Below are positions 1 through 64,000 of a stretch of DNA of 64,000 nucleotides, one piece after another (within the stretch, counting starts at the first letter, position 1; every line of letters starts with the position of its first letter). Source of the stretch: Undibacterium sp. KW1 (GTDB taxonomy: Bacteria > Pseudomonadota > Gammaproteobacteria > Burkholderiales > Burkholderiaceae_D); the NCBI RefSeq assembly GCF_009937955.1, contig NZ_AP018439.1:1922001-1986000 (forward strand), written 5' to 3'. The notes under the pieces are model-generated. The model saw nothing but the letters and a program-made list of their open reading frames with translations. It did not search any database and was not told the origin of the DNA. The translations under genes and the position numbers were made by a program.

Positions 1-783
1 GGGCAGGCAGTGCATGAACAGGGCATCGGGATGGGCGCGGGCCATCTTGGCTTCATCGACTATCCAACCATCAAAGGCTTCCAGGCGGGCCTGGTTTTCA
101 TCTTCATAACCCATGCTGGTCCAGACATCGGTATTGACGAGATCGACACCTGCGCAAGCGTCGGATGGGCTGTCAAATACCGTGTATTGAGACGGGTCTG
201 CCGTCACCTGCGCCATATCAATGTCGTAGCCTTTGGGCGTAGAGATGTGCAGATGGAAGTTGAACACCTGCGCTGCCTGCAGCCAGGAGTACAGCATATT
301 ATTGGCATCACCTATCCATGCCACTTTTTTACCAGTGATGGAACCACGGTGTTCTATATAAGTAAACACATCGGCCAGTACCTGGCAGGGATGATGCTGA
401 TTTGTCAAGCCATTGATGACAGGTACGCGCGAATTCGCGGCAAAGCGCTCTATCATTTCTTGCTCAAAGGTGCGGATCATGATGATGTCACACATGCGTG
501 ACATGACTTGGCCTGCATCTTCTACCGGTTCACCACGGCCCAACTGGCTGTCGCGGGTATTCAGGTAAATCGCTGCACCGCCTAGCTGGTGCATGCCTGC
601 TTCAAAGGACAGGCGGGTACGTGTCGAGTTTTTCTCGAACACCATGACCAGGGTTCTGTCCAACAAAGGGTGATAGGTCTGATAAGCCTTGAAACGCTGT
701 TTGATGATGCGGGCACGCTGCATCACGTATTCAAACTCGGACAGGCTGAAATCGGAAAACTGCAGGAAATGTTTGATAGCCAT
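1..783 (-). CDS. argF: Ornithine carbamoyltransferase, 3'-truncated by the window edge
   Basis: Transfers the carbamoyl group of carbamoyl phosphate to ornithine, giving citrulline in arginine biosynthesis (cytosolic). The reading frame is open for 261 codons from ATG at 783 and runs off the left edge. Visible family signatures are the carbamoyl-phosphate loop STRTR at residues 53-57, an HPCQ motif near residue 132, and the ornithine-loop HCLP near the truncated C-terminus. About 50 residues are missing compared with a usual length of about 305. The gene is divergent from the O-acetylation operon starting at 1300. Identity is secure from the motifs; argF rather than the catabolic arcB is inferred. 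Confidence 0.95.
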   Translation of the reverse strand, partial: MAIKHFLQFSDFSLSEFEYVMQRARIIKQRFKAYQTYHPLLDRTLVMVFEKNSTRTRLSFEAGMHQLGGAAIYLNTRDSQLGRGEPVEDAGQVMSRMCDIIMIRTFEQEMIERFAANSRVPVINGLTNQHHPCQVLADVFTYIEHRGSITGKKVAWIGDANNMLYSWLQAAQVFNFHLHISTPKGYDIDMAQVTADPSQYTVFDSPSDACAGVDLVNTDVWTSMGYEDENQARLEAFDGWIVDEAKMARAHPDALFMHCLP

Positions 784-1299
784 AAATAAAACGGGCAGCA
801 AGTTAAGCTTGCCGCCGCTTGTCATAACTGCTTAATTATAAGGGATTAATCGAGGCTTCCCATATTAAATTCTGGGAGCAGGCAAATTTGACCCTTTTTA
901 CGTGGGTTTGCCCATAAAAGAAGATCTTGCACTTCTTGTTACGGCCTTCTCCCAAAGCTTAGCATCAAATGATGGTTTTAGGCAGATACAAGGAATCACC
1001 CTCGCAATAAGGGGCGTTTTTGAGAAGTTGCCGCAAGGAAAATTGCATTTGTGAACTTTCGTCAACTAGCTGGAATTTCATATTGGTTTGTTTAAACTAG
1101 ATTTCATTGCTGTATTTGCATAAATATTTGGTGATTAGCGCCGCGGTTGCGCGAAATTCCGATGGAATTGTAAGCAAATGCAATCAAGTGTTAATAAATG
1201 AAACATTTTGTAGATGAAGTTCGCCTGATAAGTCTTCCAGAAATGATGAGGGACTCAACAGCGAATATTTTTTAAATGATTTTGTAAAGAATACAAACT
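784..1299. other. Divergent intergenic region between argF and the O-acetylation operon
   Basis: An AT-rich 516-bp stretch that must carry the promoters of argF (leftward) and of the gene at 1300 (rightward). I find no convincing gene in it. The only in-frame peptide near its right end (25 codons from ATG at 1198) has no family features. There is a GTTTAAAC palindrome near 1089. No riboswitch fold or strong sigma-70 promoter could be assigned by eye. Confidence 0.5.
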
Positions 1300-1959
1300 A
1301 TGAGCGCTCTGTTAGCCGGACTGACCGTCCTGATCATTGGCGATAGCCATATGTCCACCCCGGATTACCTGATCACCACTTTGCACGACGACTTGATGAG
1401 CAAGGGTGCCGTAGTGTATTCCTTCGGTGCTTGCGGTGTTGCTGCCGGTGACTGGATGGTGAAAAGCCAGTCCCCTTGCGGTGGTGCTGCACGTATCAAG
1501 GATGGTCCGGTAGAAGTGAAAACCGGGCAAGATGCGATGACCCGTCCCTTCAATGAACTGGTCAAAACCTACAAACCTAATCTGGTGGTTGTCGTTAATG
1601 GTGACACCATGGCATCTTATGCTGCGCCTGAATTGCCGAAGACATGGATCTGGCAACAGGTATCCCGCCTGACCAAAGGCGTTAAAAACAATGCAGTAGG
1701 TTGCGTCTGGGTTGGCCCAGCCTGGGGTACTGAAGGCGGCAAGTTCAACAAGACTTTTGCCCGCGCTAAAGAAATGTCAGGTTATTTGTCTGAGATCGTC
1801 GCGCCTTGTACTTATATCGATTCTCTGACCATGTCCAAACCGGGTGAATGGGCATCTTCTGATGGCCAGCATTTTGATCTGGCTGGTTACAAAGCCTGGG
1901 GCACTGCAATTGGCAATGCCATTTCTTCCCCTGCGGTTTTGCAAACCATCAAAAAATAA
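1300..1959 (+). CDS. SGNH/GDSL-family hydrolase of the O-acetylation operon
   Basis: Likely an esterase/acetyltransferase-type SGNH hydrolase acting on acetylated polysaccharide. The GDSH block (GDS nucleophile motif) is at residues 14-17 and the C-terminal catalytic Asp/His block is DGQHFDLAGY, with a conserved VVVVNGD segment between. ATG at 1300 is the first start after an in-frame TAA at 1285 and has only a weak ribosome site. The protein begins almost directly at the SGNH domain with no recognisable signal peptide, although its operon partners are periplasmic or membrane proteins. It lies 18 bp upstream of the algF-like gene. The family call is good; the substrate is unknown. Confidence 0.8.
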   Translation: MSALLAGLTVLIIGDSHMSTPDYLITTLHDDLMSKGAVVYSFGACGVAAGDWMVKSQSPCGGAARIKDGPVEVKTGQDAMTRPFNELVKTYKPNLVVVVNGDTMASYAAPELPKTWIWQQVSRLTKGVKNNAVGCVWVGPAWGTEGGKFNKTFARAKEMSGYLSEIVAPCTYIDSLTMSKPGEWASSDGQHFDLAGYKAWGTAIGNAISSPAVLQTIKK

Positions 1960-1977
1960 TTACGGACTCTGACCCAC

Positions 1978-2634
1978 ATGAAAAAGCTTATCTTTGCTTG
2001 CCTGACTTCAGCCTTGACTCTGGCAGCGCATGCTGACAATCCTTTGTATGAAACCGGGCCAGCCCAGGATTCATCCTTTGTCAGGTTCCTCAATGCAAGC
2101 GAAGATAAAGCGAATGTGGTCAATGGTGCAGCCAAAGTAGCGTTGGCTGCCCAAGGTGACGCCAGGGTTTCCCGTTTTTACTCCGTCAAGGCGGGTGCCA
2201 AGCTGGCAGCCAATGTGCAGGTCGGTAACGCCAAGACTTCTGTCGAAGTCGTTGCCAAGCCAGGTGAATTTGTCACCATAGCGATTGTCAGTAATGGCAC
2301 CGGCATAACAACGGTGGTAGTCAAAGATACGCCGACAGATTTCAATGCCAGCAAAGCTTCGGTTGCCTTGCTCAATCTGGACAGCACTTGCAATGCCGCT
2401 GGTTTGAATGTGGCAGAAAAAAATACCGCCATACTGGAAGCAGTGAAACCAGCCAGCCTGCAGCGGCGCCTGGTCAATCCCATCAGCCTGAAAACCCAGG
2501 CGATTTGTGATGCCAAGGACGTGGGTAAGACCATAGACCTGGGTCAGTTGCAACCAGGCGAGCGTTATAGCGTGGTTGTCATGCCTGGCAAAAAAGCACG
2601 CCAGACTTTCTTTGTACGCGACAGTACGTCCTGA
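1978..2634 (+). CDS. AlgF-like periplasmic protein of a polysaccharide O-acetylation system
   Basis: A 218-residue protein with a clear signal peptide (MKKLIFACLTSALTLAAHA, cleavage after about residue 19). The mature N-terminus LYETGPAQDSSFVRFLNA matches the start of the alginate O-acetyltransferase AlgF family. In Pseudomonas, AlgF is a periplasmic partner that passes acetyl groups between AlgI and AlgJ/AlgX. It sits directly before the MBOAT gene (20-bp gap), which supports the assignment. The polymer acetylated here is unknown, since no alginate, cellulose or Pel synthase is visible nearby. Confidence 0.75.
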   Translation: MKKLIFACLTSALTLAAHADNPLYETGPAQDSSFVRFLNASEDKANVVNGAAKVALAAQGDARVSRFYSVKAGAKLAANVQVGNAKTSVEVVAKPGEFVTIAIVSNGTGITTVVVKDTPTDFNASKASVALLNLDSTCNAAGLNVAEKNTAILEAVKPASLQRRLVNPISLKTQAICDAKDVGKTIDLGQLQPGERYSVVVMPGKKARQTFFVRDSTS

Positions 2635-2654
2635 TCTGATTACGGGTTCTGGCC

Positions 2655-4052
2655 ATGGTATTTGCGTCCCTGGAGTTTCTGACTCTCTTCCTACCCCTGT
2701 TCTTTGCGCTTTATCTCGTCACGCCCCAGCGCTTTCGTAATCACACTTTATTGGTAGGCAGCTGGCTGTTCTATGCCTGGTGGACACCAAAATTCCTGTT
2801 GCTGATTATCGCTTTGACGGTACTCGCCTGGGGTGCAGCCATACTGATAGACAAGAGCCAGAGCGAACAACGCAAGACCCGCTTGATGGTGATTGCCATC
2901 GTCCTCAATCTGTCATCGCTGGTCTGGTACAAATACACCAATATGCTGGTGTATTCACTCAATACCATTTTGACTGGCCGCGACATGCCCACCATACCGT
3001 GGGAAAACCTGATGCTGCCGATAGGCCTGTCCTTCACGGTCTTGCATGCGATATCTTATATCGTTGATGTACGCCGCAAAACGGTGGATGCGCAGTACAG
3101 CATCATTTCTTTCAGCGCCTATATGGCGATGTTCCCGCATCTGATCGCCGGCCCGATTGTGCGCTACAAGGTCATTGACACCGAATTGCGTGAACGTGTT
3201 TTTTCCATCGACAAGTTTGCTGCCGGCGTGCGCCGTTTCATGGTCGGCTTTTCGATGAAGGTTTTGATTGCAGATACTTTGTCACCCATCGTGACCCTTG
3301 GTTTTGGCCTTCATAATCCCAGTTTGATCGACGCTTGGACCGCTTGTGCGGCCTACACCCTGCAACTGTATTTTGATTTTGCCGGCTACAGCGCCATGGC
3401 GATAGGCCTGGGCCTGATGCTGGGTTTTGATTTCCAGGAAAATTTCAATAATCCCTACCTGGCCGTGTCGATACAGGATTTCTGGCGACGCTGGCACATG
3501 ACCTTGTCGTCATGGCTGCGTGATTATCTGTACATCAGCCTGGGCGGTAATCGTGGTGGACCAACCCGCACCTACATCAATCTTTTGCTGACCATGGCAA
3601 TCGGTGGACTCTGGCATGGTGGTGAAAACTGGAATTACCTGATCTGGGGGATTATCCAGGGCACCGCGCTGTGCTGTGACCGTGCATTTACCCAGCGTGG
3701 TTTGTCCATGCCCAATTATCTGTCGCGTACCCTGACCTTATTCGTCGTCATGCTGGCGTGGACAGTTTTCCGTTCTGAGAGTTTTGCTACTGCTACAGAT
3801 ATCTGGGCAGGCCAGTTCGGTATGCACGGTGTCGCCATGGGTGACGCGATTGCCCAGGCGCTGCGCCCCAGTATCATCTTGACCTTTGTGCTTGGTCTGA
3901 TTTGCGTGGTTTATCCTGCCACCAAAATTGGCAAGCAGGGCGGTCTTGGTTTTGCAGGCTGGAGCATGACCTGGCCAGTGCTGACTTTTGCTTATGCTAT
4001 CGTGGTTCTGGCCGGGCAAAAAGCAATTCCCTTCCTGTATTTCCAGTTTTAG
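2655..4052 (+). CDS. AlgI-like MBOAT-family O-acyltransferase
   Basis: A 465-residue polytopic membrane protein of the membrane-bound O-acyltransferase family. Such proteins move acetyl groups from a cytoplasmic donor across the inner membrane for polysaccharide acetylation. The N-terminus MVFASLEFLTLFLPLFF is typical of AlgI/DltB/PatA relatives. The family core appears as QDFWRRWHMTLSSWLRDY, and the catalytic-His motif as GGLWHGGENWNYLIWG. About ten or more hydrophobic segments are evident. It lies in an operon with the algF-like gene before it and the algJ/X-like gene 9 bp after it. Close in length to AlgI; family identity is very likely, polymer specificity unknown. Confidence 0.9.
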   Translation: MVFASLEFLTLFLPLFFALYLVTPQRFRNHTLLVGSWLFYAWWTPKFLLLIIALTVLAWGAAILIDKSQSEQRKTRLMVIAIVLNLSSLVWYKYTNMLVYSLNTILTGRDMPTIPWENLMLPIGLSFTVLHAISYIVDVRRKTVDAQYSIISFSAYMAMFPHLIAGPIVRYKVIDTELRERVFSIDKFAAGVRRFMVGFSMKVLIADTLSPIVTLGFGLHNPSLIDAWTACAAYTLQLYFDFAGYSAMAIGLGLMLGFDFQENFNNPYLAVSIQDFWRRWHMTLSSWLRDYLYISLGGNRGGPTRTYINLLLTMAIGGLWHGGENWNYLIWGIIQGTALCCDRAFTQRGLSMPNYLSRTLTLFVVMLAWTVFRSESFATATDIWAGQFGMHGVAMGDAIAQALRPSIILTFVLGLICVVYPATKIGKQGGLGFAGWSMTWPVLTFAYAIVVLAGQKAIPFLYFQF

Positions 4053-4061
4053 GAGATCATC

Positions 4062-5198
4062 ATGAGTGAGTGTTTTAGTTTTGATCCCAAAAAAGCTGGC
4101 TGGACACGCTTTATCCCTGTTGCTGCCTTTGGCGTCATCATGCTCGGTGGCTTTGCTGTTACCCAGACATCTTTACGCGAAGTGCCAGAAGAAAAATGGG
4201 AAGGCATAGGTAAAATACACCGTCTGCTGGATGGCGAAGCAACGCGGCAGTTTTCAACCCAGTTGAATGAGCACTTCCTGTTAAGCAAACCGTTTGCAAA
4301 AATTGAACGCGGCGTCACCTGGACTATCGCCGGTGACACCGGCGCTTCTGTGCGTCGCGGCTGCGATGGCTGGTTGTTTTTGTCAGATGAGCTGACACCG
4401 TATGCGCATGCTGCAGAAAATGCCGCCGCCAGGGCCAGGATCATTACCCAGACCGCCGCTGACCTGCAAATGCGCGGCATCAAACTTGTGGTTGCTGTCG
4501 TGCCAGATAAAACCCGCATAGAAGAAGATCATCTGTGTGGTTTGCATCGTCCCGCGGCATTTGCCAATCGTTTGAATGATTGGGTCAGTACCCTCGCAAG
4601 TAACAAGGTCGAAGTGCTGAACTTTGCACCGGCCTTGGCAGCCATGAAAGAAGAACGTTATTACCGTAGCGACTCACACTGGAACGAGCGCGGCGCCAAC
4701 GTCGCAGCGACAACCCTGGCAGACCGCCTGCAATCTTTGAAGCTGGTCGATAAGCCAGCAACTGCACCTGACCCCAAAGCCATACAAAGCAATACAACCG
4801 AGCGTTCCGGCGATCTCATGCGCGTTTCCAATCTTGAAGGCCTGCCAGCATGGATGCGTCCAGCAACAGAAGTTACCCAGGTCAGCAAGGTTGCTCCAGT
4901 CGCTGTTGCCAGTGATGATTTGTTTGGCGATGCAGGCTTGCCGACCGTGGCCCTGGTTGGCACATCCTTTAGCCGCGCTGCGAATTTTGTCCCTTTCCTG
5001 AGTCAGCATCTCGGTGCCCCGGTTGCCAACCTGGCCAAGGATGGTGGTGATTTTGATGGTGCAGCTTACGCGTACCTGAACAGCAAAGAATTCAAAACCC
5101 AACCACCTAAAGTCGTAGTCTGGGAAGTGCCAGAGCGCATGCTGCAAAAAACACTGACTGTATCAGAAAAAAAATGGCTGGAGACTTTTAAGTCATAA
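4062..5198 (+). CDS. AlgJ/AlgX-like SGNH O-acetyltransferase
   Basis: A 378-residue protein with an N-terminal membrane anchor/uncleaved signal (residues about 15-35) and a periplasmic SGNH-like domain. It follows AGGAG at good spacing. The catalytic Asp-x-His is in YRSDSHWNERGA (near residue 205), and the Ser block is VGTSFSRA in the C-terminal third, as in AlgJ/AlgX. These enzymes place the acetyl group on the secreted polymer. It is the fourth gene of the run from 1300 and the last plausible member. AlgJ and AlgX cannot be told apart here; no carbohydrate-binding C-terminal domain like that of AlgX is obvious. Confidence 0.85.
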   Translation: MSECFSFDPKKAGWTRFIPVAAFGVIMLGGFAVTQTSLREVPEEKWEGIGKIHRLLDGEATRQFSTQLNEHFLLSKPFAKIERGVTWTIAGDTGASVRRGCDGWLFLSDELTPYAHAAENAAARARIITQTAADLQMRGIKLVVAVVPDKTRIEEDHLCGLHRPAAFANRLNDWVSTLASNKVEVLNFAPALAAMKEERYYRSDSHWNERGANVAATTLADRLQSLKLVDKPATAPDPKAIQSNTTERSGDLMRVSNLEGLPAWMRPATEVTQVSKVAPVAVASDDLFGDAGLPTVALVGTSFSRAANFVPFLSQHLGAPVANLAKDGGDFDGAAYAYLNSKEFKTQPPKVVVWEVPERMLQKTLTVSEKKWLETFKS

Positions 5199-5223
5199 TC
5201 CTGATTTGCTTGGGATTTAGGCC

Positions 5224-5724
5224 ATGCTAAATTCACGTCAGCAGTTGAGCATGTTTGTACCTGTGCAAGCTGCCATAGAGTTGGAGCAAGTGCGGCGCAT
5301 AGTCGATCCTGTGCAGAGTAGTCTTATCCCGGCACATATAACTTTATGCCGCGAAGATGAACTGGGGGATTTACCCGCGATCAGGAGCAGGCTGCAAAGC
5401 TTGCACCTGCCTGCCATATCTTTGAGTTTTGCTCCTGCAGAAATATTCTACGAGCACGGACTGATCATGCATTGCGTAGCAGGGGAGGATGCATTTCTTC
5501 ATCTGCGTGAGTTTGTGCTGGACTCAAAAGACATCAGGGCGCAGCGCCCACACCTGACCCTGGCCCACTCCAGAAACCCCAAGGCTCCCAACAATTCTCT
5601 TGAAGTTGCGGCCAGCCTGCCGACACCCTTGCAGCTTGTTTTTCCCAGCATTTGTCTGATAGAGCAAAGCAGCAATCATCCCTGGCGCGTTCTGGAGACT
5701 TATGAATTTAGTGATGGTGCATGA
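5224..5724 (+). CDS. 2H phosphoesterase (2'-5' RNA ligase/LigT superfamily)
   Basis: A 166-residue protein with the two HxTx signatures of the 2H phosphoesterase superfamily: HITL near residue 38 and HLTL near residue 115, about 77 residues apart as expected. Family members hydrolyse or ligate 2',5' or cyclic phosphodiesters in RNA or nucleotides. It begins 25 bp after the acetylation operon, so it may be read through from it, but there is no functional link. The substrate cannot be assigned from sequence. Confidence 0.8.
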   Translation: MLNSRQQLSMFVPVQAAIELEQVRRIVDPVQSSLIPAHITLCREDELGDLPAIRSRLQSLHLPAISLSFAPAEIFYEHGLIMHCVAGEDAFLHLREFVLDSKDIRAQRPHLTLAHSRNPKAPNNSLEVAASLPTPLQLVFPSICLIEQSSNHPWRVLETYEFSDGA

Positions 5725-5831
5725 GCTACCTCCAGCGGTATTTTTTTCGGCATATGATATGCTGAACTTTCACTTGATACCGTGGCGTTGAATTTTCACG
5801 AAAAAATTCCTTCAGCGCGCCAACATTGCTT

Positions 5832-6573
5832 ATGAAAGCCGAAATACAAACAAATAAAATCGTCGTTTTGTCAGGCTCTGGCATCAGCGCCGAGAGCGGA
5901 ATTCCCACTTTTCGCGATGCAAGGCCTGTGGCATAACTATTCATGGGAAGCTGTGGCCAGTCCCAGCGGTTGGCGCGCTCATCCTGAAGTCGTGCTGGAA
6001 TTTTATAATGAACGCAGGTTGCAGGCAGCCGAGGCACAACCCAATGCCGCACATTTTGCTCTTGCTGAACTTGAATCAGCTTACGAAGTGGTTGTGATCA
6101 CCCAGAATGTGGATGATCTTCATGAGAGAGCTGGTTCTTCAAACGTCATTCATGTACACGGGCAGTTGAACCATGCACGTGGCACTTCTGAAGCGCGCAG
6201 GCGTTACCGTATTGATGCCGCGCCTATACAATTGGGGCAGCTCTGTGAAGATGGCACCCAACTTCGCCCCGATATAGTCTGGTTCGGTGAAGATGTTGAA
6301 TATCTCGAAGAGTCCAGAAGACATATCGCAACCGCTGCCAAGGTCCTTGTGGTAGGTACCTCGTTGACTGTTTTTCCTGCGGCCTCGTTGGTCAGGGCCG
6401 CGCGGGGCAGGGCGGAGAAAATACTGGTTGCACTGGCAATGGACAAGCTGCCTTATGGCTTCAGGTTCATGCGTGGCAAGGCAAGCAGTATTGTTCCATT
6501 CTTATGCCAGGGCTGGTTGACCGAGCACCAAAATGAGGATCGGTATCCTGATTCAGATACGCACGCTTCCTGA
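5832..6573 (+). pseudogene. Sirtuin (NAD-dependent protein deacylase) interrupted by a +1 frameshift
   Basis: ATG at 5832 opens a frame with the sirtuin NAD-binding block (GSGISAESGIPTFRDA, residues 15-30) that stops at 5934-5936. The next frame continues immediately from 5923 with GLWHNYSWEAVASP, TQNVDDLHERAG, the HG catalytic-His region and RPDIVWFGED. One surplus A at 5921/5922 explains the break. The lack of CxxC zinc pairs after the HG motif is like a zinc-less subgroup of bacterial sirtuins, so it is not itself a defect. Removing one A gives an intact protein of about 246 residues. It may be a genuine pseudogene or a sequencing indel; the second frame alone would lack the NAD-binding motif. 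Confidence 0.85.
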
Positions 6574-6587
6574 CGGGAATGGGAAAA

Positions 6588-7223
6588 TTAATACAGCCAT
6601 TTCCTCACAAGCCCGGTGCCGTGGCGCTGAGCCAGCAGGTCCAGGCCTGCGTCTTCGTCCTCATGTATTTCTGCGAGACAGCGTATCATCAGTGCATCCA
6701 GATAATCATCTACTGAATTGAAGAAGGGGCTGAGCATGCTGCCATCATCATGGTCAAAATAAAAGACTTCGCCGCTGTCACGGAGAAAGCAAAACATATT
6801 GCCGTTACCCAGGTAGTCACCAAAGACTATCATGTCTTCAAACAGCTCCAGCACTTGCTCATCTTCGTGCTTGAACATATCGACGATGCCTGGGTACGCT
6901 TCCAGCAAAGGCTGGATAGGGGTATCGTTATCCAGGCTGACACTGCATAATTTTTCTGCCAGTGACAGAACACCAAATTCAAGGTGATAAGCTTTCAATG
7001 CAGATGGTAACTGGCAAGATAAACGTGTTTCCAGATCGAGAAGATCAGACTCACTGACTGGCGCAAAACGGGCCTGGGTGGCATGCCCTTCCCATAGGAC
7101 GGAGTAAGCGGTAATGACGGCACGATACCAGTCTGCGCGTTCAATAGCTGAGGTTAATGTTGGCCAGCTTAAACTTGGGCAGCCTGGTGGTGGCCAGTGG
7201 TCTGAGTTCAATTCATCTTGCAT
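6588..7223 (-). CDS. SMI1/KNR4 (SUKH) domain protein
   Basis: A protein of about 211 residues with a SMI1/KNR4-like fold: a segment resembling SESDLLDLETRLSCQLPSAL followed by the acidic YLGNGNMFCFLRDSGEVFYFDHD region. These domains are found in immunity proteins and in scaffolding roles. No toxin gene is next to it, so an immunity role is not supported. Two starts are possible: ATG at 7223 (used here), or TTG at 7250 overlapping the rsgA stop, which adds nine residues. Neither has a strong ribosome site. It follows rsgA on the same strand. Confidence 0.7.
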   Translation of the reverse strand: MQDELNSDHWPPPGCPSLSWPTLTSAIERADWYRAVITAYSVLWEGHATQARFAPVSESDLLDLETRLSCQLPSALKAYHLEFGVLSLAEKLCSVSLDNDTPIQPLLEAYPGIVDMFKHEDEQVLELFEDMIVFGDYLGNGNMFCFLRDSGEVFYFDHDDGSMLSPFFNSVDDYLDALMIRCLAEIHEDEDAGLDLLAQRHGTGLVRKWLY

Positions 7224-7246
7224 AGTAATTTTACTAAAGCCAGATA

Positions 7247-8152
7247 TCAATATCCGATCGTCTGCTTCGACTCATGCACCAGTTGTTCAAACATATCATG
7301 CCGCATGGTAGAGATTTCCCCGTCCTTGACAGCAGCCAGAATTGCGCAACCAGGTTCGGTGTGGTGGTGGCAATTATAGAATTTACACTTGCCCAGATGT
7401 GGTAAAAACTCTGGAAAGGCGCGTTCCAGCATGCCTTCACTGAGGTGGTGCAAACCAAATTCCTGAAAACCCGGGGAGTCGATCACGTAGGAGTTCTCAT
7501 CCATGTGATACAGGCGGGTGAAGGTGGTCGTGTGTTTGCCAGTGTCCAGCGCTGCAGAGATTTCGCGCGTCGCGATTTCTGCATCGGGGATCAGCAAATT
7601 GATCAGTGAAGACTTGCCCATCCCAGACTGGCCGATCAGGATAGTGCTTTGCCCCTGCATCAGATTGTGCATTAGCTGGCGTGTACCTTCCGGATCTGTT
7701 CTGACCGATACTTCATGTACCGGATAGCCGAGCTTGGTATACAGGCCAACGCGCTCTCTTGCCTTGGGTAGGGAGGCTGTGACATCGACCTTGTTCAAGA
7801 TAAGATGCGGTTTGATGCCCGACGATTCCGCCGCCACCAGGGCGCGCGATACCAGGTCATCGGTGAAGCTTGGTTCAGTCGCGACAACGATCAGCAACTG
7901 CGTCAGGTTTGCTGCCAGCATCTTGGATTTGTACTGGTCAGAGCGGTACAGCAAAGTCTTGCGCGTGGTGATGGCTTCTATCACGCCCTGGTTTTTGGAT
8001 GTCAGGGCGTATTCAACAATGTCACCTACCGAGACATCGCTCTTCTTGCCACGGGTGACGCAATGAAGCTTGATTTGTACGCCATCTATCTCTGCTTGAA
8101 CCAGGTAATGGCGGCCATGAGCAGCAATGACCAAAGCTTGTGGACGCGCCAT
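7247..8152 (-). CDS. rsgA: Ribosome small subunit-dependent GTPase A
   Basis: Circularly permuted GTPase that helps late 30S subunit maturation. The 301-residue protein shows an N-terminal OB-fold, then the permuted motif order: NKVD (G4) at residues 120-123, GQSGMGKS (G1) at 174-181, DSPG (G3) near 225, and a C-terminal zinc site with Cys and His in [15 protein letters not shown]. Length and order are typical. The start ATG overlaps the end of the pterin dehydratase gene, so the two are probably co-transcribed. Confidence 0.97.
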
Positions 8153-8502
8153 CAGGAAAAACTCTGCTGAAAAATCGCATCTATCTTGGCCGCACAGATA
8201 AAGTCATTTTCTGAAATGCCACCTTTGCCATCATTCACGGTATGCGTATCAAACTTGATGACGCAACGGTTATAGGTTACCACCAGTTCAGGGTGATGAT
8301 CTTCCGCATGGATCACATAGGCTATCGCATTGATGAAAGCCAGGGTTTCATAATAATTCTTGAACTGGAAAGTCCTGACGATGCGCGGGCCATCTTGCGT
8401 CCATTGTGGTGTCGCCGCAAAGTAAGCTGGCAGGCTGGCATCGTCGAGGCCGGTTTCTGTATGCTGGGATTTCTTCGCCAGCAGGTCTGTGAATTTGATC
8501 AT
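8152..8502 (-). CDS. phhB: 4a-hydroxytetrahydrobiopterin dehydratase (pterin carbinolamine dehydratase)
   Basis: Dehydrates 4a-hydroxytetrahydropterin so that the pterin cofactor of aromatic amino-acid hydroxylases is recycled. The 116-residue protein has the family signature [24 protein letters not shown] written here in part as [13 protein letters not shown], including the HH pair of the active site. ATG at 8502 is chosen over an upstream in-frame start because GGAGA sits at ideal spacing before it. It overlaps the rsgA start and follows the M48 protease gene by 10 bp, so the three leftward genes form a tight unit. Confidence 0.93.
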
Positions 8503-8512
8503 GGTGTCTCCG

Positions 8513-9787
8513 TTATTGTGCTGCCAGCAGGTGGTTGATACGCACCGATGCTGAGGGATGTGAGTCATAAAACGCCGAATGCAGGGGATCAGGCGTCAGG
8601 GTAGAGGAATTGTCGTCATACATCTTGACCAGGGCAGTGACCAGGTCATTGGCATTCGTGTGTTTGGCGGCAAAGGCATCGGCTTCAAATTCATGTTTGC
8701 GTGAAGTGATCGCACTCAGCGGCGAAAACAGGAAAGTAAACACCGGCAAGACCAGCATGAATAAAATAATCGCCATCGCATCATTTTGCGCCAGCAGCAA
8801 GGGATCGACACCCAGGCCAGTGTAGAACCAGACTTGTTCTTTAAAAAAGCCCAGCATAGCCATGAAAACCAGCGACAAGGCAAACATGACGGCCATGCGC
8901 TTGATGATGTGCTTGAGCTTGAAGTGACCGAGTTCATGGGCCAGCACGGCCTCAATTTCATTTGGTGCCAGGCGTTCCAGCAAGGTGTCATAAAATACGA
9001 TGCGCTTGGCGCCACCAAAGCCGGAGAAGTAGGCATTGCCATGGCCAGAGCGTTTTGAACCGTCCATGACAAAGATGCCTTTCAGGGCAAAGCTGACGCG
9101 CTTGCTCAGGTTTTCTATGCGTTCACGTACTTCTTCATTGTCCAGCGGCCAGAATTTGTTGAACAGGGGAGCGATCACTACCGGGAAAATCAGCATGATT
9201 AACATCTGGAAACCGATGAAGAATGCCCAGGCATATAGCCACCACAGGCTGCCAGCTTTTTCCATCAGGGTCAGTATCACCCATATCAGGGGCAAGCCCA
9301 GTACGGAACCTATCAGGGCATTTTTGATCATGTCAGTGAAAAACAGGCTCAGCGTCATTTTGTTGAAACCAAATTTTTCTTCCAGCACGAATTGTGAGTA
9401 ATAGCTGAATGGAAATTCAATCACACTGCTGATGATGGTAAATGCCACCAACAAGCTGATCTGATACCACATGCCGGGGCCAGTAAGCTTGACCAGATGC
9501 ACAGACAGCCATTGCAAGCCTCCAAACAGGGTAAAACCCATCAGCACGGCTGCATTCAACAGCAGCATGGCCATACCCAGCTTGGTCTTGGCAATGGTGT
9601 AGTCCGCCGCCTTTTGATGAGAGGCCAGACCTATCTTTTCTGCGAATTGCGCAGGCACAGCAGCACGGTTGCGCAGGATGTGGCGAATATGGCGGGAGCC
9701 CAGCCAGAACTGAATAATCAGTGCCAGCAGCAGGAAGGAAACGAATAAAACCGAAAAAACGGATGAAATCATGGGAAAATGTGACAT
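8513..9787 (-). CDS. M48 family zinc metalloprotease (Ste24-like)
   Basis: Integral-membrane protease of about 424 residues related to CAAX prenyl protease Ste24 and HtpX, probably acting in inner-membrane protein quality control. The zinc-binding HELGH motif is in [14 protein letters not shown], and the third ligand region is [10 protein letters not shown] about 70 residues later. Several transmembrane segments precede and follow. In-frame starts are TTG 9805, ATG 9787 and ATG 9772; none has a strong ribosome site, and 9787 is a compromise. It is divergent from orn, with starts only about 30 bp apart, so the promoters must overlap. Confidence 0.92.
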
Positions 9788-9814
9788 TCGATAAGTAATA
9801 GCCAAGGAAGAATT

Positions 9815-10411
9815 ATGTCACAAGCGACCGACATTCAAACAAACACTGCAAATCCTGCCACGCCAGCCCGCCCAAATGAAATGAACCTGATCTGGCTGGA
9901 CATGGAAATGACAGGCCTGGACCCGGATACAGATCGTATCATTGAGGTGGCCGTGGTGGTAACGGATTCACAATTGAATGTACTGGCAGAAGGCCCCGTA
10001 TTTGCAATTCATCAATCTGATGAAACCCTGGACAAGATGGATAACTGGAACAAGGGCACGCATGGCCGCTCTGGCCTGATCGACAAGGTCAAAGCCTCTA
10101 CCGTGACTGAAGCAGACGCTGAAGCCGCCCTGATCGCCTTCTTGAAGCCCTATGTGCCAGCAGGTAAGTCACCTATGTGTGGCAATACCATCTGCCAGGA
10201 CCGCCGCTTCATGGCGCGTGGCATGCCCAAGCTGGAAGCTTTCTTTCACTACCGTAATCTTGATGTATCGACATTGAAAGAACTGTGCCGCCGCTGGAAG
10301 CCGGAACTGGCATCTGGCTTCAAGAAGCATCAAAAGCACACAGCATTGGCGGATATTCTGGAATCCATCGAAGAGCTCAAATACTATCGCGAGCATTTCA
10401 TTAAAGAATAA
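9815..10411 (+). CDS. orn: Oligoribonuclease
   Basis: DEDDh 3'-to-5' exoribonuclease that degrades diribonucleotides such as pGpG, the breakdown product of c-di-GMP. The 198-residue protein has Exo [18 protein letters not shown], a central Exo II segment around [14 protein letters not shown], and Exo III with [15 protein letters not shown]. The N-terminus is about 20 residues longer than in E. coli. ATG at 9815 follows AAGGAAG at good spacing. A strong terminator follows. Relevant here because two diguanylate cyclases lie in the same window. Confidence 0.97.
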
Positions 10412-10443
10412 GCTGTATTCACCAAACTTGTAGCAAATAAGCA

Positions 10444-10477
10444 AAAAGCCAGGCTGAGACCTGGCTTTTGTTTTTTT
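10444..10477 (+). terminator. Rho-independent terminator after orn
   Basis: Ten-base arms AAAAGCCAGG (10444-10453) and CCTGGCTTTT (10460-10469) with a 6-nt loop, followed by a T-rich tract. The A/T ends also let it work for the leftward FosA-like gene. Confidence 0.9.
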
Positions 10478-10506
10478 GTTTATTTTTTTTATTTATTTGA
10501 ACGGTC

Positions 10507-10941
10507 TCAGAACAGCACTAGCCCTTCATAGGGCTTGATTTTCAAACTGTCGAGCCTTGATTGCAAATCACCGACATGCAATTCCAGCTTGTGGCCGTCA
10601 GGATCAAGCAGGTAAAGCGAATCACCTTCGCTTTTATTGATTTTCCATAGCGTCAATTTGCCTGCATCTGCCATTTGCTTAAAAATGGCAAAGGACGCAA
10701 GCTTCACAGAAAATGCAGTGTAGGTGTATTCAGAGGGAACGCTGGTACGGCAATTCTGGTCCAGCGAGAGGCAAATCCAGTCGTTGCCAGCTTGCAGATA
10801 AGCACCGTTTTTCCAACGGGCGACTGGTCTCAAACCCAGTACATCTACATAAAAGCGAAAAGAGCGCTCAAGGTCAGCCACCGAGAGGGTAATATGATTC
10901 AAGCCCATGACAGCAGCCACAGGCTTGTTCAAATCAGGCAT
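10507..10941 (-). CDS. FosA-like glutathione transferase (VOC fold) with altered metal site
   Basis: A 144-residue vicinal-oxygen-chelate protein strongly resembling fosfomycin resistance FosA: MGLNHITLSVADLERS, WICLS, WKINKSEGDSLYLLDPDG and HVGDLQSRL. FosA is a Mn/K-dependent glutathione transferase. In Pseudomonas FosA the metal ligands are His7, His64 and Glu110. Here the equivalents are His16, Tyr74 (in EYTYTAF, where FosA has DYTHYAF) and Glu120, so one histidine ligand is replaced. Fosfomycin resistance should therefore not be assumed. About ten extra N-terminal residues are present, and no clear ribosome site precedes the start. Confidence 0.85.
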   Translation of the reverse strand: MPDLNKPVAAVMGLNHITLSVADLERSFRFYVDVLGLRPVARWKNGAYLQAGNDWICLSLDQNCRTSVPSEYTYTAFSVKLASFAIFKQMADAGKLTLWKINKSEGDSLYLLDPDGHKLELHVGDLQSRLDSLKIKPYEGLVLF

Positions 10942-10968
10942 GCTGATTGTTGAAAGTGCAAAGGGCGA

Positions 10969-11325
10969 TTAAACGCCCAGCAATTCGACTTCAAATATCA
11001 GGGTTGCATTGCCAGGGATAACACCACCAGCGCCGCGTGGGCCGTAACCGAGGCTGGAAGGGATAGTCAGCAGACGGGTGCCGCCCACTTTCATGCCTTG
11101 AACGCCTTCATCCCAGCCTTTGATCACATGACCAGCACCCAATGGGAAAGAAAATGGCTGACCACGGTCTTTGCTGGAGTCAAACTTCTTGCCTGCACTA
11201 CCGTCAGGGTTTTGCAGCCAGCCTGTGTAGTGAACATCGACATGGTTACCAGCGACGGCTTCCGCGCCTTCGCCGATAATTTTGTCTTCATATTGCAAAC
11301 CACTGACTGTTGTAATAGTACTCAT
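10969..11325 (-). CDS. FKBP-type peptidyl-prolyl cis-trans isomerase
   Basis: A single-domain, soluble FKBP of 118 residues without a signal peptide, catalysing cis-trans isomerisation at X-Pro bonds. The core VDVHYTGWLQNPDGSAGKKFDSSKDRG is recognisable (VHYTGWL, FDSS), as are VIKGWDEGVQGM and the C-terminal IPGNATLIFEVELL. Length matches bacterial MIP/FklB-like single domains. AAAGGA lies before the ATG at 11325. It is the first gene of a short leftward pair with the FosA-like gene. Confidence 0.95.
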   Translation of the reverse strand: MSTITTVSGLQYEDKIIGEGAEAVAGNHVDVHYTGWLQNPDGSAGKKFDSSKDRGQPFSFPLGAGHVIKGWDEGVQGMKVGGTRLLTIPSSLGYGPRGAGGVIPGNATLIFEVELLGV

Positions 11326-11720
11326 TATTTTTTTCCTTTATTCCGCGTTTGTCACGCTACAAAATCGTTGCTGGTATTTGATTCCAGTTATGCTGTTTTC
11401 AAGTCCGTATATCGTGTTCCCTGATATTTTTGTTGCTTGCTTTGTAGTGCGATGCAGGCAATTTTATAGGGAAGCATGTTAAATGCCGACGAAAACTCAC
11501 TGAAATCAGCATCTCTGATCTAAAAAAGCTGGCGCAATTGTAGAGCAAAAGAAAAGATTTTGGTCACTCAGCTTTAGGTTCTTGTTCTGGCAGCAATAGA
11601 TTCTGGCTTGATTTTGGACAAATTAGGTGAAAAATCTGAAAAACAATGAAAGGAAAGCTCTTTCCTTATTGTCATGCGCTGTAAAATGCCAGTTCGATTT
11701 ATTTTTTTGCGGTCTTTTTC
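11326..11720. other. Divergent intergenic region between FKBP and YVTN genes
   Basis: 395 bp with no credible gene. It holds the FKBP promoter (leftward) and that of the propeller gene (rightward). The one clear structure is the inverted repeat at 11643-11672, described separately. A TAAAAT hexamer at 11682-11687 could be the -10 box of the rightward gene. Confidence 0.5.
11643..11672. promoter_or_regulatory. Inverted repeat upstream of the YVTN propeller gene
   Basis: Arms AAGGAAAG (11650-11657) and CTTTCCTT (11660-11667) are perfectly complementary around a 2-nt centre. The outer bases ACAAT and ATTGT extend the pairing with a 2-nt bulge. It lies just upstream of a candidate -10 box at 11682 and 49 bp before the start at 11721. 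This could be an operator or a 5' hairpin; no T-tract follows, so it is not a terminator. Confidence 0.5.
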
Positions 11721-12695
11721 ATGCGTAGTCGTATCTTGTTGTCGTCTTTGGCGTTTTCTTTGGTTTCCGCATTCTCTGCATTTTCTGCACAGGCCAATGT
11801 GGTCGTGGTGCTCAATTCGCGCGATGCCACTGTGAGTCTGCTTGATCAGGCCACTTATAAAGAAATCAGCACCTTTCCTGTAGGCAAGGAACCCCATCAT
11901 TTGATGGCCACCCCAGACAACAAATCCCTGATCGTGGCAAATGCGGTGGGTAATGAACTGGTATTTCTTGATCCCAAGACTGGTCAGATACAACGCCGCA
12001 TGAAGGATATTGCTGACCCTTACCAGATTGGCTTTTCTCCAGACCAGAAGTGGTTTATCTCTAACTCCCTGCGCCTCGACCGTGTCGATTTCTATAAGTT
12101 TGACGGCCAGGAAATGAAGCTGGTACAACGTGTACCACTGGCGAAATTGCCTAGCCACATGGCTTTTGATGCAGCCAGCACGACGGTTTTTATCACCCAG
12201 CAGGGCAGTGACCAGATTTCTGCGATTGATCTGGCGACTCAAAAAATCAAATGGACTATCCCGGTGGGCAAGCTGCCTGCAGGCATTTCCATGACACCTG
12301 ATGATAAATACTTACTGGTCGGCATCATGGGCAGCAATTATGTTGAAGTCATCGATTGGCGCACACAAAAAACCGTCAAGAAAATCAAGGCAGGTGAGGG
12401 TACGCATAACTTCCGTGCTCTGGGTGACAAGCGTCATATTTTTGTCTCCAACCGCACTTCCAACGAAATCAATATCCTTGACCAGCAGACACTGGAAATT
12501 GTCGGCTCTATTCCCGTCCCAGGCGGTCCTGACTGTATGGAAGTCAGCGAAGATGGCAAAACCCTGTGGGCCACCCTGCGCTGGATCAAGAAAGTGGCTG
12601 TCATTGATATTGCCAGCCGCAAGGTCATCAAGCTGATCCCGGTTGGCCGTTCCCCGCATGGCGTGTTCTTTGCCAATCGTGCCGGCAATATGTAA
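11721..12695 (+). CDS. Periplasmic YVTN/YncE-type beta-propeller protein
   Basis: A 324-residue exported protein. The signal peptide spans roughly residues 1-25 (cleavage after SAQA). About seven repeats of the YVTN/cytochrome-cd1-like propeller follow, each with patterns such as VVVVLNSRDATVSLLD, HHLMATPDNKSLIVAN and IFVSNRTSNEINILD. These proteins bind DNA or metal or act as scaffolds; no enzyme activity can be read from the sequence. The start has no obvious ribosome site. It overlaps the next gene by 53 bp, which implies coupling with the deacetylase. Confidence 0.85.
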   Translation: MRSRILLSSLAFSLVSAFSAFSAQANVVVVLNSRDATVSLLDQATYKEISTFPVGKEPHHLMATPDNKSLIVANAVGNELVFLDPKTGQIQRRMKDIADPYQIGFSPDQKWFISNSLRLDRVDFYKFDGQEMKLVQRVPLAKLPSHMAFDAASTTVFITQQGSDQISAIDLATQKIKWTIPVGKLPAGISMTPDDKYLLVGIMGSNYVEVIDWRTQKTVKKIKAGEGTHNFRALGDKRHIFVSNRTSNEINILDQQTLEIVGSIPVPGGPDCMEVSEDGKTLWATLRWIKKVAVIDIASRKVIKLIPVGRSPHGVFFANRAGNM

Positions 12696-13494
12696 ATTGC
12701 AGTGGCCTGCACATGTGGCCGTTGTGTCCATGGTGGCCATGCTGTGCTCGCCTGCGGTGATTGCTGCGACTGCAGCGGGCAACTGCAAGGGAAGCATCTA
12801 CCTGACTTTTGATACCGGCAGCCAGTCGCAGGCAGAATTGATTGCTGCGACCCTGCGCCGTCATCAAATCAAGGCGACTTTTTTCCTGGCGAATGAAAAG
12901 ACCGTGCAAGGCGACTATTCGCTGGACATGAGCTGGTCACCCTACTGGAAAAAACTGGCAGAAGAAGGCCATGCTTTTGGTACTCACACTTTTGATCATG
13001 TCTATGTTGTCGGCGATTTGCCCGATGGCCATATCACCGTCAAACCGCAGTTTGGTGCGCAAGCTGGCCAGACCCTGCAATGGACAGCAAAAGAATATTG
13101 CCAGGAGCTGCGCCGTGTCGATCAGCGCTTCTTTGCCCTGACGGGCAAAAAGCTGGATCCGCTCTGGCGCGCGCCAGGTGGCAAGCTCACACCTAATTTG
13201 TTGAAAGCCGGGCAGGCTTGTGGCTACATGCATGTAGGCTGGTCACCAGCCGGGTTTTCTGGCGATGAATTGTCCAGCGAAAAATTCAGCAACCCCATGT
13301 TGCTCAGACGTGCTCTCGACAAACTCAGGGATGGCGATATTTTCATGGCACATCTGGGTATCTGGTCACGCAAACAGGCCTGGGCGCCAGAAAACCTGGA
13401 GCCATTACTTAGCGGCCTTGAGCAAAAATCCTTTTGTTTTGCTACTCTACGCGAACACCCCGCTTATCAAAATTTAAACCAGCAGAAAAAATAA
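12643..13494 (+). CDS. Polysaccharide deacetylase (CE4/NodB) family protein
   Basis: NodB-homology domain protein, probably exported and acting on a cell-surface polysaccharide. Motif 1 is YLTFDTGSQ (residues 53-61); the usual TFDD has its second, metal-binding Asp replaced by Thr58. Motif 2 HTFDH keeps both metal histidines, and motif 3 is WRAPGG. The start is uncertain: ATG 12643 and 12658 lie inside the propeller gene, while TTG 12697 directly follows its stop and would give a signal-like N-terminus ending in PAVIAATA. The stop overlaps the next start by one base (TAATG). The neighbours suggest an envelope-modification group. Confidence 0.8.
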   Translation: MAVPRMACSLPIVPAICKLQWPAHVAVVSMVAMLCSPAVIAATAAGNCKGSIYLTFDTGSQSQAELIAATLRRHQIKATFFLANEKTVQGDYSLDMSWSPYWKKLAEEGHAFGTHTFDHVYVVGDLPDGHITVKPQFGAQAGQTLQWTAKEYCQELRRVDQRFFALTGKKLDPLWRAPGGKLTPNLLKAGQACGYMHVGWSPAGFSGDELSSEKFSNPMLLRRALDKLRDGDIFMAHLGIWSRKQAWAPENLEPLLSGLEQKSFCFATLREHPAYQNLNQQKK

Positions 13495-14474
13495 TGACTA
13501 TTTCCGATCTGTTCACAAATCTGCAAGCCTGGATTTTTGAAACGATAGTACAGCCCGCCATGTTTAACCTGGGCCTGGGTGAGTTTGTGGAAGACTCCTA
13601 TGAAGGCGTCGAATGGTTCATGCTCGGCGTTTTGCAATTGATCGTGCTGTTCATCATCTTGCGCCCGCTGGAATCATGGATGCCCGTGCATGAAATCAAG
13701 AACCGCTATGCACGCTGGAATGATTTCATCTATACCGCCTTGCACAGACTAGGGGCGTTTTCCATCCCGGTGTTTTTTGTGCTTGACCCCTTGCTGGATC
13801 AACTCACGGCCCTGCTGCACCTGCAAGGCGTGAACCCCTTCAACCTGGAAAACATCTGGCCAGGCATGTTGCAATATCCGGTTCTGCTGTTTTTGGTGTA
13901 TCTGGTGGTGCTGGACTTTTTTGACTACTGGTATCACCGTGCCGAGCACCAGTTCAACTGGTGGTGGGCATTACACAGCCTGCACCATAGCCAGCGCGAT
14001 ATGAATTTGTGGAGTGATAACCGCAATCACCTGCTCGATGATTTTATCCGCGATATTTATATGGGTTTGATTGCAATTGTGATTGGCGTAGAGCCTGGAC
14101 AATATGTCATGCTGGTCATGGCATCACAAATGCTGCAAAGCCTGCAACATGCCAATGTACGCATACATTTTGGCCGTATAGGTGAATACCTGCTGGTATC
14201 CCCACGTTATCATCGTACCCATCATGCCATAGGCATAGGGCACGAAACTCATGGCAAGGGCACACTTGGCGGGCATAACTTTGCGGTGTTGCTCCCCATC
14301 TGGGATGTATTGTTTGGTACCGCCCTGTTCGCCAAAGAATTTGCGCTGACCGGCATACGTGACCAGTTGCCCGCCCCGGAAGGCAGCGCACGCAACTATG
14401 GCGAAGGATTCTGGTCACAGCAATGGCTGGGTTTAAAGCGTATGTTTGGATTTGACAAGGAAAAACAATCATGA
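13494..14474 (+). CDS. Sterol desaturase/fatty acid hydroxylase family protein
   Basis: A 326-residue membrane di-iron enzyme of the fatty acid hydroxylase superfamily. The three histidine clusters are present: HRAEH, HSLHHSQRDMN, and HRTHH followed by GHETHGKGTLGGHN. At least four hydrophobic segments precede and separate them. ATG at 13494 overlaps the deacetylase stop (TAATG), so an upstream in-frame ATG at 13434 is rejected. Family members hydroxylate or desaturate lipids such as fatty acids, sterols or carotenoids. The lipid substrate is not determinable. Confidence 0.88.
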   Translation: MTISDLFTNLQAWIFETIVQPAMFNLGLGEFVEDSYEGVEWFMLGVLQLIVLFIILRPLESWMPVHEIKNRYARWNDFIYTALHRLGAFSIPVFFVLDPLLDQLTALLHLQGVNPFNLENIWPGMLQYPVLLFLVYLVVLDFFDYWYHRAEHQFNWWWALHSLHHSQRDMNLWSDNRNHLLDDFIRDIYMGLIAIVIGVEPGQYVMLVMASQMLQSLQHANVRIHFGRIGEYLLVSPRYHRTHHAIGIGHETHGKGTLGGHNFAVLLPIWDVLFGTALFAKEFALTGIRDQLPAPEGSARNYGEGFWSQQWLGLKRMFGFDKEKQS

Positions 14475-15316
14475 ATATCGCATCCGTGATGCGTGCCTGG
14501 GGCAGGGCAGTAGCAGCGCAATTGCATTACCGTATGCTGCTGCTGACTTTTTTGCCTTTTATGGTCGCCCTCATTTTATGGGGCGCTGCCATGTGGTGGG
14601 GCTTGCAAGCAATGATGGATTTTATCCAGGCCTGGTTGAGCGAACATGATGGTTTTGCAAGGGTAAGCAGTGTCCTCAACATAGTCGGCCTGATTGCTCT
14701 CAAGATGGTGGTCGTACCGCTGGTAGCCATGTGGGTACTTTTGCCATTGATGATATTTACCTCATTGATGTGTATAGCGGTGTTTGCCATGCCTGCTATC
14801 AGCAAACATGTGGGCATGCGTGATTACCCTGAGCTGGAACAAAAGAACGGCGGCACGTTCCTCGGTAGCATGGGGCATTCCTTATCTTCTTTCCTCATTT
14901 TTGCGCTGATCTGGTTTGTGAGTTTGCCGCTAAACCTGATCCCCTTCGTCGGGCTGGTGCTGCAACCGCTTTTATGGGGCTGGCTGACTTACCGGGTCAT
15001 GGTGTACGATGCACTGGCGCTACATGCTGATGCAGATGAGCGTGCCAGCCTGATTCAGGAGCATCGCTGGTCTTTGCTGTCTATCGGCATCGTTGCTGGC
15101 CTGTTTGGTGCGGCACCTGGTTTGTTGTGGCTGGGCGGGGTTGTCTCTACCCTGTTCTTGCCTGTCATCGCAGGCGTGGCGATCTGGGTTTATGTACTGG
15201 TGTTTGTCTTTACCGGCTTGTGGTTCCAGCATTACTGCCTGGAAGCCTTGCAGCGTCACCGCAGCGTACCACCCCAGGCAGGTGCGCCAATTCCGCAAAC
15301 ACTGCCCAGCCTGTAA
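14471..15316 (+). CDS. EI24 domain-containing (CysZ-like) membrane protein
   Basis: A 281-residue integral membrane protein with about five or six hydrophobic segments and the EI24/CysZ layout, including the segment SLPLNLIPFVGLVLQPLLWG. CysZ transports sulfate in E. coli, but distant homologues have unknown roles and no sulfur gene is nearby. The start ATGA overlaps the hydroxylase stop by four bases, so it is translationally coupled to it. Confidence 0.8.
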   Translation: MNIASVMRAWGRAVAAQLHYRMLLLTFLPFMVALILWGAAMWWGLQAMMDFIQAWLSEHDGFARVSSVLNIVGLIALKMVVVPLVAMWVLLPLMIFTSLMCIAVFAMPAISKHVGMRDYPELEQKNGGTFLGSMGHSLSSFLIFALIWFVSLPLNLIPFVGLVLQPLLWGWLTYRVMVYDALALHADADERASLIQEHRWSLLSIGIVAGLFGAAPGLLWLGGVVSTLFLPVIAGVAIWVYVLVFVFTGLWFQHYCLEALQRHRSVPPQAGAPIPQTLPSL

Positions 15317-15336
15317 TATAAAAATAAGGAGAAATT

Positions 15337-16137
15337 GTGGCAATCGGTCTGATTATCGTTGGCGATGAGATTTTATCTGGCAAACGCGAAGACAAGCACA
15401 TGTCCAAAGTCATCGCTTTGCTGAAGGCGCGTGGCATGCAGCTTGACTGGGTTGAATATGTAGGAGACAACCGCGAGCGCATTACCGCTACCCTGAAGCG
15501 CAGCTTTGCCAGTGGTGACGTGGTGTTTTCTACCGGTGGCATAGGTGCGACACCTGACGACCATACCCGCCAGTGCGCGGCAGCGGCGCTGGATTTGCCA
15601 GTCGTTCTGCATCCAGAAGCCAAACTCCTGATACAGGAACGCATCATGGATATCGCCAAAGAAAAAGGCGAAGTGGCCGACCTTACGACGCCTGACCATT
15701 TGCACAGATTGAAGATGGGCGAGTTCCCGCTTGGGGCCGATATCATCCCCAATCCTTTCAACAAGATCGCCGGTTTTTCCATACGCAACCACTTCTTTGT
15801 CCCCGGCTTTCCGGTCATGGCCTGGCCCATGCTGGAATGGGTGCTCGATACGCATTTTTCTCACCTGTTCAATCAGCATGCACAATTTGAACAATCGGTA
15901 CTGGTGTATGAAATGGCCGAATCCATCGTCACACCTTTGATGGAGCAACTGGAAGCCGATTTCCCACTGATCAAAGTTTTCAGCCTGCCCAGTGTTGGTA
16001 GTGAAACTGAACGCAGGCATATAGAACTGGGCGTCAAGGGCGATGAGCAGCAAGTACCAGTTGCCTATCAAAAAATGCTGGAGGGCTTGCAGCAACTGAA
16101 AGCCGAATACATCCCTACGCCTGCCAAGCCTGTCTGA
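15337..16137 (+). CDS. MoaB/Mog molybdopterin-binding domain protein (CinA N-terminal-like)
   Basis: A 266-residue cytosolic protein with a molybdopterin-binding (MoCF) fold as in the N-terminus of CinA: LIIVGDEILSGKREDKH at residues 4-20 and FSTGGIGATPDDHT near residue 65. It lacks the C-terminal nicotinamide-nucleotide amidase domain of full CinA. The start is GTG at 15337, supported by AAGGAG six bases upstream. It is followed after two bases by the TAXI gene. Stand-alone versions are common and uncharacterised. Confidence 0.88.
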   Translation: MAIGLIIVGDEILSGKREDKHMSKVIALLKARGMQLDWVEYVGDNRERITATLKRSFASGDVVFSTGGIGATPDDHTRQCAAAALDLPVVLHPEAKLLIQERIMDIAKEKGEVADLTTPDHLHRLKMGEFPLGADIIPNPFNKIAGFSIRNHFFVPGFPVMAWPMLEWVLDTHFSHLFNQHAQFEQSVLVYEMAESIVTPLMEQLEADFPLIKVFSLPSVGSETERRHIELGVKGDEQQVPVAYQKMLEGLQQLKAEYIPTPAKPV

Positions 16138-16139
16138 AC

Positions 16140-17486
16140 ATGCAAAAAATCAAATTCACCCTCTTCAATCTGCGTGATCTGCTGGTTGCATTTGGCCCGA
16201 TCACGCTGATGGTGGTGATAGTCTGTGGCGTTGGTTACTGGCTGGTAGATCCGGCACCACCGCGTGTGATTGACATTTCCAGCGGACAGGAGAATGGTTC
16301 TTATGAGCGCTTTGCCAAACGCTATGCGCAAGAACTGCAAAAAAACCAGATCACCTTGCGCCAGCAAGTGTCGCAAGGGTCAGAAGAAAATCTGAGCCGC
16401 ATCAGTGACCCTGATTCTGAAATTGAAGTGGGCTTTGTGCGTAGTGGTTCGAGTGATGAAGCACAGGCGCATGAACGTGGCCTTATCTCATTGGGGAGCT
16501 TGTTTTATGAGCCTATCTGGGTGTTCTACCGCAGCCCGAAAGAAGTCACTACAATCAGCCAGTTCAAGGGCAAGACTGTCAATGTTGGCCCTGATGGCAA
16601 CGGCGTCGCCAAACTGTTCAGCCAGATTTTAAGTGTCAACGGCATGTCAGAAGAAGATCTCAGCATACAAAAATTGGCTGATACGCCGGGCACGGCTGCT
16701 TTGCTGGATGGAAAAGTTGATGTATTGATTTTTAGCTCTGCCAGTGATTCGCCGCTGGTGCAAATGTTATTGCTGACTCCCGGCATACGCCTGTTTGATT
16801 TCGTCCAGGCAGAGGCATATACAAGGCGTTTCCCGTTCTTGTCGCATGTCGTGCTGCCGCGCGGCATAGTCGATATAGGCAAGGATATTCCTGCTCGAGA
16901 TTATCACTTGATTGCACCAACAGCGACCCTGGTCGCCCATGAAAGCCTGCATCCTGCCCTGATGGGTTTGTTGCTACAGGCAGCGCACAGGATACATAGC
17001 GGCGCCGACTGGTTCAGCCGTCAGGGTGAGTTCCCCTCCGATAAATATACAGAAATACCAGTAGCACATGAGGCCGAGAAATTCTATAAAAACGGCCCGC
17101 CTGTGTTGCAGCGTTACTTGAGCTTCTGGATTGCCAATTTCATAGAGCGCATGTGGGTCGTCATCGTCGCCCTCGGTGCCTTGTTCCTGCCGCTGTCAAA
17201 AATTATTCCGCCCTTGTACGTCTGGCGCATACGCTCACGCATTTACCGCTGGTATGGTCAATTGCGGCTGGTGGAGCAGGCGATAGAAGAAGTCGAATTA
17301 GAAGACAGGCATGGCGTTGCAGAGAAACAATTGCGCTATCTCGATGAGATAGAAGAAAAGGTCAATCGTATCACCATACCCTTGTCCTATGCAGAGGAAC
17401 TATATGGCTTGCGTAGCCATATCGCTTTTGTACGCTCAAGGGTGCAGGCGATGCTGGCTGCATCCATGGGGCAGGCGACGCAGTAA
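16140..17486 (+). CDS. TAXI-family solute-binding protein with C-terminal membrane anchor
   Basis: A 448-residue protein of the TRAP-transporter-associated extracytoplasmic immunogenic (TAXI) type. There is a transmembrane segment at residues about 18-36, then the binding domain beginning IDISSGQENGSYERFAKRY, with FKGKTVNVGPDGNGVAKLF in the middle. A second hydrophobic segment near residue 340 and a charged helical C-terminal tail follow. No TRAP permease gene is adjacent, so it may not serve transport; membrane-anchored orphans of this kind are known. Confidence 0.82.
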   Translation: MQKIKFTLFNLRDLLVAFGPITLMVVIVCGVGYWLVDPAPPRVIDISSGQENGSYERFAKRYAQELQKNQITLRQQVSQGSEENLSRISDPDSEIEVGFVRSGSSDEAQAHERGLISLGSLFYEPIWVFYRSPKEVTTISQFKGKTVNVGPDGNGVAKLFSQILSVNGMSEEDLSIQKLADTPGTAALLDGKVDVLIFSSASDSPLVQMLLLTPGIRLFDFVQAEAYTRRFPFLSHVVLPRGIVDIGKDIPARDYHLIAPTATLVAHESLHPALMGLLLQAAHRIHSGADWFSRQGEFPSDKYTEIPVAHEAEKFYKNGPPVLQRYLSFWIANFIERMWVVIVALGALFLPLSKIIPPLYVWRIRSRIYRWYGQLRLVEQAIEEVELEDRHGVAEKQLRYLDEIEEKVNRITIPLSYAEELYGLRSHIAFVRSRVQAMLAASMGQATQ

Positions 17487-17525
17487 TGGAACTGTACTTC
17501 CAGTAAGGATTTTTAAAGCAAATTG

Positions 17526-18011
17526 ATGCTTGAGAAAAAAACTACCAGTGAACGCAAATTTGCTGCCCCTCGTTTATACAGACTATTTTTAAAGAGCCTG
17601 GCTGCAGTCTTATGCCTCATCTTTCTGTTGCTGTTGAGTGGTCCCTGGCTATTGTATGCATACGGTTTATCAAACATTACAGGCCGGCCCGAACATGCCA
17701 AAATCGCGGTGCTCAACCCGGAAGACAAAGCGCTGATCTAGAAAGAATTGAAAGAGCAGGGCGCTATGCAAGTAGAGGTCTTAACGCCCTATGAAATATA
17801 TTCTCTGTTGCTGGATAAGCCTGACCCTGCTGGCTTACGCTTGGCCGGGTATGTCGCCAGAAACTATAATTACGATCATCTGCAAGACCGCCGTATGGTG
17901 AATTGGCACATCTCGGGCGAGGCACTTACTGTGTGGCTGACGCGGCACTGGAGTAGCGATGAATTGCTGGCCAAGGCACTGGAAATTCGTCAAAGCAAGG
18001 TAAAACCATAA
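17526..18011 (+). pseudogene. Small membrane-anchored protein gene interrupted by an in-frame amber codon
   Basis: Two stretches in the same frame, 17526-17738 and 17742-18011, are separated only by TAG at 17739-17741 (context GCGCTGATCTAGAAAGAA). The first part has a basic N-terminus and one strong hydrophobic segment (about residues 25-47, LLLLSGPWLLYAYG). The second is a soluble acidic domain ending in KALEIRQSKVKP. Read through, the product is about 161 residues. I do not recognise the family. The continuity of codon use suggests one gene with a recent nonsense mutation or a base-call error. It may be co-transcribed with the TAXI gene. Confidence 0.6.
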
Positions 18012-18154
18012 ATTCATCATGAGTCGGTAGCGCAAATTTCGGGGCTGCGTTTGCAGTCTGTGCTTGGCTATTGGCAGTTCATCGCATTTATTGAAGCTTA
18101 GGCGCAGAATAATTTAGTATCGCAGCTACATTTAATTTCTTCACTGGGAAAAAC

Positions 18155-19447
18155 ATGCTGCGATACGCGATGTTATTGATCTTTCTTGCCCCCTGTCTGG
18201 CGACTGCAGCAGATGAAGAACATTGGCTATTGCAAGTCGATAGATGGGGCAATCGCTCTTACCAGACCTTGAGCATTACTGTGAGTGGCAGCAGCATCAG
18301 CGGCAAACTTGATGGTGACCAGCTTCTTGGTACGCGTACCGCCAAAGGCATTGCGTTCACGGTAACGGATGCTGACAAGGCCAAGTATTCCTATGTCGGG
18401 ACAGTCAGCAATGATGCCATGCAGGGCACGGCTGATTTTCCTGATACCAATAATCCGCAGGCAAGAGCCGTACACACATTCAGCGCACGCAGGATACCTG
18501 ATCGCCCTGCTGGAAGCTCACGAAAATACGATTTTCAGCCCACCGATTATTCCAATGAATTCGACCCGCACCGTTTGCCAGTGCTGACGATCTGGCCAGG
18601 TGATACGGTGCATACCAAGACCATAGACTCTGGCGGCGTCGATGAAAATGGTGTCACCAAGGCCCTGTATGGCAATCCACAGACTGGCCCGTTTTTTGTC
18701 GGCACTGCCGAGCCGGGTGATACGCTGGTCATCCATCTTAAACGCTTGCGCCTGAACCGTGATTATGCCGACAGCCTCGACAGTATCGTCGGCAGGGCAT
18801 TGGGTACTTCACTCGCGGCCAAAGCCACAAATCTTGGCAAGCCCATACGCTGGAAGCTGGATAGGGAGCGTGGTTTGGCAAGCCCAGAGAAACCAACAGA
18901 GGGTTTGCGTAATTTGAGTTTGCCGGTGCGCCCCATGCTGGGAGGGCTGGCGGTTGCACCTGGCAATGGTTCCCCACCTATATCTACAGGTGACACTGGA
19001 CGCTTTGGTGGCAATATGGATTTTAATGAGGTCGTTGAAGGTAATACCGTCTATCTGACTGTGCAGCAACCCGGTGCCTTGCTCTATCTGGGCGATGCAC
19101 ATGCCTTGCAGGGAGATGGCGAGACTTCGCAATATGCATTGGAAACATCCATGGATGTGGAATTTGCCGTCGATGTCATTAAAGGAAAATCTGTCAATGC
19201 GCCAAGAGTAGAATCACCAACGCAGATCATGGTGCTGGGACAGGCAGGCTCGCTGGATGATGCTCTGCGGGCAGCAACCGGCGGCATGGTGCAGTGGCTG
19301 CAACAGGATTACGGTCTCAGCCTGTCAGAGTGCGCGCAGATTTTGGGTAGTGCAATTCATTTCAGTATTCCCAATCTGGCGGGCCGCAGCGTCGGTGTGG
19401 CAGCAAAACTCGACAAGACTGTGCTGGCAAACCTGCGCCGTCAATGA
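18155..19447 (+). CDS. Exported acetamidase/formamidase family protein
   Basis: A 430-residue protein with an N-terminal signal peptide (LLIFLAPCLATAAD, cleavage near residue 19), a beta-rich N-terminal extension (residues about 20-125), and an acetamidase/formamidase (FmdA_AmdA) domain. Family landmarks include GDTVHTKTIDSGG, a short GNPQTGPFFVGTAEPGDTL and FGGNMDFNEVVEGNTVYL. The last has the NMD segment typical of formamidase-type active sites. Family members hydrolyse short amides. Export and the N-terminal extension differ from cytosolic formamidases, so the substrate is uncertain. Confidence 0.85.
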   Translation: MLRYAMLLIFLAPCLATAADEEHWLLQVDRWGNRSYQTLSITVSGSSISGKLDGDQLLGTRTAKGIAFTVTDADKAKYSYVGTVSNDAMQGTADFPDTNNPQARAVHTFSARRIPDRPAGSSRKYDFQPTDYSNEFDPHRLPVLTIWPGDTVHTKTIDSGGVDENGVTKALYGNPQTGPFFVGTAEPGDTLVIHLKRLRLNRDYADSLDSIVGRALGTSLAAKATNLGKPIRWKLDRERGLASPEKPTEGLRNLSLPVRPMLGGLAVAPGNGSPPISTGDTGRFGGNMDFNEVVEGNTVYLTVQQPGALLYLGDAHALQGDGETSQYALETSMDVEFAVDVIKGKSVNAPRVESPTQIMVLGQAGSLDDALRAATGGMVQWLQQDYGLSLSECAQILGSAIHFSIPNLAGRSVGVAAKLDKTVLANLRRQ

Positions 19448-19510
19448 GGGCAAGGACCAGAGGGGGGGGGCTGGCTTGCTTCATTGACGAGCTGCATGGT
19501 CGGTGTCTGA

Positions 19511-19768
19511 TTACGATTGATGTTTGGCCAGCATGTCACGCAGGCCGGGGTCTGCAATAGCGAACACATCAAATATACCCAAAGCCTTCAAGGCGGGCAG
19601 GGCTTCGACTACGGCTGCTTTTGCATCCGCACGTTCGTCCGCTGAACTGTCTGGCCGCAGGTAGGTCTTTGCATTGACCACGAAGGCTGCGACCGTGCCT
19701 TTTCTGATAGTCAGGCCGTCAATAGTGGTCGTGTTGATGTGATCTGGGAGTATGTCTTCGGCTTTTAT
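19511..19768 (-). CDS. Small conserved-looking ORF without a standard start codon
   Basis: Reading leftward, a frame of 85 codons ends at TAA 19511-19513. It encodes an alpha-rich peptide with segments IDGLTIRKGTVAAFV, AAVVEALPALKALGIFDV and ADPGLRDMLAKHQS. At the position where a start is expected, AAGGAAACAAC precedes ATA (19766-19768), with AAGGA about 6 bases away. No ATG, GTG or TTG lies in frame nearby, and the frame is open further upstream into the AraC gene region. Either it starts at a rare ATA codon or ATG was lost. I do not recognise the family. Confidence 0.45.
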   Translation of the reverse strand: MKAEDILPDHINTTTIDGLTIRKGTVAAFVVNAKTYLRPDSSADERADAKAAVVEALPALKALGIFDVFAIADPGLRDMLAKHQS

Positions 19769-19843
19769 GTTGTTTCCTTGTGGGTGAATGGAGACTGAAG
19801 TTTGCGCTTCATGCCCAAAAGTCGCTTGCGATATAATGCCAAC

Positions 19844-20635
19844 ATGTGTCGAACTGAGGCCAAACCCTTACCCCTGATTAATCCTGAGCACGCCAATGCG
19901 GATGGCGGCTCTATTGCTTACGCTGTCATCAGCAAGACCCATGCGAGGATGACGCCGGAACACAGCCATGCCCGCGGTCAGTTGCTTGCGGCAACGACAG
20001 GCGTGCTGGTGCTCGAAGCAGAACAGCAGCATCTGCTTGTGCCTCAGGGCTATGCCATCTGGCTGCCACCATTTATTACCCATGCCTTGCGTACGAGCCA
20101 TTTGTTCAATGGCTGGAGTGCCTATCTTGCCCCTTCAGAAGTGCTGCCTGCCAAAACCCAGGTGTTTCCAGTATCCGGTTTATTGCGGGAAGCGGTTTTA
20201 CGTGCGGCGAGCTGGGGTGTCAGCGATCAGTTGAACGCAGCTCAAGAGCGTGTGCTGGCCATTGTTGTCGATGAAGTAGCGAACTTGCCGTCTCAGGATT
20301 TTGTACTCGCCATGCCCACCGACCGTCGCCTCGTCAAAATCGCCAGCGCATTATTGGAAAATCCTGGCGACCCGCGCCCCATGCAAGACTGGGCGACCTG
20401 GGCAGGCATTGCACCACGCAGCATGACCCGCCATTTTGCTGATGAGACGGGCATGAGCTTTTCTGACTGGCGGCAACGCGCCAGACTCATGCGGGCGCTG
20501 GAGTTACTGGCCGCTGGCACAGCAGTGACTAACATCGCACTTGAACTGGGTTACGATAGTCTGAGTGCCTTTATCGCCATGTTCAAGCGGCATTTTGGCG
20601 TACCACCGGGCCAGTTTTTGGCAGGCGATCAATGA
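19844..20635 (+). CDS. AraC-family transcriptional regulator with cupin sensor
   Basis: A protein of about 263 residues with an N-terminal AraC-type cupin (EHSHARGQLLAA, then VVPQGYAIWLPP-like LVPQGYAIWLPPFITHALR) and a C-terminal double helix-turn-helix: MQDWATWAGIAPRSMTRHFA and a second helix set ending in LELGYDSLSAFIAMFKRHFG. The start is unclear: TTG 19802, ATG 19811 or ATG 19844. A TATAAT box at 19832-19837 would place transcription start on the ATG at 19844, so that start is used. Its target is unknown; the next gene on the strand is the SRPBCC protein. Confidence 0.88.
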   Translation: MCRTEAKPLPLINPEHANADGGSIAYAVISKTHARMTPEHSHARGQLLAATTGVLVLEAEQQHLLVPQGYAIWLPPFITHALRTSHLFNGWSAYLAPSEVLPAKTQVFPVSGLLREAVLRAASWGVSDQLNAAQERVLAIVVDEVANLPSQDFVLAMPTDRRLVKIASALLENPGDPRPMQDWATWAGIAPRSMTRHFADETGMSFSDWRQRARLMRALELLAAGTAVTNIALELGYDSLSAFIAMFKRHFGVPPGQFLAGDQ

Positions 20636-20666
20636 GTTCTCTTCCATTCACATCACAGGACAAGAT

Positions 20667-21143
20667 ATGCTGATCAAACATGAATTTGAAGTCAGGGCCA
20701 GTGCCAAGTATCTGTTTGACTTGACCCAGGATTACACGCTCAGGCAAGAATGGGATACTCTGACTACCGAGTCCTATTTGCTGAATGCAAAACAGGCGGC
20801 TGTAGGTGCGCAGGCACGCTGCATAGACGGCAATGGCCTGGCGATGGATATTGAATATGTGTCGTACAAGCCAAATGAAGTGGCCGCCGTCAAGATGGTC
20901 AGCGGCCCCTATATTTTTGATCAGTTTGCTGGCGGCTGGCACTTCAAGGCCTTGTCTGACGGGCTGACCCGTGTCCGCTTTTCGTATAACATCACGGCCA
21001 AACCTCGCTGGCTGTCATGGTTGTTGACGCCTATCTTGTGTCTGAAATTCAAACGCGAGACAGAAAAGCGCATCGTCGCACTGACAGCCTATGCAGAGCG
21101 GCAATTTGCTGTCTTGCCGCCCGCGCATCCTGTTGCTTCATAA
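20667..21143 (+). CDS. SRPBCC (START/polyketide cyclase-like) domain protein
   Basis: A 158-residue protein with the helix-grip SRPBCC fold: the N-terminal strand IKHEFEVRASAKYLFDLTQD, a central GNGLAMDIEYVSYKPNEVA, and the C-terminal helix with LCLKFKRETEKRIVAL. Such proteins bind hydrophobic ligands. ATG at 20667 is chosen because AGGA sits six bases upstream; the longer frame from 20565 lies inside the AraC gene. It is probably co-transcribed with the AraC regulator and overlaps the convergent hydrolase gene by six bases. Confidence 0.8.
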   Translation: MLIKHEFEVRASAKYLFDLTQDYTLRQEWDTLTTESYLLNAKQAAVGAQARCIDGNGLAMDIEYVSYKPNEVAAVKMVSGPYIFDQFAGGWHFKALSDGLTRVRFSYNITAKPRWLSWLLTPILCLKFKRETEKRIVALTAYAERQFAVLPPAHPVAS

Positions 21144-22220
21144 GGCATTCATGAAGGCCTTGCGTATCTGGCGGCCGCATTTGACTGATTCCACATAAGC
21201 CCCGGCTGCCTTATCGTGGCGCGACAGAATGCCATAGTATTTCCTGTCAGGGCTGACCCATGGGTAGAAACCCCATTTGCCCGGGCTGGAGTACGCATCA
21301 ATACTGCCATTGCCTTTTTCTGATTCTACCCAGTGGTTGTAAGAGTAAGTCCAGGGTTCATTCATCAGCAATATGGGCGAGAACACGACCTTGCCGGGGC
21401 AGACAGAAGGCAGGGCACAGACTGCCTCATCACCCAGGTAGCTGCCTATCACCAATTCCTGCTTCATGATCTTTTTCAGGAATAGCGCATAGTCGGTGGC
21501 CGTACCCATCATGCCGCCTGCCATTAGCGGATCAAGCGCAGCCATGTTGAAACCCTTGCTCAGGCCTATGGTGTTCTGGTATTCCGTATCCAGCTGGTTT
21601 GCCGTGAAATTGCCCAGGCCAAGGTCCTTGACGGCCAGCTTTTGGTCATGGCCGCTGTCGTAATCAAATTTGTTGATGGTGTTCTGGTTGGGCTGTTCGG
21701 TATTGTCGCCCATGCCTGCCGAGTAGCAGGCGGAGACATTTGTTGTACCAGCACAGGCATCTTCATTGAAGCCGGTATAACCTGACATAAAGCGCAAGCC
21801 ATCCTTCAGTGTGTTGTTGCTGCGTACCTGGTTGATGCCTTTCTTTTCCAGCACGTAGGCGCCAAATATCCATTTCGAGGCAGAGGCAATATTGAAGTAA
21901 GTGTTTGATTTAACGCTGCCAGCGCCTTGCGAAGCAGAGACTATGGGAGCATTGTCGGTGGCATTGCCGATTTCCCAGTAAAAATCGCCCAGCTTGTCGG
22001 TGGTGCACATGGGGTCTGTGCTTGCAGTATTCTTTGCTGCCGCGATGGCAGCGGTAAGGCGGATAGTAGAATTGGTAGCACTGGCCGAAACGGGTGGTAC
22101 AGCGTCACTTGTAGTGCCAGGACTGCCAGGGCTACGAGGGTTACCATCGCCACAGGCACTCAGCAAGCTGGCTGCAGCCGCCATGGTGGCAAGGCTCAGC
22201 ACGGAAGCAGGATAGTTCAT
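21138..22220 (-). CDS. Serine hydrolase lipoprotein with beta-lactamase-like fold
   Basis: A 360-residue exported lipoprotein: the signal peptide ends in the lipobox LLSAC (Cys about residue 23). A class C beta-lactamase/DD-peptidase-like domain is suggested by NIASASKWIFGAYVLEK (SxxK motif SASK) and by SYNHW further on. Several cysteines (for example CTTDKLGD, CAGTTNVSACY, CALPSVCPG) suggest disulfides. The start at 22220 has GGAGAT just upstream; a longer in-frame start is rejected. It is divergent from the two-component system, which could regulate it. Substrate unknown. Confidence 0.75.
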   Translation of the reverse strand: MNYPASVLSLATMAAAASLLSACGDGNPRSPGSPGTTSDAVPPVSASATNSTIRLTAAIAAAKNTASTDPMCTTDKLGDFYWEIGNATDNAPIVSASQGAGSVKSNTYFNIASASKWIFGAYVLEKKGINQVRSNNTLKDGLRFMSGYTGFNEDACAGTTNVSACYSAGMGDNTEQPNQNTINKFDYDSGHDQKLAVKDLGLGNFTANQLDTEYQNTIGLSKGFNMAALDPLMAGGMMGTATDYALFLKKIMKQELVIGSYLGDEAVCALPSVCPGKVVFSPILLMNEPWTYSYNHWVESEKGNGSIDAYSSPGKWGFYPWVSPDRKYYGILSRHDKAAGAYVESVKCGRQIRKAFMNAL

Positions 22221-22370
22221 GTTATCTCCAGTAGGGAACAGATAATGGACAGGCCCGCTTGTCAGATCGTGAGGTGCAGGCCCGCTGTCAGAAACTGTAA
22301 ACATGAATCCTGTAATTTTGATGGAAGAGTTTCTCGTTCACCGCAATATGGCAAAATGAAGGAGTAATCT

Positions 22371-23081
22371 TTGTTACCACATGTTTCAAACTCCATGAAT
22401 CCTGCCACTACCGTCCTGCTTGTAGAAGATGACCCCATGATCGCCCGTACCTTGAGCATGGGCTTGCGCTATGAGGGTTTTGAACTCAGCCATGCAGGCT
22501 GCATCGCTATCGCCATGAACTTACTGGAGCAGCAGGCCTTCGAGTTGATATTGCTGGATGTCGGTTTGCCTGATGGTGACGGCATCAGCCTGTGCAGGGC
22601 TCTGCGTGCATTGCACCCGGCAACGCCGATATTGATGTTGTCTGCCAGGGTTGATGAAAGCGCCGTGGTCGCCAGCATGGAAGGCGGTGCCGACGATTAC
22701 ATACGCAAGCCCTGTGGGCTGCGGGAACTTAGTGCCCGTATGCGCCGTCTATTGGTCAGGGCACAGCCAGCCAGGGAGCCAAGGGCGGTCATCAGCTTTG
22801 GTGATATCGAGATGGATGTACAGCGCCGCAATGCCAGTGCCAGAGGAGTAGCGCTACAATTGGGCAAGAAAGAATATGATGTGCTGATGTTGCTGGTGCG
22901 TGCCAACGGTGACGCCATCACCCGTGAGCAGATACTGAGTCAGTTTGAGGACAGTAATATCATTTACGACCGCACCATTGATTCCCACCTTAGCCATTTG
23001 CGCCGTAAATTAAAGGATGCCGGTGCGACTGAGCGTATCGTCGCCATTTATGGCATAGGTTATAAACTGGAGCATACATGA
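22371..23081 (+). CDS. OmpR-family response regulator
   Basis: A receiver domain (acidic VEDD, phospho-acceptor in LILLDVGLPDGDG, Lys in DYIRKPCGLREL) is followed by an OmpR/PhoB winged helix ending SHLSHLRRKLKDAGATERI and YGIGYKLE. AAGGAG at 22359-22364 lies six bases before TTG 22371, so the TTG is taken as the start over ATG 22395; the TTG adds eight residues. The stop overlaps the histidine-kinase start (ATGA), the usual arrangement of a two-component pair. It is divergent from the serine hydrolase lipoprotein. Confidence 0.93.
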   Translation: MLPHVSNSMNPATTVLLVEDDPMIARTLSMGLRYEGFELSHAGCIAIAMNLLEQQAFELILLDVGLPDGDGISLCRALRALHPATPILMLSARVDESAVVASMEGGADDYIRKPCGLRELSARMRRLLVRAQPAREPRAVISFGDIEMDVQRRNASARGVALQLGKKEYDVLMLLVRANGDAITREQILSQFEDSNIIYDRTIDSHLSHLRRKLKDAGATERIVAIYGIGYKLEHT

Positions 23082-24511
23082 GTCGTTCATTATGGTTGCG
23101 GTTTTTTGCGATCAGCGTATTTTTTGCATTGCTGCTGAGTCTGTTCTATCTGTGGATGATCAGGGAAGTAACCACGCGCCCCGGGGATGAAGTACAGCGC
23201 AGCATGTATCTGTTTATTGCCCGCATTGTGGAAGGGCATGATTACGCCGAGGGGCTGCGTCTTGTACAGACTTACCGCAGCGAGTCACCGGCGATCCCGC
23301 TGGAAATGTGGATAGTGAATGCAGACAATCAGATACTCGCGAGCAGTCCGGCAGATGCCGTTCCACCAGCCGCGCTTTTGCAGCGTACCAAACCAGGAGT
23401 AATCCATGAGGTAGCAGCACGTGGGAGATTTTTTTCAGGGACGGCTGCGTCTGCCATTGTGCGTTTGCAGTCAGACCAGCCCAGTTATTTGCTGATACAC
23501 AATCCGGGTACACCTGCACGTGGCGCATTTTTTACCATGGCGACCTTGTTCGTGGTGACACTTGTTACTGCAATTTTGCTGGGCCTGTTATTGCTGACGC
23601 TATATCTGCGTATGCGGTCGGCAGAAGCGCGGCGGGTGATTCAAGACATGGAGGCTGGTAACCTGAGCGCACGTTTTACCTCTGGCCGGCTGGATGCCAT
23701 AGGTGGGCTGATGCAGCATTTCAATGCCATGGCCAATGAAATACAGCGCTTGGTCTTGCGACTACAAGCCATAGAAAAAACCAGGCGCGAACTATTGCAA
23801 GAGCTGGGCCATGATTTGCGCACGCCATTGACCAGTTTGCGTACCGCGATTGATACCCTGTCTGTGCATGGTGACGCGATGGAACAGCAGGAACGTGAAG
23901 AGTTTTTTACTGTCGTCAGTAATGAACTGGATTATTTCACCAAGCTCATCGATGACTTGTTCTTTATCGCCAATATTGATGAACCGCGCTACCGTAACCA
24001 GGCCAGCAGTGTCGATTTACGCGACTTGCTTAAAACCGAAACAGGCCATGCCGTGCACATGCAACAGCAGGCAGATGAGGCCATAGAATTTGTGCTGCAG
24101 ATAGATGCTGACTGTGAGCAAGGTAGTCAGCACGGCGGGTTTATTACCGGTGATACTTACCTGATATCCAGGCTTTTGCGCAATGTTTTTGAGAATGCTG
24201 GCAGATATGCGCAAAGCAAAGTCCGGGTACGCCTGTCTGCCATTGATACAGTGCTGGTATTGACGATTGAGGATGACGGTCCCGGTTTGTCTGCCGATGC
24301 CATGTTCCGCTTTGGCCAGAGGCGCGACACTCGCCTGCTGTTCCAGGGTTTGCCAAGCAGGCAGGCTGGAATATCGCTGGGCCTGGGTTCAGTCATTATC
24401 AAGTCTATAGTCGAATTGCACGGCGGCCATTACGAGATAGCTAATGGCGAAGCCCGAAGTGAGTACCCCGGTGCACGCCTGGGATTGACTTTTCCCCGGC
24501 GATATTCCTGA
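23078..24511 (+). CDS. Sensor histidine kinase
   Basis: A 477-residue inner-membrane kinase with transmembrane segments at about residues 8-28 and 150-172, a periplasmic sensor between them, and a HAMP region around MEAGNLSARFTSGRLDAIGG. HisKA has its phospho-His in ELGHDLRTPLTSLRTAID. The HATPase domain shows the N-box LLRNVFENAGRYAQ and DDGPGLS. The G-boxes QAGISLGLGSVIIKSIVE are followed by a final strand. It is translationally coupled to the response regulator. The signal is unknown. Confidence 0.93.
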   Translation: MSRSLWLRFFAISVFFALLLSLFYLWMIREVTTRPGDEVQRSMYLFIARIVEGHDYAEGLRLVQTYRSESPAIPLEMWIVNADNQILASSPADAVPPAALLQRTKPGVIHEVAARGRFFSGTAASAIVRLQSDQPSYLLIHNPGTPARGAFFTMATLFVVTLVTAILLGLLLLTLYLRMRSAEARRVIQDMEAGNLSARFTSGRLDAIGGLMQHFNAMANEIQRLVLRLQAIEKTRRELLQELGHDLRTPLTSLRTAIDTLSVHGDAMEQQEREEFFTVVSNELDYFTKLIDDLFFIANIDEPRYRNQASSVDLRDLLKTETGHAVHMQQQADEAIEFVLQIDADCEQGSQHGGFITGDTYLISRLLRNVFENAGRYAQSKVRVRLSAIDTVLVLTIEDDGPGLSADAMFRFGQRRDTRLLFQGLPSRQAGISLGLGSVIIKSIVELHGGHYEIANGEARSEYPGARLGLTFPRRYS

Positions 24512-24543
24512 TCAGCGAATTAAGCCTGAGTTTGGTACTGTTC

Positions 24544-24885
24544 TCAGTACTGGTGGCTCATGGATTGTTCTTTGCTTTTGGGGCGTGACTTCGCGAGCGT
24601 GGATTTTAATTGCGAATCCGTGATACGGAAGGTGTCCCTTTTGTCGCCCATCAGAGCGCGCAATTCCTTGATCGTGAGACCACTGATCTCATGCATGCTG
24701 ATCATTAGCGACGCACCTATAGGCAAGCGCAAGTGGCGGATTTTGCTGATCACCGGTGGTGCCACGTCCAGCATTTTTGCCAGTGCCGCATCATTTTTCA
24801 GATGCAGGCGCCTGATGAGCGTATCAAACAGGTGATTGGGGTTGTACTTGACCTTGTCGGACTGCAGATTGAGCAGGCTTATCAT
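24544..24885 (-). CDS. Small HTH (XRE/Cro-like) DNA-binding protein
   Basis: A 113-residue cytosolic protein. The central segment NDAALAKMLDVAPPVISKIRHLRLPIGASL reads as a Cro-type helix-turn-helix (AALAKMLDVAPPVISKIR, residues about 33-50), followed by a helix ISGLTIKELRALMG. The basic C-terminal tail ends in SMSHQY. The start at 24885 is fixed by GGAGAAAT directly upstream; the longer in-frame start at 24984 is rejected. Small regulators of this build are widespread in Oxalobacteraceae. The target is unknown. Confidence 0.75.
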   Translation of the reverse strand: MISLLNLQSDKVKYNPNHLFDTLIRRLHLKNDAALAKMLDVAPPVISKIRHLRLPIGASLMISMHEISGLTIKELRALMGDKRDTFRITDSQLKSTLAKSRPKSKEQSMSHQY

Positions 24886-25001
24886 TATTTCTCCTTGGCG
24901 TTTCTTGAAAAATTGAAACGATGTCAAAGAGCTTAATAAAGATATAAAGTTTTGTATGTGCGATAACTCACATAGCGCCCACATACTGCTTGAAAGCAGA
25001 T

Positions 25002-26105
25002 TCAGTGAGTGCTGTTTTTCAAGGCTTGCGCCAGTAGCTGCAAAGCCTGCCTCAGTTTTTCGTCATCCATGGCAAGCAGATTATCGCCTACATACCATTC
25101 AAACATGCACTGCCCGGGTAAGGCAGTGTGTACGGCATTATTGAATAGCCATATCCCGTGTTCTTGCGCGATGCGGTTGCGTATGGTGATAGCAGTATCC
25201 CGGTCTATCGGCAGATACAGGTGCAGCATATTGCATTGTGGTGCGGCGGGATTGGTTTTGAATTCGGGATACGCGCGCAATTCTTCAAACAACCATAGGG
25301 TGCGGGCAAAGCAGGCGGGCAGGGCAGCCAGCCTTAGATCAAACTGCATCGCAGCAGCGACGACATAGGGGCTGCGGCGGAATACACTGCCACCTTGCCT
25401 GTGCATCCAGACGCGTGCTTTGGCAATGAAATCGGCACTGCCCAGCAGCATGGCACCACCCAGGCCAGCTATACCTTTGTAGAACGAAACATAGACTGAA
25501 TCAAAACCTGCACTTACTTCTGCCAGGCTTCGGCCATAACCGGCGGCAGCTTCCCACAGGCGCGCTCCATCCATATGCAGGTGTATATCCTGCTGGCGAC
25601 AATGGGTTTTGATGGCGTTCAACTCTTCCCAGTCAGGTAACTGCCCGCCTATCTCGCGCATGGGTAATTCATACTGTGCCGCAGCGATTTTCTCGGGCTG
25701 GGCCTGCAAATTCTTCAGTGTCCAGGGGCGATATGGGTTGCCAACCTGCACGGCCTTGAAATGATCGAGCAACTGAAAATTGCTTTTTTCATGGACCAGG
25801 ATATGCGAGCTCGCATGCAAGGCGACCAGCGGGCTGCCCCTTTCTTCGCAAGCCAGACGCAAGGCTGTAACCTGGGTCAACGTGCCGGTGATACAGAACA
25901 GACCTGCTTCCATGCCCAATAAAGCAGCGATCTTGCTTTCGAAAGATTGCACCAGTTCACCCTCACCATAGGTGTCATGTTGCACCTGATGCTGCTCTGA
26001 CCAGGCTGCCATGCGTGCAAAGGTTTCTGCAGGCGTGATGGCACGATGGCCAGGCAAAGTGGTATGACAATTCTGGCGCAGTGCGCTTATTTCAGCGTCG
26101 GTCAC
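25002..26105 (-). CDS. Threonine aldolase family (beta-eliminating lyase) PLP enzyme
   Basis: A 367-residue fold-type I PLP enzyme of the low-specificity L-threonine aldolase family, which cleaves threonine or allo-threonine to glycine and acetaldehyde. Landmarks are HMDGARLWEAAAGYG (PLP-ring Asp) and SVYVSFYKGIAGLGGAML, whose Lys forms the Schiff base. The start is taken as GTG at 26105, because GGAG lies six bases before it. The longer TTG 26120 has no ribosome site and contains that GGAG within its own coding sequence. A close relative could act on another beta-hydroxy amino acid. Confidence 0.85.
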   Translation of the reverse strand: MTDAEISALRQNCHTTLPGHRAITPAETFARMAAWSEQHQVQHDTYGEGELVQSFESKIAALLGMEAGLFCITGTLTQVTALRLACEERGSPLVALHASSHILVHEKSNFQLLDHFKAVQVGNPYRPWTLKNLQAQPEKIAAAQYELPMREIGGQLPDWEELNAIKTHCRQQDIHLHMDGARLWEAAAGYGRSLAEVSAGFDSVYVSFYKGIAGLGGAMLLGSADFIAKARVWMHRQGGSVFRRSPYVVAAAMQFDLRLAALPACFARTLWLFEELRAYPEFKTNPAAPQCNMLHLYLPIDRDTAITIRNRIAQEHGIWLFNNAVHTALPGQCMFEWYVGDNLLAMDDEKLRQALQLLAQALKNSTH

Positions 26106-26210
26106 AAGGTTCTCCAGCAATTTGTTTCAATCAGGCATCAGTATGCCATGTCAGTACCATCACTTGTACGCTAAAATCGTGGGATATATTTACTTCAACT
26201 GGTGTAACGC

Positions 26211-27920
26211 ATGTCATCACATACAGACCATACTACCGCCTTCATCACACCCTATGAAGCCGGTAACCAGAACCAGACGACCACCTGGCAAGCCTGCATA
26301 CAGTTTTACCAGGACCTGGCAGCGCAATTTCCAAACATCCTGCAATTCAGCCAGATCGGTGTTTCTGATAATGGCAAGCCCATTCACGCCGGTATCGTGA
26401 CTGTCGATGGCGTATTTGAGCGCGAGCGCATCAAACAGGAACAACGCACGGTATTTTTCAATAATAATGGCATACACCCAGGTGAGCCTGAGGGTATCGA
26501 TGCCTGTATGGCGTTGGTACGCGATTTTTGTATCCAGCCTGAACGCCTCGCGGCGCTGGGTAAAACGGTATTCCTGTTCATCCCCGTGTATAACGTTGAT
26601 GGCAGCCTGAACCGTCAGGATACTTCACGTGTCAATCAGGATGGGCCAGAGCAGTTTGGTTTCCGTGGTAACAGCCTGCACCTTGACCTGAACCGCGACT
26701 TCATCAAGTGTGATAGCGAAAATGCCCAGGTCTTCAACCGCTTTTTCAGCGAATGGAGCCCGGACGTCATGGTTGATACGCACACCTCAAATGGTGCTGA
26801 CTACCATTACACCATGACCCTGATACAAACTCAGGCAGACAAGCTGGGCCATGGTCTCGGCCCCTACTTGCGCAACACCATGTTGCCTGCCATTTATACA
26901 GAAATGCAGGAGCGTGGCTGGCCGACTTGTCCCTATGTGAATCCCGTCAAGGACAGCCCTGATCATGGCATAGAAGATTTCCTGGAAACACCACGGTTTT
27001 CTACCGGTTATGCAGCCCTGCATCACACCATAGGTTTCATGCCTGAAACCCATATGCTGAAGCCTTTTGCCGACCGCTATGCCTCCATGCGCGCCCTGGT
27101 GGAAACAGTGCTCGCATTCACGGTTGCCCATGGCGCAGAGATACAGGCGCTACGTGCGCAAGCACGTGAGGCTGCCAGCCAGCAACCGCAGGCAGCAGTG
27201 CATTGGGTGGCCGACCATGGACAGCCTTCCAGCTTCATGTTCAAGGGTTACCAGGCCGTGTATAGCCCCAGCGTGCTGGGTAATTACACCCGCCTGTCTT
27301 ATGACCGTAGCCAGCCGTGGGAAAAAGCCATCCCTTATTACGATCACTTTGTCGCTGATATCACAGTCACCCAAGCCAGGGCTTATCTGATACCGCAAGC
27401 CTGGCGCGCAGTCATAGAGCGCCTGCAATGGAATGGCGTCCAGATGCAAAGGCTGGAAGCCGATACCAGCTTGCAGACCGAGGTTTATCACATACAGTCA
27501 GTGCAATCACGTCCGCATGCCTATGAAGGCCATATGTTCCATGACGATGTGCAGTTGCTGCCGACCAGTGCTAGCATGATTGCCAATGCAGGTGATTATC
27601 TCGTCCCACTGGATCAGCCAGCGGCACGCTATATAATCGAAACCCTGGAGCCCCAGGCGCATGACAGTTTTTTTCGCTGGGGCTTTTTCAATAGCGTACT
27701 GGAAAAGAAAGAAGCTTATTCAGATTATGTCTTTGAAGACACCGCCACCGATATCCTCAACACCGAGCCAGAAGTCAAGGCAGCCTTTGAGCAATGGAAG
27801 CAGGAAAACCCAGGTTTACTCAGCGACCAGCAAGCGGTTCTCGATTTTATTTTTAGCCGTTGTGCAAGATTCAAGGAACCAGAATGGCGCCGCTACCCTG
27901 TGTTGCGCATAATGCATTGA
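26211..27920 (+). CDS. M14-family zinc carboxypeptidase-like peptidase
   Basis: A 569-residue metallopeptidase with no signal peptide. The zinc site HxxE is in NNGIHPGEPEG (His89, Glu92), the third ligand is probably the His in MVDTHTSNGADYH near residue 190, and FIPVYNVDGS and LDLNRDFIK are M14-like surroundings. It is longer than classical carboxypeptidases, with an extra C-terminal domain after about residue 330. It ends about 100 bp before the first borosin precursor on the same strand. Any role in peptide trimming there is only a hypothesis. Confidence 0.85.
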   Translation: MSSHTDHTTAFITPYEAGNQNQTTTWQACIQFYQDLAAQFPNILQFSQIGVSDNGKPIHAGIVTVDGVFERERIKQEQRTVFFNNNGIHPGEPEGIDACMALVRDFCIQPERLAALGKTVFLFIPVYNVDGSLNRQDTSRVNQDGPEQFGFRGNSLHLDLNRDFIKCDSENAQVFNRFFSEWSPDVMVDTHTSNGADYHYTMTLIQTQADKLGHGLGPYLRNTMLPAIYTEMQERGWPTCPYVNPVKDSPDHGIEDFLETPRFSTGYAALHHTIGFMPETHMLKPFADRYASMRALVETVLAFTVAHGAEIQALRAQAREAASQQPQAAVHWVADHGQPSSFMFKGYQAVYSPSVLGNYTRLSYDRSQPWEKAIPYYDHFVADITVTQARAYLIPQAWRAVIERLQWNGVQMQRLEADTSLQTEVYHIQSVQSRPHAYEGHMFHDDVQLLPTSASMIANAGDYLVPLDQPAARYIIETLEPQAHDSFFRWGFFNSVLEKKEAYSDYVFEDTATDILNTEPEVKAAFEQWKQENPGLLSDQQAVLDFIFSRCARFKEPEWRRYPVLRIMH

Positions 27921-28022
27921 TTTTTTGAAATTTGTTACAAGTTTTTACAGAAACATAATAGAATCTTCCGTGGTGTTACCTCGTGTTTTATACAACGGAA
28001 ATTTATTGAAAGGTTAAAAATC

Positions 28023-28244
28023 ATGTCTAAATTGCTTGAATATTTGAATACACTGGATAAAGATGCGGATGCGTTGACTTCGCACAGAAGCGACCCTGGT
28101 GCTGCAATGACTAATTTTGGTTTGACAGCGGAAGAACAGTCAGCGGTTTTGTCTGGCGACAAGGCTGCTGTTGCCGGGATTGTTGGGATTTCGGCAGATG
28201 AATTGCCAGCGATTGATTCCATTGAAACTACGCCCAATCCATAA
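28023..28244 (+). CDS. Split-borosin-type RiPP precursor peptide 1
   Basis: A 73-residue peptide preceded by AAAGGTT. Residues 1-52 form a small helical LigA-like leader (MSKLLEYLNTLDKDADALTS, then FGLTAEEQSAVLSGD), the type of borosin-binding domain seen in Shewanella SonA. The candidate core is the tail after about residue 53, GIVGISADELPAIDSIETTPNP being longer than a single motif: key pieces are VGIS and AIDSIET. It is paralogous to the peptide at 30132: both begin MSKLL(E/D)YLN(T/A)LD and share FGL, EQ and AID(S/T)xET. Which residues are methylated is unknown. Confidence 0.8.
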   Translation: MSKLLEYLNTLDKDADALTSHRSDPGAAMTNFGLTAEEQSAVLSGDKAAVAGIVGISADELPAIDSIETTPNP

Positions 28245-28263
28245 GCAATATTTAGTGTATCTG

Positions 28264-30024
28264 ATGAACTTCCGGCACTTTAAAAGTACTGTATTAGCCA
28301 TATTACTTTTTGCCGGAAGTGCGGTGCCATTGCTTGCGTACGGTGCAGATGAGAAAACGATAGACGAGCTGTTTGCGCAGGCCTCAAGGGAGATCAAAAT
28401 TTCTCCTGAAAAGACTTGGGAAACTCTGAGCAAGCTTGAGGAATTTCGTGCGTCGTTTAGCATCACGCAAAAAAACCGGCACCTGCTTCTTAGTGCGTCT
28501 GCCTTGGGTTATCGAGGGCGGCACAAAGAGCGGGTTGAACTGGTACGTGCAAACGTTGAGCAGGTTGCTGACCCTGATTATCGCGTTCGTCTCTTATATC
28601 AGCTTTCAGCGGGCTATACCCAGCTAGGTGAATTTGAAAATGCTCTGTTGGCGATGAATCAGGGTATTTTACTGTTACCTAAGCTCACCAATCAAATTGC
28701 AAAGATGGATACCTTGCAGGCCGCGATTACGCTACACAATTCTTTGCGTGCGTATGATGAAGCATTTGCTTATTCGGAGCGCTTAGTTGAAATCGGCAAA
28801 GAAGACGAGAGTACAGGTGTGAAGTGCATTGGTATTGCTAACCAGGTAGAAATTAATTTGCTACGTGGAGAGCGACAACGTGCCCGCTCCATACTACCTG
28901 AAGCAATCAAAATATGTGAAGATCGTGGTGCAACAGTAATTGTGCAAATATTGCGCTCACTTGCTGCTGTTGATTTGATTGATTCGGGAAATTACCTCCA
29001 AGGGAAAGGTGCTGGAATTCAGCTATTGGCAGATTTTTTGGAAGTAAACAAAAGTTCTGACTATCGTACTCAACTTGAGGAAGCATTGGCCAGAGCGTTC
29101 TTAAACTCTGGCAATCTTGATCAGGCTGAGCGTTATGGACTACTGGCATATCAGCATGCAAAAAGTGGTAATGCTGTTCAGTTAATGGAGAAAACTTCAG
29201 AAACGATGGCCAGTATTAAACGTGCGCAATCACAGTTTGCTGCTGCACTTGAGTACTATGAGGCTGCACTGGTTCTGAAAAACCGTGTACTTGACGATCA
29301 GTTACATAAAAATCTTGCTTACCAGCGTGTGAAATTTGATGCGCAAGACAAAGCTATACAATTAAGTTTGCTGGAACAGAAAAATAAAATTCTTGCGGTT
29401 GAGCGAGAGCTGGAAAAAAGAAATAATCAAAATCTTATATTGGCAATTGCGTTGGTAGCAGTAATTTTAGTGTTGTTGTCACTCTGGCTGATCAAAACCT
29501 TGCAGCAAAAAAATCAATTTCGCCAGTTTTCGCAAACAGACGGTTTGACCCAGGCAGCTAATCGCATGCATTTCATCAGCTTTGCCAATGAAGCATTCAA
29601 ATTACGTACAGGTAGCGTCAGCATCATCCTGTTTGACATGGATTTATTTAAAAATATTAATGACACGTATGGTCATGCTACGGGTGATTGGGTATTGAAA
29701 AACGTCAGTGAAACCGTCAAGACACATTTGCGCAAGGTTGATTTATTTGGGCGGCTGGGTGGTGAAGAGTTTGGTATTTGCATGCCAGACTCAAGCCAGG
29801 CCTCAGCCCTGCAATTGGCAGAGCGCTGCCGTATGGCAATCACAATGATAGATACAGAACCTAGTGGTCATAAATTCTCACTATCTGCCAGTTTTGGTGT
29901 AGCGACAGTAGATGGGAATGGACTCAAGAATTTTGATGAAACCTTGGAAGCGGCTGACAAGGCACTTTATATCTCCAAAGCCGAAGGTAGAAACTGCGTT
30001 AGTGTCTTCAGGCAAACACCATAG
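28264..30024 (+). CDS. TPR-containing membrane diguanylate cyclase (GGDEF)
   Basis: Exported/membrane protein of about 586 residues. It has a signal peptide (LLFAGSAVPLLAYGA, about residues 12-27) and a large periplasmic TPR-like alpha-solenoid (about residues 35-380). A coiled-coil stretch is followed by one transmembrane helix (LILAIALVAVILVLLSLWL) and a cytosolic GGDEF domain. The active site is GGEEF in FGRLGGEEFGICMP; the product-inhibition site RKVD lies five residues before it. It should make c-di-GMP in response to a periplasmic cue. It lies 19 bp after precursor 1 and 107 bp before precursor 2, an unusual place for such an enzyme. The coding sequence looks more AT-rich than its surroundings by eye. 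Confidence 0.88.
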   Translation: MNFRHFKSTVLAILLFAGSAVPLLAYGADEKTIDELFAQASREIKISPEKTWETLSKLEEFRASFSITQKNRHLLLSASALGYRGRHKERVELVRANVEQVADPDYRVRLLYQLSAGYTQLGEFENALLAMNQGILLLPKLTNQIAKMDTLQAAITLHNSLRAYDEAFAYSERLVEIGKEDESTGVKCIGIANQVEINLLRGERQRARSILPEAIKICEDRGATVIVQILRSLAAVDLIDSGNYLQGKGAGIQLLADFLEVNKSSDYRTQLEEALARAFLNSGNLDQAERYGLLAYQHAKSGNAVQLMEKTSETMASIKRAQSQFAAALEYYEAALVLKNRVLDDQLHKNLAYQRVKFDAQDKAIQLSLLEQKNKILAVERELEKRNNQNLILAIALVAVILVLLSLWLIKTLQQKNQFRQFSQTDGLTQAANRMHFISFANEAFKLRTGSVSIILFDMDLFKNINDTYGHATGDWVLKNVSETVKTHLRKVDLFGRLGGEEFGICMPDSSQASALQLAERCRMAITMIDTEPSGHKFSLSASFGVATVDGNGLKNFDETLEAADKALYISKAEGRNCVSVFRQTP

Positions 30025-30131
30025 ATTTTCTGATGATAATTTGCTAAAAATAGTTTTGCTTTAGTTAATGCTTGAGCTTAGAATCATTCTTGGTATTACC
30101 CCTGAAAGTTTTGCCAACCAAGGAGAAAAGT

Positions 30132-30404
30132 ATGTCTAAGTTGTTAGATTATCTGAATGCTCTTGATACTAGTGCTGCTCTTATTCAGGCGCACAAAAAC
30201 GATGCACTACAGGCAGCACGTGATTTTGGTTTATCCGTAGATGAACAGGTTCTTATCCTGCATCAGGACAGACGTGAAATATCCGCTTTCCTGGATTTGC
30301 CGTTCAGGGATTTTGATGCTATTGATACGACAGAAACTTACTTTGAATCATGGGAAATTGCCAGTGACGAGCAAGCTCCATTTGAGCAAGAAGTTATCGC
30401 TTAA
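30132..30404 (+). CDS. Split-borosin-type RiPP precursor peptide 2
   Basis: A 90-residue peptide with AAGGAG at good spacing before ATG 30132. Leader residues 1-54 align with precursor 1 (MSKLLDYLNALD, DFGLSVDEQ), again a LigA-like borosin-binding domain. The tail is longer and different: it has FDAIDTTETYFESWEIASDE and ends EQEVIA. The aromatic- and acid-rich tail is the candidate core. It is the nearer of the two precursors to the methyltransferase (147 bp upstream) and therefore the likelier cognate substrate. No protease cleavage site can be assigned. Confidence 0.82.
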   Translation: MSKLLDYLNALDTSAALIQAHKNDALQAARDFGLSVDEQVLILHQDRREISAFLDLPFRDFDAIDTTETYFESWEIASDEQAPFEQEVIA

Positions 30405-30419
30405 TACTTGTTTATGAAA

Positions 30420-30456
30420 AACACTTTTTGCAAACGCAATGAAGATGAAAAGTGTT
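30420..30456 (+). terminator. Hairpin just after precursor 2
   Basis: Nine-base arms AACACTTTT (30420-30428) and AAAAGTGTT (30448-30456) with a 19-nt loop. No T-tract follows, so by itself it is more likely an mRNA-stabilising or pausing hairpin than a terminator. It is the first of two hairpins before the methyltransferase. Confidence 0.45.
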
Positions 30457-30474
30457 GGTAGTAACGCTATGTGT

Positions 30475-30511
30475 AGAGCCGGATCATCATTGTTTCTGGC
30501 TCTATTTTTTT
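30475..30511 (+). terminator. Probable (partial) terminator between precursor 2 and the methyltransferase
   Basis: Stem AGAGCC (30475-30480) with GGCTCT (30498-30503), extended by GGA/TCT with one mismatch, and followed by A and seven T residues. It could end most transcripts after the precursor and let a minority read into the enzyme gene, giving more peptide than enzyme. This is inferred. Confidence 0.6.
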
Positions 30512-30550
30512 ATTTGCAACTTCTTTTACGATATTCACTCCTAAAAATCT

Positions 30551-31378
30551 ATGACAATTCAAAAGCAAGGATCACTCGTCTGTGTGGGTACTGGTATGCG
30601 TATGGGGGGGCAATTGACACCAATCGCGCAAAGCTATATCGAAACTTTTGATATCGTCGTCGCTGCTGTGCCGAATATCTTCACACGCAAATGGTTGCAG
30701 GGTGTCGCAAAAGAATATATCTGTCTGAATTCCTATTATGAAGACATGAATATCGAGGGCAAAAATCGCCGCGATACCTACAGACGTATGGCTGATACTA
30801 TCCTTGCAGAGATGCGCAAGGGAAAACGTGTTTGCGCGGCCTTTTATGGTCACCCCGGAATTTTCGCTTGTATTTCTCACATGGCAATTGCAGACGCTAG
30901 GGCAGAGGGGTATCAGGCACATATGGAACCTGGTATTTCAGCTCTCGATTGCCTGGTTGCAGACCTGGGCATAGACCCTGGTACCTATGGCATGCAATCG
31001 ATGGAATCAACGCAATTCATGATTTACCACCGCACTATTGATACCACGGCACTGCTGATACTGTGGCAGCCAGGTATTGCAGGTGAGCTGGCATTGAAAA
31101 AACTTGAAACCAATGAAGAGTATTTGCAGATATTGGTCAACAAGCTTGCACGTAGCTATTCATTGGATCATGAAGTGATTTTATATGAAGCTGCGACTGA
31201 TCCTTTGGAAAAAACACGTATAGACAAGATACGTCTTGGGGACTTACCGCGGATGACACTCAAGCAAATCACTACTCTGGTGATACCCCCATCCAAATCG
31301 CTGGAAAGAGACCAGTCAATTATCGATGAGCTCAATGCAATCGCTGCACAGAGAGGGCAGGTCCAGCAAGCAGCTTGA
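30551..31378 (+). CDS. Split borosin peptide backbone alpha-N-methyltransferase (TP-methylase fold)
   Basis: A 275-residue SAM-dependent methylase of the tetrapyrrole-methylase fold, very like Shewanella SonM and the methylase domain of fungal OphMA. SAM-site and catalytic blocks are SLVCVGTG (residues 8-15), YYEDMNIEGKNRRDTY (62-77, with the Tyr/Arg residues needed for amide methylation in the family), FYGHPGIFACISHMA (98-112), MEPGISALDCLVADLG (125-140) and LDHEVILYEA. The absence of a fused core shows the split type. It probably methylates backbone amides of precursor 2, perhaps also of precursor 1. A run of seven G lies at codons 18-20. The ribosome site is weak. Confidence 0.9.
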   Translation: MTIQKQGSLVCVGTGMRMGGQLTPIAQSYIETFDIVVAAVPNIFTRKWLQGVAKEYICLNSYYEDMNIEGKNRRDTYRRMADTILAEMRKGKRVCAAFYGHPGIFACISHMAIADARAEGYQAHMEPGISALDCLVADLGIDPGTYGMQSMESTQFMIYHRTIDTTALLILWQPGIAGELALKKLETNEEYLQILVNKLARSYSLDHEVILYEAATDPLEKTRIDKIRLGDLPRMTLKQITTLVIPPSKSLERDQSIIDELNAIAAQRGQVQQAA

Positions 31379-31504
31379 GAGCCATGATAGCTCAGGTTTT
31401 GCCCGTGCTCTGGCGTTAGACCCCTTTAAACAGGAGGGGGCACATAAATGCTATTGCTTGCATACCAGTGACAATATCCTTTAAAACTAACTAAATGCTA
31501 ATTT

Positions 31505-31520
31505 GATCAATATATTGATC
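31505..31520. promoter_or_regulatory. Perfect 16-bp palindrome upstream of the small secreted protein gene
   Basis: GATCAATATATTGATC is its own reverse complement. It lies about 100 bp before the gene at 31622 and 126 bp after the borosin methyltransferase. Size and symmetry fit a dimeric repressor or activator site. No regulator can be named. Confidence 0.5.
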
Positions 31521-31621
31521 TGAGCCCGTAGGTTACAAATATCTGCTTTCAATTTGATTTACACTTAATTAGAATCATTTGCGTGCGACAAAATGGTTTG
31601 TCAACAAGTTGGAGGATACTG

Positions 31622-32020
31622 ATGAAAAAAATGATCAAAAATACATTGCTGGGTCTGGCTTTGGCCGGTGGTTTGTCGGTAGCTTGCGCTGAAGGCGTAG
31701 ATACCTCTGTTGATGGCATTTTCAATGCGCTGACAACGACAAGTAATTTGCAGGCTACGGTTGATAACCTGGTTGCCAGCGGTGCCAATCCACAATCCAT
31801 CGTTTCTGTTGCTGCCGCAGCTGGTATTCCTCTGGATACCGTCAAGGATTTGCAGGTATGCGTGAACTCTGCTGCACCTGATGCAACAGTGCTCAGTGCT
31901 TCTTGCATGAGACAGCGTAGCCTGGTCACTGCCTATGCGGCAGGCGTGAATGATCCTATGAAATACCTGCCTGCAACTGCTGCTGGCAAGCGTCAAAGCA
32001 AAGAAGTCAAAACGAACTAA
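31622..32020 (+). CDS. Small secreted protein of unknown function
   Basis: A 132-residue protein with a clear signal peptide (MKKMIKNTLLGLALAGGLSVACA, cleavage near residue 23). The mature part is Ala/Val/Thr/Ser-rich: SNLQATVDNLVASGANPQS and SVAAAAGIPLDTVKDL. It has two cysteines in the second half (DLQVCVNS, LSASCMRQ) that may form a disulfide, and a Lys-rich end. GGAGG sits at good spacing before ATG 31622, and a perfect terminator follows. I do not recognise the family. It lies downstream of the borosin genes on the same strand but has its own upstream region, so a link is unproven. Confidence 0.75.
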   Translation: MKKMIKNTLLGLALAGGLSVACAEGVDTSVDGIFNALTTTSNLQATVDNLVASGANPQSIVSVAAAAGIPLDTVKDLQVCVNSAAPDATVLSASCMRQRSLVTAYAAGVNDPMKYLPATAAGKRQSKEVKTN

Positions 32021-32040
32021 TCAATTGGTTCAGGATGGCA

Positions 32041-32077
32041 AAAAAGCAGACATGTTGAACATGTCTGCTTTTTTTAT
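32041..32077 (+). terminator. Strong bidirectional rho-independent terminator
   Basis: Fifteen-base arms AAAAAAGCAGACATG (32041-32055) and CATGTCTGCTTTTTT with a 5-nt loop, ending in a T-tract. It closes the rightward secreted-protein gene and can serve the leftward genes from 33262. Confidence 0.95.
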
Positions 32078-32131
32078 TTGGTGGCACCCCGCGATTTGCT
32101 GCCGTGACCGTGGCAAGTGAGGAGAGTGTTC

Positions 32132-32347
32132 TCAGGCCTTCTTCCTCAATGGCTCCAGCAATTCTTTGAGGTTGTTGTGATCGATCTCATACATCAATTC
32201 CAGTAGCCGGCCTATCTCCCCTTTGGGGAAACCTTCCCGCGCAAACCAGCCCAGATAATTGCCGGGCAGGTCAGCGATGACAGTATCCTTGTACTTGCCA
32301 TAGGGCATCTTGAAACTCAGCAGTCTTTGCAGATCGTCCGCTTGCAT
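32132..32347 (-). CDS. DUF3820 family small protein
   Basis: A 71-residue cytosolic protein with the DUF3820 pattern: FKMPYGKYKDTVIADLPGNYLGWFAREG, whose key pieces are MPYGKYK near residue 14 and LPGNYLGWFAREG near residue 27, and a helical, basic C-terminus. Homologues are sometimes annotated as quorum-sensing-regulated virulence factor relatives, but the biochemical role is unknown. It is 3 bp from the DUF2242 lipoprotein gene on the same strand. Confidence 0.8.
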   Translation of the reverse strand: MQADDLQRLLSFKMPYGKYKDTVIADLPGNYLGWFAREGFPKGEIGRLLELMYEIDHNNLKELLEPLRKKA

Positions 32348-32350
32348 GAA

Positions 32351-33022
32351 CTAGTCCTCGGATTTCTTGCCAGACTCAACGGGTGGCGGCGTGCTGGTGG
32401 CAGGCTGGCTTGCGCTTGTCGCCGTTGGGGCCGCTGGGGCCGCAGGCGTTACACCAACGGTCTTTTTTTCTTCTTCCATATCCTGGATATAGGGAACCGC
32501 ATCCAGGTAACGATCGACGAGTTCAAAGAACTGCTCATAAAACTGGCCAGTAGGAATGGTTTCGCTGGCGACCTTGACCAGGGCATCGTCAGTTGAGCCA
32601 AATGGCAGTGACACTGAACCCAGGGCGCTGACGCCTATGCTCGCTGAAGTATTACTCTTTTTCAGGGAATAACGGTCACGAACGGCATTCGCAAAAACGG
32701 TCGTGCTATTGCTGCCTTTGCTGTTGGCCACACAGACGACGTTAAATTCAATTTCTGCGTGAATGTCTGCCTCTGGCTGGTATTTCCTGCGGCCTTTGAG
32801 TACGGAAGGTTTCCATTCACTGATGACGTAACCTTGGCTGAGCAAGGCACGGCGCGCTGCCTCGCAGGCACTTTTTTCAGTGCCGGGAAAGGCGCGGGTG
32901 AATACGCCGGTAGCACCAAATTCTTCGTGCTGCAAGCCAGTGTGCTTGGTGGTAGTGCAGGCGCTTAACATGCTAAGCCCCAGGGCGAAGCTGAGAGGTA
33001 GTAAAAGTTTGCGGTGAATCAT
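32351..33022 (-). CDS. DUF2242-type lipoprotein
   Basis: A 223-residue exported lipoprotein. The signal peptide ends with the lipobox MLSAC (residues 19-23). The mature domain contains ACEAARRALLSQGYVISEWK and QPEADIHAEIEFNVVC, then a low-complexity Pro/Ala/Thr tail (AAPAAPTATSASQPATST) ending in charged residues. This is the DUF2242 layout. The start at 33022 fits the signal peptide; the upstream in-frame start at 33064 is rejected. No function is known; an envelope location is clear. Confidence 0.8.
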   Translation of the reverse strand: MIHRKLLLPLSFALGLSMLSACTTTKHTGLQHEEFGATGVFTRAFPGTEKSACEAARRALLSQGYVISEWKPSVLKGRRKYQPEADIHAEIEFNVVCVANSKGSNSTTVFANAVRDRYSLKKSNTSASIGVSALGSVSLPFGSTDDALVKVASETIPTGQFYEQFFELVDRYLDAVPYIQDMEEEKKTVGVTPAAPAAPTATSASQPATSTPPPVESGKKSED

Positions 33023-33064
33023 CTTTATTTCAATAGTGCGGATAAAAGCGCAGTGCACTGACAC

Positions 33065-33262
33065 TCAGGCCAGCGCTTCTTTGGCGGCTTCTTCCGGAGT
33101 TAATCCATCAAAAAACAGATCGGTGAACCACTCTATCTGTTCTTCTATATGATCCTGAGCCTGGCTCACGGTGGCACCGCCAGCGACGAGGAAGCCTTCT
33201 ACTTCAGTACACCAGGCTATCAATGCCTCGGTTTCCGGGTCTAAATCATTCTTTTTTGCCAT
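33065..33262 (-). CDS. Small acidic hypothetical protein
   Basis: A 65-residue, strongly acidic cytosolic protein: an N-terminal MAKKNDLDPETEALIAWC followed by QAQDHIEEQIEWFTDLFFDG and TPEEAAKEALA. Predicted mostly helical by eye. No motif is recognised. AAGAAAGAAA lies upstream of the ATG at 33262. It is the first gene of a leftward run with the lipoprotein and the DUF3820 gene. Confidence 0.65.
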   Translation of the reverse strand: MAKKNDLDPETEALIAWCTEVEGFLVAGGATVSQAQDHIEEQIEWFTDLFFDGLTPEEAAKEALA

Positions 33263-33610
33263 GATGTTTCTTTCTTGCTTATAAATGCGTAAGCCGTATT
33301 TTAACTTGGCAGCGCGATGGAGGTGTTACCGCCGCATTAAATACCAGACAAGAGCTGCCAGATTATTAAGATATAACGCAGTGAGAGGGGATTTGGGTGA
33401 CAGGTGCTGTGGAATATTTTTAGGCCAAAGATATTATCACGGAGACCCAGAGAGATTCTTTCAAGCGAATGGCAGATGCAAGCAAAAAACGATAGGCGCG
33501 GCCAGATGTTCGCGGCTGAAGCCGCTCCTACAAAATTTGCAAACCGGGCAGGCGCAAAGAATTTCTCTGTGCCCCTCTGTGCAAACTCTGTGTCTCTGTG
33601 TTGAGAGGTT
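33263..33610. other. Intergenic region dominated by a repeat element
   Basis: 348 bp between the small acidic protein and the end of hutC. The right half (33438-33600) is a nested palindromic element described separately. The left half should hold the promoter of the leftward run starting at 33262. No gene is supported. Confidence 0.5.
33438..33600. repeat. Nested palindromic intergenic element with REP-like core and CTCTGTG repeats
   Basis: The centre has a REP-like hairpin GCGGC-TGAA-GCCGC (33512-33525) followed by TCCTACAAA, a form common in many Pseudomonas-type REP sequences. The right flank has four copies of CTCTGTG (33565, 33575, 33586, 33594). The left flank CACGGAGACCCAGAGAGATT is roughly the reverse complement of the right flank, giving an overall inverted repeat of about 160 bp. 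It is non-coding and possibly mobile (MITE/REP class). Confidence 0.6.
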
Positions 33611-34321
33611 TTAGAAACTACCGGCAAACTGATAACGCTTACCCGGATGCCACATCGTCACACAGGTAGCGATCATGTCGCGTGATCTGGTCGTTCTGTG
33701 CAAGACCAGACAGGCTTCTTTGGCTGAGATATGCAGCATCTCGGCGATCTGTTTAGGTGGCAGCACTGCCTCTATGCTGTAATCAACTCCTTGCAAGGGC
33801 GCGACTGCCACCAGGTATTCATTAGGCGTCATGGTGCTGAAGTCTTGTTGCAGGTATTCTGGAGTGACACTGGAGTTGACCCAGCGGTCTTCAACCTGTA
33901 TCGCCACATCGTTCTCAAAATGGACGATGACGGAATGGAATAAGCTATGGCCCGCCTTGACCTGGAATTTTGCTGCCAGTTGCTCGCTCGCGATTTCTGC
34001 TTTTAACTCATGCAGTTCGCTGCGGTGAGTATGGCCACGTGAGCGGATTTCTTCTGCGATGCTTTTGATTGCCACCAGCGTTGCCTGGTATTTTTGTTGT
34101 GCCACATAAGTGCCTGAGCCCTGTATGCGCGTCAGGATTTGTTCGCTGGTCAGTTCGCGCACGGCGCGGTTGACAGTCATGCGCGAGACACCAAACTGGC
34201 TGGCCAGCGCAGTTTCGGCGGGGATGGCATCGCCTTCTTTCCACTTGCCTGACTGGATTTCCTGGAGCAGGGTATCTTTGATGACTTGAAACGCTGGGGT
34301 ATCTGGCTTGCTGGGTTTCAC
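33611..34321 (-). CDS. hutC: Histidine utilization repressor (GntR family)
   Basis: A 236-residue GntR/HutC protein: N-terminal winged helix (FQVIKDTLLQEIQSGKW, ETALASQFGVSRMTVNRAVR, ILTRIQGSGTYV) and a C-terminal UTRA ligand domain with FHSVIVHFENDVAIQVEDRWVN, where the key piece is VAIQVEDRWVN, and a tail LHRTTRSRDMIATCVTMWHPG. HutC binds urocanate and releases hut operators. The start is GTG at 34321. It is 4.3 kb from hutU with unrelated genes between, but the palindrome at 38473 matches known HutC sites, so it very likely controls the hut genes here. Confidence 0.9.
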   Translation of the reverse strand: MKPSKPDTPAFQVIKDTLLQEIQSGKWKEGDAIPAETALASQFGVSRMTVNRAVRELTSEQILTRIQGSGTYVAQQKYQATLVAIKSIAEEIRSRGHTHRSELHELKAEIASEQLAAKFQVKAGHSLFHSVIVHFENDVAIQVEDRWVNSSVTPEYLQQDFSTMTPNEYLVAVAPLQGVDYSIEAVLPPKQIAEMLHISAKEACLVLHRTTRSRDMIATCVTMWHPGKRYQFAGSF

Positions 34322-34400
34322 AGTATGGCTGACATGGGAGTGATAGGTGTTTGCATTTTCTCATAGCATAGCGGTGATAGCGAATATATTGGCAGGCACT

Positions 34401-34440
34401 GTCACTAAGTGTCACTAAGTGTCACTTGGTGTCACTTACT
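34401..34440. repeat. Four tandem 10-bp repeats
   Basis: Units GTCACTAAGT, GTCACTAAGT, GTCACTTGGT and GTCACTTACT follow each other without gaps. The 10-bp period places each copy on the same DNA face. They lie 80 bp upstream of the hutC start and 12 bp beyond the end of the LysR gene. They could be protein-binding sites for hutC control or a simple slippage repeat. Confidence 0.6.
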
Positions 34441-34451
34441 ATCCCTTAATC

Positions 34452-35382
34452 TCACTTCTTGCGCGGTGACGCAGAAAATTTACCGGCAATATCCAGCTCA
34501 CGAAAACGCATGAGGATGAAATCGACAAACAGCCTGGTCTTGGCTGGCATCAGCTTGCTGCTGGCGTAGTAGAGGGAAATGGGGCCAATATCCGCATACC
34601 AGTTGGGCAACAGGCGTAGCAATGCGCCGTTTTCCAGGTAAGGCATGCAGCCTGGGCACCATGGCAACACCCAAATCCAGCAAGGCAGCACGGCACATGG
34701 CTTCCGGGTCATCCATGATGATGCGCGTCTTCAATTCTATGTGTGCTTCTTCACCCGCAGCATTGCGCAGCGTCCACGAGCGCAGCCTGCCACTTTTTGG
34801 CGAACGGCGCATGATGCCGTCCAGATGAGCCAGGTCTGCGGGTTTTGCTGGCATTTTGTGAGCCGCGATATAGGCTGGCGAAGCGACCGGTATGACATGA
34901 GCACGCCCGATTTCACGCGCAATAACACCCGGCACCAGTTCTATGCCACCGCCTATGGCAACATCAAAACCCTCAGCGATGATATCTACGCTGCGGTTGT
35001 CAAAATGCAGGTCGGGTATGACATCAGGGTAGGTATTAATAAAATCATTCACCGCAGGCAAAACATAATCTCGCCCAAAGGCCAGTGCCAGGCTGATCTT
35101 TAATACGCCAGCGGGTTTGCCTGCGACACTTTCTACATTTGCCAATGCGGCCTGTATGCTGTCCAGCCCGCCCTTGATCTGCGCCAGAAATACTTCTCCC
35201 GCCTCCGTCAGCATCAGGCTGCGCGTGCTGCGCTGAAACAGGCGTATGCCCAGCCGCGATTCCAGCTTGGCGACGTTCTTGCTGACAGCCGCTGGCGTCA
35301 GGCCCAGGTTACGTGCTGCCTGGGAAAAGCTGCCTGCCTCGGCACTACGAACGAAAGATTCTATGCTCGCCAGTGTCTCCAT
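34452..35382 (-). pseudogene. LysR-family regulator with a frameshift near the C-terminus
   Basis: From ATG 35382 the frame gives a LysR helix-turn-helix (FSQAARNLGLTPAAVSKNVAKLE) and most of the substrate-binding domain to AALLDLGVAMVPRLHA. It then leaves the family pattern. The expected ending is found in another frame: YLENGALLRLLPNWYADIGP and further to the stop at 34452. The switch lies around 34638-34650 and is explained by one surplus base (or two missing). It is divergent from an SDR gene that such regulators usually control. Without the shift it is intact, about 309 residues. Pseudogene or sequence error cannot be decided. Confidence 0.8.
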
Positions 35383-35429
35383 GATTTCCTCTGCCTTCAG
35401 TCTTTAATTTTGATTATTAGCTTCAAGCT

Positions 35430-35452
35430 ACTTTCAACCTTTGGTTGAAAGT
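35430..35452. promoter_or_regulatory. Palindromic operator candidate between lysR and SDR genes
   Basis: Ten-base arms ACTTTCAACC (35430-35439) and GGTTGAAAGT (35443-35452) are perfect inverted repeats around TTT. A shorter palindrome TAGCT-TCA-AGCTA ends at its left edge (35418-35430). It lies about 50-70 bp upstream of the LysR start and 120 bp upstream of the SDR start, the place expected for a LysR-type binding site. Confidence 0.65.
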
Positions 35453-35574
35453 AATGTTATTGATTATGGACTACTTGTAATCATTTAAAAAGCACAAAAT
35501 AGCTACATCCAATCACGGATTAAAGAAATTAAACCGAATCAAACTTAAGTAAGCCAACTACACAGGAGAACGAC

Positions 35575-36366
35575 ATGACACAAGCACTCAACACACAAGC
35601 ACTTAGCACACAAGCAAATACATCCAAAGCAAACCTGGCCGGTAAAACAGCACTGGTCACTGGCGGTTCACGCGGCATAGGTGCTGCCATTGCACGCAAG
35701 CTGGCAACAGATGGCGCAGCAGTTGCGATCACTTATTCCAGCAGTGCACAGCAGGCAGAACAACTGATTGCGGATATACGCTCAACTGGCGGCAAGGCAT
35801 TGGCTATTCGTGCTGATGCGCAAGATGCAGATGCCGTCAAACAGGCAGTGGCAAAAACGGTCGCAGAATTTGGCGGTCTTGATATCCTGGTCAACAATGC
35901 AGGGGCGCTGGTCGCCGGTGGCATTGCAGATATCAGCATGGATGATTATCAACGCCTGATTGCTGTCAACGTGACAGGCGTGTTTGTTGCCTCGCAAGAA
36001 GCGCAACGCCACATGAAAGAGGGTGGCCGCATCATCAATATAGGCAGTGTCAACAGTGATTATGTGCCAGTACCTGGCCTGTCGCTGTATGCGCTGACCA
36101 AGGGTGCGGTAGCTTCTTTCACTCGCGGCCTGGCACGTGATCTGGGCGCACGTGGCATCACCGTTAATAATGTACAGCCCGGCCCGGTTGATACAGAAAT
36201 GAATCCGGCCAACGGTGCTTTTGCCGACACCATGCGCAGCTACATGGCGACCGGAAAATATGGCACTGGCACACAGATCGCCAGCCTGGTTGCTTATCTG
36301 GCGAGTGAAGATGCAGCATTCATTACCGGTGCCAACCTCAAGGCAGACGGTGGCTTTGATGCCTGA
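35575..36366 (+). CDS. SDR-family oxidoreductase (3-oxoacyl-ACP reductase-like)
   Basis: A 263-residue classical short-chain dehydrogenase: the NAD(P) motif TGGSRGIG (residues 30-37), the NNAG motif in LVNNAGALVAGG, and the Tyr-x3-Lys active site in SLYALTKGAVASF. The N-terminus carries an unusual repeated LNTQALSTQA stretch of about 18 residues before the domain. AGGAG lies six bases before the ATG. It is divergent from the LysR gene and likely its target. A terminator follows. Substrate unknown; the FabG-like label is only by family. Confidence 0.88.
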   Translation: MTQALNTQALSTQANTSKANLAGKTALVTGGSRGIGAAIARKLATDGAAVAITYSSSAQQAEQLIADIRSTGGKALAIRADAQDADAVKQAVAKTVAEFGGLDILVNNAGALVAGGIADISMDDYQRLIAVNVTGVFVASQEAQRHMKEGGRIINIGSVNSDYVPVPGLSLYALTKGAVASFTRGLARDLGARGITVNNVQPGPVDTEMNPANGAFADTMRSYMATGKYGTGTQIASLVAYLASEDAAFITGANLKADGGFDA

Positions 36367-36407
36367 TATGCTTGATGCGGGCGGATAAAAAAATGCATGA
36401 ATCAAAG

Positions 36408-36453
36408 AGCCGGATTGCTTGCAGGTTAGTGCAGCGCAGCCCGGCTTTTTTTT
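36408..36453 (+). terminator. Rho-independent terminator after the SDR gene
   Basis: Stem AGCCGG (36408-36413) with CCGGCT (36441-36446) and a 27-nt loop that can form further pairs, followed by a run of T. Confidence 0.7.
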
Positions 36454-36545
36454 GTGTGACGATAATGGCCGAATCCGGCCGGATATATCCTGTCTCATTG
36501 CGTAAGATGTCGATGTTTTCTACCTGATTAACATTTGGAGTTTTC

Positions 36546-37352
36546 ATGACAGCCACAAGCTTCAGTACATTCAAAGAATTGCACGAGGGCAGTACACCCT
36601 TGTTGTTGCCCAATGCCTGGGATGCCGCCAGTGCTATCCTGTTTGAGCGTGATGGTGCCTCAGCGGTTGCCACATCCAGTGCCTCGCTGGCCTGGGCGCT
36701 GGGTTATGCGGACGGTGGTACCTTGCCACGCGAAGAATTGCTGGCAGCCGTACGACGCATCATGCGTGTCATCAAAGTGCCTTTGTCCGTGGATATTGAA
36801 GATGGCTATAGCGATGATGCCGACGCCGTTGCTGACCTGGTAGCAGACCTGCAGCACTATGGCGTGGCTGGTATCAATCTTGAAGATGGCGGTGGTACAC
36901 CTGAGTTGCTGGTCGCAAAAATCAAGGCCATCCGTAGCAAGCTGGCTGGTGCCGGATTTTTCATCAACGCCAGGACAGATGTTTATCTGCGTGGGCTGGC
37001 AAGTGGCGATGCTGCCATACAAATGGCGATTGGCCGTGCGCAAGCCTATCAGGCTGCCGGAGCCAGTGCAGCATTTTTGCCAGGGCTATGCGATGCTGAA
37101 ACCATTTCTGCAATTGCACAGGCACTCGATATTCCGGTCAACATCATGGCTGTGCCAGGCATGCCAGAAATCAGCCAATTGTTCGCTGCTGGCTGTCGTC
37201 GTTTTTCGCTAGGGCCTGTGCCTTTCCAGCTTGCTTATCACCACGCCAGAGAAGGTGTGCACCCGTTTTTGCATCAGGGGCAGACAGCTTCATTATTCAA
37301 ACATGAGCTAAGCTATCCATCTATGAATGCGGCTTTGAATGTTGATGGCTGA
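36546..37352 (+). CDS. Isocitrate lyase/PEP mutase family protein
   Basis: A 268-residue TIM-barrel protein of the ICL/PEPM superfamily: LLPNAWDAASAILFE near the start, LSVDIEDGYSDDADAV with the metal-binding Asp/Glu (residues about 80-90), VAGINLEDGGG, and FFINARTDVYLRG. Members cleave or rearrange C-C or P-C bonds in 2-methylisocitrate, oxaloacetate or phosphonopyruvate. The short oxaloacetate-decarboxylase/carboxyphosphonoenolpyruvate-type group fits best, but the substrate is not assignable. TTGGAG precedes the ATG. Confidence 0.85.
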   Translation: MTATSFSTFKELHEGSTPLLLPNAWDAASAILFERDGASAVATSSASLAWALGYADGGTLPREELLAAVRRIMRVIKVPLSVDIEDGYSDDADAVADLVADLQHYGVAGINLEDGGGTPELLVAKIKAIRSKLAGAGFFINARTDVYLRGLASGDAAIQMAIGRAQAYQAAGASAAFLPGLCDAETISAIAQALDIPVNIMAVPGMPEISQLFAAGCRRFSLGPVPFQLAYHHAREGVHPFLHQGQTASLFKHELSYPSMNAALNVDG

Positions 37353-37377
37353 CATGTATTGCTAATACTTGGATAAA

Positions 37378-37402
37378 CAGATCATCCATGCAGGATGATC
37401 TG
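37378..37402 (-). terminator. Hairpin between convergent genes
   Basis: Ten-base arms CAGATCATCC (37378-37387) and GGATGATCTG (37393-37402) with a 5-nt loop. The T-tract is weak on both strands (TTTATCC on the minus strand), so termination may be modest. It lies between convergent ICL/PEPM and GNAT genes. Confidence 0.55.
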
Positions 37403-37434
37403 AAAAAATATTCCTGATTTTGTCCGGGTTTAAT

Positions 37435-37914
37435 TCAGGGCGTGAGTGGCAATACCCACGCTTCCCAATCCCTTACTGGTTCACCGCCAAACTGTCGGTA
37501 AAACTGTTTTGCATTGCTATTGTCTGGCAGCACATCCCATTTTAATCTGCCACAGCCATGCCGCCTGGCATCGGCGATGACGGTTTCCATCAATGCCTTG
37601 CCTATGCCAAGCTGGCGTGCAGTTGCGCTGACATACAATTCTTTGAGTCGCCAGTCAGGGCGCAGGTCATAGGTGAAGGCGATTTCGACCAGGACTGCAT
37701 AGCCCAGCAAAGCCCCCGTTGGTGCCGCCGCCACATATGCCCTGAATTGTGGCTGTTCTGTATCCAGGCCGCGTTCCAGTAAATCTTTAGCTGTGACGCT
37801 AAATTCAGCGAGGTAGCCTTCAAAGGCGGCCAGTTCGCGCATCAGTTGTAACAAGGCTGTTGCGTCGCTGGCCAGAGCAGGGCGTACGCTGAATTCAGTT
37901 GCTCCTGCGCTCAT
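37435..37914 (-). CDS. GNAT-family N-acetyltransferase
   Basis: A 159-residue acetyl-CoA-dependent acyltransferase. The central strand and helix with the acetyl-CoA loop are LKELYVSATARQLGIGKALMETV (QLGIGKAL is the Q/RxxGxG/A motif, residues about 100-107). The C-terminal KWDVLPDNSNAKQFYRQFGG also matches the fold. It resembles the diamine/thialysine acetyltransferase-like subgroup, but the substrate is open. The start ATGA overlaps the rhodanese stop, so the two are coupled. Confidence 0.88.
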   Translation of the reverse strand: MSAGATEFSVRPALASDATALLQLMRELAAFEGYLAEFSVTAKDLLERGLDTEQPQFRAYVAAAPTGALLGYAVLVEIAFTYDLRPDWRLKELYVSATARQLGIGKALMETVIADARRHGCGRLKWDVLPDNSNAKQFYRQFGGEPVRDWEAWVLPLTP

Positions 37915-38318
37915 GCCAGTTCAGTGACTTCTGTTGTCAGGCTAAAACCTTCATCCAGCCAGCCTGTGACGCCGCCTATCATGATTTTGACGGGACGACC
38001 AAGCTGCGCCAGCCTGATCGCCGCCTTGGTTGCACCGTTGCAATGCGGGCCGGCGCAATAAGTCACAAACAAGGTATCAGCCGGATAGCTGGCCAGTTTG
38101 GACGCAATGATCTTGCCTCTGAGCAGGTTGATCGCGCCAGGTACGTGCCCTTTGGCATAAGACTCGGGGCTGCGCACGTCCAGCAAGACAAAATCGGCCT
38201 TGCCTTCAGACATGGCGTGGTGGGTATCCCAGCAATCTGTCTCAAAACGCAGGCTGTCTGCAAAATGGGCGATGGCTTCCTGACTGCTGGCTGCGGCGAC
38301 TTCAGTAACGACGGACAT
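37911..38318 (-). CDS. Rhodanese-like domain protein
   Basis: A 135-residue single rhodanese domain. It has the CH2A-like segment VLLDVRSPESYAKGHVPGAINL and the active-site loop TYCAGPHCNGA, in which the Cys (YCAG) is the persulfide carrier. These enzymes transfer sulfane sulfur or act in sulfur trafficking. It is the first gene of a leftward pair with the GNAT gene and is divergent from hutU. Confidence 0.88.
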   Translation of the reverse strand: MSVVTEVAAASSQEAIAHFADSLRFETDCWDTHHAMSEGKADFVLLDVRSPESYAKGHVPGAINLLRGKIIASKLASYPADTLFVTYCAGPHCNGATKAAIRLAQLGRPVKIMIGGVTGWLDEGFSLTTEVTELA

Positions 38319-38620
38319 GGTTTTTGCCTTTCATGGGTGGGTTGACTATGTAGCTATTCTCGACTTTTTTAGCACGGGTAAATAGTGTCGTTAACGGCAT
38401 GATCCAGTAATATCGCGCCAAAGTGGCGCATGACTAAATTTTTTGCACAGTCCTCTTATTATTCGCTTGCAAAAGTTGTATATACAACTTAAACTTTCTC
38501 TCAATGATTCAGCTTTGTCCGGTTTTGTGCGTGTTTGCTGGTTTGACCGGATTCTTAAATTGGGCGGTACATCTGCGATTTTGCCGCTATCCTGTATTCA
38601 CTGACTGATGGAGAGAGACT
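38319..38620. other. Divergent regulatory region upstream of hutU
   Basis: 302 bp between the rhodanese gene and hutU, with no gene. It contains the HutC-type operator at 38473-38490. A TTGCAA at 38466-38471 and TTAAAC at 38489-38494 are 17 bp apart and could be the -35 and -10 boxes flanking the operator, so repressor binding would block polymerase. Confidence 0.6.
38473..38490. promoter_or_regulatory. HutC operator of the hut operon
   Basis: AAGTTGTATATACAACTT is a perfect 18-bp palindrome. Its core TTGTATATACAA matches the HutC sites known from Pseudomonas (CTTGTATGTACAAG type). It lies about 130 bp upstream of hutU. Confidence 0.9.
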
Positions 38621-40321
38621 ATGAACAACGATCCACGCTGGGATGCCAGCCGCGAAATCCACGCACCACGCGGCGCAGAAAAAACCTGCAAGACCTGGGT
38701 AGCCGAAGCGGCTTACCGCATGATCCAGAATAATCTTGACCCTGCAGTAGCAGAAAACCCAAAGCATCTGGTCGTCTATGGCGGCATAGGCCGCGCAGCC
38801 CGCAATTGGGAATGCTATGACCAGATACTGGCATCGCTGAAAGAACTGGGTGAAGATGAAACCCTGCTGATACAGTCCGGCAAACCGGTAGGCGTATTCA
38901 AGACGCACGAAGACGCACCTCGCGTGCTGATCGCCAATTCCAACCTGGTACCAAAATGGGCCAACTGGGAACATTTCAATGAACTCGACCGCAAGGGCCT
39001 GTTCATGTACGGCCAGATGACTGCCGGTAGCTGGATTTATATAGGCACGCAAGGCATCGTCCAGGGTACGTATGAAACCTTTGCCGAGGCTGGCCGCCAG
39101 CATTTCAATGGTGACTGGGGTGGCCGCTGGATATTGACTGCGGGCCTCGGTGGCATGGGTGGCGCACAACCTTTGGCTGCCAGCTTTGCCGGTGCAGTAT
39201 CCCTCAATATCGAATGCCAGCAATCAAGCATAGACTTCCGCCTGCGTACGCGCTATGTCGATAAGCAAGCCAAAGATCTTGATGACGCCTTGGCACTCAT
39301 CAAACATCATTGCGACCGTAAAGAAGCGGTGTCGATTGCCTTGCTCGGCAATGCTGCAGAAATCTTGCCAGAACTGGTCAAGCGCGCAAAAGCGGGTGGC
39401 ATGAAACCTGATCTGGTAACCGATCAAACTTCTGCCCATGACCTCATCAATGGTTACCTGCCTATAGGCTGGACAGTGGCTGAATGGAAGGCTGCGCAAC
39501 AAGACGTAGCTCAGCATGCCAAACTGACTGCCGATGCATCCCAAGCCTGCGCTGTGCATGTACAAGCCATGCTGGATTTTCACGCCATGGGTATCCCAAC
39601 TGTTGATTATGGTAATAACATCCGCCAGGTGGCTTTTGACACTGGCGTCAAGAATGCCTTTGACTTCCCTGGCTTTGTACCTGCGTATATCCGCCCGCTG
39701 TTCTGCGATGGCAAAGGTCCGTTCCGCTGGGTAGCTCTGTCAGGTGACCCGGAAGATATCCGCAAGACCGATGCCAAGATCAAGGAGCTGTTCCCAGAGA
39801 ATAAGGGCGTACACAAATGGTTGGAAATGGCGGGTGAGCGCATCGCCTTCCAGGGTTTGCCAGCGCGTATTTGCTGGCTCGGCTTGGGTGAGCGTCATAT
39901 CGCTGGTCTGGCCTTCAATGAAATGGTCAAGAATGGCGAATTGAAAGCGCCTGTCGTCATTGGCCGTGACCACCTTGATACAGGTTCAGTCGCCAGCCCC
40001 AACCGTGAAACCGAAGGCATGCGCGATGGTACGGATGCAGTGTCCGATTGGCCATTGCTGAATGCTTTGTTGAATACTGCTGGCGGTGCCAGCTGGGTAT
40101 CGCTGCATCATGGTGGTGGTGTGGGCATGGGTTATTCTCAGCATTCTGGCATGGTCATTGTTGCTGATGGTACCGAAGCTGCCGCTAAACGTCTTGCACG
40201 TGTGCTGGTCAATGACTGCGGTTCTGGCGTCATGCGTCATGCGGATGCTGGATATGAGCAGGCTGTTGCTTGTGCTGAGCGTGAGGGTTTACATTTGCCT
40301 ATGATTAAGGGCGGTAAGTAA
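38621..40321 (+). CDS. hutU: Urocanate hydratase
   Basis: NAD-dependent lyase that converts urocanate to 4-imidazolone-5-propionate, the second step of histidine degradation. The 566-residue product has the full family length. Recognisable parts include [39 protein letters not shown] ([10 protein letters not shown]), the Rossmann-like [16 protein letters not shown], and the [19 protein letters not shown] end. GGAGAG lies just before ATG 38621. The HutC operator upstream shows control by urocanate. Confidence 0.97.
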
Positions 40322-40343
40322 GCATAAGTGATTGGGGTAATTC

Positions 40344-40462
40344 CGTAGGTTGGGCTACGGTTTACCAGCCCAACACTCAGCGTTTAAAGAACGTTTTTTT
40401 TCATCGACGGCCCAGTGTTGGGCTGATGAGGCGTAGCCTGGCGAGGCCCGGCCCAACCTACA
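40344..40462. repeat. Nested inverted-repeat element between hutU and hutH
   Basis: Outer arms GTAGGTTGGGC (40345-40355) and GCCCAACCTAC (40451-40461), and inner arms AGCCCAACACT (40367-40377) and AGTGTTGGGCT (40414-40424), are all perfect. The 189-bp gap between two operon genes is mostly filled by it. GTAGGTTGGGC-type intergenic repeats are widespread in bacterial genomes. On RNA it would fold into a long structure that could affect hutU/hutH expression balance. Confidence 0.75.
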
Positions 40463-40510
40463 AAAGCTAACTGCGCAAACGACGACATTAAAAGTATTCA
40501 GGAAAAACAC

Positions 40511-42052
40511 ATGAGTAATCATTTTGAAATTCAACCCGGCCAATTCACGCTGAGCGACTTGCGCTCTATCTGGATCAAGGCCCAGCCTTTGAAGCTGGCA
40601 GAATCTGCCTATGCAGCCATCAATGCATCATCTGCCACCATCGATAAAATCGTCGCCAAGGGTGATGCTGCTTATGGCATCAATACCGGTTTTGGCAAAC
40701 TGGCCAAGACCCGTATCCCTGACGATCAACTGGAACTCTTGCAGCGCAATCTCATCCTTTCGCATTCTGTTGGCTCTGGCGAATTGATTTCTGATGAAGT
40801 CGTACGCCTGATATTGGCGATGAAGATCGCTAGTCTGGCGCGTGGTGTCTCCGGCATACGTGCTTCCGTGATCGACAGCATGATCGCCATGTATAACGCA
40901 GGCATCATGCCGACTATCCCGGTCAAGGGTTCGGTGGGGGCATCCGGCGATCTGGCTCCGTTGTCGCATATGACCCTGGCTATGCTGGGTGAGGGTGATG
41001 CGCGGGTGAATGGCAAACTGGTGCCAGCCAAAGAGGCACTGTCTGCTGCGGGTATCAAGCCTGTCGTTCTGGCAGCGAAGGAAGGTCTGGCACTGATTAA
41101 CGGTACGCAAGTATCCACAGCGCTGGCATTGAATGGTCTGTTCCTGGCAGAGCGCCTGCTGGAAGCTGGTACCATTACCGGCTCCTTGTCGGTCGATGCT
41201 GCCAAGGGCAGTGATGCGCCGTTTGATGCGCGCATCCATAGCAGCCGTGGTCAGCCTGGTCAAATCGCGACAGCGCAGATTTACCGCAGCTTGCTGGAAG
41301 GTAGCGAAATCCGTCAGTCACATCTTGTCAATGATGAGCGGGTGCAAGATCCATATTGCCTGCGTTGTCAGCCACAAGTCATGGGTGCTTGCCTCGACAT
41401 CATCAATAATGCGGCACGTACTTTGCTGATAGAAGCTAATGCCGTTACTGACAATCCATTGGTGTTCGTGGAAACTGGTGAAGTCATTTCAGGTGGTAAC
41501 TTCCATGCAGAGCCTGTAGCTTTTGCGGCGGATACCCTGGCACTGGCGATAGCGGAGATAGGTTCCATCTCTGAACGCCGCATCGCCTTGCTGATCGATT
41601 CATCGATTTCTGGTCTGCCACCTTTCCTGGTGCCTTCGTCCGGCTTGAATTCTGGTTTCATGATAGCTCACGTGACAGCAGCAGCGCTGGCTTCTGAAAA
41701 CAAATCACATGCCCATCCATCCAGTGTCGATAGCATCCCGACTTCTGCGAATCAGGAAGATCATGTCAGCATGGCGACTTACGGCGCACGCCGTTTGCAT
41801 GAAATGGCACACAACACGGCGACCATCGTTGGCATAGAATTGCTGGCTGCTGCACAAGGCGTCGATTTCCATGCACCATTGCAAACATCGGTGATGTTGA
41901 AGCAAGTCCACACGCTCTTGCGCGAAAAAGTGGCTTTCTACGACAAAGACAGGTTCTTTGCCCCTGATATAGAAGCAGCAAAAGCGTTGGTCGTCGAAGG
42001 CCATTTGAGCGCACAATGCCAGCAGTTGTATCAAAATCTGTATTTGGCCTGA
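40511..42052 (+). CDS. hutH: Histidine ammonia-lyase
   Basis: Removes ammonia from L-histidine to form urocanate, the first step of histidine degradation. The 513-residue protein has the MIO-cofactor triad Ala-Ser-Gly at residues 144-146 in [15 protein letters not shown] and the active-site INTGFGKLA loop near residue 58. The substrate-binding segment [18 protein letters not shown] and the C-terminal [13 protein letters not shown] are also present. AGGAAA precedes the ATG. It follows hutU after the inverted-repeat element. Confidence 0.97.
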
Positions 42053-42143
42053 TTCTGCTTGAACCCGAGCAGTTTATATTAAGATAGTGGCTCTCTCATC
42101 TGGGAGGGCCATTTTTGTATTTTGTTGAAAGCTTTTGATACCC

Positions 42144-42752
42144 ATGCGTAAGTGGACAAGATTAGACTATCAAACCATGCCGTGGAAAAATGGCGGCGGC
42201 AGCACGACTGAGCTGGCGATATTTCCAACAGATGCCAGCCTCGATCATTTCGTCTGGCGTTTGAGTACGGCGGAAGTCAGCAGCAATGGCCCGTTTTCGC
42301 ATTTTTCCCAGATAGACAGGACGCTGGCGATTTTGTCTGGTGAAGGCCTGATACTGCATAGCGATAGCGAGCAGGTTCATGGCCAAGGTGTTTTCCTCAA
42401 ACAGGACAGCCTGCCGCATCAGTTCAAAGGTGAAACACCTATCAATGCCGAACTCTTGCATGGCACCGTGCTGGACCTGAACATGATGACACGGCGCGAT
42501 GTCTGCACCCATCACATGCAAAAGCTGGAAGCTGGCAAGCATTTCATCGAAGCCAATGATGCCCAGCAGCTTTTGTTATTCTGCGCCAAAGGCAGTGCCC
42601 GTCTGGCGACAGGTGAGACTTTGCAAGACTATGATTGCTGTCTGTTTGAAGAAGAGCATGAACATCAGGGCATACGACTGAACCTGCACGCTGACGAGGG
42701 TGCTGTACTGTATCTGATACGCATACAATTTTTGAGCATGGGTGACAGTTGA
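42144..42752 (+). CDS. hutD: HutD family cupin-like protein
   Basis: A 202-residue HutD protein. The family start [23 protein letters not shown] and the segment [17 protein letters not shown] are typical, followed by the [10 protein letters not shown] cupin strand. HutD is thought to bind a hut pathway intermediate and limit flux, but its role is not well defined. ATG 42144 is preferred over TTG 42135. Its TGA overlaps the hutI start (TGATG), so translation is coupled. Confidence 0.9.
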
Positions 42753-43975
42753 TGACTGCTACAGCTTTACACTGGGATAGCCTGTGGACCAATGTCCATC
42801 TCGCATGCATGACTGATGGTTATGGCGAAATCAGGGATGCCGCCATCGCCGTCAAGGATGGCAAGATTGCCTGGCTGGGCAAGCAAAGTGAATTGCCTGC
42901 CGGGTATGTCTCCGCCAAAGCCCATGATGGCAAGGGCTGTTGGCTGACGCCTGGCCTGATTGATTGCCATACGCATTTGGTGTATGCCGGTAACCGCAGC
43001 AATGAATTTGAAGCGCGCCTGAATGGCGTAGCATACGAAGAAATCGCCAGACAGGGCGGCGGTATCAACGCCACCGTGCGTGCCACTCGTGCAGCGAGTG
43101 AAGACGAGTTACTGGCAGCTACGCTGCCACGCCTGCATGCCATGCTGGCCGAAGGCGTTACTACGCTGGAGATCAAGTCTGGCTATGGCCTGGATCTCGA
43201 AACAGAGGCTCGCATATTGCGTGTGGCCAGGCGCATAGGGCGCGAATTTCCAGTGCGCGTCAAAACCACATTTTTGGGCGCACACGCCTTGCCGCCAGAA
43301 TATGCAGGCAGGGCTGATGATTACATCAAACTGGTTTGCGAGCAGATGTTGCCAGCTTTGGTGGCTGAAGGTCTGGTCGATGCTGTCGATGTGTTCTGTG
43401 AAAAAATTGGGTTCACGCCAGCACAAACCGAACTGGTGTTCAAGGCGGCGCAAGCGCATGGCTTGCCAGTCAAGCTGCATGCTGAACAATTATCTGATCA
43501 GGGCGGTGCCGCATTGACGGCACGATATAAAGGCTTGTCTGCCGATCATCTGGAATATTTGTCGGATGACGGTATAGCAGCGATGGCAGTCAGTGGCACT
43601 GTGGCAGTGCTGTTGCCAGGTGCGTTTTATTTTTTGCGTGAAACCAAATACCCGCCGTTAGCCGCCATGCGTGTGGCTGGCGTGCCGGTTGCATTGGCAA
43701 CGGATTGCAATCCGGGTACTTCACCCATGACGTCGCTGTTATTGACGATGAACATGGCATGCACTCTGTTTCGCATGACGCCGCTGGAAGCCTTGCAAGG
43801 CGTGACTTGCCATGCAGCGCAAGCCCTGGGTTTGAGTGAAAAAACGGGTAGTTTGGTAATAGGCAAGGCGGCCGATTTTGCACTGTGGGATATTGCCAGA
43901 CCGGCGGACTTGGCGTATCACATCGCAAGCAACCCCTCGCAAGCTAAAGTGTTCGCAGGTAAGTTACTAGCCTGA
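42752..43975 (+). CDS. hutI: Imidazolonepropionase
   Basis: Zinc/iron amidohydrolase that opens 4-imidazolone-5-propionate to N-formimino-L-glutamate, the third step of histidine degradation. The 407-residue protein has the metal-binding [37 protein letters not shown], and the final metal Asp in [11 protein letters not shown]. The start overlaps the hutD stop. No hutG or hutF for the last step is in the window; that gene must be elsewhere. Confidence 0.97.
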
Positions 43976-44010
43976 CGATGTCTAAATTTCTTTGCTGATT
44001 GACATTCTTT

Positions 44011-44037
44011 AACCCCGCTCAGGCGGGGTTTTCTTTT
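44011..44037 (+). terminator. Terminator of the hut operon
   Basis: AACCCCGC (44011-44018), loop TCAG, GCGGGGTT (44023-44030), then TTCTTTT: a textbook rho-independent terminator 36 bp after hutI. Confidence 0.95.
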
Positions 44038-44098
44038 GATCACTGTCGTTGAAGACTATAATCTTATTTAGCCATACACAAACGCACCAGAACCTACC

Positions 44099-47000
44099 AT
44101 GACGATAATAAGACAAAAAATCACTAATGCAAGCCAACGCTGGCACCTGGGGCGCTGGGCTGCAGGACTGGTTGGCCTGGTGTTATTGCTGGCCGCCCTG
44201 AGCTGGGCTTTTTTGCCGGGTGTCGTCAAACGTATCGCTGCCGAGCAAGTGCAGCAGCAGATAGGGCGCAAGCTGGATATGGCGGATATCCGCTTTTCCC
44301 CCTTCAAGCTGGCGTTGACGATAGAAGGTTTGACTCTGTATGAGGCTGACCAGCGCACACCCGCAGTCAAGGCCAGGGAGCTGGTACTGAATCTGTCGCT
44401 GGCATCGCTGTTTCGTCAGGCTCTGATCGTTGATGAAGTCAGAGTCACGGAGCCTTATGTGCATATTATCCGTACTCCGGGGGAAGGCTATGGTCGCTAC
44501 AACTACAGCGATATCCTGGAAAAAATTGCCGTCATGCCCAAGAGCGAATCAACGACACGCTTTTCGCTGGCGAATCTGCAGCTTGCAAGTGGGCGTATAG
44601 AGATAGATGACAAGGTCGTCAATGAACAGTTCAAGATAGAGGCGCTGCAAATTGGTGTGCCCTTTGTGTCCAATTTCCCTAATCAGGTTGAGAGTTTTGT
44701 AGAACCCTTGTTGTCGGCCAAGGTCAATGGTTCAAACTTTGTACTCAAGGGCAGGGCCAGGCCATTTACGAATAGCCTGGATACTTCATTGGCAATCGAT
44801 CTCGACAAGCTGGACCTGACACAATATCTGCCCTATGTACCTGTGGCCTTGCCAGTGAAAGTCCAGAATGCAAAATTGTCGACCAAACTGGATTTGATTT
44901 TTAGCCGCAAGAATGCCCATGCCGAACTACTGTTGGCGGGTGACGTCAATCTGGATGATTTGCATGTCAACGATAAGTCAGATGCACCCTTGCTGAAGCT
45001 GGGCAGCCTGCACGCGCAAATCAAGCAAGTCAACGTCATGACAGCTGCAGCCAGCATCAGCAAGCTGGAACTGACATCACCAGAAATTTGGCTGGACATC
45101 AACCAGCAGGGGCAATTGAACTGGGCCAGCCTGGCCACTCCACCCGCGTCTGCTACTCCATCCAAAGATAGCAAAACGAATACCAAGAATAAGGCAGTGC
45201 CTGTAACGGGCAGCACGGCCTCTGCCGCATCATCCACTGCAGTGAGCACAGCAAAGCCGGTCGCTGCCTTGCAGCAACTGGCTGAACTACAGCTGTCAAA
45301 AGGTATTTTGCATTTCCGCGATGCCAAGCATGCCAATCCAGCCCAGACCATCAATCTCAAAGATATCAGTCTCAGCGCGCGTGGCTTGTCTTCTGCAGCA
45401 GATGCCAAAGCGGCTGTGTTCAAGTTTGCACTCAGTGGTGAAAACGATGAGAGCCTGAAACTGGAAGGAGAGACGCAGCCACTGAATGGCACGGTCAAGG
45501 CGCAACTGGCTTTAAGCTCTTGGTCACTGGCTACTTACCAGCCTTTGTTGAACAATTATCTGCTCGCCAGTGTCAGTGGTAAGTTTGATGTGAATGCGCA
45601 ATTGCAAGTGCAAAAAGGCCTGGTGCAAGTCGATGACCTTGGCATGAAACTGAGCCAGTTTGCCATCAAACCCAAGTCTGCCGACGACGGCAGTTTTAAC
45701 CTGAAAGCATTAGCAATAGACAAGCTGACTCTTAGCATGGAGAACAGGCAAGTCAATATAGGCAGCGTGCTGTTTGATGGTCTGGTGAGTGATGTGCGGC
45801 GTGATGAACAGGCGGTATTGAATTTCAAAAAATGGCTGAAATCTGGTGCAGGCACAAATCAGGCCGCACCAGAGGTAGCTGGCAGCAATGTAGCAAACGC
45901 CGCAACTGCTCCAGCATGGAAATTCAATTTGGCCAGCCTGGATTTCAAGGATAGTGCTGTCAGCTTCAACGATAAATCCATGTCACCAGAGGTAAAAATC
46001 AGGCTGGATGGTTTTAACCTGCATGCAGAAAAACTTAACAGTGATATGTCGCAGGCCGTGAAGATGACTTTGCAGACGAATATAGGAAAAAAATCGAAGT
46101 TGAGCCTGGATGCAACCGCATCCAGTCAGCTAAAAAACATCAGCATGAATCTGGATGGACAGGGTTTGCCTGTGTCTGCATTATTCCCGTATGTATCACC
46201 GTACGTGAATGCTGCGCTGACACGTGGCAGGGCAGATATCAGGGGTAAATTGAACCTGATTAATGTGCTCGATAGCAGCAGGCAGATCAATTATGAGGGC
46301 ATGCTGGCATTGAATGATTTTCACCTGCTGGAAAATGGCGCTGAAGAAGATTTCCTGGAATGGAAAAACATCTCCATGGATGGCGTCAGTGCCCAGATTG
46401 GCGGCGACAAACAATTGGTCAACCTGAAAAAACTTGCACTCAATGATTTTTATGCGCGTGCGATTTTGTCTGCCAAGGGTAAGCTGAATATACAAACCAT
46501 ACTCAGCACCAAGAAAGCAGATGCAGAAGAAGCTGAAGCAACTGCTCAGGCAACTCAGGCAGATGATGCCGCCAAAGCCGTCACCAGCAAAACTGCGACA
46601 TCGACTATTGTCACAGTGCCCTTGCCCGCCAAGGTGGAAAAGGCCAATCCGCTTGCTATACGCATAGCACAGACCACGCTCAAAGGCGGCAATATCAATT
46701 TTACCGATAATTTCGTCAAGCCGAATTACACTGCCAACCTGACTGGTGTTGCAGGTACCATAGGTGCTATAGCTTCTGACAATCCTCAGCCAGCAACTAT
46801 CGAACTCACAGGCAAGGTTGATGATGATGCGCCATTGGTGATATCCGGCACCCTGAATCCTTTATCCAATCCCATTTTCATGGATGTCAAGGCCAGTGCA
46901 AACGGCCTGGAACTGACACGGCTGACTCCTTATGCAGCCAAGTATGCTGGCTATGCCATAGAAAAAGGCAAGTTGTCGATGCAGGTGTCATATCGCATAG

Positions 47001-47842
47001 AGAACCAGCAGTTGCAGGCAGAAAACGATGTGCGCCTTGATCAGCTGACTTTTGGTGAAAGAGTAGATAGTCCTACCGCGACCAAATTACCTGTCATGCT
47101 GGCCGTTGCCTTGTTACGCGACAACCAGGGCAGGATCAATATCAATTTGCCGATCAGCGGCTCCTTGTCTGACCCACAGTTCTCAGTTGGCGGCATCATC
47201 TTCAAGGTCTTCATGAATGTGATCACCAAGGCAGTGACTTCACCATTTGCCTTGCTGGGTTCCATGTTTGGTGGTGGGGAGGAACTCGCTTATACCGAAT
47301 TTCTGCCCGGTCAGACCAGTTTGACCCCTGAGGCAACAGCCAAGCTTGATAATCTCGCCAAGGCACTAAAAAACCGCAGTGCATTGAAGCTGGACATCAT
47401 AGGCCGTGTAGAGCCAGCGACTGATGGCGATGGCATACGCCAGTTGCTGCTGTTGCAGAAAATGCGCGAACTGAAATGGAAAGATGTGCATCAGAAAGAC
47501 CGCACGGTCAAAAAAGAAGACATCGTCATTAGCGATACTGAAAAAGCCAAATATATAGAAGAGGTTTATCAGGCCGAAAAATTCACCAAACCCCGCAATG
47601 CGATTGGCCTCGCCAAGACTCTGCCAACGGCAGAAGCTGAGAAAATGATACTCGCCAATACCCAGGTCACACCGGATGCCTTGCGCAGCCTGGCCCAAAA
47701 ACGTGCGGATAATGTGCGTGATTACTTGGAAGATGTATCGGGTGTCGAGCGTGAAAGGCTATTCCTGATCGCCCCTAAACTGAATGCCGACGGCATCAAG
47801 GATAAGGGCAGTCCGAACCGGGTAGATTTCTCGCTGAAATAG
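44099..47842 (+). CDS. AsmA/DUF748-type large envelope protein
   Basis: A 1247-residue protein with an N-terminal membrane anchor (VGLVLLLAALSWAFLPGVV, about residues 24-42) and a very long periplasmic beta-rich part with AsmA/DUF748 repeats, such as IRFSPFKLALTIEGLTLYE and the later LDQLTFGERVDSPTATKLPVMLAVALLRD. Two Ala/Thr/Ser-rich linkers occur near residues 355-390 and 808-840. The C-terminus has an OmpA-like region (LTPEATAKLDNLAKAL ... RADNVRDYL). AsmA-like proteins are thought to carry phospholipids between membranes. It has its own transcription unit after the hut terminator. Confidence 0.88.
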   Translation: MTIIRQKITNASQRWHLGRWAAGLVGLVLLLAALSWAFLPGVVKRIAAEQVQQQIGRKLDMADIRFSPFKLALTIEGLTLYEADQRTPAVKARELVLNLSLASLFRQALIVDEVRVTEPYVHIIRTPGEGYGRYNYSDILEKIAVMPKSESTTRFSLANLQLASGRIEIDDKVVNEQFKIEALQIGVPFVSNFPNQVESFVEPLLSAKVNGSNFVLKGRARPFTNSLDTSLAIDLDKLDLTQYLPYVPVALPVKVQNAKLSTKLDLIFSRKNAHAELLLAGDVNLDDLHVNDKSDAPLLKLGSLHAQIKQVNVMTAAASISKLELTSPEIWLDINQQGQLNWASLATPPASATPSKDSKTNTKNKAVPVTGSTASAASSTAVSTAKPVAALQQLAELQLSKGILHFRDAKHANPAQTINLKDISLSARGLSSAADAKAAVFKFALSGENDESLKLEGETQPLNGTVKAQLALSSWSLATYQPLLNNYLLASVSGKFDVNAQLQVQKGLVQVDDLGMKLSQFAIKPKSADDGSFNLKALAIDKLTLSMENRQVNIGSVLFDGLVSDVRRDEQAVLNFKKWLKSGAGTNQAAPEVAGSNVANAATAPAWKFNLASLDFKDSAVSFNDKSMSPEVKIRLDGFNLHAEKLNSDMSQAVKMTLQTNIGKKSKLSLDATASSQLKNISMNLDGQGLPVSALFPYVSPYVNAALTRGRADIRGKLNLINVLDSSRQINYEGMLALNDFHLLENGAEEDFLEWKNISMDGVSAQIGGDKQLVNLKKLALNDFYARAILSAKGKLNIQTILSTKKADAEEAEATAQATQADDAAKAVTSKTATSTIVTVPLPAKVEKANPLAIRIAQTTLKGGNINFTDNFVKPNYTANLTGVAGTIGAIASDNPQPATIELTGKVDDDAPLVISGTLNPLSNPIFMDVKASANGLELTRLTPYAAKYAGYAIEKGKLSMQVSYRIENQQLQAENDVRLDQLTFGERVDSPTATKLPVMLAVALLRDNQGRININLPISGSLSDPQFSVGGIIFKVFMNVITKAVTSPFALLGSMFGGGEELAYTEFLPGQTSLTPEATAKLDNLAKALKNRSALKLDIIGRVEPATDGDGIRQLLLLQKMRELKWKDVHQKDRTVKKEDIVISDTEKAKYIEEVYQAEKFTKPRNAIGLAKTLPTAEAEKMILANTQVTPDALRSLAQKRADNVRDYLEDVSGVERERLFLIAPKLNADGIKDKGSPNRVDFSLK

Positions 47843-47934
47843 TTTGAGCCAGGTGATCGCTTTGTTTTGCTATGAGATAGCCTGGCAGGTGGGGCGCCGG
47901 TAAGAGCGTATCCGTCGCCCCTGCTGTAGCCCTG

Positions 47935-49566
47935 TTACTGTGTTGCTCGTCTGTATATTCCACCTTTTTTCCAGACTGGCATCGCAGTATCGTTAGCAAT
48001 CGCATAACCCAGATTCAAAGTAAATTGTGCCTGTTGTAGCATGCCGCTCAAATCCCATGCCGGGTTGTAGCGATCGCGCGGCGTATGGTAGTCTTTTTTA
48101 AACGCTTTCATTTGTGCTGCTTCCTGTTCGGCATCATGATCGAAGGCAAATGAGCCATCACCAGAGAACACGGCAGAACCGACATTAAATGCCGGAACAC
48201 CCGCCCGTACAAAATTGAAATGATCGGCGCGGAAGAAAGCTCCTCCTAAATCGGCAACGGGCGGTGCAATGCGCAAGCCCATTTTTCTTGCAACGACTGT
48301 GGCACTGTGAAACAGGCTGCTGTGCTCGCTGCCAGCAACACCCATGTCCTGGGTTTTGCCAACAAAATTCATGCTGTCCAGGTTGAGATCAGCCGCAGTT
48401 TTTGCCAGTGGCCACAATGGGTGTTGTACGTAAAATGCGCTGCCAAGCAAACCCTGTTCTTCCGCCGCTGGCCACAAGAAAATCTGTGTGCGTTTCGTTG
48501 GATGTGTCACCGCAGCCTGTGCCATGGCCAGCAATGCCGCCGCACCGGAAGCATTATCTACGGCGCCATTCCAGATTTGTGCGGGTTTACCGGGTTCTTG
48601 CACTATTCCCAGATGATCCCAGTGTGCGGAATACAGTACCGCCTGATCTTTCAGTTTTGTGTCCTTGCCGGGTACCATGCCTATGATATTTTGTTGCTCC
48701 ACTTTACGCACTGCACTGCGCAATGTCACATGTATCCTGGCATCCAGAGCAACAGGTTTAAATTCACGGGTCTCAGCTTGTGCACGCAACCCATCCAGGT
48801 CTTGCCCAGCCGCAGCGAACAGGGCTTTGGCAGCATCTTCCTGTAGCCAGCCTTCCAGCGCATTGCCCTTATTATCAACGCTGCCAAGACTGAAACGCTC
48901 GTGGCTAAAAGATGTTTGCGGTACGTTCCAGGCGTAACTGGCTGATGGCGTAGTGTGTATCAGTAAAACACCCGCAGCACCTTGCCTTGCCGCTTCTTCA
49001 AACTTGTAAGTCCAGCGGCCATGATATGTGAGTGCCTTGCCTGCAAAACGATTTGGTTCTGCCACGGTCGGTTGGGGATCGTTGACCATCATGATCAGCA
49101 ATTTGCCTTTCAGATCGACGCCTTTGAAATCATCCCAGCGTTCTTCTGGTGCGCGCACACCATAGCCGACAAATACCAGTGGAGCATTGAAGTCATTGTC
49201 GGCTTTGCCATTGGACGAGCCATATACAATCTCGGTCCCGAGGATAGGCGAAAGCGCAGCTTTGCTTGTTTCAAAGCGCAGTTGACTGCTGCTGAGTGTC
49301 TGGCTACCTACCAGTGTCACCGTTTGTCTATAGCCATTTGCGCCCGGTAAGGGCACCAGGCCCATGGCTGCTGCCTGGGCTTCCAGATAGCGTACGGCGA
49401 GATCGCCACCGCGTTGTCCGGTACCACGTCCTTCCAGCAAATCGTCAGATAAAAATGACAGATGTGCTCGTAAAGGAGCTTCTCGCACTTGTTGTGCCTG
49501 GACGGGATGATGGTACAGCGCAAAATGTAAAGCGATGCTGGATATGGCGATAGACGCAAGGCGCAT
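47935..49566 (-). CDS. Exported M28-family metallopeptidase
   Basis: A 543-residue exported zinc aminopeptidase-like protein with a signal peptide (LASIAISSIALHFALYHHPVQA, cleavage near residue 25). A PA-domain insert lies around FVGYGVRAPEERWDDFKGVDLKGKLL. The M28 metal residues are in YSAHWDHLG, WNGAVDNASG (bridging Asp) and AAEEQGLLGS (Glu-Glu), then FRADHFNF. ATG 49566 has GGAG upstream; the longer in-frame start at 49623 is rejected. It probably takes peptides in the periplasm. It is convergent with the AsmA-like gene. Confidence 0.88.
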   Translation of the reverse strand: MRLASIAISSIALHFALYHHPVQAQQVREAPLRAHLSFLSDDLLEGRGTGQRGGDLAVRYLEAQAAAMGLVPLPGANGYRQTVTLVGSQTLSSSQLRFETSKAALSPILGTEIVYGSSNGKADNDFNAPLVFVGYGVRAPEERWDDFKGVDLKGKLLIMMVNDPQPTVAEPNRFAGKALTYHGRWTYKFEEAARQGAAGVLLIHTTPSASYAWNVPQTSFSHERFSLGSVDNKGNALEGWLQEDAAKALFAAAGQDLDGLRAQAETREFKPVALDARIHVTLRSAVRKVEQQNIIGMVPGKDTKLKDQAVLYSAHWDHLGIVQEPGKPAQIWNGAVDNASGAAALLAMAQAAVTHPTKRTQIFLWPAAEEQGLLGSAFYVQHPLWPLAKTAADLNLDSMNFVGKTQDMGVAGSEHSSLFHSATVVARKMGLRIAPPVADLGGAFFRADHFNFVRAGVPAFNVGSAVFSGDGSFAFDHDAEQEAAQMKAFKKDYHTPRDRYNPAWDLSGMLQQAQFTLNLGYAIANDTAMPVWKKGGIYRRATQ

Positions 49567-49930
49567 CAGTACTCCTGTGAATTCTATAAATTGATTTGAT
49601 TTGGCTGGTTTGTGCCAGATCATATTACAAAGCAGGTGCTTTTTTCTTTGCTTTAGATATTAGTGATCCATGAAAACAGAAAAACAGCCATGTTTTCCAA
49701 TTACTTGTCTTGAGGCAATGATAATCCTGATTGCTTGATGCACAAGTGAATACTTATTTCAAAAAACACATTTACTTTGGAAGTAAAAGGAGGATTTAAG
49801 TACTGACTTGTTGTCGAGGGCACGGAGTATGATGATTATTCTGATAATGGACAGGATTTATTGTTGTTTTGCGAGTAATCTTGATTTATCCTGAGATCAT
49901 CTGTTTTACCTATCGCAATAAGGAGTAGTA
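49567..49930. other. Divergent intergenic region before the receiver/GGDEF pair
   Basis: 364 AT-rich bp between the M28 peptidase and the receiver gene, with no supported ORF. It must hold the promoters of both. A TATGAT hexamer at 49828-49833 is a weak -10 candidate for the rightward genes. No hairpin or riboswitch was recognised. Confidence 0.45.
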
Positions 49931-50323
49931 ATGACTTCTGCAACGCTCGCCAGCATTTTGTATGTTGAAGACGATGCTGATATACAAACCGTGGCTCAAA
50001 TTGCTTTGGAAGTTGTCGGTGGTTTCAGTTTGAAAACCTGTAGTTCAGGGGCGCAGGCCATTGCCGAAGTCAATGCTGGCTTCGTCCCTGATTTGCTGCT
50101 GCTGGACGTCATGATGCCGAATATGGATGGCCCGACCACCCTGGCAGAACTACGTAAATTGCCAGGCACCGCCTCTACGCCGGTGATCTTCATGACTGCC
50201 AAGGTGCAGTCATCCGAAATGGATTTTTATAAGTCGCTGGGCGCCATAGGCGTCATTGCAAAACCTTTTGACCCTATGGAGTTATCGACTCAGGTGCGAG
50301 GTTTATGGCAGGAGAAGGCTTAA
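49931..50323 (+). CDS. Single-domain response regulator (CheY-like)
   Basis: A 130-residue stand-alone receiver. The acidic pocket is in LYVEDDADI, the phospho-acceptor Asp in DLLLLDVMMPNMDG (near residue 60), Thr in VIFMTAK, and Lys in VIAKPFDPMEL. AAGGAG precedes the ATG. The stop codon directly abuts the start of the HPt-REC-REC-GGDEF gene, so it is likely a phosphotransfer partner of that protein's HPt domain. Confidence 0.93.
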   Translation: MTSATLASILYVEDDADIQTVAQIALEVVGGFSLKTCSSGAQAIAEVNAGFVPDLLLLDVMMPNMDGPTTLAELRKLPGTASTPVIFMTAKVQSSEMDFYKSLGAIGVIAKPFDPMELSTQVRGLWQEKA

Positions 50324-51967
50324 ATGTCCGACAAAAATGATAGCCTGCAAGAAAAATTGCTTGCTCTCGAAGCAATTTTCCTGCAAAAACTGCCGTCAAA
50401 GTTTGAGGAGATAACCAGTACCTTGCAAAAGGTCGTTGAGCGCCCGGATGACAAGGAATCCATGGTTGTCCTGCACCGTCACCTGCACACCATGGCGGGC
50501 TCGGCAGGTACTTTTGGTTTTGCCGATATAGGTACGCAGGCCAGGGTATTTGAATCTACCTTGAAACCGCATCTTGAAGGAAAAGCCTGGGACCCGGCAG
50601 AGCTGAAAGCTTATTCGGAAGAAGTTAACCGCTATTTTGAATATGCCCTGAAGCATGACACCAAGCCAGTCAATGGCGTGGCAGAGAGCGTGCAGGAAGA
50701 GGAGCGCGAACTCAGCGACCCCCACCTGATCTATCTGGTGGATGACGATGAAGCCCAAAATCAGGAAATTACCACGCAGCTTGAGCATTTCGGCTATGAA
50801 GTGGTGCGCATGAATCACCTTGGGGCTCTGGCAAAGGCGGTGGCTACTCGCAGACCGCATGTCATCGTCATAGAGCTGAGTTTCCCAGAAGGTAAGGTCG
50901 CTGGTGCTGAAGAAATATCGCGCATCAAGCAGATAGAGCGTTTCCGCATTCCCACCGTGTTTGTGTCCCGTTCCAGCAGCTTTGATTCGCGTTTATTGGC
51001 CGTGCGCGCCAGTGGCGATGGTTATTTCACCAAGCCGGTTGATGTTGTTGCGCTGACTGAACGTATAGAATCCTTGCTGCAGCTTGATGAAAACAAGGGT
51101 TATCGCGTGCTCATCATTGATGATGATGCCGTAACTTCCAAGTTCTACGGCGCGATCCTGCGTGACGCCGGCATGAATGTTTATCTGCTCAATGACCCTA
51201 CGCAGATATTGACGGTCATGACAGATTTTCGTCCTGAATTGCTGCTCATGGATATTTACATGCCAGTCTGCAGTGGTGTTGAGCTCTCGCGCCTGATCCG
51301 GCAAGATAATTCTTATGTCGATGTGCCCATCGTATTTCTGTCCAGTGAAGCAGACCTCAGCAAGCAGCTTGATGCTGTCAGGGCAGGGGCGGATGATTTC
51401 ATTACCAAGCCGGTAGCGCCTGAATACCTGAAATCTTCGATTGCTTCCAGAGCTGAGCGTTACCGCTCCTTGCGCGCATTGATCATGCGTGATGGCCTGA
51501 CAGGCTTGTTCAATCATACGGCGATCAAGGAACAACTGGCATCCGAGATTTCCCAGGCGGGCCGCACTGGTTCGCCGTTGGCCCTGGCGATGATAGACCT
51601 GGATAATTTTAAATGCATCAATGATACCTATGGCCACCCTGCAGGTGACCAGGTACTGCGTACTCTGGCCAGACTCTTGCGCCAGCGTTTGCGCCGCAGT
51701 GATATCGTTGGCCGTTACGGCGGCGAAGAATTTGCCGTGATTTTCCCCGACACCAATGCCAGCACGGCGCGCCGGGTCCTCGATCAGGTCAGGCTGGCCT
51801 TCACCAAGATACAGCAGCACTGCGAGGGCGGACATTTCTCGGTCAGTTTTTCTGGCGGTGTGGCCGATCTTGAGGCTACGCTTGATGCTGATGAATTATT
51901 TGATATTGCCGATGCCGCGATGTATGTGTCGAAGCAGGAAGGGCGCAACCGCATCAGTCTGGCCTGA
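50324..51967 (+). CDS. HPt-REC-REC-GGDEF diguanylate cyclase
   Basis: A 547-residue cytosolic signalling protein. An HPt domain (His55 in LHTMAGSAGTFGF) is followed by two receivers and a GGDEF domain. Receiver 1 (about residues 134-250) has Glu184 in VIVIELSFPEG where the phospho-acceptor Asp should be. Receiver 2 (about 263-380) is intact (LLLMDIYMPVCSG; DDFITKPV). The cyclase site is GRYGGEEFAVIFP, with an RRSD I-site five residues before. It makes c-di-GMP under phosphorelay control, together with the stand-alone receiver before it. A terminator lies directly after its end. Confidence 0.93.
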   Translation: MSDKNDSLQEKLLALEAIFLQKLPSKFEEITSTLQKVVERPDDKESMVVLHRHLHTMAGSAGTFGFADIGTQARVFESTLKPHLEGKAWDPAELKAYSEEVNRYFEYALKHDTKPVNGVAESVQEEERELSDPHLIYLVDDDEAQNQEITTQLEHFGYEVVRMNHLGALAKAVATRRPHVIVIELSFPEGKVAGAEEISRIKQIERFRIPTVFVSRSSSFDSRLLAVRASGDGYFTKPVDVVALTERIESLLQLDENKGYRVLIIDDDAVTSKFYGAILRDAGMNVYLLNDPTQILTVMTDFRPELLLMDIYMPVCSGVELSRLIRQDNSYVDVPIVFLSSEADLSKQLDAVRAGADDFITKPVAPEYLKSSIASRAERYRSLRALIMRDGLTGLFNHTAIKEQLASEISQAGRTGSPLALAMIDLDNFKCINDTYGHPAGDQVLRTLARLLRQRLRRSDIVGRYGGEEFAVIFPDTNASTARRVLDQVRLAFTKIQQHCEGGHFSVSFSGGVADLEATLDADELFDIADAAMYVSKQEGRNRISLA

Positions 51968-51994
51968 ACTCAGCTACTGAGCAGGAAGTAAAAG

Positions 51995-52036
51995 AGGCTG
52001 CCATGGAGGCAAACTCCGTGGCAGCCTGTTTTGTTT
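51995..52036 (+). terminator. Rho-independent terminator after the diguanylate cyclase gene
   Basis: Nine-base arms AGGCTGCCA (51995-52003) and TGGCAGCCT (52019-52027) with inner GGAG/CTCC pairing, then GTTTTGTTT. It covers the first possible ATG (52003) of the next frame. Confidence 0.85.
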
Positions 52037-52146
52037 ACGGTACAGTTTTGTACCTGCTTTGTTTCTTATGCTTACATATTGAAAAAGCAAGTGCAGACAA
52101 AGTTCGGTGTACACTGGAGTATCTTTACTGTTGTTCAGGTTGCTTA

Positions 52147-53028
52147 GTGTTTTCAAAATTTCTTCTCGGCAATTCGACTCTGGCTGCCATGTTGATGCTC
52201 TACCTGCTGCTGGCGTTTGCGAGTGTTGGTGTAGGCAGGCATAGCTCGCCTGAAAGCCAGTTGCGCAAACAGGTGAATGCCTGGTGGTTTATCTTCCCTG
52301 TCGTCAGCCTGAGCCTGTTTTTGTATCCTCTTGGGCCACTGCTGATGGCCTTGCTCATCGTCTTGCTGGCAGTTCGTGAATTGTCCCTGCACTACACCGG
52401 CCCTCGCTGGCGTTTCCTGTTGTCATGCTTTGTTCTGCTGGTTTTGCAGGTAGGTTTGCAATATGTAGATAGTTTTGATTCCAGCATGATTTTGCCTGGT
52501 TTATTGTGTTTGCAAGCCCTGCAGTTTTTTGTCTGGCGACAACGCAATCATTTATTGCTCATGCTGTTTTTGCTGCTCTGCTATGGCCTGAGTTTCATGC
52601 TGGATTTATTGACGCTGCCATTTTCAAATGAAGTCAGGCTGGCCTGGTTTTTCTATCTTTTTGTGGTAACTGCGCTCAATGATATTGCCCAGTTCGTCAG
52701 TGGCAAAATTTTCGGCAAGCAAACTATCGCCCCTACCATCAGCCCGAATAAAACTGTACAGGGTTTGATCGGCGGTGTCGTGATTTCCATGTTGGTGTCC
52801 CTTGGCCTTGGCATTTACTTGCATCTTGCCGGCCCCGGTTATTTACTGATGATGGGTATTTTGCTGTCGCTCGGTGGCTTTGCCGGTGACCTGATTTTTT
52901 CAGCAGCCAAACGTTATTTGAAGATCAAAGATTTTTCTGAATTGATACCAGGACATGGCGGCATACTGGACAGGGTGGATAGCCTGGTCCTGACCGCACC
53001 TTTGCTGTATCTGGGATTGTTATTTTGA
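52147..53028 (+). CDS. CdsA-like phosphatidate cytidylyltransferase
   Basis: Polytopic membrane enzyme that should make CDP-diacylglycerol from CTP and phosphatidate. The C-terminal CDS signature is clear: SAAKRYLKIKDFSELIPGHGGILDRVDS (core SAAKRYLKIKDF and PGHGGILDRVDS). NDIAQFVSGKIFGKQ and ISPNKTVQGLIGG precede it, after about seven hydrophobic segments. The longest frame starts at ATG 52003, but that codon lies within the preceding terminator stem. GTG 52147 with an AGG nearby is used instead; the start is uncertain. It is the first gene of the lipid cluster. Confidence 0.85.
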   Translation: MFSKFLLGNSTLAAMLMLYLLLAFASVGVGRHSSPESQLRKQVNAWWFIFPVVSLSLFLYPLGPLLMALLIVLLAVRELSLHYTGPRWRFLLSCFVLLVLQVGLQYVDSFDSSMILPGLLCLQALQFFVWRQRNHLLLMLFLLLCYGLSFMLDLLTLPFSNEVRLAWFFYLFVVTALNDIAQFVSGKIFGKQTIAPTISPNKTVQGLIGGVVISMLVSLGLGIYLHLAGPGYLLMMGILLSLGGFAGDLIFSAAKRYLKIKDFSELIPGHGGILDRVDSLVLTAPLLYLGLLF

Positions 53029-53054
53029 AGTAAAGAATTTAATAAGGACTATGC

Positions 53055-54857
53055 ATGACAACAGAATTGCAAACAAAATGGCTGTGCAATGAATCTGGCT
53101 TCGATAGCCATGACAGTACCCGTTTGTTTTACCGCAGCTGGCAACCGCTGGCGATTCCTGCAGGCCAGCCACAAAAAGCCCTGATATTTTTACACCGCGG
53201 TCATGAACATTCTGGCCGTATAGGCCCGCTGGTAGAGCAATTTGGTTTTACCCAGGACTGGGCTTTTGCCTGGGACGCGCGTGGCCATGGCAATTCACCG
53301 GGTGAGCGCGGTGATGCACCTGATTTCCAAACCATGGTGCGCGATTTTGACAGCTTCATCAATCACATCCAGCAGAGCTATGGTATAGACAAAGAAAACA
53401 TGCTCATCGTGGCAAACAGTGTGGGTGCCGTGATTGCCGCAACCTGGCTGCATGACTATGCACCGCGCGTGCGTGGTGTGGTCATGGCGGCTGCTGCATT
53501 TGATATCAACCTGTATGTGCCGCTGGCCAAGCCAGCGTTGCGTTTTGCCACCTGCTTCAAGCCTGACTTGTTTGTCACCAGCTATATACGCTCATCCATG
53601 CTCACGCATTCTGCTGAACAAGCCAAAGCCTATGATGCCGACCCGCTGATTACCAAGAATATATCTGCAAGGGTTTTGCTGGATCTGGCCGATACTGCCA
53701 AGCGCGTAGTGCAGGATGCCCAGGCGATAGATGCACCCGTGTTAATGCTGGTCGCCGATAAGGATTACGTCGTCAAGCAGGCGCCGCAAAAGCAGTTTTT
53801 TGAAACGATCTCTTCGACACTGAAGCGCTATATCCTCATAGAAAACTGCCATCATGCGATTTTTTATGAGAGCGAAAACCAGGTGCAGCAAGCCATACAG
53901 GCCGCTAAGGATTTCATCAATGAATGTTATGCCAAAGAGCTGTTACCCTTGCCGCATTACTTCAAGGCAGATACCTTAAGCCAGAGTGCGCGCCAATACC
54001 AGGCATTGCAGCAAGGCAAATTGGGTGGGGCGCTGGAAAACGCCTTTTACGGCATGCAAAAATTCATGCTCAGTCATCTGGGTAGACTCAGCAATGGCAT
54101 GACGATAGGTTTGCAACACGGCTTTGATTCCGGCGCATCACTCGATTATGTCTATCGCAACCAGGCAGGTGGCCGTTTGCTGATAGGCGGTATGATAGAC
54201 CGTGGTTATCTGGATGCGATAGGCTGGCGCGGCATACGCCAGCGCAAGGTACAGATGCAGCAGACTTTGTCTGACCTGATACAGCAATACCCGGCAGACC
54301 AGCCTGTGCGCATACTTGATATTGCTGCCGGTGGAGGTCGCTATGTGCTGGAAACCATCAAACGCTTCCAGAACCGCAATATAGAAATCAGCCTGCGCGA
54401 CTTTGACCAGGCCAATCTGGATCAGGCCAAATTACTCGCAGAACGTTTGCAGTTGAAAAACAAGATCAGCTATCAATGCCGCGATGCCTTTGCCGCAACC
54501 AGTTACCCGGCGGAAGAAGATGCCTATGACATCGTCATCGTCTCTGGTTTGTATGAGCTGTTCAGTGACAATGTCCTGGTACTGGCATCCTTGCGCGGCA
54601 TACAGCAGCAATTGAAAATTGGCGGGTACCTGGTGTACACTGGCCAGCCATGGCATCCGCAGTTATTGATGATCGCCAAGACCCTGAATACCCATCGCGG
54701 CCAGTCATGGCAAATGCGCCCACGCCCACAGGCAGAGATGGATGCCCTGGTCGCCAGCATAGGTTGCAAAAAAATTGCGACGCAGCTCGGTATAGCGGGG
54801 ATATTTACGGTGTCGGTGGCGCAGCGTGATGCGGCAGTGCCCGTTTTATCCGATTGA
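53055..54857 (+). CDS. Fusion of alpha/beta hydrolase and class I SAM methyltransferase
   Basis: A 600-residue two-domain protein. The N-terminal part (about residues 10-295) is an alpha/beta hydrolase of monoglyceride/lysophospholipase type: LIFLHRGHEHSGR, AWDARGHGNSPGERG, nucleophile Ser in IVANSVGAVIAATW, and a His in ENCHHAIFYE. The C-terminal part (about 390-590) is a Rossmann methyltransferase with motif I ILDIAAGGGRYVLE and DIVIVSGLYELFSD. AAGGA precedes the start. This fusion suggests removal of an acyl group and methylation in one pathway. It overlaps the convergent next gene by 53 bp. Confidence 0.9.
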   Translation: MTTELQTKWLCNESGFDSHDSTRLFYRSWQPLAIPAGQPQKALIFLHRGHEHSGRIGPLVEQFGFTQDWAFAWDARGHGNSPGERGDAPDFQTMVRDFDSFINHIQQSYGIDKENMLIVANSVGAVIAATWLHDYAPRVRGVVMAAAAFDINLYVPLAKPALRFATCFKPDLFVTSYIRSSMLTHSAEQAKAYDADPLITKNISARVLLDLADTAKRVVQDAQAIDAPVLMLVADKDYVVKQAPQKQFFETISSTLKRYILIENCHHAIFYESENQVQQAIQAAKDFINECYAKELLPLPHYFKADTLSQSARQYQALQQGKLGGALENAFYGMQKFMLSHLGRLSNGMTIGLQHGFDSGASLDYVYRNQAGGRLLIGGMIDRGYLDAIGWRGIRQRKVQMQQTLSDLIQQYPADQPVRILDIAAGGGRYVLETIKRFQNRNIEISLRDFDQANLDQAKLLAERLQLKNKISYQCRDAFAATSYPAEEDAYDIVIVSGLYELFSDNVLVLASLRGIQQQLKIGGYLVYTGQPWHPQLLMIAKTLNTHRGQSWQMRPRPQAEMDALVASIGCKKIATQLGIAGIFTVSVAQRDAAVPVLSD

Positions 54858-55425
54858 ACAAAGTCCAGAGCAAGAGTAGCAGGACGATGAGCAACACCGC
54901 ATTCAGCCAGATCGCTGGTAGTTGAAAAGCTACAAGCAGGGCCAGCAAACCAAAGGCAAAAGCGCGGTCGCTTTTGCCCATGGGGCCATCAAAGCGGCGC
55001 TTGGAACCTGCCAGTAAGGCTGCAACGCCAGCAAACTCTGTCAGCAGGGCCAGCATAGCCACTGCAATCAACAAGGGCAGATGTATGCCTGCCACCAGGG
55101 CAAAAGGCAAGACCAGGGCGGCATCTGAAACCTGATCTGCCACTTCATTGAAAATGGCTCCAAAGGCAGTTTTTTGCTGGGTGACGTTGGCCAGCATGCC
55201 ATCTATCGCATTCAGCGCCATGCGCACGAACATAAAGACCGGTAGCCCCAGCCACAAGTTTTTATTCTGCGGATAACAAGCCAGCGCAATGCCATAGGCG
55301 ATGGACAGGACCATCGCCAGCAGAGTCACCTGATTTGGCGTGATATGTCGTTTCGCCAGGCCCGCCAGCAAAGGTTGTAGCAATTGCTGGAAGCGCGGCT
55401 TCAGTTGGTAGATAGAAAAACTCAT
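54805..55425 (-). CDS. CDP-alcohol phosphatidyltransferase
   Basis: A 206-residue, about six-helix membrane enzyme of the CDP-alcohol phosphatidyltransferase family, which joins a CDP-diacylglycerol to an alcohol or polyol. The metal-binding signature is read as NAIDGMLANVTQQKTAFG followed by NEVADQVSD. The usual DGxxAR is DGMLAN, with Asn for Arg, while all acidic residues of the motif are kept. ATG 55425 overlaps the stop of the PAP2/phosphatase gene (ATGA), so the two are coupled. The alcohol acceptor is unknown. Confidence 0.88.
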   Translation of the reverse strand: MSFSIYQLKPRFQQLLQPLLAGLAKRHITPNQVTLLAMVLSIAYGIALACYPQNKNLWLGLPVFMFVRMALNAIDGMLANVTQQKTAFGAIFNEVADQVSDAALVLPFALVAGIHLPLLIAVAMLALLTEFAGVAALLAGSKRRFDGPMGKSDRAFAFGLLALLVAFQLPAIWLNAVLLIVLLLLLWTLFNRIKRALPHHAAPPTP

Positions 55426-56615
55426 GGTCTGCTGTTTGTTCCTTGTGACATATACAGTTTGGCCAGCAATATACATCGGCTATAACCCATGGCGCAATGC
55501 AGGTAAACCGTTTTGCCCGTTTCAATTTCCTGGCGCATGTATTGCAAGATTTCATCGCTTACCGGTTTGCCTGGCTTGAGCAGATCAAGCAGAGGGAAAT
55601 GTCTATAAGCGTGCTTGCGCAAGGCAGGCGTTTCGCTGAGTTCATTTGCCAGGTCGATGATGCTGCAATCTGGCGGCAGTTGTTTTGCCTCCCGGCTACT
55701 GAGGCGGCGCCCCACCCAGAGTCGATCTGTCAATTTGATGATGACGGGTTTGCGCCTCTCACGCCAGACAACGGCCAGCCAGGTAAGCTGGTAACCGAGC
55801 AAATAAGGTGCATACATGAACCATATCCACCACGGATATTGCCCCTGTTTTTTATGCAGGAAGTAAACATCGTTACGATAATAAGCCAGACTGACCAGAG
55901 CGAGACTGCATGCTATGTACAAAGCCAGCCAGCTATGGGCAAAGATGAAGCCTGTGATAAAAAATACGCTGGCAAATATCAGGTAATAAAACGCCACATG
56001 CGGTTCTGCTCTTTTCGGTTTGATAAAGACGACGCAAAACAATCCCAGCAAACTGCCGCCAAGCACATCCAGCAAATGGTGTTGATAAGTGAATACCGTC
56101 GAGGCAGCTGTGAGAAGTAACCACGCGGCCAGCGCCATGCGTAGCAGCCTTGTGCGGACATGCTCGCGCAAGGCGCTCCAGAATAACAGGCAGTAAGCAA
56201 CATGCAGCGAGGGTAATTGATTATATGGTTTATCCATTAGCGCCAGATAATCATATAGATATGCACACCATATAGAGGAGATGGCAGGTCTGGGCCAACT
56301 GAATTGCAGAGGGTAGAGCACGAAGATGAAGGCTGCAATGACGGTTGCCAGCAACAGGCGCTGGCTAAGCAGGCGTAATTGATCCTGGCTGTGCACTACA
56401 AAGAATGTCAGGCAAAAAAACAGGCCTGAACTGAGGTAGGGCAGTATCATCCATTGCAAAAACGGGATGCCAGCCTCAAATGACAGGGCAGCGTGCCTTA
56501 TCACTCCTTGCTGCTGCGCCAGCAGATTGGCGGCCAGATAGCACAAGCCAAATGCCAGGGAATTCAGCAACCAGTGACGCAAGCGGTGTTGCACAGGTGC
56601 AGGAGTGGATGGCAT
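55422..56615 (-). CDS. PAP2-type lipid phosphatase fused to a dual-specificity phosphatase
   Basis: A 397-residue membrane protein. The N-terminal part (about residues 15-260) is a PAP2/inositol-phosphorylceramide-synthase-like membrane domain: the PSLH motif in NQLPSLHVAYCLLFWS and HHLLDVLGGSLLG carry the catalytic histidines. The C-terminal part (about 295-397) is a dual-specificity phosphatase with the CxxGxxR loop in YLHCAMGYSRCILLAK. It probably removes phosphate from a phospholipid intermediate such as a phosphatidyl-polyol phosphate. It is coupled to the CDP-alcohol transferase. Confidence 0.9.
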   Translation of the reverse strand: MPSTPAPVQHRLRHWLLNSLAFGLCYLAANLLAQQQGVIRHAALSFEAGIPFLQWMILPYLSSGLFFCLTFFVVHSQDQLRLLSQRLLLATVIAAFIFVLYPLQFSWPRPAISSIWCAYLYDYLALMDKPYNQLPSLHVAYCLLFWSALREHVRTRLLRMALAAWLLLTAASTVFTYQHHLLDVLGGSLLGLFCVVFIKPKRAEPHVAFYYLIFASVFFITGFIFAHSWLALYIACSLALVSLAYYRNDVYFLHKKQGQYPWWIWFMYAPYLLGYQLTWLAVVWRERRKPVIIKLTDRLWVGRRLSSREAKQLPPDCSIIDLANELSETPALRKHAYRHFPLLDLLKPGKPVSDEILQYMRQEIETGKTVYLHCAMGYSRCILLAKLYMSQGTNSRP

Positions 56616-56656
56616 TTGATATATGTTTAGCCTTAACAGTGTGATATTTTAGCAGG

Positions 56657-57751
56657 ATGAATCAAGTTAAAAAATATAAACGCTGCATGGTATTGGCAGG
56701 TGGTGGATTTCGTTTTGGTATTTACCTGGGCATGTACGCAGCCGCCTGCGAGGCTGGCCGTGCGCCAGATATCCTGCTGGCCAGTTGCGGCGGCGCGATT
56801 GCGGCAAGCATCATTGCCGGGTTTCCTGACGATGCGCAACGCAAGGCATGGCTGAGCTCGGAAGAAATGTACCATTACTGGAGCGGTTTGAAATCTTCTC
56901 CCAGGGCAGGCATAGTCCGCGCGTTGGCCTTGGCCGCTAAACGTGGTTTTGGGCGTGACTCTGCCAGCACCATACCTGACCTGTTCAATGAATACCTGTT
57001 TGAAATCCCGGCGGAATTGCCCTTGCCAAGATTGGCGGCAATCGAGCAGTCAGTAGCGACTGCCATCATAGGTGGCAAATTGCTGTTTGATGAAAATGAA
57101 GTCGGCCTGGCCCGTGGCCAGCGCAAATTATTTGCCGAGACCGTGTTTTGTGGTCCAAGAGCAGCGGCACTGCTGGATGGCATGACCTCACCACTGGCAG
57201 ACCCGCGCTGGGGGGAGCATGCCATTTCAGAGCAGTTATTGTGCGATGTGCAAACGCCAACCAGTCTGGCAGCACGTATTTCTATCACTGACATGTTTTA
57301 TTTCCGTTGCCATACCCATACCGATGGTAATTATTTTGGCGGTGTACTGGACTTGTTCCCCATTGAGATCGCAAAACGCCTGGCAGATGAAGTCATGATG
57401 GAATTCAAACAGAGTTTTGACCAGGCTTTTTCCATCCCTGCCTGGCGCACGGTCCTGGGCCTCGATGGCAATGCCCGCCTGCGCTATGCAAATGGACAGG
57501 CAGTTGATGTGCGTATCGATACATCCGACGTGGCAACGGTCTTGGCCAAAGAATCAGTACAAAAGAAACTGGACTGGCGTAATAACCGCATACGCCTGAG
57601 CATGCCAGAAAACCATGCCACCTATGCAGCCTATATGGAGGCCCAATGGCAATATGGTTATGCACGCGGCATGGAAGCCTTCACCCGGCAAACAGCCTAT
57701 GACGAAGCCATGATACGCCACAGCGACAAATACAGCAGGGGCGTGGCCTAG
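56657..57751 (+). CDS. Patatin-like protein with Cys at the nucleophile position
   Basis: A 364-residue cytosolic patatin/phospholipase-like protein. The glycine-rich oxyanion loop VLAGGGFRFGIYLG (residues 12-25) and the DG dyad candidate HTDGNYFGG (near residue 222) are present. The usual GxSxG nucleophile elbow is ASCGGAIAAS, with Cys44 in the serine position. Such a change may mean altered or lost hydrolase activity, or acyl transfer. It is divergent from the PAP2/phosphatase gene and 2 bp from the next SDR gene. Confidence 0.8.
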   Translation: MNQVKKYKRCMVLAGGGFRFGIYLGMYAAACEAGRAPDILLASCGGAIAASIIAGFPDDAQRKAWLSSEEMYHYWSGLKSSPRAGIVRALALAAKRGFGRDSASTIPDLFNEYLFEIPAELPLPRLAAIEQSVATAIIGGKLLFDENEVGLARGQRKLFAETVFCGPRAAALLDGMTSPLADPRWGEHAISEQLLCDVQTPTSLAARISITDMFYFRCHTHTDGNYFGGVLDLFPIEIAKRLADEVMMEFKQSFDQAFSIPAWRTVLGLDGNARLRYANGQAVDVRIDTSDVATVLAKESVQKKLDWRNNRIRLSMPENHATYAAYMEAQWQYGYARGMEAFTRQTAYDEAMIRHSDKYSRGVA

Positions 57752-57753
57752 GC

Positions 57754-58476
57754 ATGAAGAGCATCATGGTCATAGGCGGCACCAGCGGCATAGGCCTGGC
57801 GCTTGCCCGTCACTATTTGCAGCGCGGTGCCAGAGTCGCAGTCTGTGGTCGTGACTTGCAACGCCTGCCCGCTGACTTGCATGGGGTAGTCAGTTATCAA
57901 CTCGATATCGCAGATCGCGCCGACTTGTCACAAGCCATTGATGACTTTGCTTTGCAGGGCCTGGACATGCTCATCGTCACCGCCGGTATTTATTACAATA
58001 CCCGCAGCCATATGCTGGATGAGGCTGCCACCCTGCACATGCTGCGCACCAATGTCAGTGGCCTGAGCCATGCATTTGAACTGGCAGCCGAAAAAATGCT
58101 GCTGCAAAAGTCGGGGCAACTGGTGGCCATCTCATCGGTTGCGGGTTTGCTGCACGATTATCCCGGCGCGTCCGTCTATAGCGCGACCAAGCGCAGTGTC
58201 TTGAGTTTGTGCGATACCTACTGCATTGCACTCAAACCATTTTCCATTGCCGTGACTGCGATAGTACCTGGCTATATTGATACCGCGAAGCTGCGTACCT
58301 TGAATGAGGGCGATGCCAGTCATAAGCCTTTTATCATGTCTGAGCAGAAGGCCGTGGCCTTGATTGTAGAAGCTATTGCCGCGCAGTGCGACAGGCTGGT
58401 GTTTCCTTGGCAGATGAATTGGTTGATTACGGCATTGAATTTGTTGCCGAAGTGGGTGTTGAAGTTGAGGAAATAG
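57754..58476 (+). CDS. SDR-family oxidoreductase of the lipid cluster
   Basis: A 240-residue classical short-chain dehydrogenase: nucleotide motif GGTSGIGLAL (residues 8-17), VTAGIYYNTRS in place of NNAG, Ser in ISSVAG and Tyr-x3-Lys in SVYSATKRSVLSL. A C-terminal hydrophobic stretch (WQMNWLITALNLLPKWVLK) suggests membrane association. It is likely co-transcribed with the patatin gene and may reduce a lipid intermediate. A terminator and a short repeat follow. Confidence 0.88.
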   Translation: MKSIMVIGGTSGIGLALARHYLQRGARVAVCGRDLQRLPADLHGVVSYQLDIADRADLSQAIDDFALQGLDMLIVTAGIYYNTRSHMLDEAATLHMLRTNVSGLSHAFELAAEKMLLQKSGQLVAISSVAGLLHDYPGASVYSATKRSVLSLCDTYCIALKPFSIAVTAIVPGYIDTAKLRTLNEGDASHKPFIMSEQKAVALIVEAIAAQCDRLVFPWQMNWLITALNLLPKWVLKLRK

Positions 58477-58527
58477 GCAGGGGCTTATGCTCAATTCTTG
58501 CGTTTCAAATTACGGCAATCATACAGA

Positions 58528-58566
58528 CGTCATTCCAGCATGATTTTGGCTGGAATCCAGCGACGT
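58528..58566. repeat. Short palindromic intergenic repeat
   Basis: CGTCATTCCAGC and GCTGGAATCCAGCGACG surround a short AT centre; ATTCCAGC and GCTGGAAT are perfect inverted arms. Repeats of the form TTCCAGC...GCTGGAATCCAGCG are common between genes in proteobacteria. No coding content. Confidence 0.55.
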
Positions 58567-58621
58567 TTGTAAAGCAACAAGTGAAATGCTTTTGATGTTC
58601 AATTTAAGCAGCTTTCAATGA

Positions 58622-58657
58622 AAAATCGTCCATGACACTTATTTCACGGACGATTTT
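58622..58657. terminator. Bidirectional terminator between SDR and parC
   Basis: Ten-base arms AAAATCGTCC (58622-58631) and GGACGATTTT (58648-58657) with a 16-nt loop. T-rich ends on both strands serve the convergent SDR and parC genes. Confidence 0.8.
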
Positions 58658-58702
58658 CAATTTCACAATCAGCAAACACCACTGATCAAACGCAAACAGC
58701 CA

Positions 58703-61030
58703 TTACTCTTTTGCCGTAATTTTCTGCAAGCCACTAGCCTTGATCTTGGCTTCCAGCGCCTTGCCCTTGCGCGCACGTTTGCCGATGTGGATACCCAGAC
58801 CAGTTGCGCTGAGATTGACTTCCTGCGGCTTGCCACCCCGGCCTATGCCGAGCACTCGCACACCTCGCTGACTGATGGCCTGGGCTGACACGAGGCTTTC
58901 CTTGTCTTCCAGTTCCATCAAGATCACGCCACGGCCACCGCTGGAGAGTTGCTTGATTTCTGCCAGGCCAAAGACCAGCAAACGACCTTTTTCTGACAAG
59001 CAGGCAATCGCGCTGGCGTCGTCAGTGACTACGGCAGGTGGCAACGGTTGATCTGCTTCTTCCAGTGTCATGAAAGCTTTACCGGCTTTCATGCGGCCCA
59101 CCATGTCGCCGACTTTTGCGGTAAAACCATAACCAGCAGTCGATGACAACAACAGGCTGATGTCGGCACTGCCAGCAAAATAATGCAAAATCTTGCTGCC
59201 AACTGCCAGGTCTATCAGGGTAGTGATAGGTACGCCATCACCACGGGCACCGGGCAGGGCAGAGACGGCGACGGAATATACGCGACCATTCGAACCAAAT
59301 ACAAGCAATTGATCCACCGTGCGGCATTCAAAAGTGCCGTACAGGCTGTCGCCTGCCTTGAAGGTGAATTGGCCATTGTCATGACCATGGCCGGTACGTG
59401 CACGTACCCAGCCTTTTTCGGAAATGACTACCGTAACTGGTTCATCGATTACTTTTTGTTCTACTGAGGCCTTGGCAGCTTCTTCGATAACGGTACGACG
59501 GGCATCGCCAAATTGTTTGGCATCGGCTTCGATTTCCTTGATGAGCATACGCTTCATCGAAGATGGATTTTCCAGCAAATCATGCAGACCCGCTTTTTCT
59601 TTACGCAATTCATCCAGTTGCTGCTGTATCTTGATCGCTTCCAGACGTGCCAGCTGACGCAAGCGGATTTCCAGGATATCTTCCGCCTGGATATCTGACA
59701 GCTTGAACGCCGCAATCAGTGCAGGCTTGGGATCATCAGATTCACGGATGATGCGTATGACTTTATCGATATTCAACAGTACCGCTTCACGACCTTCCAG
59801 GATATGGATGCGGTCATCGACCTTTTTAAGGCGGAACTGGGTACGGCGTGTGACGGTCGTAAAGCGGAAGGTTATCCATTCACTGAGGATATCGAGCAAA
59901 CCTTTCTGGCGTGGGCGGCCATCGCCGCCTATCATTACCAGATTGATCGATGCTGAAGTCTCCAAAGAAGTATGGGCGAGCAGCATTTGCATGAACTCGG
60001 CCTGATCCTGGTTTTTGGATTTTGGTTCCAGTACCAGGCGTACCGGCGCATCCTTGCCGGACTCATCGCGTACCGTATCGAGCACTGACAGAATGACCTG
60101 TTTCAATGCCACCTGTTCTGGCGACAGCGTCTTTTTACCCAGCTTGATTTTAGGGTTGGTCAGCTCGTCGATTTCTTCCAGCACTTTTTGTGAGGACGTG
60201 CCAGGTGGTAATTCTGTGACCACGGCTTGCCACTGGCCGCGTGCCATTTCTTCTATCTTCCAGCGCGCGCGCACCTTCATGCTGCCACGGCCAGTCGCAT
60301 ACATATCGGCGATGGTAGATGCTGGCGTAATGATTTGCCCGCCACCCGGGAAGTCAGGGCCGGGGATGTATTCCATCAGCTCGGCATGCTTCATGGCCGG
60401 GTTGCGTATCAAGGCTACTGCGGCTTTGGCAACTTCAGTCAGGTTATGCGAAGGGATTTCTGTTGCCAGGCCGACCGCAATGCCGGATGCGCCATTCAGC
60501 AAGACGAAGGGCAGGCGGCTGGGCAGGAGCCTGGGCTCTTCGGTGGTGCCGTCATAGTTGGGCTGGAAATCAACCGTACCCTGGTCGATTTCATCCATCA
60601 GCAATCTTGAAATTGGTGTCAGGCGTGCTTCGGTGTAACGCATGGCCGCCGCACCGTCGCCGTCGCGTGAGCCGAAGTTACCCTGGCCATCAATCAATGG
60701 ATAGCGCAGGGAGAAATCCTGCGCCATGCGTACCAGGGCGTCATACACGGACTGGTCACCATGTGGGTGCAACTTACCGAGTACGTCACCGACTACAGCG
60801 GCAGATTTACGTGGCTTGGCGGCAGAGTTCAGGCCCAGCTCATTCATCGCATACAGGATGCGACGCTGTACTGGTTTTTGCCCGTCGCACACATCGGGCA
60901 GGGCGCGGCCTTTGACGACCGAGATGGCGTAATCGAGGTAGGCGCGTTCAGCAAAGGTCGCCAGTGTCAGGGTTTCACCATCGCCTGGTGGCGGTGGAGT
61001 TTGATCAAATAAATTCGCTTGTTCGCTCAT
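58703..61030 (-). CDS. parC: DNA topoisomerase IV subunit A
   Basis: Breakage-reunion subunit of topoisomerase IV, which decatenates daughter chromosomes. The 775-residue protein has the gyrA/parC fold. [26 protein letters not shown] carries the QRR motif. The catalytic Tyr is in [19 protein letters not shown], and [26 protein letters not shown] is the quinolone-determining region. The C-terminal beta-pinwheel is short. ATG 61030 (MSEQANLF) is used; a longer frame upstream is rejected. It follows parE by 52 bp on the same strand. Confidence 0.96.
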
Positions 61031-61082
61031 GGTTCTATTCGTATTTTTTTGTATTCTTTTGTGGTCCGTAAAGTCAGATATT

Positions 61083-63073
61083 TTATATATCAGCTTCAAC
61101 AGCATTACCATGCTCTTCTATCCAGGCACGGCGGGCGGCGGCTTCGCCTTTACCCATCAACATATTGAAGCGGCCTTCAGAAAAGACCTGATCAAACTCA
61201 CCAAGAGAAACTGGCAGCAGGCGGCGCGTATCCGGGTTCATGGTGGTTTCCCATAATTGGCTGGCATTCATTTCACCCAGGCCCTTGAAGCGGGAAATTG
61301 CCCAGGCACCATCCTTGACACCATCCTTACGCAATTTGTCTTCGATAGCGGTAAGTTCGCCTTGATCCAGTGCATAGATTTTCTGTGCCGGTTTCTTGCC
61401 GCGTGCCGGTGCATCGATGCGGAACAGCGGCGGACGTGCCACGCAGATATGGCCACGCGCAATCAATTGCGGGAAATGGCGGAAGAACAGCGTCAGCAAC
61501 AAGACCTGGATGTGAGAGCCATCAACGTCCGCATCAGAGAGTATGCAAATTTTGCCGTAGCGCAGATTGCTAAAGTCAACGATCTCATTTATTCCATGCG
61601 GATCAACACCTATGGCAACGGCGATGTCATGAATTTCGTTGTTGGCAAACAGGCGGTCGCGCTCAGATTCCCATGAGTTCAGCACCTTGCCGCGCAATGG
61701 CAAGATCGCCTGGAATTCCTTGTCGCGACCCATTTTGGCAGAACCACCGGCAGAATCACCCTCGACCAGGAAGATTTCATTGCGGTCGGTGTCATTCGAT
61801 TCGCAATCCGTCAGTTTGCCTGGCAAGACAGCCACGCCTGAGGATTTTTTCTTTTCCACTTTCTGTGCCGAGCGCAGGCGCGATTGCGCTTGCTTGATGA
61901 CCAGCTCAGCCAGTTTCTTGCCATATTCTACATGCGAATTCAACCACAGCTCCAGCGGTGGTTTGGCGAAGGAGGACACCAGGCGCACGGCATCGCGTGA
62001 ATTCAGCCGTTCCTTGATCTGGCCCTGGAATTGTGGGTCCAGTACCTTGGCAGACAAGACAAAGGAGACTCGTGCGAAAACGTCTTCTGGCAGCAGCTTG
62101 ACGCCTTTGGGTAGCAAGGAATGCATCTCGGCGAAGCTCTTCACTGCACCGAACAGGCCTTCGCGCAGACCGGATTCATGCGTACCGCCAGCGGGGTAGG
62201 GATGAGGTTTACATAGGATTCGCGGACGACATTGCCTTCTTCAGTCCATGCCACGACCCAGGATGCACCTTCGCCCTCGGCAAAGCCGTCGCTGTCTGAA
62301 TTGGCAAATTGCTCGCCTTCAAACAGGGGGATCAGTGGTTCACCGTGGGAGGATTGTGCCAGCGCCTCGGTCAGGTAACCACGCAGGCCCTGGTCATATT
62401 GCCAGGTCTGGCTTTCGCCTGTCTTTGCATGGGTCAGTGTCACCTTGACGCCAGGCAATAACACTGCCTTGGAGCGCAATAGGCGCTGTAATTCACCTTG
62501 TGGGATGTTGGCGCTGTCAAAATACTTGGCGTCTGGCCAGATAGTGACACGCGTACCGCTCTTTTTGTCTCCGCGCGCCAGTGGTTGGCTACGCAGTGGT
62601 TCTATCACGTCGCCATTGGCAAAAGTCAGGTTGTGCAAACCTGCTTCACGCCAGACCGTGATTTCCAGGCGTTTTGACAGGGCATTGGTGACCGACACAC
62701 CGACGCCATGCAAACCGCCGGAGAATGCATAGGCACCACCAGAACCTTTGTCGAATTTGCCGCCAGCATGCAGGCGGGTGAATACGATTTCCACGGTAGG
62801 CACGCCTTCTTCAGGGTGCAAACCGACGGGAATACCACGGCCATCATCTTCTACACTGATGCTGGTATCAGCATTGATGGTAACGAGGATATTTTTGCAA
62901 TGCCCGCCCAGCGCCTCATCCGAGGCATTGTCGATGACTTCCTGAATGATATGCAGTGGGTTTTCGGTGCGGGTATACATCCCCGGTCTTTGTTTGACCG
63001 GCTCCAGGCCTTTAAGTACTCGGATGGATGATTCGCTATAGTCTGACGGAGAAGTATTTTTTTTAGTGGCCAT
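61083..63073 (-). pseudogene. parE: DNA topoisomerase IV subunit B, frameshifted as given
   Basis: ATPase subunit of topoisomerase IV. From ATG 63073 the frame gives GHKL motifs (EVIDNASDEALGG, EDDGRGIPVG, GGLHGVGVSVTNAL) up to YVNLIPTP and then leaves the family. The next frame gives AGGTHESGLREGLFGAVKSF and continues through EGDSAGGSA and DADVDGSHI to TAA at 61083. One missing base at the C-run of the coding strand (62193-62196 on the plus strand) explains the break. parE is essential in nearly all bacteria, so a sequencing or assembly indel is much likelier than a real pseudogene. Corrected length is about 664 residues. Confidence 0.93.
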
Positions 63074-63223
63074 GCGAATGAAAATCTGTTGTTTTGGTTA
63101 ATTTTTTGATGATGTTTTGCAATTTTTTTGTGAGGCTGGCAGAATTAAGCTGTATTCTTGCAGCGTTTTTGCAGCTATTGTAGCTGCAATGATCGAAGCC
63201 GCAATGTGTAAGATGGAAAAACG

Positions 63224-64000
63224 ATGCCAACAAAAACTCCAACGATCGCGATCCGACTGCTTGGATTTTCTCCAAAAGAGGAAGAAACCTTCTCAACCGT
63301 TCTCGCTGTTCTTCGCGAGAAGGGTTATCGCTATCTGGTTTTAAAGACCGGTAGTTTACAAGATCCTGACATTCATATTGTCAACGCAGAAGATTTAAAA
63401 GCCCTGGCGACCCTGTCTGACCTCAACCTCGGCGGAGCGCAGCCAGTATTGCTCATAGGTAAGACTGAAGTCAATTTACATTATCAGTCCATGCCGCGTC
63501 CCATACGCTGGCGTAAATTGTTTGACGTCCTCGATGAATTGATAGACCGTCGCCAGCTCTTGCTGACCACGCTGAGCGCCTTTGGTGAAGTGGCCGTGCC
63601 TGAGCGCCGTCGCCGCGAACGTCTTGATCTCGACCTGACTGATCCCAGCGAATACCAAAAGATGCGCAGGCCCAGTGTACCCAAGGGTGGCATCATGATC
63701 GTCGACAAGGACATGCGCTTTCGCGAGTATGTTGCCATGATCATGGATAAATATGGCATCACCGTGACACTGGCAACAGATGAACGTAGTGCCCTGATGC
63801 TGGATAAGAACAATCGTCATGCCATGACGATGATTAATTCTTCTACGCCAGATATTGACCCCTATCGCCTGTGTGCTGAGCTGAAAAAGCAAAATACCGA
63901 CCGCAGGACGACGGTGATCTTTTTGGTCGATAAGAGTTTTAATTATAAAGTTGCAAATGCGCAACAGGCAGGGTGTGAAGGCTTTTTAACCAAGCCATTG
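63224..64000 (+). CDS. Regulator with degenerate receiver domain, 3'-truncated
   Basis: An open frame of 259 codons from ATG 63224 (GGAAAAAC before it) running off the right edge. The N-terminal domain (residues 1-140, IRLLGFSPKEEETFSTVL) is of unknown type, with a charged ERRRRERLDLDLTDPSE linker. A receiver-like domain begins about residue 156 (GIMIVDKDMRFREYVAMI) and reaches GFLTKPL at the edge. The position of the phospho-acceptor Asp is Asn205 (MTMINSSTPD), so phosphorylation is doubtful. It is divergent from parE. Confidence 0.75.
   Translation, partial: MPTKTPTIAIRLLGFSPKEEETFSTVLAVLREKGYRYLVLKTGSLQDPDIHIVNAEDLKALATLSDLNLGGAQPVLLIGKTEVNLHYQSMPRPIRWRKLFDVLDELIDRRQLLLTTLSAFGEVAVPERRRRERLDLDLTDPSEYQKMRRPSVPKGGIMIVDKDMRFREYVAMIMDKYGITVTLATDERSALMLDKNNRHAMTMINSSTPDIDPYRLCAELKKQNTDRRTTVIFLVDKSFNYKVANAQQAGCEGFLTKPL

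Follow-up and report, generated by a model that had tools for sequence, protein, structure and literature searches.

A SonM-type split borosin locus of Undibacterium with a TPR–GGDEF protein as proposed receptor of its peptide

Split borosins are common in bacteria, and a 2023 paper, to go by its title, reportedly presents the final natural product of a type IV borosin pathway. Peptide receptors built on a TPR solenoid are represented by the cytoplasmic RRNPP proteins (Rap, NprR, PlcR). As of 2021, no type IV borosin pathway had been tied to a final natural product, according to the available part of PMC8429565, which also lists Y58, R67, Y71 and Y93 as active-site residues of SonM, the enzyme that acts with SonA in Shewanella oneidensis. 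A GGDEF domain is named among the borosin types in the Figure 1 legend of PMC11395268, where, in the portion available, its type and role are left unstated. For RcbAB of Vibrio vulnificus, the accessible part of PMC12282931 describes a TPR domain that restrains the GGDEF domain of the same protein.

Here we describe a locus lying in a window of 64,000 nucleotides (the whole stretch of DNA analysed) from Undibacterium sp. KW1. The original prediction of a split borosin locus in a betaproteobacterium proved right as to both host and identity, as the locus combines a SonM-type enzyme with separate precursors. We lean towards the view that the peptide is encoded together with its own receptor and that, once methylated, it is the ligand of a TPR cyclase.

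The enzyme and its precursors

The open reading frame at 30551–31378 (forward strand, ATG start, 275 amino acids) carries the sequence blocks from which it had been called a TP-methylase of the borosin type. In a PDB search, SonM chains aligned over residues 7–261 with an E of 1.1e-79 and fungal OphMA-type chains gave E values of 2e-39 to 9e-46; Pfam TP_methylase scored 69.9 bits (cut-off 27.8). A cobalamin, sirohaem or YabN-type methylase was considered and rejected, all such models falling under their curated cut-offs (best cobalamin model cobI_cbiL, 19.2 of 163 bits). No NCBIfam model exceeded its cut-off, the top one being YabN with 46.7 of 525 bits. By a by-eye count of positions in the PDB-search alignment, the four active-site residues of SonM are the same in the window enzyme. 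A fused core is absent from the 275 residues, again as predicted. Judged by its sequence, the product of 30551–31378 is a SonM-type, type IV split borosin enzyme.

The enzyme had also been described as immediately preceded by two short peptides. This holds for precursor 2 (pepB, 30132–30404, forward strand, 90 amino acids), which adjoins it, but precursor 1 (pepA, 28023–28244, forward strand, 73 amino acids) lies 2.3 kb away, with a 586-residue gene in between. The predicted SonA-like helical leaders stood up best for precursor 1 (residues 1–57), which matched SonA chains in a PDB sequence search (E 2.6e-4) and was modelled as a five-helix bundle. The 16 best PDB matches of this model in Foldseek were all SonA chains, with a probability of 0.99–1.00 and a best TM to target of 0.86–0.88, although the E values, at least 0.07, were not significant. 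For precursor 2, whose PDB and Pfam searches gave no notable match, the five-helix binding domain is assigned by paralogy only (38% to precursor 1, E 2.3e-9). The Pfam LigA likeness of precursor 1 was sub-threshold (17.4 bits, cut-off 25.3).

We found 34 homologues of precursor 1 and 19 of precursor 2, and the C-terminal end was variable across the 47 aligned precursor homologues. As had been anticipated, the peptide differs from SonA in its core region. In precursor 1 this short region, with approximate borders at residues 58–73 (28194–28241, forward strand), is allele-specific, polar and acidic (IDSIETTPNP); precursor 2 has a longer acidic tail. A hydrophobic core is usual in borosins, though some borosin types need none. 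Neither precursor has a signal peptide, and no exporter or dedicated protease was seen conserved beside them. Shewasin A reportedly accepts a borosin precursor as substrate (Lee et al., 2023). A search of the window's own genome for a pepsin-type protease (PF00026) returned none and, having had no positive control, is not informative.

The sensor gene between the precursors

The intervening gene (28264–30024, forward strand) begins 19 bp past precursor 1, so that the order is precursor 1, sensor, precursor 2, enzyme. It falls inside the span of the original prediction, where it was left unnamed. Its product of 586 residues, which we propose as a peptide receptor, scored 130 bits with Pfam GGDEF, while TPR models stayed under their cut-offs. 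By hydropathy, a signal-peptide-like N-terminus (residues 1–29, 28264–28350) precedes the sensor part (residues 30–385, 28351–29418), and a transmembrane helix follows (residues 389–412, 29428–29499, hydropathy peak 3.2). The sensor part was modelled as TPR-like helix pairs whose fold matches in a structure search include Rap and NprR, and it is predicted to be extracytoplasmic, in the periplasm. The GGDEF domain (29536–30012), with a GGEEF motif (29758–29772) and an RxxD motif, is predicted to be cytoplasmic; all these features are on the forward strand. Cys188 and Cys218 were invariant in 70/70 aligned sequences, and the pair was absent from 12/13 proteins of the kinase set. Across the window, no Rfam family, riboswitches included, reached gathering scores, and neither promoter patterns (12 found against an expected 7.6, sd 2.8) nor terminator patterns (4 against 3.8, sd 1.4) were informative.

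The sensor and the enzyme keep company elsewhere. In 60 genomes, the TPR–GGDEF protein occurred only alongside the methyltransferase. When 80 SonM-type loci were sampled from another order of the same class, a related TPR protein lay within 3.5 kb in 78. These proteins differ in their output, which may be a GGDEF domain or a histidine kinase or be missing; a GGDEF or kinase sensor accompanied the enzyme in 69/80 loci, with GGDEF in 58 (in one case as a split gene) and a kinase in 11. Sensor genes often begin directly after a small ORF, as in locus L106, where a GGDEF protein gene directly follows a near-SonA precursor (50 of the 57 SonA residues in the PDB-search alignment, counted by eye). 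No sensor was found near the precursors of two loci (L176 and L062) or near the enzyme of a third (L010), whose odd ORF matched no Pfam family. Distant methyltransferases (35–39% identity; L068 to L072, five of the eight other loci in the class sample) had no related TPR sensor beside them, so the association belongs to the SonM-like clade.

Allelic variation and its possible meaning

When the window is compared with a near relative, identity is 97–99% for four flanking proteins and 99% for the GGDEF domain, whereas precursor 1 and the TPR half are only 65% identical and the enzyme 83%. Such matched precursor–sensor polymorphism against conserved flanks has been shown for a single Undibacterium clade. 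Mantel tests on 12 Undibacterium loci linked precursor 1 to the TPR half (r 0.70, p 1e-4), with no such link to the protein's GGDEF half (r –0.07, p 0.68). The trees of the two halves conflict, and the precursor 1 core and the sensor fall into allele classes. The divergent tract recurs, with GGDEF domains 98–99% identical, in the pairs W–L049 (W being the window), L002–L004 and P0033–P0034; in W–L049, the enzyme forms a second divergent block, separated from the first by the conserved GGDEF domain and precursor 2. Synonymous divergence inside the tract has reached saturation, which gives it the look of an import and not of rapid evolution. In the pair L038–L046, the GGDEF domain had diverged as much as the sensor (69 and 72%).

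A clear mosaic of this kind was not seen in family f211, which is treated as Shewanella solely from the near-SonA precursor of L106. In its 15 SonA-type loci, partial correlations were alike and weak (peptide–sensor 0.23, peptide–GGDEF 0.27); over all 18 loci the values were 0.42 and 0.12. The idea that variation would be greater in the groove-lining A helices of the sensor was not supported, variable sites not being concentrated there (p 0.77).

At the level of sequence, then, the locus discloses an enzyme family, a precursor fold, a sensor architecture, a conserved neighbourhood and allelic co-variation of precursor 1 with the sensor half. The sensor gene, its conservation beside the enzyme and this co-variation together indicate a signalling role, and a sensor that varies in step with precursor 1 suggests that the peptide is the signal it reads. 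Methylation, cleavage, export, binding and the direction of the switch are steps that we infer. Once it has bound the five-helix leader, the SonM-type enzyme would methylate backbone amides in precursor 1's C-terminal core, and probably in that of precursor 2 as well. A protease would remove the leader, and the core would leave the cytoplasm; no genes for its exit route were found at the locus. In the periplasm, the mature peptide would bind the TPR solenoid of the sensor encoded directly after precursor 1, switching the cytoplasmic GGDEF domain and changing c-di-GMP and, with it, the decision for a sessile or a motile life. The allele classes of precursor, sensor half and enzyme, carried by chromosomes that otherwise hardly differ, would then be pherotypes, much as in comQXP.

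Close linkage would be expected of any pathway regulator, and the TPR cyclase may be one that responds to a different cue in the envelope, in which case the peptide would be an effector (metal-binding, antimicrobial or surface-active) that never touches it. We regard this as unlikely: nothing obliges a sensor of an unrelated cue to vary with precursor 1 in its sensor half but not in its output half, to begin so often directly after a small ORF, or to be swapped for TPR kinases and TPR-only proteins. Tight linkage could by itself mimic the co-variation, because precursor 1 and the sensor half adjoin and could have moved together on a single recombination tract with no specificity involved. A neutral tract or an old introgression would suit the saturated synonymous divergence and the 15 SonA-type f211 loci that lack the mosaic, and yet it seems somewhat less likely still, given that the tract recurs in three pairs and that the W–L049 enzyme is a separate divergent block beyond conserved sequence.

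Precursors that lack signal peptides, stand beside no visible exporter or protease and have a leader predicted to fold might also act uncleaved, as intracellular partners of the cyclase, with methylation as the switch rather than as maturation of a secreted peptide. This is improbable, since it is the half with the conserved Cys pair, predicted to be extracytoplasmic, that is allelic. Matched polymorphic pairs and TPR-only variants are compatible, too, with an inter-strain toxin and a matched immunity or self-recognition protein, but most partners have GGDEF or kinase outputs, which immunity would not need, and we give this account the least credence.

We would extend the receptor reading to the class only tentatively: SonM-type split borosins may be secreted Gram-negative pheromones, with a precursor encoded directly before an extracytoplasmic TPR receptor of exchangeable output (diguanylate cyclase, histidine kinase or free TPR protein) and with pherotypes in Undibacterium. 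A conserved, co-varying candidate receptor offers split borosins a concrete and testable role. If true, a ribosomal, backbone-methylated peptide signal would feed straight into c-di-GMP, Gram-negative bacteria would gain a peptide-pheromone channel and extracytoplasmic TPR sensors a ligand class, and backbone methylation would have a rationale in protease-resistant signals. For genome mining, the cue is a borosin precursor directly before a TPR sensor gene. No paper was found that joins 'borosin' with 'diguanylate cyclase', which is weak evidence of novelty because the search fell short of key subscription papers.

Comparison with known systems

In the available part of PMC11395268, neither a receptor role nor exchangeable outputs nor the allele pattern comes up. 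With SonM/SonA, as covered by the accessible part of PMC8429565, the locus shares the enzyme family, the active-site residues and a separate precursor of 70–90 amino acids with a five-helix binding domain. Unlike that system, it has two precursors, in the order precursor–sensor–precursor–enzyme, and a polar core region where SonA-type precursors have ends such as SYLIISHGNGD (L106).

On the sensor side, RcbAB likewise has TPR and GGDEF in one protein, but RcbB is a predicted cytoplasmic protein that pairs with another TPR protein rather than with a borosin precursor, according to the portion of PMC12282931 available. The likeness to RRNPP receptors lies in the TPR solenoid fold match and in a proposed ligand peptide encoded by an adjoining gene. 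Unlike in those receptors, the TPR part here is predicted, from the signal-peptide-like start and the membrane helix in the hydropathy profile, to be extracytoplasmic, and it continues into that helix and a cyclase.

The comQXP-like layout, in which enzyme, precursor and membrane sensor with an output domain adjoin, is present in the window. To the extent that ComQXPA of Bacillus is covered by the available part of PMC4408185, the two have in common a modifying enzyme, a small precursor and a membrane sensor in one locus, as well as incongruent trees and a high degree of polymorphism between strains that are close in other respects. They differ in the modification, which here is a predicted backbone N-methylation rather than isoprenylation, in the sensor, a TPR cyclase instead of ComP, and in communication specificity, which is conjectural for the present locus.

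Enzyme, precursors and gene order

Four genes follow one another on the + strand of the window: precursor 1 (28023–28244, 73 aa), a TPR-TM-GGDEF gene that begins 19 bp past it (28264–30024, 586 aa; hereafter the sensor), precursor 2 (30132–30404, 90 aa) and the methyltransferase (30551–31378, 275 aa). An M14 carboxypeptidase gene lies upstream (26211–27920). The original prediction placed the enzyme with the borosin methyltransferases, and this was borne out. No model for cobalamin or sirohaem methylases came close to its cut-off. The enzyme matched SonM chains with E about 1e-79 and fungal OphMA-type chains with E from 2e-39 to 9e-46, and its alignment retained the tyrosines and the arginine of SonM found important in the available portion of PMC8429565.

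Precursor 1 matched SonA by sequence search, and the best fold matches of its model (pLDDT 81.6; helices 3–13, 15–23, 25–32, 36–44 and 47–54) were SonA chains (Foldseek probability 0.99–1.00, E 0.07 and up). Precursor 2 is paralogous to it and extends into a longer acidic tail. The precursors combine conserved leaders with variable ends, the C-terminal forms of precursor 1 including IDSIETTPNP, LDTIVTLY, IDSVESPY and LDSIEY. Judged by sequence, membership of the locus in the borosin family is close to certain.

An orphan SonA-like precursor was encountered in another fetched locus (L062, G004:C17:99500-109000, at 4686–4901), where our queries matched neither enzyme nor sensor within its 9.5 kb; its end, ALDSIEIFPNP, is nearer to the window allele than to precursor 1 of the same genome (LDSIEY). 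The gene after the window enzyme (31622–32020) encodes a short protein of 132 aa whose start resembles a signal peptide and to which Pfam and NCBIfam models assigned no family; it shows 99% identity in the related genome G027 and is present in several Undibacterium loci.

The TPR sensor beside the enzyme

A close orthologue of the sensor was found in 16 of 60 genomes (36 of the 60 being Undibacterium), with the enzyme adjoining in all 16, and in none of 42 enzyme-less genomes among the 22 or fewer candidates scored per genome. A GGDEF protein of this family adjoined the enzyme in 17 of 19 named loci, the hosts of these 17 including Undibacterium, Rheinheimera, Dyella, Pinirhizobacter, Marinicella, Alkalimonas and Kangiella, among others; the two misses were L007, where the contig ends, and L010. 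Six of seven sensors scanned matched Pfam TPR (L005, L008, L013, L014, L015 and L019; absent in L009). The class-wide sample (369 genomes) yielded the enzyme in eight further genomes. The sensor was present in the three loci closest by sequence (L065, L066 and L067), and no sensor was seen in the other five, with enzymes at 35–39% identity. The L066 and L067 sensors matched Pfam TPR; that of L065 matched Pfam GGDEF only, yet is 40% identical to the L008 protein. A SonA-like ORF stands ahead of the TPR hybrid kinase of L066, and a small ORF ahead of that of L067.

Some of these loci showed features of their own. In L010 (Dyella silvae), an ORF adjoining the enzyme (7299–7835, start codon uncertain, no Pfam match) has by eye a signal-peptide-like stretch before a precursor-like region, and the fetched stretch holds no GGDEF sensor. 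Around the one methyltransferase of L013 (Marinicella, 5748–13742) lie three GGDEF sensors together with two precursor-like ORFs; by eye, such an ORF immediately precedes two of these sensors. In L037 (G021:C9), a 35-residue methyltransferase remnant adjoins the conserved M14 gene, and this is probably a decayed locus.

In another order of the class, that of genome G413, the enzyme occurred in 70 of 295 genomes, some of which may share species with the 19 named loci. We took 80 loci from 69 of the 70 (one per genome plus 11 second places, further places lying outside the set), the 70th being L067, counted apart. A GGDEF protein lay within 3 kb of the enzyme in 58 of the 80, and was at least 450 aa long in 57; L115 has a GGDEF piece of 154 aa next to a 413-aa sensor ORF. 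GGDEF density was 0.129 per kb within 3 kb of the enzyme versus 0.009 per kb at distances above 5 kb. The 22 GGDEF-less loci were examined singly. A sensor kinase is encoded in eleven of them (L130, L154, L160, L164, L165, L166, L167, L169, L170, L181 and L182), with Pfam TPR and kinase domains in ten and HisKA only in the contig-cut L130. Eight others encode TPR-only proteins (~355 aa) whose starts look signal-like by eye, the Pfam check covering one or two proteins per locus (L124, L132, L134, L135, L140, L141, L145 and L152), and in L161 a TPR protein runs off the contig. No TPR sensor was found near the enzyme in L171, whose enzyme is a fused 638-aa ORF (600–2516) with the TP-methylase domain mid-protein, or in L176 (G644:C1:199900-219800). 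The latter carries two almost identical tandem precursors (10419–11165) and a GNAT-like gene; a separate locus of the same genome, L121, has a sensor.

All 67 near-enzyme GGDEF proteins matched Pfam GGDEF and 48 matched TPR_12. The Cys188–Cys218 pair of the window sensor recurred in 66 of them (the exception being the 807-aa L147 protein, on the opposite strand), in 6/6 TPR-only proteins and in 1/13 of the kinase set (L066 only; the set includes the cut L161). An ATG ORF of 45–140 aa, counted by size and position rather than by homology one by one, ended at most 60 bp upstream of 49 of the 67 sensors (49 of 57 loci), compared with 16 of 205 control genes. In L106, a near-SonA precursor ends 0 bp ahead of the sensor; therefore, the founding borosin group probably has the same precursor–sensor arrangement. 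We consider it very likely that the borosin genes and the TPR sensor are functionally linked. In 29 of the 80 loci (L103–L182; Pfam GNAT in 4/4 scanned), a GNAT acetyltransferase gene lies no more than 1.5 kb from the enzyme, and one adjoins it elsewhere too, e.g., L017:8789-9307; its product may be a second enzyme that tailors the peptide.

Allele mosaic of precursor and sensor

Genome G027 (locus L049) has a gene order identical to that of the window. In 300-bp steps, nucleotide identity between the two was 89–98% over 22201–27900, 80% across most of precursor 1, 57–64% over 28201–29100 (from the last part of precursor 1 through most of the TPR half), then 75 and 84% approaching the membrane helix, 92–94% over GGDEF and precursor 2, 71–78% over most of the enzyme, 98% directly past it and 93–96% beyond, with a further intergenic dip to 76% at 33301–33600. 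Four flanking genes gave synonymous divergences of 0.11–0.25, precursor 2 gave 0.20 and GGDEF 0.42, against 1.9 for precursor 1 and about 1.2 for the enzyme; the TPR part was saturated. The divergent blocks therefore seem to predate the separation of the two genomes.

Among flank-known loci, strain TS12 carried the nearest match to precursor 1 and the TPR half of the window (89 and 86%), its flanking proteins showing no more than 77–89% identity; the protein records P0020/P0054, separate from those loci, are nearer still (95 and 94%). The pair L002–L004 repeats the mosaic (flanks 87–98, precursor 64, TPR 69, GGDEF 98, enzyme 96% identity). L047–L048 is a pair without exchange (M14 93, precursor 91, TPR 85, GGDEF 94%), and in L038–L046 (M14 86%) GGDEF has diverged like TPR (69 and 72%).

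Over 12 loci of the window's Undibacterium clade, precursor distance followed TPR distance (r 0.70, p 1e-4, partial 0.74) and did not follow GGDEF distance (r –0.07, p 0.68). For all 26 precursor–sensor pairs, the partial correlations were 0.49 (p 1e-4) for TPR and 0.01 (p 0.45) for GGDEF, with 8 of the 26 (6 of the 12) joined from separate protein records by equal length of the longest contig rather than from one DNA stretch, and with L040 and the second sensor of L046, which has no precursor found ahead of it, omitted. The corresponding partials for sensor and GGDEF were 0.23 and 0.27 in the 15 SonA-type loci of family f211, 0.42 (p 4e-4) and 0.12 (p 0.19) in all its 18 loci, and 0.50 and 0.22 in 36 other loci; distances there are large and alignments weak, and we therefore give more weight to the Undibacterium set. 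Trees of the two halves conflict. For the TPR half, a grouping of the window, P0020 and L049 was rejected (p-AU 2e-96), and the GGDEF tree joins them with middling support (93/94); grouping L049, L004 and P0046 was rejected for GGDEF (p 1.7e-4), and the TPR tree joins them (99/96). These groups were picked post hoc from the identity table.

The best reading, in our judgment slightly better than an even chance, is that the methylated peptide would be a ligand and the TPR protein its receptor. Some results count against it. Linkage alone could also produce the precursor–sensor correlation, given that precursor 1 and the sensor half adjoin each other. Variation in the TPR half peaks towards the N-terminus and is low beside the membrane, and groove-lining helices were not more variable than the rest (0.28 versus 0.31, p 0.77). 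The f211 values above belong here too.

Relation to known systems

None of the accessible literature texts proposed a receptor role, described exchangeable outputs or showed this allele pattern. A figure of borosin types in PMC11395268, a source available in part, names a GGDEF domain, so a GGDEF neighbour or domain of borosins had been noticed earlier. According to the accessible part of PMC12282931, the GGDEF domain of RcbB from Vibrio vulnificus is restrained by its TPR domain, which shows that a TPR domain is able to act on a GGDEF domain in this way. In Bacillus comQXP, as far as the consulted portion of PMC4408185 goes, comQ is 65–70% identical between clusters in strains nearly identical in gyrA, trees are incongruent, and secreted ComX acts on ComP; the polymorphism of the window locus is alike in form.
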